Assembly (NCBI GenBank): GCA_031292735.1
Contig: JARLGP010000302.1
Span: 1 to 20,736 of the forward strand
Direction: 5' to 3'
Source of the DNA: Holophaga sp.
Lineage (GTDB): Bacteria; Acidobacteriota; Holophagae; Holophagales; Holophagaceae
Length of the DNA: 20,736 nucleotides
Made by a program: the position numbers and the translations under genes. Below, in pieces: positions 1 through 20,736 of the stretch. The notes beneath the pieces are model-generated. The model did not search any database, was not told the DNA's origin, and saw nothing but the letters and a program-made list of their open reading frames with translations. Every line of letters begins with the position of its first letter. The stretch's first letter is position 1.

Positions 1-966
1 CAGCACCCGGCGCGCCGCCGGGCCGGGGGTGCCCGCCCACAGCACCGAGGCCCAGCGCTCCGGAGCGGCGGCGGCCCATCGGGCGTAGGCCAGGGAACGA
101 TCCGGGCGGTCGCCGCGGTTGGCGATGAGCAGCACCCGGGGCGCGCCGGCCGGAACCATGGCCTCGCCCCTCCGGAACAGCAGGTCGGTGGAAACCGTGT
201 CGTTGGCGGCGAGGGCGTCCACCACGGTGACGGCGCTGGCCGGGATCCGGCGCAGGGCGAAGGCGCCGGGGTCCGGGGTGTGCCCGCGCATGCCGGCCAG
301 GGCGGTGGCCGGGTCGATGCCCAACCGTTGGGCGGCGGCCCATGCGGCGCCCGCATTCTGGGCGTGCCAGGGGCCTGGTCCCGCTTCGGGGGCCAGGATG
401 GCCTGCGCCCCCCGGACGGCCGCGGCCCGGCTCAATGCCTCATGGATGGCGGGATCGGCGGTGAGCACCGTGCCGGCCTCCGGAATGCCTTCGGCGAACA
501 CCGCCAGGGCCTGCTCCGGTGAGCCAAGCTCCTCCTGGTGGTCGGGCCGGGAGTTGGTGACGATCAGCAGGTCCGGGGTCAGGAAGGCGGTGGAGGCGCG
601 CTGGGCGTCCGGGGACACGGCCATGCACTCCACCACCACGGCCTGGGCCTTGCGCCTGGCCGCCAGGAACATGAAGTTCCGCTGCTCGCGCACGTTGGCG
701 GCGCCCCACCGGCGCCAGCGGCGTTCGCTGCCGTCCTCCAGGATGAGCCGGGGTTCGGTGCCAGTGGTCTTGGCCAGGGTGCGCAGCCCGCCGGCCCGCA
801 GCGCCGCGGCCAGCAGGCGGGTGGTCTCGGTCTTGCCGCGGGTGCCGTTCACCTGGACCACGATGGCCAGCGATACCCGGGCCCGCTTGAGGCGCAGGGA
901 TTCCACCAGGAGGAAGCCGAAATAGGCTCCTGCAGCCAGCACGGCGGCCAGTTCCAGCGCGCTCAT
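1..966 (-). CDS. pgsB: PgsB/CapB-type poly-gamma-glutamate synthase ligase (3' end beyond window)
   Basis: The reading frame is open from the ATG at 966 to the left edge, giving 322 codons; PgsB proteins are usually near 400 residues, so the end is missing. Residues 1-22 form a hydrophobic N-terminal segment, as in PgsB. A Mur-ligase-type P-loop, VNGTRGKTETTR, lies at about 39-50. It is followed by VVECMAV (111-117) and TNSRPDHQEELG (137-148), both typical of the PgsB amide ligase that joins glutamate through the gamma-carboxyl using ATP. Family knowledge: PgsB acts at the inner membrane with PgsC and PgsA-type partners; those may lie to the left but cannot be seen. The gene starts 22 bases after the M14 gene stop, and the Shine-Dalgarno is weak (GGAA). 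It is the last visible gene of a cluster of gamma-glutamyl enzymes. A MurE- or FolC-like ligase is the alternative, but the motif wording fits PgsB best. Confidence 0.85.
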   Translation of the reverse strand, partial: MSALELAAVLAAGAYFGFLLVESLRLKRARVSLAIVVQVNGTRGKTETTRLLAAALRAGGLRTLAKTTGTEPRLILEDGSERRWRRWGAANVREQRNFMFLAARRKAQAVVVECMAVSPDAQRASTAFLTPDLLIVTNSRPDHQEELGSPEQALAVFAEGIPEAGTVLTADPAIHEALSRAAAVRGAQAILAPEAGPGPWHAQNAGAAWAAAQRLGIDPATALAGMRGHTPDPGAFALRRIPASAVTVVDALAANDTVSTDLLFRRGEAMVPAGAPRVLLIANRGDRPDRSLAYARWAAAAPERWASVLWAGTPGPAARRVL

Positions 967-988
967 GGGCTTATTCCGGCACGGCGGG

Positions 989-1636
989 TCACCGGCGCAT
1001 CCCCATCTGGCCAAGGGCCACCTCCACCACCAGCAGGTGCAGCCGGATCCGTTCGGCCCTGGGCAGCCGGGCGGGAACCTCCACCGTCAGCGCACGCCGG
1101 CCCCGCTTGCCCAGTTCCCCCACCAGGCTCCCGTCCGGCGCCCCGCCGGTGAAGGCGAACCGGCCGCCCCGGCCTTCCAGGGCCTCCAGCAGGTCCATGG
1201 CGAAGCCTGCGGCGGGGGGCGAAACCACCAGGGTGGCCAGGTCCGGCTCCGGCCAGAGCGGCCCCTCCTCGTGCAGGTCCAGCACCAGGTCCGCGTCCCG
1301 GGCGAGGGCGAACACTTCCGCGGCGCGCCGCGCGTCCGGTCCGGCCGCGCCGCCCGGGAACACCCGGTTCAGGTCCTGGGCTCCGGGCCTGTGCGCGCTG
1401 CGTTCCCCGGCCTGGAGCGCCTCGGGGTTGGCCTCGGCCAGCACCGTCAGCCGGCCCCGCACGGGCCTGCGGCCCTGGGCCAGGACGGCGGCGGCCAGCG
1501 CGCCCGAGGGCTCGTTGCCGTGGATGCCGCCCACCACCAGCACCCGCGGCCCCGGCCGGCCGGAATCCAGCACCATGGCAGGCCCGGCCGGCAGCGGGGC
1601 GCAAACCAGCGCCAGGGATATCAGGAGCGCGTTCAG
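989..1636 (-). CDS. M14-family zinc amidohydrolase (AstE/aspartoacylase-like), secreted, probable CTG start
   Basis: A compact succinylglutamate desuccinylase/aspartoacylase-like protein. Zinc-site motifs are GGIHGNEPSG (H39 and E42 from the proposed start), DLNRVFPG, and LDLHEEGPLW with H122 as third ligand; ALTVEVP (Glu about 186) probably supplies the catalytic acid. The first ATG is at 1576 (195 aa), but it removes all N-terminal context. The open frame upstream encodes NALLISLALVCAPLPAGPA, a convincing signal peptide, and has no ATG, GTG or TTG. A CTG at 1636-1634 overlaps the TGA of the upstream M14 gene as CTGA and is preceded by GGAAAG at 5 bases, so I propose a 215-aa product beginning there. 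Family knowledge: these enzymes cleave amide bonds to acidic amino acids. Action on gamma-glutamyl bonds is inferred from the neighbouring genes. If the CTG is not used, the gene begins at 1576. Confidence 0.78.
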   Translation of the reverse strand: MNALLISLALVCAPLPAGPAMVLDSGRPGPRVLVVGGIHGNEPSGALAAAVLAQGRRPVRGRLTVLAEANPEALQAGERSAHRPGAQDLNRVFPGGAAGPDARRAAEVFALARDADLVLDLHEEGPLWPEPDLATLVVSPPAAGFAMDLLEALEGRGGRFAFTGGAPDGSLVGELGKRGRRALTVEVPARLPRAERIRLHLLVVEVALGQMGMRR

Positions 1637-2754
1637 AAATACTTTCCAAGGCCGTTGGCGACCATCTCATCATAGCTGGGCAGCGGCCCGAGCAGCACCG
1701 GCCGCTGCGGCGAATGGCTGGAATACGCCTTGAAGATCGCCTGCAGCCCGGCCACGTGGCGGGCCACCCGCACCTTCAGCGGCCAGCCGTTCTGGTCGAA
1801 CGGTACGAACAGCCGGCCAAGTTTGGCCGCCCGCACGTAGAGATCGTCCTTGCCGTCCACGATCAGGGCCTCGTCGGACTTGCCCCGGAGCCGGCCCTGG
1901 GAGGGATTGGAATTCTCCATGAGCAGGGCGAACACGTTGGTGTGGTCGCCCAGTTCCCGGTGGCTGAGCCCGTGCAGGTTGACCGGGGAAGGCTCCAGGC
2001 CCATCCGGATGTTGTCGAACTCCAGGTCCAGCACCGCTTCCGAGGCGATGGGCATGGCCCGCTCGTGGGCGACGATGGCGCAGATCACCGGATACTCCGG
2101 CGAGGCCTCGTGCAGATCGATCTCCACGTCGATCTGCTCCGTGCGGATGAGGCTGGCGATGCCGTAGGCCAGCCGCTCGGTGAAGGTGCCGTCGGGCCGG
2201 CCGGGATAGGCGCGGTTCAGGTTGCGGGTTTCGGAGCCGGACAGATGCTGGCCCGAGGCGGCGTGCACGTAGATGTCCGGGTCCGGCCACTGGTCGATGG
2301 GGTTGCTGGCCCGGGAGCCGAACCGGAACTCGCGCCGGCCGTGAGGGGTGTCGATGCCGAAGTGCCGGGGTTCGCCTTCCATGATGTCGGAGTGGCTGAT
2401 GGCCGAGGCGTTGGCGTGGGGGATGACGTAGAGCACGCCGGCTTCGGGCTTGGCGTGTTCGATGAGGAACACCGGCGCCAGGATGCCGGCCGGTTCGTTG
2501 GGGTGGGTGCCGCCGATGATCAGGCCCTTGCCGCCGGGTTTGCCGGAATCGAGGATGTAGACCTCGGTGTCGGCGTGGGTGCCCTTGAGCTTGGGGAACC
2601 ATTCCGACAGCAGGGTGGTCCGGGTGACCCCGGGCCCGGGGTGGAGCGGCTCGACCTTGAACATGGCGCGGTCGCCCGGGACCACCAGGGCCGCCACCAG
2701 GACGGCCGCGGCGAGCAGGGCGAAGGAAACGATGAGGCTGGTTTTCTTGGTCAT
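1633..2754 (-). CDS. Membrane-anchored M14-family zinc carboxypeptidase/aspartoacylase-like protein
   Basis: A 373-aa protein with one N-terminal membrane segment or uncleaved signal (about residues 6-26) and a periplasmic M14 domain. Zinc-site motifs are GGTHPNEPAG (H84, E87), RNLNRAYPG (about 177-185), and EIDLHEASPEYP with H215 as third ligand; E280 in LLMENSNP is a candidate catalytic glutamate. It is longer than typical aspartoacylase and carries extra segments after residue 220. Two in-frame ATGs exist, at 2760 and 2754. The AAGGA site lies 8 bases from the second and only 2 from the first, so 2754 is chosen. It lies between the 48-aa membrane microprotein and a second M14 gene, whose proposed start overlaps this stop. 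Family members hydrolyse N-acyl or peptide bonds next to acidic residues. A role in trimming gamma-glutamyl chains is inferred from context only. Confidence 0.85.
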   Translation of the reverse strand: MTKKTSLIVSFALLAAAVLVAALVVPGDRAMFKVEPLHPGPGVTRTTLLSEWFPKLKGTHADTEVYILDSGKPGGKGLIIGGTHPNEPAGILAPVFLIEHAKPEAGVLYVIPHANASAISHSDIMEGEPRHFGIDTPHGRREFRFGSRASNPIDQWPDPDIYVHAASGQHLSGSETRNLNRAYPGRPDGTFTERLAYGIASLIRTEQIDVEIDLHEASPEYPVICAIVAHERAMPIASEAVLDLEFDNIRMGLEPSPVNLHGLSHRELGDHTNVFALLMENSNPSQGRLRGKSDEALIVDGKDDLYVRAAKLGRLFVPFDQNGWPLKVRVARHVAGLQAIFKAYSSHSPQRPVLLGPLPSYDEMVANGLGKYF

Positions 2755-2766
2755 GGCCATCTTCCT

Positions 2767-2913
2767 TCAGACGATCATGAGGGCCCGCAGGATCAGCGGG
2801 ATCAGGATCAGGGCTGCGTTGATCTTGAGCTTGATGCTCTGCTGCTCGAACAGCTCGGCCAGCACCAGGACGATGATGAGCACGACGATGAGGCGGTAGA
2901 TGAGGGTGATCAT
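2767..2913 (-). CDS. 48-residue single-pass membrane microprotein
   Basis: A short frame of 49 codons from the ATG at 2913 to TGA at 2769-2767. The product starts MITLIYRLIVVLIIVLVLAE and is a strongly hydrophobic helix, followed by a short charged stretch (FEQQSIKLKIN) and a second hydrophobic segment rich in Leu and Ile, so it may be a one- or two-pass membrane protein. The start lies 3 bases after the stop of the permease gene, and a GGGAG site sits 8 bases before it. It ends 12 bases before the next gene's start. No homologue is recognised. By position it could be an accessory subunit of the orphan DctM-type permease, in the place of the small DctQ subunit, although it is far shorter than DctQ. 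It could also be a counterpart of the small PgsE protein of Bacillus poly-gamma-glutamate operons. Both ideas are inference. Confidence 0.72.
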   Translation of the reverse strand: MITLIYRLIVVLIIVLVLAELFEQQSIKLKINAALILIPLILRALMIV

Positions 2914-2916
2914 CGC

Positions 2917-4191
2917 TCAGGCTCCCAGAAACTTGCCGACCGGGTCGGCGAAGACCAGCAGCAGGACGCCGATGCCCACCGCGAACACCGCCGGCCAGAA
3001 ACAGTAGCGGTTGATCCGGCCGTAGCCGGGCAGGCCGATCACCTGGGCGGCCACCACCGGGGTGAGCGCCACCGGCGGCATGTAGCTGCCCATGGCGCCG
3101 ATCAGCGAAAGGGCGGAAAGGACGATGACCGGATTCTTGCTGATCATGGCCAGGGCGAACGGCACGCCCAGCACGCTGGCGCCGCCGAACACCGTGATGC
3201 CGCCGAACAGCGGCAGGATCACCGCCACCCCCGCCAGCATCAGGTAGGAGGGCAGCGACAGGGCGCCGATGACGATGGCCCCGCGCAGCCCGGTCATGGT
3301 CATGATCTCGATGAGCATGCCCACCCCGAACAGCACGCCCACGATCGGCATGATCTCGGCGGCCCCGGCCCGGGCGGCCTTCACCGCGTCCACCTTCTTG
3401 CCGGTGAACAGGCCGAGCAGGGCGCTCAGCAGGAAGGTGAACGGCAGGCGCGGGTCGGGGAACCACTTGGGAAAGGCCGAGGGCCCGATGAGCAGCGCCA
3501 CCACCAGGATCAGCGGCAGGTAGATGGTCCAGCTGCCGATCCGCGGCTGCTGCCGGCTCTGCTCCACCACCTTGGCCAGCCGGGCCCGGTCGATGTGGCG
3601 GTAGCCGATGTACAGGCTGGTGAGGATGGCCAGCGGGACGGTGATGCAGGCCAGCACGAAGTTGAAGCCCACGTACGGCAGGTCGATCCCGCCGCCGATG
3701 ATCATCACCAGGATGTTCACCGGCGGGGCGATCATGCCATAGACCGAGGCGCTGGTGATCACCGCGCCGGCCACGGCCAGGGGCATCCCCATCTCCAGCA
3801 GGATCGGGGAAACCAGCACGCCGGTGCCCAGCACCGAGGCGGTGCAGGAGCCGGTGATGGCCCCGGGGAACATGATCACCAGGGTGAGCGCCACCAGCAG
3901 CAGCAGGGGCGAACGGCCCAGGGCCACGGTGATGGCCCGGGTGAGCTCCGCCAGAAGGCCGTTGGCCTCGATCACCTTCATGAAGATCATCGCCAGGATC
4001 AGCACCAGGCAGGTGTCGAGGAAGCCGAACATGCCCTCCACCAGCTGGGCCAGCGGCAGGCTGCGGCCGGCGGTGAGGGCCAGCAGGATCGAGGTGGCCA
4101 CCAGGCTCAGGGAAACCGGCAGCTTGGCCCAGACCACCATGGCCACGAAGCATACCGCCATGAGCAGCACGTAAAGTAGAGCGGGAGTCAT
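2917..4191 (-). CDS. TRAP-type (DctM-like) large permease, orphan
   Basis: A 424-aa, very hydrophobic inner-membrane protein with about 11-12 membrane segments. GSCTASVLGTG (about 114-124) and SASVYGMIAPPVNI (about 147-160) match the paired re-entrant motifs of DctM and related ion transporters. A related motif in the second half (GGASVLGVPFAL, GSYMPPVALTP) shows the usual inverted repeat. Family knowledge: DctM proteins move carboxylates or amino acids by sodium symport with a DctQ small subunit and a DctP binding protein. Neither partner is next to this gene; instead it is flanked by a secreted DUF6305-like protein and a 48-aa membrane protein. The start at 4191 has GGAGG 4 bases upstream. 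Context suggests it carries a gamma-glutamyl compound or glutamate, but the direction and substrate are not shown. Confidence 0.85.
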   Translation of the reverse strand: MTPALLYVLLMAVCFVAMVVWAKLPVSLSLVATSILLALTAGRSLPLAQLVEGMFGFLDTCLVLILAMIFMKVIEANGLLAELTRAITVALGRSPLLLLVALTLVIMFPGAITGSCTASVLGTGVLVSPILLEMGMPLAVAGAVITSASVYGMIAPPVNILVMIIGGGIDLPYVGFNFVLACITVPLAILTSLYIGYRHIDRARLAKVVEQSRQQPRIGSWTIYLPLILVVALLIGPSAFPKWFPDPRLPFTFLLSALLGLFTGKKVDAVKAARAGAAEIMPIVGVLFGVGMLIEIMTMTGLRGAIVIGALSLPSYLMLAGVAVILPLFGGITVFGGASVLGVPFALAMISKNPVIVLSALSLIGAMGSYMPPVALTPVVAAQVIGLPGYGRINRYCFWPAVFAVGIGVLLLVFADPVGKFLGA

Positions 4192-4248
4192 GCATCCTCC
4201 AAAGCGGCGGCCCTGGGCCGACGCGGCAATGAGATCATCGGGTGCTGC

Positions 4249-4809
4249 CTAGTTGAGGAAGGCCTTGGCCAGGGGCTCGCCGGCCTTGGTGATCCGGTCG
4301 ACGGTGTCCATCGGGGCCTTGCCGCAAAGTTTGTTGAACAGGCCGTCCTTGTTGCCGCCGGCCACCACGATCAGGTAGTCGCACTGGGGCACCGCGGCCC
4401 GGATGAAGCGGTCGGACAGATCGCCCCGGCGGCCCTCGCCGCCCACGTGCAGGCCGATGATCTTCATGCCGCGCTTGCGGGCCATGGCGATGACCGACCG
4501 GGCGCGCTCCAGCTCCGCGTCGGCGGAAATGCCGGCGGCGCCCAGCCCCTTGCTGCTGCCGCCGATGGCCAGCACCAGGGTCTTGGCGCCGCTGGCGGCG
4601 AGATCGGCGGGCTTGGCCTTCACGTCGGCCTTGAACGGGATGTGCGCGCGGTCCATGAGCACCTTCACCATCTCGGTGTCGGCGCTCTGCCCCACCGAAG
4701 TCAGGAAGGCGGGCCTGGCGGCGAGCGGCGCCTTCAGGTTGTAGCCCTGGGCGGCTGCGGTGATGGCGGCCCCCAGGAACAGGGCGGTGGGCAGGAAACG
4801 TAGATTCAT
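4249..4809 (-). CDS. Secreted DUF6305-like protein
   Basis: A 186-aa protein with a clear signal peptide (residues 1 to about 21, ending AITAAAQG). The mature part begins with LAARPAFLTSVGQSADTEMVKVLMDRA and contains an alternating beta/alpha pattern: KTLVLAIGGSSKGLGAAG, MKIIGLHVGGEG and CDYLIVVAGGNKDG. The wording resembles the DUF6305 family as I remember it, whose members are small exported proteins of unknown function found beside TRAP-like permeases; I could not test this by search. The Rossmann-like glycine loops suggest a ligand-binding fold. By position, 57 bases upstream of the orphan DctM-type permease, it may serve as the periplasmic binding component. The start is supported by GAGGA 4 bases before the ATG. 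A hairpin with a T-rich tail lies just upstream and may limit read-through from the gamma-glutamyltransferase gene. Confidence 0.72.
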   Translation of the reverse strand: MNLRFLPTALFLGAAITAAAQGYNLKAPLAARPAFLTSVGQSADTEMVKVLMDRAHIPFKADVKAKPADLAASGAKTLVLAIGGSSKGLGAAGISADAELERARSVIAMARKRGMKIIGLHVGGEGRRGDLSDRFIRAAVPQCDYLIVVAGGNKDGLFNKLCGKAPMDTVDRITKAGEPLAKAFLN

Positions 4810-4819
4810 GGTGTCCTCG

Positions 4820-4861
4820 GAAAGAAAGAAGAAGACCCCGGAGCGGATCCGCCCCGGGGTC
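4820..4861 (-). terminator. Intrinsic-terminator-like hairpin between ggt and the DUF6305 gene
   Basis: The arms GACCCCGG (4834-4841) and CCGGGGTC (4854-4861) pair perfectly over 8 bases. The enclosed GCGGATCCGC can extend the stem past one A-C mismatch. Read on the minus strand, the hairpin is followed by CTTCTTCTTTCTTTC, a T-rich tract lying just before the Shine-Dalgarno of the DUF6305 gene. This could be a partial terminator or attenuator, or a processed mRNA end that sets different dosage for the two halves of the cluster. Confidence 0.55.
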
Positions 4862-4870
4862 CGGGTCCGG

Positions 4871-6559
4871 CTAGAAACCGGCCGCCTGGCCGTCGCGGCG
4901 GGGATCCGCCCCGCCGGTCAAGGTCATGGTCTTGTAGTCGTAAATGACCGCCTGCACGCCGCCGAAGTAGAGGTCCCAGTCCTCGCGGGTGGTGAGGGCG
5001 TGGCCCAGGGGCGCAAGCTTGCTGAAGGTGTTCAGGGAGACCCGGCCCTCCACGTTGAGGTTGCCGGAGGCCATCTGGAAGTAGCGGGGAGCGTCGATGG
5101 CTTCCTGCAGCGGCATGCCGAAGTCGATGATGTTGGAGATCACCTGGGCCACGGTGGGGAAGATGCGGGTGGCTCCGGGGGAACCGACGGTGAGGAACGA
5201 GCGGCCCTGGGGGTCAAGCACCAGGGTGGGGCTCATGCTGGACAGGGGCCGCTTGCCGGGTTCGACGGAATTGGCGGTTCCCGGCTTGGGCGTGAAGTCG
5301 TCCATATGGTCGTTCATGATGAAGCCGCAACCGGGCACCACCACGCCGGAACCGAAGAAGTCGTTGATGGACTTGGTGACGGCCACCATGTTGCCGTCCT
5401 TGTCCATCACCGAGAAGCTGGTGGTGGAGCCGGACTCGTAGCGGGACGGATCGCCGGCGGTGGCCGAGGCCATGGACTTGTCCATGGCGATCCTGGTGGA
5501 GAGTTCCTTGGCATAGGGCTTGGAGGTGAGCCCGGCCAGCGGCACCTTCACGAAGGCGGTGTCGGCCATGTACTTGGAACGGTCCGCGAACACCATCTTC
5601 AGGGACTCGGACCAGAGGTGGGCGGTGGCGGGGGTGCCGTAGCCGCTGGCCTGCATGTCGAAGTTCTCCAGGATGTTCAGCAGCTCCACCAGGTGGGTGC
5701 CGCCCGAAGACGCCGGGGGCACCGACATGATGGTGTAGCCGCGGTAGCTGCCCACCACCGGCTTGCGCACTTCGATCTTGTAGCTGGCCAGGTCCTGGGC
5801 GGTGAGGATGCCGCCCTGCTTCCGCACCTCGGCGGCGATCCGCTTGGCGATGTCGCCCTTGTAGATGGCGTCGGCGCCCTGGTCCGCGACCAGCTTGAGG
5901 GTCTTGGCCAGGTCGGGGTTGTGGATGGTTTCGCCGGCCTCATAGGGCAGGCCGTCCTTGAGGTAGATGGCGGCGCAGGCCGGGAACTGCTTGATGGTGT
6001 CGAAGTGGTCCTTGATGAAGCTGGACAAGTTGTAGGTGACGGTGAAGCCCTTGTTGGCCCAGTTGATGGCCGGCTGGAGCATCTGGGCCCGGGAGATCTT
6101 GCCGGACCCGTAGTGCTCGAAGGCGTAGAGCAGGCCGGCCACTTCGCCCGGGATGCCGCTGGCCAGGCCGCCGACGGTGGACGCGTTGTTCACCACGTTG
6201 CCCTTGGCGTCCAGTTTGAACATGTCGGGCCTGGCCGCCTTCGGGGCGATCTCGCGGAAGTCGATGACCACGGCTTCCTTCATGTTGGCCAGCCGGACGA
6301 TCATGAACCCGCCGCCGCCGATGCCGGTGGCGTTGGGTTCCAGCACGCCCAGGGCGAAGCCGGTGGCGATGGCCGCGTCCACGGCGTTGCCGCCCGCCTT
6401 GAGGATGTCCACTCCCACCTGGGAGGCTTCCGGCTTGGCGGCGGCCACCACCCCGTGGTTGCCGGTGGCCGATCGGCCGTATAAGTTGGCTGGCTGGTTC
6501 GCCAGCAGCATGGGTGTGGCGCAAGCCAGCAGCCCCACTAGGGTCAACGTGCGTCTCAC
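4871..6559 (-). CDS. ggt: Gamma-glutamyltransferase/hydrolase proenzyme, exported
   Basis: A 562-aa protein of normal length for bacterial GGT, with a signal peptide (about residues 1-20). Family blocks are GGNAVDAAIATGFALGVLEP (56-75), GIGGGGFMIV (79-88) and VPPASSGG (280-287). The autoprocessing site STTSFSVMDKDGN puts the new N-terminal nucleophile at about T379. It is followed by FGSGVVVPGCGFIMNDHMDDF, the PGKRPLSSMSPT block and GSPGATRIFPT. Family knowledge: GGT removes the gamma-glutamyl group from peptides or glutathione in the periplasm and transfers it to water or amino acids; related exo-type enzymes trim poly-gamma-glutamate. The GTG start at 6559 overlaps the permease stop as GTGA, with GGAGG 7 bases upstream, so translation is probably coupled. 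All key residues appear intact. It lies between a permease and a poly-gamma-glutamate-related module. Confidence 0.95.
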   Translation of the reverse strand: MRRTLTLVGLLACATPMLLANQPANLYGRSATGNHGVVAAAKPEASQVGVDILKAGGNAVDAAIATGFALGVLEPNATGIGGGGFMIVRLANMKEAVVIDFREIAPKAARPDMFKLDAKGNVVNNASTVGGLASGIPGEVAGLLYAFEHYGSGKISRAQMLQPAINWANKGFTVTYNLSSFIKDHFDTIKQFPACAAIYLKDGLPYEAGETIHNPDLAKTLKLVADQGADAIYKGDIAKRIAAEVRKQGGILTAQDLASYKIEVRKPVVGSYRGYTIMSVPPASSGGTHLVELLNILENFDMQASGYGTPATAHLWSESLKMVFADRSKYMADTAFVKVPLAGLTSKPYAKELSTRIAMDKSMASATAGDPSRYESGSTTSFSVMDKDGNMVAVTKSINDFFGSGVVVPGCGFIMNDHMDDFTPKPGTANSVEPGKRPLSSMSPTLVLDPQGRSFLTVGSPGATRIFPTVAQVISNIIDFGMPLQEAIDAPRYFQMASGNLNVEGRVSLNTFSKLAPLGHALTTREDWDLYFGGVQAVIYDYKTMTLTGGADPRRDGQAAGF

Positions 6560-7887
6560 AGGTGCACCTCCGGGAAATGGGTGGCGGCCGGAACGGCGCC
6601 GGAACCCTGGTTACGGTTGAGGAAAAGCATCAGGAAGAACAGCGGCACCCCCACGGCCAGGGCGCCCAGGCCCCACAGCAGCTGGGCGTGGGTGGCCTTG
6701 GTCAGCAGCCATAGGCAGGCGAGGGCGGCTGTCAGCGGGATCACCGGTCCGAACGGGATGGTGAAGCCCCGGGGCAGGCCGTTGCGCCGGCGCAGCACCA
6801 GCACCGCCAGGCAGGTGGGCAGGTACTGGGCGAAGCGGGACACCATGCTGATGGCCGCCAGCTGTACGAAGGAGCCGGAAAGGGCGACCGGCACCGCCAC
6901 CAGGACGGTGGCCAGGATGGAGACCCAGGGCACCCCGAACCGGTTCAGCTCGGCGAACCTGGCGGGCACGATGCGGTCGGTGGCCAAGGCCACCCCGGTG
7001 CGCGGCGCCATGAACGAAGCGGCCACGTTGATGCCGCCGATGGACACCAGGGCGCCCAGGGCCACCATCCACTTGCCGCAGGAGCCCATGAACACCGATG
7101 CCGCGTCGGCCACCGGGGCGCTGCTCCTGGCCAGGGCCGGGCCCAGGGTTCCCACCGCGATGGCCTGCACCGCGAAGTAGATGGTTCCGCACAGGCCCAT
7201 CACCACCATCAGCGCCATGGGCAGGTTCCGCCTCGGGTCGTCCATGTCCTCGGCGGCCACCGCCATGCCTTCGAAGCCGGTGAAGGCGTAGAAGATCACC
7301 AGTCCGGTGGTGCCGAAGGTGTCCCGGGTGAGCCCCCTGGGGAACATCGGCTGGAACCGGCTGCCGGCGATGAACCAGACCCCGACCAGCACGAACACCA
7401 CCAGCGGCAGCAGCTTGCCCACGGTGACCAGGTTGTTCACCAGCCTCATGGGCCGCACCCCCAGCAGGTTCAGGGAGCCCAGGCCCAGCAGGATGGCCAG
7501 GACGATCAGCGTGCGGGACGGCTCGTGCAGCGCCGGCGGCCACAGGCTGCTGAGGGCGGTGACGAAGCCCGCGGCCAAGGCGGCCCAGGCGATGATCCGG
7601 ACGGCCCAGCTGAGGATGCCCACCTCGAACCCGACGAAGGCGCCGAACGCTTCCCGGGCATAGACGTAGGCCGCGCCGTTGCGGGTGAAACGGCCGGCGC
7701 ACTCGGCGAAGCACAGGGCGATGGTCATCACCACCGCCGCCACGAACAGGTAGACGAACACACTGCCAGGGCCGATCAGGTCCATGGCCTTGCCCGGCAG
7801 CAGGAAGATGCCTGAGCCGATCACCCCGTTGATCCCGAACAGCACGATGCTCCAGAATCCCAGCTTGCCGTGGGCCTGGGGGTTCAT
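6556..7887 (-). CDS. APC-superfamily amino-acid permease
   Basis: A 443-aa inner-membrane protein with about 12 membrane helices. The first helix carries GVIGSGIFLLPG (21-32), the hallmark substrate-binding break of APC transporters. FAECAGRFTRNGAAYVYAREAFG follows in helix 3 and FYAFTGFEGMAV in helix 6, both typical of the family. The start at 7887 is chosen because its ATG overlaps the TGA of the upstream hydrolase gene as ATGA; a start at 7983 would lie deep inside that gene. The stop in turn overlaps the GTG of ggt. The tight PuuD-permease-GGT order suggests import of an amino acid, amine or gamma-glutamyl compound handled by these enzymes, comparable to PuuP beside PuuD in E. coli. The substrate is inferred, not shown. 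Confidence 0.9.
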   Translation of the reverse strand: MNPQAHGKLGFWSIVLFGINGVIGSGIFLLPGKAMDLIGPGSVFVYLFVAAVVMTIALCFAECAGRFTRNGAAYVYAREAFGAFVGFEVGILSWAVRIIAWAALAAGFVTALSSLWPPALHEPSRTLIVLAILLGLGSLNLLGVRPMRLVNNLVTVGKLLPLVVFVLVGVWFIAGSRFQPMFPRGLTRDTFGTTGLVIFYAFTGFEGMAVAAEDMDDPRRNLPMALMVVMGLCGTIYFAVQAIAVGTLGPALARSSAPVADAASVFMGSCGKWMVALGALVSIGGINVAASFMAPRTGVALATDRIVPARFAELNRFGVPWVSILATVLVAVPVALSGSFVQLAAISMVSRFAQYLPTCLAVLVLRRRNGLPRGFTIPFGPVIPLTAALACLWLLTKATHAQLLWGLGALAVGVPLFFLMLFLNRNQGSGAVPAATHFPEVHL

Positions 7888-8642
7888 GTGGCTTCTCGCT
7901 CCCTGGGCGCGCAGGCCGCCACCAGCTTCTGGAACAGGCGAAACATTTCCGGGTGCTTCCGGAACATCCCTTCGGGGTGCCACTGGACCCCGAGCAGGAA
8001 GCCTTCATCCGTGGTTTCCAAACCCTCGATGCCCTCGATGACCCCGTCCCGGGTGCGGGCGCTCACCCGGAAGCCGTGGGCCAGGTCCTTCACCGCCTGG
8101 TGGTGGAAGCTGTTGGCGCCGATGCTGGGGCCATCGAAGATGGCGCGCAGGCGGGTGCCTTCGACCAGGTCCACGGTATGGCTCGCCGCGTGCCGCCAGC
8201 CGGTCTGCCCATGGCGCAGCATGCCGGGCAGGCCGTCCAGGTCCTGGTGCAGGGTGCCGCCGAAGGCCACGTTCAGCACCTGCATGCCGCGGCAGATGCC
8301 CAGCACGGGCAGGCCGGCCGCCCGGGCCATGCGGACCAGGGGAAGCTGGTGCCGGTCCATGTCCGGGAAGGCGTCGCCCAGGCCCGGCGCCGGCTCTTCG
8401 CCGTAGGTCAGGGGATCCAGGTCCTCCCCGCCGGCCAGCAGCAGACCGTCCAGGATGCCCAGCTGGGCCTGCAGGTCCTCTTCGGCGGACACCATGGGCA
8501 GCACCACCGGCAGGGCGCCGGCCAGGGCCAGGGCGTCCAGGTAGTCCTGGTTCACGCAGGCCCGTTCGTTCCCAGGAAAGGATCCATGGCTGTCCACCAG
8601 CACATTGGCCGGCACTCCGATCAGGGGTTTGACGATCCCCAT
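7884..8642 (-). CDS. puuD: PuuD-like gamma-glutamyl hydrolase (class I amidotransferase fold)
   Basis: A 252-aa cytoplasmic enzyme, close to the 254 residues of E. coli PuuD (gamma-glutamyl-GABA hydrolase). LLLAGGEDLDPLTYGE (67-82) is typical of the peptidase C26 family, GICRGMQ holds the nucleophile C117, and VQWHPEG gives H222 and E224 of the triad. It hydrolyses a gamma-glutamyl amide to free glutamate; the exact substrate is unknown here. The start at 8642 has AAGGGAG just upstream and lies about 26 bases after the predicted transcription start of the sigma-54 promoter at 8678-8693. The frame stays open to 8816, but a longer start would place the promoter inside the gene, so it is rejected. 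It is the first gene of the long minus-strand cluster and overlaps the permease gene by 4 bases. Confidence 0.9.
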   Translation of the reverse strand: MGIVKPLIGVPANVLVDSHGSFPGNERACVNQDYLDALALAGALPVVLPMVSAEEDLQAQLGILDGLLLAGGEDLDPLTYGEEPAPGLGDAFPDMDRHQLPLVRMARAAGLPVLGICRGMQVLNVAFGGTLHQDLDGLPGMLRHGQTGWRHAASHTVDLVEGTRLRAIFDGPSIGANSFHHQAVKDLAHGFRVSARTRDGVIEGIEGLETTDEGFLLGVQWHPEGMFRKHPEMFRLFQKLVAACAPREREAT

Positions 8643-8677
8643 GGGTCTCCCTTCAAATTCTTGGTTGAGCAAGTCCA

Positions 8678-8693
8678 AGCGAAAACCGTGCCG
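8678..8693 (-). promoter_or_regulatory. Sigma-54 (-24/-12) promoter of the gamma-glutamyl cluster
   Basis: The minus strand reads CGGCACGGTTTTCGCT, compared with the consensus TGGCACG-N4-TTGCW. The invariant GG and GC doublets are present with the required spacing. The two differences are C for T in the first position and TC for TT before the GC. Transcription would start near 8668 and leave a short leader containing the AAGGGAG site of the puuD-like gene. A sigma-54-dependent activator is encoded immediately upstream on the same strand, which fits this promoter type. Confidence 0.75.
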
Positions 8694-8749
8694 GATGGCG
8701 GGGCGCCGAAGCCCGCCTGCACCTGGGGGAGAACCTGGAACGATTGGAC

Positions 8750-8759
8750 GGATTAATCC
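8750..8759. promoter_or_regulatory. Perfect palindrome, candidate upstream activator site
   Basis: GGATTAATCC is a perfect 10-base palindrome and an AT-containing patch in GC-rich DNA. It lies about 80-90 bases upstream of the predicted start of the sigma-54 promoter, in the range where enhancer-binding activators sit. Assignment to the neighbouring activator is inference; no second clear copy was found. Confidence 0.35.
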
Positions 8760-8821
8760 TAGCGACTGGCAACCCTGGCCGGGGCCTCCAGGGCGTCGCC
8801 CGCGCCGGGCTGGCAAACAGC

Positions 8822-8840
8822 CCGGAAGGCGGCCCTCCGG
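8822..8840 (-). terminator. Hairpin downstream of the sigma-54 activator gene, possible terminator
   Basis: On the minus strand CCGGAGGG-CCG-CCTTCCGG can form an 8-bp stem (one G-T pair) with a 3-base loop, 31 bases past the activator stop. It is followed by GCTGTTTGCC, which is only weakly T-rich, so it is at best an imperfect intrinsic terminator. It would separate the mscS-activator transcript from the sigma-54-driven cluster. Confidence 0.4.
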
Positions 8841-8870
8841 CTTCGGGAAAGCAGCAGGTCAAACAGGTTG

Positions 8871-10892
8871 TTATGCTTGCCTGTTACTCGACCCGTTCAA
8901 GAACGAGGCGCCCCGGGGGGTGAGCTCGCTGCCCCGGCGCCCCACCGTGGCGCGCACCAGTCCCGCCTGGGTGAGCAGGCGCAGGCAGCCGCGCACTTGC
9001 CCTTCGGTGAGGGCCTGACCTTGCCGGGCCAGGGCGTCCAGCAGGTGCTTGCGGCCGGCGCCGTGCTCCTGGGCGGCCAGGGCCGCCAGCATGGTTCGGG
9101 CCCGGTCCAGCCCGCAGCGGGCCAGCAGAGCCTCCTCCCGCTCGAAGGAGGGGTGCTCGTCCAGCAGGTAGTGGGGCAGGGACTCCAGGGTCACCACCTG
9201 CTCGGTCATGAACGAGAGGTAGCTGGCCACGTTGTTCAACTCGCGGATGTTGCCCGGCCAAGGGTAGCGCATGAGCGCCTCCCGGGCCTCCGGGGTGAAG
9301 CTCAGCCCCATGCGCTTTTGTCCGGCCATGAAGTGCTCCAGCAGCAGGAAGATGTCCTCGGGGCGCTGGTGCAGGGGCGGCACCACCAGGGGCAGGGTGT
9401 TCAGCCGGTAGTAGAGGTCCTCCCGGAACCGCCCGCGGCGGATCCATTCGCGCAGGTCCTGGTTGGTGGCGGCGATCACCCGGATATTGACGTTCACCAC
9501 CTTCTGCGAGCCCACCCGCACCACCTGCCGTTCCTGCAGCACCCGCAGAAGCTTGGCCTGGAGCACCATGGGCATGTCGGCGATCTCGTCCAGGAACACG
9601 GTGCCGTGGTTGGCCTGCTCGAACAGCCCGGTCTTGCCCTCCTTCAGCGCGCCGGTGAACGCGCCGCCCTCGTAGCCGAACAGTTCGCTTTCCAGCAGGT
9701 TCTCCGGCACCGCGGCGCAGTTCACCGCCACGAACGCCTGCCGGCTGCGCGCCGAGGCCTGGTGGATGGACTGGGCCAGCAGTTCCTTGCCGGTGCCGCT
9801 CGCTCCGGTGATGAGCACGGTGAAGTCCGAGGCGGCCATGCGCCGGGCCAGATCCACGCACTGGATCATGCGCGGGGCCCGGGTGAGCACGTCGGAAAAC
9901 CGGTAGCGGGCGGTCTGCCCTTTCTCCCGCAGCTTGCGGCTGAGGTTCTGCTCCAGCTGGCGGATGTAGGTGACCTCCTGGAAGTTGAAGAAGCTTCCGG
10001 CGGGCTCTCCCAGGTGCTGGATGGCCTGCCGGGTGATCACCAGCGAGCGGCCCTTGTGCTCGACGATCCATTCCTGGCCGCTCTTGCGGGTGAGCACCTC
10101 CTGGATTTCAGGGCCCAGCGCTTTCAGGGGGGCTCCGGCCAGGTCGCCCTGCAGGTCCAGCATGCCGGCCAGGGCGCGGTTGTGCAGGGTGATCCGGCCT
10201 TCGGGGTCCACCAGCAGGATGCCGTCGTGGGACAGGTTGATCACCGTGTCCAGCTGGGTGTTCTTGAGGTAGAGCTCCTTGTACTGGTGGTTGACGCCGG
10301 TGTCCAGGGTGACGATGGATTCCGAGTAGCGCAGCAGCCGGCGGTCCACCACCGGGTCGGCGATGTCCAGGCGGTTGATGATCTCGATGAAGGTGGAGAT
10401 GTCGATGCAGCGGTGGCCCACGTCGATCACCGTGGGGATGCCGACGGGCACGCGGTCCTTTTCCCCGGGGGTGATGGCGATGCGGAGTTCCGCGCAGTCC
10501 ATGCCCTCCTGGTACGGGATGAACCGCAGGTGGTTGATCTTCAGCTGCTGGAGCAGGGCCACGGTCTCCAGAGTGGTTACCGGGTGGTCGTTCACCACCA
10601 GCACCCGGGCGCCGGAGGGGATGGCGAAGATCCGGTACACATCCCGCTCCCGGAGGGTGCGCCGCACCACCAGGATGTGCCGGGGGTCCGCCACGTGGTC
10701 CGTGAGCAGGGGAATCTTGTCGCTGACCATGACCAGCACCAGGTCGGCTTCCACCGGGTCGGAGGGCCCCATGGCGTTGAAGGTGTAGTGGCGGACGGCC
10801 ACGTGCCCGCCCAGCACCTCCTCCAGGTTGCTGCGCAGGGCTTCCGCCAGGTGGCTCCTGCTGTTGTCGGTCACCACCGCGAGGCGCTTCAC
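8871..10892 (-). CDS. Sigma-54-dependent transcriptional activator with PAS-like and AAA+ domains
   Basis: A 673-aa enhancer-binding protein. Residues 1 to about 180 form an alpha/beta sensory domain of a type I cannot name; it is not a receiver, since no phosphoacceptor pattern is evident. A PAS-like domain (about 212-310) is followed by a short coiled linker. The AAA+ domain (about 332-570) has Walker A GASGTGKE (363-370), the sigma-54-contacting GAFTGA loop (410-415) and Walker B TVFLDEI (431-437). The C-terminus lacks an evident Fis-type helix-turn-helix and instead has a winged-helix-like stretch (about 615-662: [19 protein letters not shown], then basic residues). The GTG start at 10892 overlaps the stop of the mscS-like gene (GTGA) with AGGA 6 bases upstream. 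It most likely activates the sigma-54 promoter at 8678-8693. The signal it senses is unknown. Confidence 0.92.
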
Positions 10893-12637
10893 GGCCGTTC
10901 CTGCCCGCGCAGCAGTTCCACCAGGGCCTGGTTCAGCACCCGCCGGGTCTCGTGCCGTTCGTAGGCCCGGGTGATGTAGCGGATCTGGATCTCCACGCCG
11001 GCGGCGGTGGGCACCACGTTGATGCCGGGCAGCGCGGAAAAGCCTTTGGTCCGCTTGGCGGATTGCCGCCATTCGGCCTCGGCCAGCTTGGCGTTGGCCG
11101 CGGTCTCCTGCTCCACCCGCCGGCGGATGGCGTCCACCAGCGGGTAGGGGTCCTGGCCGGGGGGCACCGTCACCTGCAGTTCGTCCCACATCCACTGGCC
11201 GGAGGAGGAGAAGTTGAAGAAGTGCCCTTCCATGGCGAAGCTGTTCACGAACGAGACGATCCGCCCGGTGGGGTGGCCGCAGTCGCTCCAGTTGCCGGTC
11301 TCCATCAGCATGGTGCGCAGCAGCCCGATCTCCACCACCTCGCCGCCCACGCCGTCGATCTCCACCCAGTCGCCCACGTGGATGCCGTTGCGGCCCACCA
11401 GCACGAACCAGCCGAAGAACGCCACGATGAAGTCCTTCAGGGCGACGGTGAGGCCGGCGCCGGCCAGGCCGAACAGGGTGGTCATCTGGCTGGGCAGCCC
11501 GAACAGCACGCACAGGATCGCCAGGGTGCCGGTGGCCATGGCGGCGTATTTCGCCATCTTCAGCAGGCGGCCCACCCGTTTCTGCCCCTCGGCCATGCGG
11601 CGGAACCCGCGCTCGAACAGCCGGTCCGCCACGAACACCAGGGCCAGCACCAGCAGCACCCCCATCAGCCACTGGATCAGCACGTGCAGCGCGGCCCGCT
11701 TCTGGCCCCGGGCCAGGGCGCCCCACTGGGCGTAGGCCTCGTCCAGGTCCTGCTGGTCCTGGATGCGGCGCCCCATGTCGGACAGCATCCGCTGGTCCCC
11801 CATGTAGTGCTGGAGGGAGGTGAGGGTGCCGCCGGCGGCGGCCTGGGCGGACTGGGCGTCCTGGGCCTGGGCCAGCCCGGCCGCGGCCTGCTTGGTGCGT
11901 TCCCGGTCCGCCCGTTCCTGCTCCACCCGTTGGGCCCGGATCTGCCGCCGCTGGGCCACCAGCTGGGCCTTGGCGCGGGCCTCCTGGCCGGCCTGGTCCA
12001 GGCGTTGCACCTTGGTCCGGGCGGCGGACCAGGCCTGGTACTTGCCCAGCAGGCTGCCGTTCTGGAAAAGGGCCGGGGCGGCGGGGAGCGCCGGCGGGGC
12101 GGCGTCGGCCGCCGCATGGGCGGCCTGCAGCCGCCGGATCCGGGCCTGGGGATCGCCGCCCACCCGCTGCAGGTCCTCGGTGGCCTGGTCCAGTTCATCC
12201 TGGTCCAGTTCCAGCTGGGCCTTGGCCAGGTCCAGCCGGGTATCCTGGGTGGCCGAGGCCTGCCGGCCGAGTTCGGCGATGCGCAGCTGGTCGGCCTGCA
12301 CCGCCGCCTCCTCCTGCAGCTTGTGGGCCAGCCGTTCCCGGGTCTGGGGGGTGGGCGGCGGCGGGTTCTCCGCCGCCTGGCGCAAGGCGTCGGCGAAGGC
12401 CAGGTCCACCTCGTGGTTGGCCACGCGCTGGGCCTGGTGCACCAGCAGTTTCTCCTCCGGGGTGACGGCCAGGGCCTCCAGGCTCCGGGCGGTCAGCTGC
12501 GGCCGTTCGTCCACCAGCCATTCGTGGCGCGCGGGCGCCTGCGCCTGGGTCCGGTCCCGGGTCAGGGCCAGTCCGGTGATGGCGGCCGCGGCGGCGAGGC
12601 CCAATGCGATGGCGGGTGCCCAGTGGGATGATTTCAT
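10889..12637 (-). CDS. Large MscS-family mechanosensitive channel with periplasmic coiled-coil domain
   Basis: A 582-aa inner-membrane protein. A signal-like segment (about 7-25) is followed by about 280 residues rich in Ala, Gln, Glu and Arg that should form long coiled coils in the periplasm. Three membrane segments follow at about 315-340, 362-382 and 385-415. The last contains [22 protein letters not shown], the glycine/alanine-rich pore helix of MscS, and is followed by the beta domain [21 protein letters not shown]. Family knowledge: such channels open under membrane tension to release solutes. The stop overlaps the start of the sigma-54 activator gene by 4 bases, so the two proteins should be made together. 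The channel may release osmolytes or take part in sensing for the regulator; this link is inferred from overlap alone. Confidence 0.9.
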
Positions 12638-12679
12638 GCCTTAGGACAGCACGAAAGACCTGCGCCTTCAAATGCTAAG

Positions 12680-12695
12680 GTTCCTGGACAGGAAC
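12680..12695. promoter_or_regulatory. 16-base inverted repeat in the divergent mscS / DUF6600 promoter region
   Basis: GTTCCTG-GA-CAGGAAC has two perfect 7-base arms. It lies in the 82-base gap between two divergently read genes, where an operator could control both. No regulator can be named, and no clear -35/-10 pair was found on either side. Confidence 0.4.
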
Positions 12696-12719
12696 CACCG
12701 TTGGCCGGAGAATCCGGGC

Positions 12720-14747
12720 ATGTCCTTGCGCTGTTTCGCCATCCTGGCCGTTCTGCTCGCCGCCGTGGGCTGTGCCCCGGAGCGGGTTGTGTTCACCGAC
12801 GACGAGGTGCCCCTGGCCGCGCCGCTGGAGGCGGAGCTGGGCGGCGGGCCCATGGGCCGGGAACAGGACGACCCGCCCAACCGGGTGGTGCGCCTGAACT
12901 ACGCCGAAGGCGCCGTGTCCAGGCAGCCCGCGGGGCTGGACGACTGGGCCCCGGCCACGGTGAACCTGCCCCTGGGCACCGGCGACAGCCTGTGGGTGGC
13001 TCCCGGCGGCAAGGCCGAACTGCACGCCGGCGCCACCGATCTGCGGCTGGCCCCGGGCACCGGCCTGGAGGTGCTGCGGCTGGACAACCGCGCCCTGCAG
13101 CTGGGCCTGCCCCAGGGCAGCATGGAACTGCGCATCGTGCCGGGCCGGGATCTGGATTCGGTGGAAGTGGACACCCCGGCCGGAGCGGTGCTGCTGAACC
13201 AGCCGGGCAGCTACCGGGTGGATGCCGACCCCGGCGGATCGACCGGGCAGATCACGGTGCGTTCCGGGCAGGCCGAAGTGACTTCGGCCGGGGTGACGGT
13301 GCCGGTGAGCCCCGGCACCACCCTGGCCCTGGCCGGCGGCGACCAGCCCAGCTACGACGTGGGCGAGGCCCGCGCTCCGGACGCCTTCGACCGGTGGTGC
13401 GCGGCCCGGGAACGGCGGGAGGACCATTCCGAAAGCGCGATCTACCTGGGCCGCGACATGACCGGCTACGAGGACCTGGACGGGCAGGGCCAGTGGACGA
13501 TGGATCCCACCTACGGCACCGCCTGGGCCCCCCGGGTGGCGGCCGGCTGGACCCCCTACCAGAATGGTCGCTGGGTATGGAGCGAACCCTGGGGCTGGAC
13601 CTGGGTGGACGACGCCCCCTGGGGCTTCGCCACCTCCCACTACGGCCGCTGGGCCCACGCCGGCCAGGGCTGGCTCTGGGTGCCCCATGCCGAAGGCATG
13701 CGCCAGTCCAGGCCGGTGTACGCCCCGGCCCTGGTGGCGTTCGTGGGCGGCCCCGGATTGCGCGGCGCCTCCGCCGGCGCCGGGGTGGCCTGGTTCCCCC
13801 TGGGCCCGCAGGAGCCCTACGTGCCCGCCTATCCGGCGTCCCGCGCCTACGTGGCGGCGCTCAACGCCGGCAGCCTGCCGCCCGGGGCCGTGGTCAACCC
13901 GGCCGCAGGCCCCCGCGTGAACCGGAACATCCCCGGGGCGGTCACGGTGGTGCCGCAGAGCGTGTTCCTGGGGGCCCGTCCCGTGGCCGGCGCCACCCTG
14001 GCCGTGCACGGCCAGATCCTGGAGCAGGGCGCCCAGATCGGCAGCGCGCCCGCCCTGACGCCCAGGCGGGAAAGCCTGCTGGCCGCCCTTCCGGGCGCGC
14101 CCCCCGCCAGCCGTCCGCCGGCCTCCGGCTGGGCCCGGCCGCTGCAGGTGCGCAACCACATTCCCGTGGCCACGGTCCCGTTCGACTCCCGGCAGCAGGC
14201 CCTGGCCGCCGGCCGGGGACGCCCCTTGGCCGCGCCGGCGCTCACCGGGCTGCGCCGACAGGACCCGGACGCCCGGGCCGTTCCCACCCGCCTGGCCACC
14301 TCCCCCGCCCCCGGCGGCCGGCTGCGCCCGGCGCGACCGGAACTGCTCCAGAGGCAGCCTTCCAATGGCAACCGCCCGTTCCAGCCGCCGCCCCAGCCGC
14401 GGTCCGGGAACCAGCCCCAGCCCCGTCCCGGGGGCCCGTTCCAGCAGCGGTCCGGGAACCTGCCCCAGTCTCGTCCCGGGAGCCCGTTCCAGTCCCGCCC
14501 GGGAAATCCGGCCCAGGAACGCCCCAATCTGGATCGCGGGTTCGGGCCGCCGCGCGGCGCCCAGGATGGTCCGCAGCGCGCGCCCCAGGATGGCCAGCTG
14601 CGCGGCCCGCAGGATGCGCAGGATGGTCAGCAGCGTGGCCCGGTGGGCCGGCCCAACCAGATGCGGGGCCAGCGCCGGCTTCCGCCTCGAAGGCCCAATC
14701 CTGGGCGCGCCCAGGGGCGCGAAGGCGGCGGAGAACGGCGGCGGTAG
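12720..14747 (+). CDS. Lipoprotein with FecR-like and DUF6600 regions and repetitive Pro/Gln/Arg tail
   Basis: A 675-aa exported protein. The start at 12720 gives MSLRCFAILAVLLAAVGC, a lipoprotein signal with the modified Cys at 18, and GGAG lies 9 bases upstream; an ATG at 12672 would place 16 odd residues in front of it. Residues of about 55-200 are beta-rich and FecR-like (VVRLNYAEGAVSRQP, LPLGTGDSLWVAPGGKAELH). Next comes an aromatic DUF6600-type region (about 250-350) with repeated WAP, GWTPYQNGRWVW, GWTWVDDAPWGFATSHYGRW motifs. The last 170 or so residues are low-complexity, with 16-residue repeats (RSGN, P, RPG, PFQ) and QDG/RGP repeats. Family knowledge: function is undefined, but members are thought to sit in the envelope. 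Neighbours give no pathway. Confidence 0.82.
   Translation: MSLRCFAILAVLLAAVGCAPERVVFTDDEVPLAAPLEAELGGGPMGREQDDPPNRVVRLNYAEGAVSRQPAGLDDWAPATVNLPLGTGDSLWVAPGGKAELHAGATDLRLAPGTGLEVLRLDNRALQLGLPQGSMELRIVPGRDLDSVEVDTPAGAVLLNQPGSYRVDADPGGSTGQITVRSGQAEVTSAGVTVPVSPGTTLALAGGDQPSYDVGEARAPDAFDRWCAARERREDHSESAIYLGRDMTGYEDLDGQGQWTMDPTYGTAWAPRVAAGWTPYQNGRWVWSEPWGWTWVDDAPWGFATSHYGRWAHAGQGWLWVPHAEGMRQSRPVYAPALVAFVGGPGLRGASAGAGVAWFPLGPQEPYVPAYPASRAYVAALNAGSLPPGAVVNPAAGPRVNRNIPGAVTVVPQSVFLGARPVAGATLAVHGQILEQGAQIGSAPALTPRRESLLAALPGAPPASRPPASGWARPLQVRNHIPVATVPFDSRQQALAAGRGRPLAAPALTGLRRQDPDARAVPTRLATSPAPGGRLRPARPELLQRQPSNGNRPFQPPPQPRSGNQPQPRPGGPFQQRSGNLPQSRPGSPFQSRPGNPAQERPNLDRGFGPPRGAQDGPQRAPQDGQLRGPQDAQDGQQRGPVGRPNQMRGQRRLPPRRPNPGRAQGREGGGERRR
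14400..14519 (+). repeat. 48-bp tandem repeat, two full copies and one partial
   Basis: Copies at 14400-14447 and 14448-14495 share nearly every base, starting CGGTCCGGGAACC and ending CCCGTTCCAG. A third, partial and diverged copy runs to about 14519. Each unit encodes 16 residues of the low-complexity tail of the DUF6600 protein, so copy number changes would keep the frame. Confidence 0.75.
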
Positions 14748-14783
14748 CTCCGCCGGCCGAATAGGGCGAGGCCCAGAACGGCC

Positions 14784-14828
14784 TTGACGAACCAGGTATC
14801 TCTGGTATTCTTATTTAATTGATAAGAA
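14784..14828 (+). promoter_or_regulatory. AT-rich intergenic island with two inverted repeats and a promoter-like pair
   Basis: ACCAG/CTGGT (14791-14795, 14802-14806) is followed directly by TTCTTAT/ATAAGAA (14808-14814, 14822-14828), both perfect. Together with the TATTCTTATTT run they could terminate the DUF6600 transcript. The same stretch also holds TTGACG (14784-14789) and TATTCT (14806-14811) at a 16-base spacing, which looks like a plus-strand sigma-70-type promoter. The rest of the 14748-14983 gap has no gene I can support. Confidence 0.4.
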
Positions 14829-14983
14829 AGGGAAACAAGCTTTGACGGCGTTCGGTCCTGGTTGTTTCAGGCCCTTGCGAGCAGGAGGACAGGACCCATG
14901 GGAGCGGGAGCTTTGCGACCGGTGCAAGCCGTGCGCCAAGCGGTACCCGCTCCCGCCACCCGCGGGGATGCGTTGGAGGCGGT

Positions 14984-15895
14984 TCAGCGGGCCTGCACCA
15001 CCGACTGCCCCACCTTCAAAGTGGCCCGGTCCCCGGTCACCTTCAGGATGGAGGATTCCTCCCCCACATCGGTCACCTGCAGCTGGGTGAGCACCCGCCG
15101 CTCGCCCTGGATCAGCTTGCCGGTCACCGGGTGCACCACGTCCGCCCCCTGTTCCACCAACTGGAAACGGGCGCCCTGTTCCAGCCGCTGCCTGCGCCCC
15201 AGGTCCACCAGGGCCTCCCGCTCGGAGATCACCTTGATCACATAGCCGGTCAAGGGGAACCGGGCCGCGGTCTCCTTTTCAAGGCTGGCGGTCAGGTCGT
15301 CCAGCAGAAGCTCGTAGGAATGGTAGGCCTTGGGATCCTGGGAGGAGGCGTGCAGCAGGAAGGCTTCGCGGATCGACCCGTCCTCGGTGTTCACCAGGTT
15401 CAGCCGGACCTCCAGGTGGCCGGGGTATGCATCCTCGCGGGTCTTGCCGCCGAAGAAATGGGTGGTCACTTCGGCGGTGTGGCCGAGGCTCCCGGTGTAG
15501 GACCCCACCAGCACGAAGGTGGCGCCCATCTGCCGGCCCAGCCTGGCCGCGGTGGCGTCGTCCACCAGGCCGCTCTGCTCGAACTTGCCTTCCCTCAGCA
15601 CCGCGTCCAGCTGGGCCCGCTCCACCAGCTGGAACCTTCCGGTCTTGAGAAAGGCCATGGTCACCCGGGACATGATCTGCGGCTGGATCTGGCCCATGCG
15701 GGTGGGCGCGGCCGGCCCCTGCGCGGTCTGACCCTGGCCGGGAAACGCGCGGTAGGCTGCCGGGTTGGGCACCTGGAAGCCGCCCCGCAGCGGCAGCACG
15801 GCCAGGGTGGCCGGGCCGCCCTCGGCCGCCGCCAGGTTTGCGGCGGCCAGGAGGGAGAGCGCGAGGGCATGGAAACAGACCTTCAGGTGGCTCAT
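14984..15895 (-). CDS. CsgG-family exported protein with FlgT_C-like C-terminal domain
   Basis: A 303-aa protein with a signal peptide (about 1-24, SLLAAANLAAAEG). The N-terminal half fits the CsgG fold: TLAVLPLRGGF, then FLKTGRFQLVERAQLDAVLREGKF and QSGLVDDATAARLGRQMGATFVLVGSY. The last 80 or so residues (GYVIKVISEREALVDLG, RFQLVEQG, VVHPVTGKL, then VTDVGEESSILKV) resemble the C-terminal domain of FlgT-like proteins. No lipobox Cys is evident, unlike curli CsgG. The start at 15895 has GGAG 7 bases upstream and a good promoter at 15923-15951; an ATG at 15946 would include the promoter. No curli or flagellar genes are adjacent, so the role is unknown beyond an envelope location. Confidence 0.85.
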   Translation of the reverse strand: MSHLKVCFHALALSLLAAANLAAAEGGPATLAVLPLRGGFQVPNPAAYRAFPGQGQTAQGPAAPTRMGQIQPQIMSRVTMAFLKTGRFQLVERAQLDAVLREGKFEQSGLVDDATAARLGRQMGATFVLVGSYTGSLGHTAEVTTHFFGGKTREDAYPGHLEVRLNLVNTEDGSIREAFLLHASSQDPKAYHSYELLLDDLTASLEKETAARFPLTGYVIKVISEREALVDLGRRQRLEQGARFQLVEQGADVVHPVTGKLIQGERRVLTQLQVTDVGEESSILKVTGDRATLKVGQSVVQAR

Positions 15896-15922
15896 GCCGG
15901 TTCTCCATGGGATTGCCTTTGA

Positions 15923-15951
15923 ATTATCAAGGCCGGGGTCATCCACCTCAA
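15923..15951 (-). promoter_or_regulatory. Sigma-70-type promoter of the CsgG-family gene
   Basis: On the minus strand TTGAGG (15951-15946) and GATAAT (15928-15923) are separated by 17 bases, close to the bacterial housekeeping consensus. The predicted start near 15916 leaves a leader of about 20 bases containing the GGAG site. It supports the start codon at 15895. Confidence 0.6.
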
Positions 15952-16032
15952 GCCATCATTCGTCTTTTCACCAGCATTTGGCCCCCGTCCCGAACTTTGC
16001 CGGGCATGGACCCACTCCTCTTGGAGGGTCGC

Positions 16033-17175
16033 ATGATCATCCAAGTCCTGGTGATCTGGTTGGCATTTTTCGTGATGGGCTTCGGCGATGTGCGCGGCAG
16101 CTTCGTGGGCATTTCCAAGGAGGTGTTCGGCATCACCGCCGCCCAGGGCGGCCTGATCCCGTTCTGCGGTGCCGTGGCCTTCGGCTTGTTGGCTCTTCCG
16201 GCAGGCATTTTCGCCACCCGCCACGGGAAGAAGAACCTCATGATGTTGGGCCTGCTGGTCACCGCCCTGGGCCACCTGCTGCCCTGCCTCCTGCTGCACC
16301 GCTTCAGCCACCTGCTGCTGGCCATCCTGGTCATCGCCATCGGCATGACCTTCCTGCTGGTGGCGGGCAACCCGCTCCTGCGGGAGGTGACCGAGCCGGC
16401 CCGGTTCGCCCGCAACCTCACCTTCGCCCAGTTCATCAAGAGCCTCGGCTCCATCGCCGGGCCCTTCCTGATCGCCTGGATCGTGGGCTTCGGCCACAGC
16501 TGGAAGGGGATCTTCCCGGTGTTCACCGTGATCCCGCTGGTCACCCTGCTGGTCATCGCCCTGGTGCCCATCCCCGAGACCGTTCCGCTGGAACCGGCCA
16601 CCCTCAGGGGCATCCTCCGGGTGCTCCGGGACCGGACCATCACGTTCAAGGTCCTGGGCATGTTCCTGTTCGTGGGATCGGAAATGGGGATGAACACCCT
16701 GCTGGCCACCCACATGTGGCAGACCTTCGACCTGAGCATCGAGGTGGAAGCCATCCGCTACGGCCAGGGGCTGTTCTGGCTGGCCCAGGGGGCCGGGCGC
16801 ATGCTCGGGGTGGCCATCCTGAACTGGATCGAGCCCCGGCACTTCTTCCTGGGCTGCGCCCTGGCCGGGCTGGCCGGCCTGGTCGGGCTGATCTTCGGCG
16901 ACCGGACGGTGGCGGTGGTTTCGGTGGCCCTGTGCGGCCTCAGCTTCTCCAACATCTGGCCCACCCTGTTCGCCATCCTCCTGGACAGCCGGCCGCACCT
17001 GCCTTCGGAGATCGCGGGGCTGGCGGTCATGGCCAACGTCGGCGGGGCGGTGCTGCCCCTGGCCATGGGCCTGGTGGCCGACCTCACCGCCGTCCGCTGG
17101 TGCTTCCTGGTGCCGGTGGTGGCCTTCCTGTACCTGGTGGGCCTGGGCCTGGCCAGCCGGCCTCAGGTAGACTGA
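16033..17175 (+). CDS. MFS transporter, FucP-like sugar permease type
   Basis: A 380-aa inner-membrane protein with about 12 helices. MGFGDVRGSFVGISKEVFGIT (about 14-34) and the GIFATRHGKKN loop between helices 2 and 3 (about 62-72) follow the major-facilitator pattern, and GAVAFGLLALPAG resembles the FucP/sugar MFS group. The start at 16033 is chosen because GGAGGG lies 4 bases upstream; an in-frame ATG at 16006 adds nine residues but has no site. The substrate is not identifiable. A GIY-YIG gene follows after 21 bases on the same strand. No convincing promoter was found in the gap of about 135 bases before it. Confidence 0.85.
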   Translation: MIIQVLVIWLAFFVMGFGDVRGSFVGISKEVFGITAAQGGLIPFCGAVAFGLLALPAGIFATRHGKKNLMMLGLLVTALGHLLPCLLLHRFSHLLLAILVIAIGMTFLLVAGNPLLREVTEPARFARNLTFAQFIKSLGSIAGPFLIAWIVGFGHSWKGIFPVFTVIPLVTLLVIALVPIPETVPLEPATLRGILRVLRDRTITFKVLGMFLFVGSEMGMNTLLATHMWQTFDLSIEVEAIRYGQGLFWLAQGAGRMLGVAILNWIEPRHFFLGCALAGLAGLVGLIFGDRTVAVVSVALCGLSFSNIWPTLFAILLDSRPHLPSEIAGLAVMANVGGAVLPLAMGLVADLTAVRWCFLVPVVAFLYLVGLGLASRPQVD

Positions 17176-17196
17176 AGGGCGCATCCCGGGAGCCCC

Positions 17197-17472
17197 ATGA
17201 GCCCTTCCCACAGCCGACCCTGGTGGGTCTACATCCTGCGCTGCGGGGACGGCACCCTCTACACCGGCATCGCCCTGGACGTGCTGGCCCGGCTGGCCCA
17301 GCACCGGGCCGGCGCCGGCGCCCGCTACACCCGGGGCCGGAAGCCGCTGGAGCTGGTCTGCCAGGAGGCGTCCACCAGCCGTTCCGCCGCCACCCGGCGG
17401 GAGGCCGCCATCAAGCGCTGCTCCCGCGAGCAGAAGCTGGCGATGATTCATTCCATGGGCATGCCGGAATAG
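17197..17472 (+). CDS. GIY-YIG domain protein (YhbQ/UPF0213-like)
   Basis: A 91-aa protein made almost entirely of one GIY-YIG domain. WWVYILRCGDGTLYTGI (about 9-25) carries the GIY-YIG-equivalent VYI and YTG triplets, followed by H36, GARYTRGRKPLELV, and the expected catalytic Glu in ATRREAAIKRC. The length matches the stand-alone UPF0213 family, thought to be single-domain nucleases or nicking enzymes of unclear role. It sits 21 bases downstream of the MFS gene, probably in one transcript. Its last 25 bases overlap the end of the convergent hydrolase gene tail to tail. Confidence 0.9.
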   Translation: MSPSHSRPWWVYILRCGDGTLYTGIALDVLARLAQHRAGAGARYTRGRKPLELVCQEASTSRSAATRREAAIKRCSREQKLAMIHSMGMPE

Positions 17473-18830
17473 ATCCAGTTGAAGGCCGCGGGAATGGCCA
17501 CCAGGGCGCCCTGGATGTGGGTGATGTGGTCGGAGACGTCACCGATGGGCAGGAAGGCCAGGAGCCGGGCCGGGTCGCCCCCGGCCTTGCGGATCTCCAC
17601 CCCCAGTCCGGCCATGGTGGTGACGGTGTTCTTGAGGGACACGTCCCGGTCGTCCAGGCTCTGGCAGAACAGGATCGGGTGGGTGGGCCGCCAGCCGGAA
17701 CACAGGTCGTTTTCCCGCAGGAGCTTGTGGATCCTGCTGGTGGCGTAGGCCGGGTCGTCCAGTTCCCGGGCCAGCCAGGCCGGGTTGAGGATCGAGCGCA
17801 GCACCACCGCATCCCCCGGCACCCCCAGCCGCCTTCCGATCAGGGCGTCCACCGTCAGCCCGTCCAGGCTGCCGTCCACCCACTGCACCAGGTTGCCGTC
17901 CTCCCGCTCCTCCATGAGGGCCGGGGCGAAGGTTGCCAAGGGATCCAGCGGGTCGCCGTAGATGCTCTGGTAGGCCATGATCACATAGGGCAGGTAGAAG
18001 CTGTGCTGGTAGGGCATGAGCGGATCGATGATGTCCAGCCGGGTGGTGCCGGAAAGGTCGAAGGGGCCCGCCATGCAGGCGGAGCCCATGAACCTGAACG
18101 GGCCCAGGTCGGTTTCCGGATGGGTTTCCAGTTCCATCACCGAGGCCATGGCGGTGTAGGCTCCCTCGGAATAGCCCATGAGGTAGAGCCGGCCGTCCCA
18201 CCCGTAGTCCCGCTGCTGGAGCCAGGGATCCTCCCGGACCAGCCGCGCCAGCGCGGGCACCGCGTCCAGGATGGCGTAGGCCAGGGACTTGCGGTGGCAG
18301 AAGGGATGGAAGCCCTGGGCGTCGCCGCCCATGCCGGGCTGGTCCGGCATGGCCACGGCGAAGCCGTAGTAGAGCGCCGCGGCGGCGCCGAGGATCCATT
18401 CGTGCCCCCCGTACTGGGACGCCACCTGGATTTTTTCCAGCATGGTCGCGTGGGCGTACAGCACCAGCGGCAGCCGCCGGGACCTGCCCAGGAGCCGCCA
18501 GGAGGGCGGGAAGAACACCCGGCCGCTTTCCGGCACCATGGCGCAGAGCTGCTTCCCGCCGGCATCCAGCCGGGGGTTGCCGGAACCGTCGTAGAGCGGC
18601 CGGCGGGCGGAATACTGGATGACGGCGGAATGCACCACCCAGTCGGGCACCTCCCGCCCGGCCCAGTGCTCCAGGTATTCCAGGCACTGGGCGAAGCTGG
18701 ACCAGCAGGCCGGATCGTCGAGCCGCGTGGGCAGGAGGGTCTGGGGCAGGCGGGGCGGGGCAGCCGGCGCGAGGCCGGCCAGGGCCAAAGCCAGGCCCAG
18801 GGTGCGGAGCATGCGGTTGAGCAGGGTCAT
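17448..18830 (-). CDS. Secreted alpha/beta hydrolase (lipase/esterase-like)
   Basis: A 460-aa protein with a signal peptide (about 1-24, LGLALALAGLAPAAP). The nucleophile elbow is LMGYSEGAYTAM, with Ser about 221. Before it come LPLVLYAHAT (possible oxyanion region) and the strand GFAVAMPDQPGMG. Near the end, FCQSLDDRDVSLKNT offers the acidic residue and GDVSDHITHIQGA the histidine. The size and the GYSEG motif fit large secreted lipase-like hydrolases. The start at 18830 (ATG) has AAAGG 6 bases upstream; an in-frame GTG at 18836 is less likely. It is alone on this strand, so its substrate cannot be inferred from neighbours. Confidence 0.85.
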   Translation of the reverse strand: MTLLNRMLRTLGLALALAGLAPAAPPRLPQTLLPTRLDDPACWSSFAQCLEYLEHWAGREVPDWVVHSAVIQYSARRPLYDGSGNPRLDAGGKQLCAMVPESGRVFFPPSWRLLGRSRRLPLVLYAHATMLEKIQVASQYGGHEWILGAAAALYYGFAVAMPDQPGMGGDAQGFHPFCHRKSLAYAILDAVPALARLVREDPWLQQRDYGWDGRLYLMGYSEGAYTAMASVMELETHPETDLGPFRFMGSACMAGPFDLSGTTRLDIIDPLMPYQHSFYLPYVIMAYQSIYGDPLDPLATFAPALMEEREDGNLVQWVDGSLDGLTVDALIGRRLGVPGDAVVLRSILNPAWLARELDDPAYATSRIHKLLRENDLCSGWRPTHPILFCQSLDDRDVSLKNTVTTMAGLGVEIRKAGGDPARLLAFLPIGDVSDHITHIQGALVAIPAAFNWIYSGMPME

Positions 18831-19006
18831 GATCACCTTTCGGGTTGAAAATGCGACCCAGTATCACCCGATCTGGAATCGTGTCTCGAACAGAATCGTT
18901 CCCTCCCCAAGGCCATGAACGGGGCCCCCCTGCATTCATGGACTGACGCACCGGCCGCCCGGTTCCGCCTGGCCGGACAGCCCCACGGGCTGCAGGAAAA
19001 AGACGC

Positions 19007-19012
19007 TATGAT
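19007..19012 (+). promoter_or_regulatory. Possible -10 element before the dienelactone-hydrolase gene
   Basis: TATGAT lies 24 bases before the start codon and is close to the -10 consensus, but no good -35 hexamer is found at 16-18 bases upstream. The rest of the 18831-19036 gap shows no gene or strong hairpin. Confidence 0.3.
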
Positions 19013-19036
19013 GCCAAAACCATCCCGGAGGGTTCC

Positions 19037-19795
19037 ATGCGCCGCGAACTCCTTGTCACTTCCCTGGCCGCCTTGCCGCTGCTGGCGGGCCAGCCCCTCC
19101 TCTACCAGGACGGCTCCGTGCGGCTCGCCGGCTACCTGGCCCGCCCCGCCGCGGTGGCCGGGAAGGTCCCCGGCGTGCTGGTGCTCCACCAGTGGATGGG
19201 CGTCACCGGCCACGAGCAGATGATCGCCGACCGGCTGGCGGGCCTGGGCTACGTGGCTGTGGCGGCCGACATCTACGGGGAGGGGGTGCGGCCCAAGGAC
19301 ATCAAGGAGGCCGCGGCCCTGGCCACCCACTACAAGAGCGACCGGGCCCTCTACCGCCGGCGCATCCTGGCCGGGCTGGAGGCGCTCAAGGCCCAGTCTG
19401 GGGTGGATCCCGACCGGGTGGCGGTGGTGGGCTTCTGCTTCGGCGGCACCGGGGCGCTGGAGGCGGCCCGGGCCGGCATGCCGGTGGTGGGGGTGGTGTC
19501 CTTCCACGGCAACCTGGACGCCGTTCCGGATCCCGCGGCCCGGCCCATCACCGCCAAGGTGCTGGTCTGCCACGGCGCCGACGATCCCAACGTGCCGCCC
19601 AAGGACGTGGCGGGGTTCCAGGACGAAATGCGCAGGGGCAAGGCGGATTACACCTTCATCGCCTACGGCGGCGCGGTGCACGCCTTCACCCAGAAGGAGG
19701 CCGGCAACGACCCGTCCAGGGGCGTCGCCTACCAGGAGGCCGCCGCCCGGCGCAGCTGGCAGCACATGAAGGACTTCTTCGCCGAGCTGTTCTGA
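19037..19795 (+). CDS. Dienelactone hydrolase family protein
   Basis: A 252-aa alpha/beta hydrolase. VVGFCFGGTGAL carries the Cys nucleophile (C134) that marks the dienelactone hydrolase family, LVCHGADDPNVP supplies the acid (D182 or D183) and YGGAVHAFTQ the histidine (H215), so the triad is complete. LVLHQWMGVTGHEQMIADRLAGLGYVAVAADIYG is the usual N-terminal block. The first 18 residues (LLVTSLAALPLLAG) may be a signal peptide, which would place it in the periplasm, unlike classical DLH. GGAGG lies 5 bases before the ATG. The natural substrate of such proteins is often unknown, and the neighbours do not encode an aromatic degradation pathway. Confidence 0.9.
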   Translation: MRRELLVTSLAALPLLAGQPLLYQDGSVRLAGYLARPAAVAGKVPGVLVLHQWMGVTGHEQMIADRLAGLGYVAVAADIYGEGVRPKDIKEAAALATHYKSDRALYRRRILAGLEALKAQSGVDPDRVAVVGFCFGGTGALEAARAGMPVVGVVSFHGNLDAVPDPAARPITAKVLVCHGADDPNVPPKDVAGFQDEMRRGKADYTFIAYGGAVHAFTQKEAGNDPSRGVAYQEAAARRSWQHMKDFFAELF

Positions 19796-19859
19796 CCGCC
19801 TGTCCCGCCCGCTTCGCGGCTGCCCCCCCCCAGCGGGCATCCGCCGTGCAATTCTCCGG

Positions 19860-19887
19860 TTGCCGAACCTTGGAATAAGCGTAGACT
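19860..19887 (+). promoter_or_regulatory. Possible promoter of the fadE-like gene
   Basis: TTGCCG (19860-19865) and TAGACT (19882-19887) are 16 bases apart, 37 bases before the fadE start codon. The match is moderate. Read-through from the upstream hydrolase gene, which ends 129 bases before, cannot be excluded. Confidence 0.35.
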
Positions 19888-19924
19888 GGCCCAAGAATTC
19901 ACCCAATTTTCACAAGGACGCGTC

Positions 19925-20736
19925 ATGGTCATGCTGGTTTTCGCGGTGCTGGTGATCGGGGCGGCCTGGGCCCTGGCCTACTTCCGGAGCGGGCTGCCGG
20001 GGTGGACGGTGGCGGCGGCGGCCGCCCTGGGGGTCTTCCAGTTCCTGGCGGTGCGGGCCGGGGCGCCCTGGGCCGCGGCCTCCGGGTGGAGCCTCGGCAT
20101 CGTCTTCCTGGCGGCGGCCCTGCTGCTGAACCTGCCGGCCCTGCGCCGGACGCTGGTCATGCGGCCGCTGTTCGCCATGGTGCGGGGCATGCTGCCGCCC
20201 CTGTCGCGCACCGAGCGCGAGGCCCTGGAGGCCGGCACGGTCTGGTGGGACGGCGAGCTGTTCGGCGGCGCCCCCGACTGGGGCAAGCTGCTGGCCCAGC
20301 CCCGGGCGGCCCTCACCGCCGAGGAGCAGGCCTTCCTGGACGGGCCGGTGGAGGAGCTGTGCGGCATGCTGGACGACTGGCGGATCGTGGAGGAGCTGCG
20401 CGACCTGCCGCCGGAGGTGTGGCAGTTCCTCAAGACCAAGGGCTTCCTGGGCATGATCATCCCCAAGAAATACGGCGGCCTGGGGTTTTCCGCCCTGGCC
20501 CACTCCCAGGTGATCATCAAGGTCGCCAGCCGCAGCGTCACCGCGGTGGTGACGGTGATGGTGCCCAACTCCCTGGGCCCGGCCGAACTGCTGAACCACT
20601 ACGGCACCGAGGAGCAGAAGAACCACTACCTGCCGCGCCTGGCCCGGGGCCAGGAGGTCCCCTGCTTCGCCCTCACCGGCCCCGAGGCCGGCAGCGACGC
20701 CGCCTCCATGCCCGACACCGGCGTGGTCTGCCGGGG
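19925..20736 (+). CDS. fadE: FadE-type acyl-CoA dehydrogenase (3' end beyond window)
   Basis: The frame is open from ATG 19925 to the right edge, giving 270 full codons of a protein that is usually near 800 residues. Residues 1-65 contain two or three membrane segments, as in E. coli Fad[21 protein letters not shown] (about 101-120) matches the FadE-specific block, and [22 protein letters not shown] (about 174-195) the acyl-CoA dehydrogenase N-terminal domain. [33 protein letters not shown] shows the start of the FAD/substrate-binding middle domain. It catalyses the first, alpha-beta oxidising step of fatty-acid beta-oxidation at the membrane. AGGA lies 6 bases before the ATG; a second in-frame ATG is at 19931. 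Confidence 0.92.

Follow-up and report, generated by a model that had tools for sequence, protein, structure and literature searches.

The locus described here raises the question of whether a row of genes for forming, moving, and splitting gamma-glutamyl bonds constitutes a single conserved system, and what such a system would make. The window (the whole stretch of 20,736 nucleotides analysed, from a Holophaga sp.) carries, between positions 1 and 8642 of its minus strand, eight complete genes and a ninth cut by the window edge. This count, already given in the initial annotation, has been borne out by reading-frame and domain checks. The features are the following:

1..966, minus strand: pgsB-like gamma-glutamyl ligase, cut by the window edge, 322 residues present
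989..1636, minus strand: M14b, secreted zinc peptidase/deacylase of the AstE/AspA type (PF24827, 65.5 bits, cut-off 25)
1633..2760, minus strand: M14a, membrane-anchored zinc peptidase/deacylase of the AstE/AspA type (PF24827, 28.9 bits, cut-off 25)
2767..2913, minus strand: 48-residue protein with two hydrophobic helices, unnamed family, between DctM and M14a
2917..4191, minus strand: DctM-like permease, ion transporter superfamily (PF06808, 35.5 bits, cut-off 23.8)
4249..4809, minus strand: DUF6305 protein, alpha/beta Rossmann-like domain, signal peptide by eye (PF19823, 156.1 bits, cut-off 25)
4833..4862, minus strand: terminator- or attenuator-like hairpin between GGT and DUF6305 (13 pairs, 10 of them G-C, T-rich tail)
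4871..6559, minus strand: lid-less gamma-glutamyltransferase (GGT), Ntn hydrolase (PF01019, 547.9 bits; TIGR00066, 544 bits)
6556..7887, minus strand: APC-superfamily amino-acid permease (PF13520), a local addition
7884..8642, minus strand: Peptidase_C26/PuuD-like gamma-glutamyl hydrolase (PF07722, 224 bits), a local addition
8678..8693, minus strand: candidate sigma-54 -24/-12 promoter CGGCACGGTTTTCGCT, two mismatches, upstream of the puuD-like gene
8871..10889 (start approximate), minus strand: PrdR-like sigma-54-dependent activator (PF00158; NF041552, 353 of 795 bits)

Layout and control of the cluster

The Pfam and NCBIfam domains found (Mur_ligase_M/PgsB, AstE_AspA_cat twice, DctM, DUF6305, GGT, AA_permease_2, and Peptidase_C26) confirm the earlier domain assignments; the 48-residue protein has no match in either collection. 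Overlaps of four bases join the PuuD-like and APC genes, the APC and GGT genes, and M14a and M14b (in the last case CTGA). The remaining gaps measure 61 bases (GGT–DUF6305), 57 (DUF6305–DctM), 3 (DctM–small protein), 6 (small protein–M14a), and 22 (M14b–pgsB). No ATG, GTG, or TTG downstream of the preceding stop would include the signal peptide of M14b, whose start is probably the CTG at 1636, within the CTGA overlap.

Control of the whole cluster by sigma-54, as first proposed, is not supported. Sites of the -24/-12 type with such mismatches number two in the window, where shuffled sequences give a mean of 3.9; this count is not above chance, so the only argument for the candidate promoter is its position, some 35 bases upstream of the ATG of the puuD-like gene. 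In addition, the hairpin between GGT and DUF6305 (-30.4 kcal/mol, z -1.9, with 9 of 200 shuffles folding equally well) means that a single transcript of the cluster is not assured. Sigma-54 control restricted to the first three genes (PuuD-like, APC, and GGT) is plausible. As a conserved terminator the hairpin was rejected: our own scan found a terminator-like hairpin in three of 37 related gene pairs, eight of the 37 having gaps of at most 25 bases that fell outside the scan. Conservation of the activator with the cassette described below was also rejected, the four matches in 80 loci all beginning at the AAA+ domain and leaving the N-terminal half uncovered.

Two gene modules in related genomes

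Gene order was compared in 80 loci, the best of 376 M14a relatives, a choice that makes the sample lean to close kin. Each family model was seeded with four to seven of these loci and, where one exists, the copy in the window (for M14a, alignment A1), so that the seeds match by construction. The string GGT–DUF6305–DctM–48-residue protein–M14–(M14)–pgsB–pgsC–pgsW, in which pgsW is the name used here for the TIGR04332 gene, recurs, in many cases with its genes rearranged, in Spirochaetes, Clostridia, Fusobacteria, Acidobacteria, and Comamonadaceae. Clostridium tetanomorphum DSM 4474 is one of its carriers. The block from DUF6305 to pgsB, continued by pgsC and TIGR04332, is thus found together in other genomes, so that the refuting condition set by the initial annotation did not arise. 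The window would then hold the upstream portion of a cassette for poly-gamma-glutamate (PGA), ending where its relatives go on with pgsC and the TIGR04332 gene; pgsC and pgsW are expected just past window base 1, by extrapolation from these relatives.

The APC permease, the PuuD-like hydrolase, and the sigma-54 regulator, which had been counted as part of the cluster, do not belong to the recurring cassette. Across the 80 loci, no reading frame has APC as its top match, and PuuD is the top match of one short stretch (L034). A further remnant, L107, carries a PuuD-like gene. The interpretation first given is thus supported in part.

DctM immediately precedes M14a in 72 of 73 loci. Where at least 8 kb are available on both sides (39 loci), GGT and DUF6305 are each present in 37, PgsB and PgsW each in 27, PgsC in 26, and M14b in 21; the stretch from GGT to M14a (GGT–DUF6305–DctM–small protein–M14a) is contiguous in 21, PgsB–PgsC–PgsW in 26, and the whole string in only 10. 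The 12 well-flanked loci with no PgsW nearby all belong to genomes with TIGR04332 elsewhere (0 of 14 controls), and PgsB adjoins the distant gene in 11 of the 12 slices. Distance correlations over 31 loci, with permutations that ignore kinship, reach 0.83–0.88 among PgsB, PgsC, and PgsW, 0.81 for DctM–M14a, and 0.55–0.69 between modules; some pairs of accessory genes do not exceed the between-module values (GGT–DctM 0.53, DUF6305–DctM 0.64). These patterns show that two modules travel together, namely pgsB–pgsC–pgsW and GGT–DUF6305–DctM–48-residue protein–M14a(–M14b). Single members may be missing: DUF6305 from the available stretch of L051 and L070, GGT from L032 and L070, and M14b from the cassette of Fusobacterium gastrosuis (L035).

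The pairing of DUF6305 with pgsW was counted in group samples centred on four genomes (G017, G026, G013, and G020), from which the group names were inferred; the centres and G027 had entered via the M14a scan, yet are counted. In the fusobacterial phylum (80 genomes), DUF6305 occurs in 15 genomes, pgsW in 14, and both in 14, and in the Holophagaceae order (77 genomes) the corresponding numbers are 4, 3, and 3. The exceptions to the pairing comprise one truncated and one decayed copy, as well as a distinct clade of clostridial DUF6305 with a sensor kinase as its neighbour. In the Holophagaceae order, one genome (G101) has DUF6305 without TIGR04332, and its GGT and DctM genes are broken as assembled. 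In the clostridial class (291 genomes), DUF6305 is found in 13 genomes against one TIGR04332 above cut-off and one fragment, 11 of the 13 having no TIGR04332. Twelve loci in 11 of these clostridial genomes show the order peptide-binding protein–DUF6305–sensor kinase–response regulator, with the binding protein in 12 of 12 and the kinase in 10 of 12, the other two ending at a contig edge. This DUF6305 belongs to another clade and another context, so DUF6305 alone is no marker of the cassette, and the rule that DUF6305 implies pgsW, which fails in this class, was narrowed to cassette-type DUF6305. The converse rule, that pgsW implies DUF6305, fails in the spirochaete phylum (120 genomes), with pgsW in seven and DUF6305 above cut-off in two, one of the latter at 25.3 bits (cut-off 25) in a genome without pgsW. 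Six of the seven spirochaete genomes with TIGR04332 have neither a DctM nor an M14a match, and PgsB, PgsC, and PgsW lie together in all six. Since pgsBCW stands alone there, the accessory genes are read, by inferred function, as serving processing, sensing, and recycling, not export, and may be dispensable for synthesis.

Proposed function and its alternatives

We consider it rather probable, on the sequence evidence, that the cassette joins a PGA synthase module to an accessory module that cuts, senses, and takes back the polymer. A PgsB–PgsC–PgsW membrane complex would make and secrete PGA; outside the cytoplasm, the lid-less GGT and the two zinc enzymes, M14a and M14b, would cut or trim it. 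The DctM-like permease and its 48-residue partner would re-import glutamate or short gamma-oligomers, and DUF6305 would act in the periplasm as the ligand-binding or sensing component, with a sensor kinase and response regulator dedicated to reading it out in many relatives. In this locus, the PuuD-like hydrolase and the APC permease, possibly sigma-54-controlled, would have been added in front for splitting and importing gamma-glutamyl compounds. The PuuD-like protein has no signal peptide (by eye) and carries the motifs GICRG and WHPE. Its fold family was rightly assigned; membership in the PuuD model for gamma-glutamyl-GABA hydrolases (NF008471) was not upheld, at 114.2 bits of the 266 required, and since the Peptidase_C26 cut-off is reached the protein is labelled only PuuD-like.

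The window GGT has a predicted nucleophile at Thr379, where the small chains of solved structures begin to align. Two motifs that flank the lid region are 14 residues apart, a spacing shared with 4y23 (Bacillus licheniformis), compared with 24 in 2e0w (E. coli). Among 67 GGTs of the loci, the 42 with the flanking motif pair are all of the short kind, the other 25 not being scorable for the lid, and the nucleophile pattern matched 35 of 67. Lid absence has been tied to PGA hydrolysis in Bacillus GGTs, and the same review places Gram-negative GGTs as lid-positive (PMC8062742), whereas the window GGT, from a probably Gram-negative host, is lid-less.

M14a carries the motifs HxxE, NLNR, and DLHE, with zinc ligands H86, E89, and H217 invariant in a 25-sequence alignment and with 2qj8, 3cdx, and 6twl as solved relatives; M14b carries GGIHGNEP, DLNRVFPG, and DLHEE. 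The arrangement HxxE...xH, a loose pattern, occurs in 100 of 100 M14a and 46 of 46 M14b matches of the loci. PghP, a known PGA hydrolase, is a zinc metallopeptidase related to carboxypeptidase A, as stated in PMC4497714. The M14 enzymes are likewise zinc peptidases, but belong to AstE_AspA_cat (PF24827), with no PghP-family match listed, and PGA hydrolysis by them is a prediction; alternatively, they could be N-acyl-amino-acid deacylases.

The same enzymes might instead finish or anchor the polymer on the cell surface, through a CapD-like GGT and M14 trimming, with DctM supplying glutamate or counter-ions and no recycling taking place. CapD, a GGT-family enzyme, is reported to attach PGA to peptidoglycan (PMC8062742), the window GGT matches CapD chains (3g9k) among others, and the sequences of GGT, DUF6305, and the two M14 proteins suggest a location outside the cytoplasm (the signal peptides of GGT and DUF6305 were judged by eye, a hydropathy count flagging no segment in either). 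However, the large chain of the window GGT is nearer to ordinary GGTs (2dbu, 300.7 bits; 3a75, 269.2 bits) than to CapD (154.9 bits), the conserved permease and its small partner point to transport, and the window adds a cytosolic gamma-glutamyl hydrolase. Anchoring is for us an unlikely explanation.

The window PgsB has an N-terminal hydrophobic helix, scores above cut-off for Mur_ligase_M (Pfam), and carries the P-loop VNGTRGK at 39, ECMAV at 113, and TNSRPDH at 137, motifs that we take to be marks of PgsB. Against TIGR04012 it reaches 210.9 bits (2.4e-62), 12 short of the 222.7 required, for a protein truncated at 322 residues. Its three closest relatives (84–89% identity, 375–386 residues) include two labelled PgsB/CapB by JGI. 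The PgsB-type assignment is supported by this score and by a full-length relative (L001) above the cut-off. Among relatives' proteins tested, PgsC (TIGR04011) is above cut-off in three of three and TIGR04332 in four of four; around 40 uncut PgsB genes, PgsC lies within 800 bases in 39 and PgsW within 1,200 bases in all 40. A PgsB-related ligase of different specificity, making another gamma-glutamyl or gamma-linked compound and not homopolymeric PGA, would fit the marginal TIGR04012 scores of the window and of the full-length protein of L001 (224 bits), as well as the N-acetyl-2,4-diaminobutyrate deacylase among the M14 relatives. Against this stand the 371 bits of the full-length PgsB of another cassette member (L015), the constancy of PgsC next to PgsB (39 of 40), and the reported PGA producer in the genus Fusobacterium, which together leave a different product quite improbable.

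As for transport, the DctM-like protein scores 28 bits against TIGR00786 (268.45 required) and shares 61–88% identity with 119 others listed of 1,696 matches. No DctP or DctQ was found beside it by Pfam in the window, its neighbours being DUF6305 and the 48-residue protein, so it is not classed as a TRAP transporter. The 48-residue family was aligned over 71 sequences, and its model matches directly before M14a in 70 of 78 loci and anywhere in 76 of 80; of the eight without the strict match, six have one in a frame overlapping M14a and two (L007 and L043) have none. The AlphaFold2 model of DUF6305 (pLDDT 93.4) and the fold model of PgsW have no informative solved relative.

No pgsA was seen in the window. 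Helices at both ends were found in 26 of 40 PgsW copies; the net charge beyond the N-terminal helix is positive in 27 of 35, and that beyond the C-terminal helix in 26 of 31. This places the PgsW domain outside, and PgsW appears a better stand-in for PgsA than DctM. Genome-wide, CapA/PGA_cap (PF09587) was found above cut-off in 17 of 25 carrier genomes chosen by us from the 80 loci, in 18 at E 0.001, and in none of the other seven, among them each of the three fusobacterial genomes examined (L025, L035, and L038); it was also matched in 7 of 14 control genomes. Export of polymer or monomer by DctM and the 48-residue protein in place of PgsA, close to the exporter role once suggested for DctM, could draw on these seven genomes, on the eighth with only a sub-cut-off match, and on the near-constant presence of DctM in the cassette, but is very improbable given the six spirochaete genomes with adjoining pgsB, pgsC, and pgsW and no DctM match; a role for DctM in breakdown and uptake fits better.

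Relation to known systems and biological meaning

The PGA literature found deals mostly with Bacillus and its PgsBCA complex. Candela et al. in 2009 reportedly described PGA in F. nucleatum. PGA production by this species is reported in PMC3815933, whose operon figure including F. nucleatum may draw part of the cassette; in PMC2650404, PGA appears only in the reference list. Pairs of PgsB and PgsC have already been reported for 250 species of bacteria belonging to 58 genera (PMC4497714). As in the Bacillus PgsBCA(E)/CapBCA(E) systems, the ligase is PgsB and, in the window's relatives, PgsC follows it directly; unlike them, the cassette continues after pgsC with the TIGR04332 gene, and its pgsB is often preceded by the permease, DUF6305, the 48-residue protein, and M14 enzymes. 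The second half of the relatives' cassette equals the NCBIfam set TIGR04011–TIGR04012–TIGR04332 ("poly-gamma-glutamate system protein"), which names only pgsB, pgsC, and TIGR04332; DUF6305, the DctM-like protein, the 48-residue protein, and M14a carried no such label in our searches. The GGT shares its family, the lack of a lid loop, and the genetic link to PGA genes with lid-less Bacillus GGTs and CapD. A DctM-like large permease beside a small membrane protein and a periplasmic protein recalls TRAP systems (DctP–DctQ–DctM), although the cassette partner has two helices and DctQ four (PMC5812351). The cassette, the two-helix protein, and the link of DUF6305 to a two-component system were not found in the literature searched, which left subscription papers outside and names DUF6305 in no paper.

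More tentatively, and with considerable doubt, the cassette could be a make-sense-and-recycle PGA system spread across phyla, with a pgsA-independent synthase (PgsB, PgsC, and PgsW) and a minimal TRAP-like importer in which the 48-residue protein replaces DctQ and DUF6305 has two tasks, assisting the importer and signalling to a two-component system dedicated to it. If true, the cell would meter its own extracellular glutamate polymer. The cassette would offer defined genes for making PGA in bacteria other than Bacillus, namely fusobacteria, treponemes, clostridia, and acidobacteria, and predicts PgsA substitutes as well as proteins that process and re-import the polymer. Finally, DUF6305 and TIGR04332, both uncharacterized families, and the unnamed membrane protein of 48 residues would be linked to a single pathway.

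The minus-strand run in the window

The window (20,736 bases, 70% G+C) contains a minus-strand gene run reaching its left edge, and this run is very probably a pgs-linked cassette with the order GGT-DUF6305-DctM-48-residue protein-M14a-(M14b)-pgsB-pgsC-pgsW, cut here inside pgsB. As transcribed, the run is started by a sigma-54 activator gene, followed by genes for a PuuD-like C26 hydrolase, an APC permease, GGT, DUF6305, a DctM-like permease, the 48-residue protein, two M14 zinc enzymes (M14a and M14b) and a PgsB-like ligase; gene calls together with Pfam and NCBIfam domain searches have confirmed the list from hydrolase to ligase given in the initial annotation. The activator and the other genes assigned by Pfam are as follows.

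8871 to about 10889, minus strand, sigma-54 activator, starting the run as transcribed
12672-14747, plus strand, DUF6600 protein, no evident cassette link
14984-15946, minus strand, CsgG/LpoB-like protein, no evident cassette link
19037-19795, plus strand, dienelactone hydrolase, no evident cassette link
19925-20734, plus strand, acyl-CoA dehydrogenase, no evident cassette link

An MscS-type channel gene (MS_channel_2nd; 10889-12637, minus) lies directly before the activator gene on the same strand. Channels of this type export glutamate in Corynebacterium, so a link with the cassette would be possible by analogy. A 462-aa ORF (17448-18836, minus; GC3 0.92), opposite long antisense ORFs arising from high G+C, had no match in a Pfam search.

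The PgsB-like ligase ends at the window edge after 322 residues; its TIGR04012 score is 210.9 bits against a cut-off of 222.7, and other ligase models give it at most 24 bits. Its three nearest relatives are 84-89% identical (375-386 residues), two of them named PgsB/CapB by JGI, and the full-length relative from a spirochaete locus, L001, reaches 224 bits, above the TIGR04012 cut-off. The genes next after PgsB in L001 code for PgsC (TIGR04011, 99.7 bits, cut-off 96.45) and then for a TIGR04332 protein (287.7 bits, cut-off 100), referred to here as PgsW; Clostridium tetanomorphum (L015) has these genes in identical order and with higher scores. The product is likely to be poly-gamma-glutamate (PGA) or something close, a different gamma-linked compound being the rival reading.

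With regard to regulation, the puuD-like ATG is preceded, at a distance of about 35 bases, by a -24/-12-like site, CGGCACGGTTTTCGCT (8693-8678), which is a plausible candidate promoter because of its place next to the activator gene. Such sites are no more numerous in the window than chance predicts, and a hairpin at 4862-4833 may end or attenuate the puuD-side transcript before DUF6305; therefore, the sigma-54 control of the synthesis genes proposed by the initial annotation is not established.

The start of M14b is most likely a CTG overlapping the M14a stop (1636-1633, CTGA), and the protein read from CTG 1636 has a signal peptide. Gene callers limited to ATG, GTG and TTG place this start at 1576, with loss of the signal peptide. 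Signal or anchor sequences are seen by eye at the N-termini of GGT, DUF6305, M14a and M14b, a crude hydropathy scan of the four flagging only the M14 proteins; an extracytoplasmic site of action is therefore probable for these four proteins. The C26 protein lacks such an N-terminus.

Recurrence and spread of the cassette

An M14a alignment scanned against species genomes gave 376 relatives, the best 80 of which were kept as loci, and all reading frames of these loci were searched with nine family models, seeded from a few loci and from the window copies. Within this best 80 of 376, DctM immediately precedes M14a in 72 of the 73 loci with enough upstream sequence, and the 48-residue protein stands just before M14a in 70/78 loci and anywhere in 76/80. 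Of the loci flanked by 8 kb or more on each side (39 in all), 37 have GGT, 37 DUF6305, 21 M14b, 27 PgsB, 26 PgsC and 27 PgsW; an unbroken string from GGT to PgsW is found in 10, the first five genes in 21, and PgsB-PgsC-PgsW in 26. Where the PgsB gene is uncut (n = 40), PgsC lies within 800 bases in 39 cases and PgsW within 1,200 bases in all 40. The association of GGT, DUF6305, DctM, the small protein and M14 enzymes with pgsB/pgsC thus recurs across genomes in this gene-order comparison of 80 loci.

By record titles, the carriers belong to Spirochaetes, Clostridia, Fusobacteria, Acidobacteriota, Comamonadaceae and other groups. In samples that include the centre genomes of the searches and one more fusobacterial genome, all found via M14a, the order to which the Holophagaceae genome of L007 belongs has PgsW in only 3/77 genomes and DUF6305 in 4/77 (both in three), and the fusobacterial phylum has PgsW in 14/80 and DUF6305 over cut-off in 15/80 (17 at E 0.001), with both in 14. 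Since PgsW occurs in only three genomes of the Holophagaceae order, the distribution of the cassette is patchy, as for a mobile set.

Variants were also observed. Seven loci (L046, L049, L064, L069, L076, L079 and L080) have DctM-like and M14a-like genes a second time, in tandem, together with a divergent GGT, all ahead of the cassette. In two loci from the Holophagaceae order (L105, 8953-9783; L106, 7559-8476; both minus), a secreted protein with a glutamine-amidotransferase-like GxCxGA motif, recognized by eye, precedes GGT and occupies the place of the window's APC and PuuD-like genes.

The core of the cassette is already known, because named families exist for PgsB, PgsC and TIGR04332 and an earlier study reported pairs of PgsB with PgsC from 250 bacterial species (PMC4497714). 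Among the papers listed by literature searches, none showed the accessory genes of the cassette, the family of the 48-residue protein or the link between DUF6305 and the kinase.

Linkage of the synthesis and accessory genes

Pairwise protein distances across 31 loci fit a synthesis module (PgsB, PgsC, PgsW) and a looser accessory module (GGT to the M14 enzymes), apparently joined in one cassette. Distance correlations are highest among PgsB, PgsC and PgsW (0.83-0.88), followed by the accessory pairs DctM-M14a (0.81), DUF6305-M14a (0.76), GGT-DUF6305 (0.72) and GGT-M14a (0.71), and run from 0.55 to 0.69 between the two sets; the weaker pairs DUF6305-DctM (0.64) and GGT-DctM (0.53) argue that the accessory set is not tight. 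No observed correlation was reached in any of 2,000 permutations, which ignore host kinship.

Twelve of the 39 well-flanked loci have no PgsW nearby, and TIGR04332 was found elsewhere in all 12 of those genomes, against 0/14 controls, PgsB adjoining it in 11 of 12 slices. The fifteenth fusobacterial DUF6305 genome (G300) carries its cassette on a contig ending inside PgsC (L123). In G101, the fourth DUF6305 genome of the Holophagaceae order, the assembly shows a decayed remnant (L107, 1-3016): a large internal part of GGT is missing, DctM is cut short at about 60 residues, and both DUF6305 and the PuuD-like gene appear intact; a genome-wide search of G101 for TIGR04332 gave no match. Apart from this decayed case, the cassette form of the accessory set occurs together with pgs genes in the genomes examined.

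A simple link between DUF6305 and PgsW fails in the clostridial class, where DUF6305 occurs in 13/291 genomes and TIGR04332 passes its cut-off in one and is present as a fragment in another; the two genomes with PgsW (G020 and G322) both have cassettes. The remaining 12 loci, from 11 genomes (L111-L122), form a separate clade with lower scores of 86-121 bits, compared with 130 bits or more for 67 of the 70 DUF6305 matches in the 80 loci; they have a peptide-binding protein on one side and a membrane sensor kinase and its response regulator on the other.

In the spirochaete sample, PgsW is found in 7/120 genomes and DUF6305 over cut-off in 2/120, one of them strong. Searches of the six other PgsW genomes for M14a and DctM gave no match; PgsB, PgsC and PgsW lie side by side in all six (L124-L129), with no accessory genes seen within the slices examined. 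The synthase genes can therefore stand alone, and export of the product through DctM, which the initial annotation had suggested beside uptake, is disfavoured by these same genomes.

Protein features, sensing and a putative role

The window GGT, with a predicted autoprocessing residue at Thr379, has 14 residues in its lid region, like 4y23 (presumably the B. licheniformis enzyme) and not 24 as in 2e0w (presumably that of E. coli); the lid loop is therefore missing. Of 67 locus GGTs, 42 could be scored for the lid and all 42 are of the short kind; the nucleophile pattern fits 35/67. According to a review (PMC8062742), the absence of the lid in Bacillus GGTs is believed to make room for bulky PGA, and insertion of a lid into the B. 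subtilis enzyme gave a GGT that used glutamine rather than PGA; the same review puts Gram-negative GGTs in the lid-positive class. The zinc ligands and NR motif of the AstE/AspA group are kept in both M14a and M14b. The 48-residue protein, in which two hydrophobic helices are combined with a charged loop and a terminus resembling L-R-x-L-M-I-K, matched no named family in Pfam and NCBIfam searches.

The PgsW model (pLDDT 90.6) is an alpha/beta domain flanked by N- and C-terminal helices. Helices at both ends are found by hydropathy in 26/40 copies and the ends are mostly positive (27/35 and 26/31), which suggests that the domain lies outside. A CapA-family search of 25 carrier genomes gave no match in 7, including all three fusobacterial ones, and F. 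nucleatum is reported to be a PGA producer (PMC3815933); PgsA therefore does not belong to the constant parts of the system, and PgsW would be a natural candidate to replace it.

The DUF6305 model (pLDDT 93) is also an alpha/beta domain, and its comparison with solved structures gave no informative relative. Within the 80 loci kept, a membrane sensor kinase family is present in 29, its response regulator in 28 and both in 27; among the well-flanked loci the pair is found in 18/39. Of the 12 stand-alone clostridial DUF6305 genes, 10 have a member of this kinase family (about 30% identity, full length) beside them, and in two Comamonadaceae loci (L005, 816-2861; L008, 472-2466; both minus) a second DUF6305 gene lies immediately ahead of a kinase of this type. 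The cassette alongside in these two loci has two GGT and two M14a genes. From these neighbourhoods we infer that DUF6305 may bind a ligand outside and inform the kinase. No such kinase was seen among the window genes examined, which include the sigma-54 activator instead.

By elimination and from knowledge of the families, there is about an even chance that the product is cut and taken back up by the putative accessory module, DUF6305 being its binding or sensing part; the rival reading is that the accessory genes serve surface anchoring. If the recycling reading holds, the cassette would join the synthesis of PGA, or something close, with its cutting and re-import.
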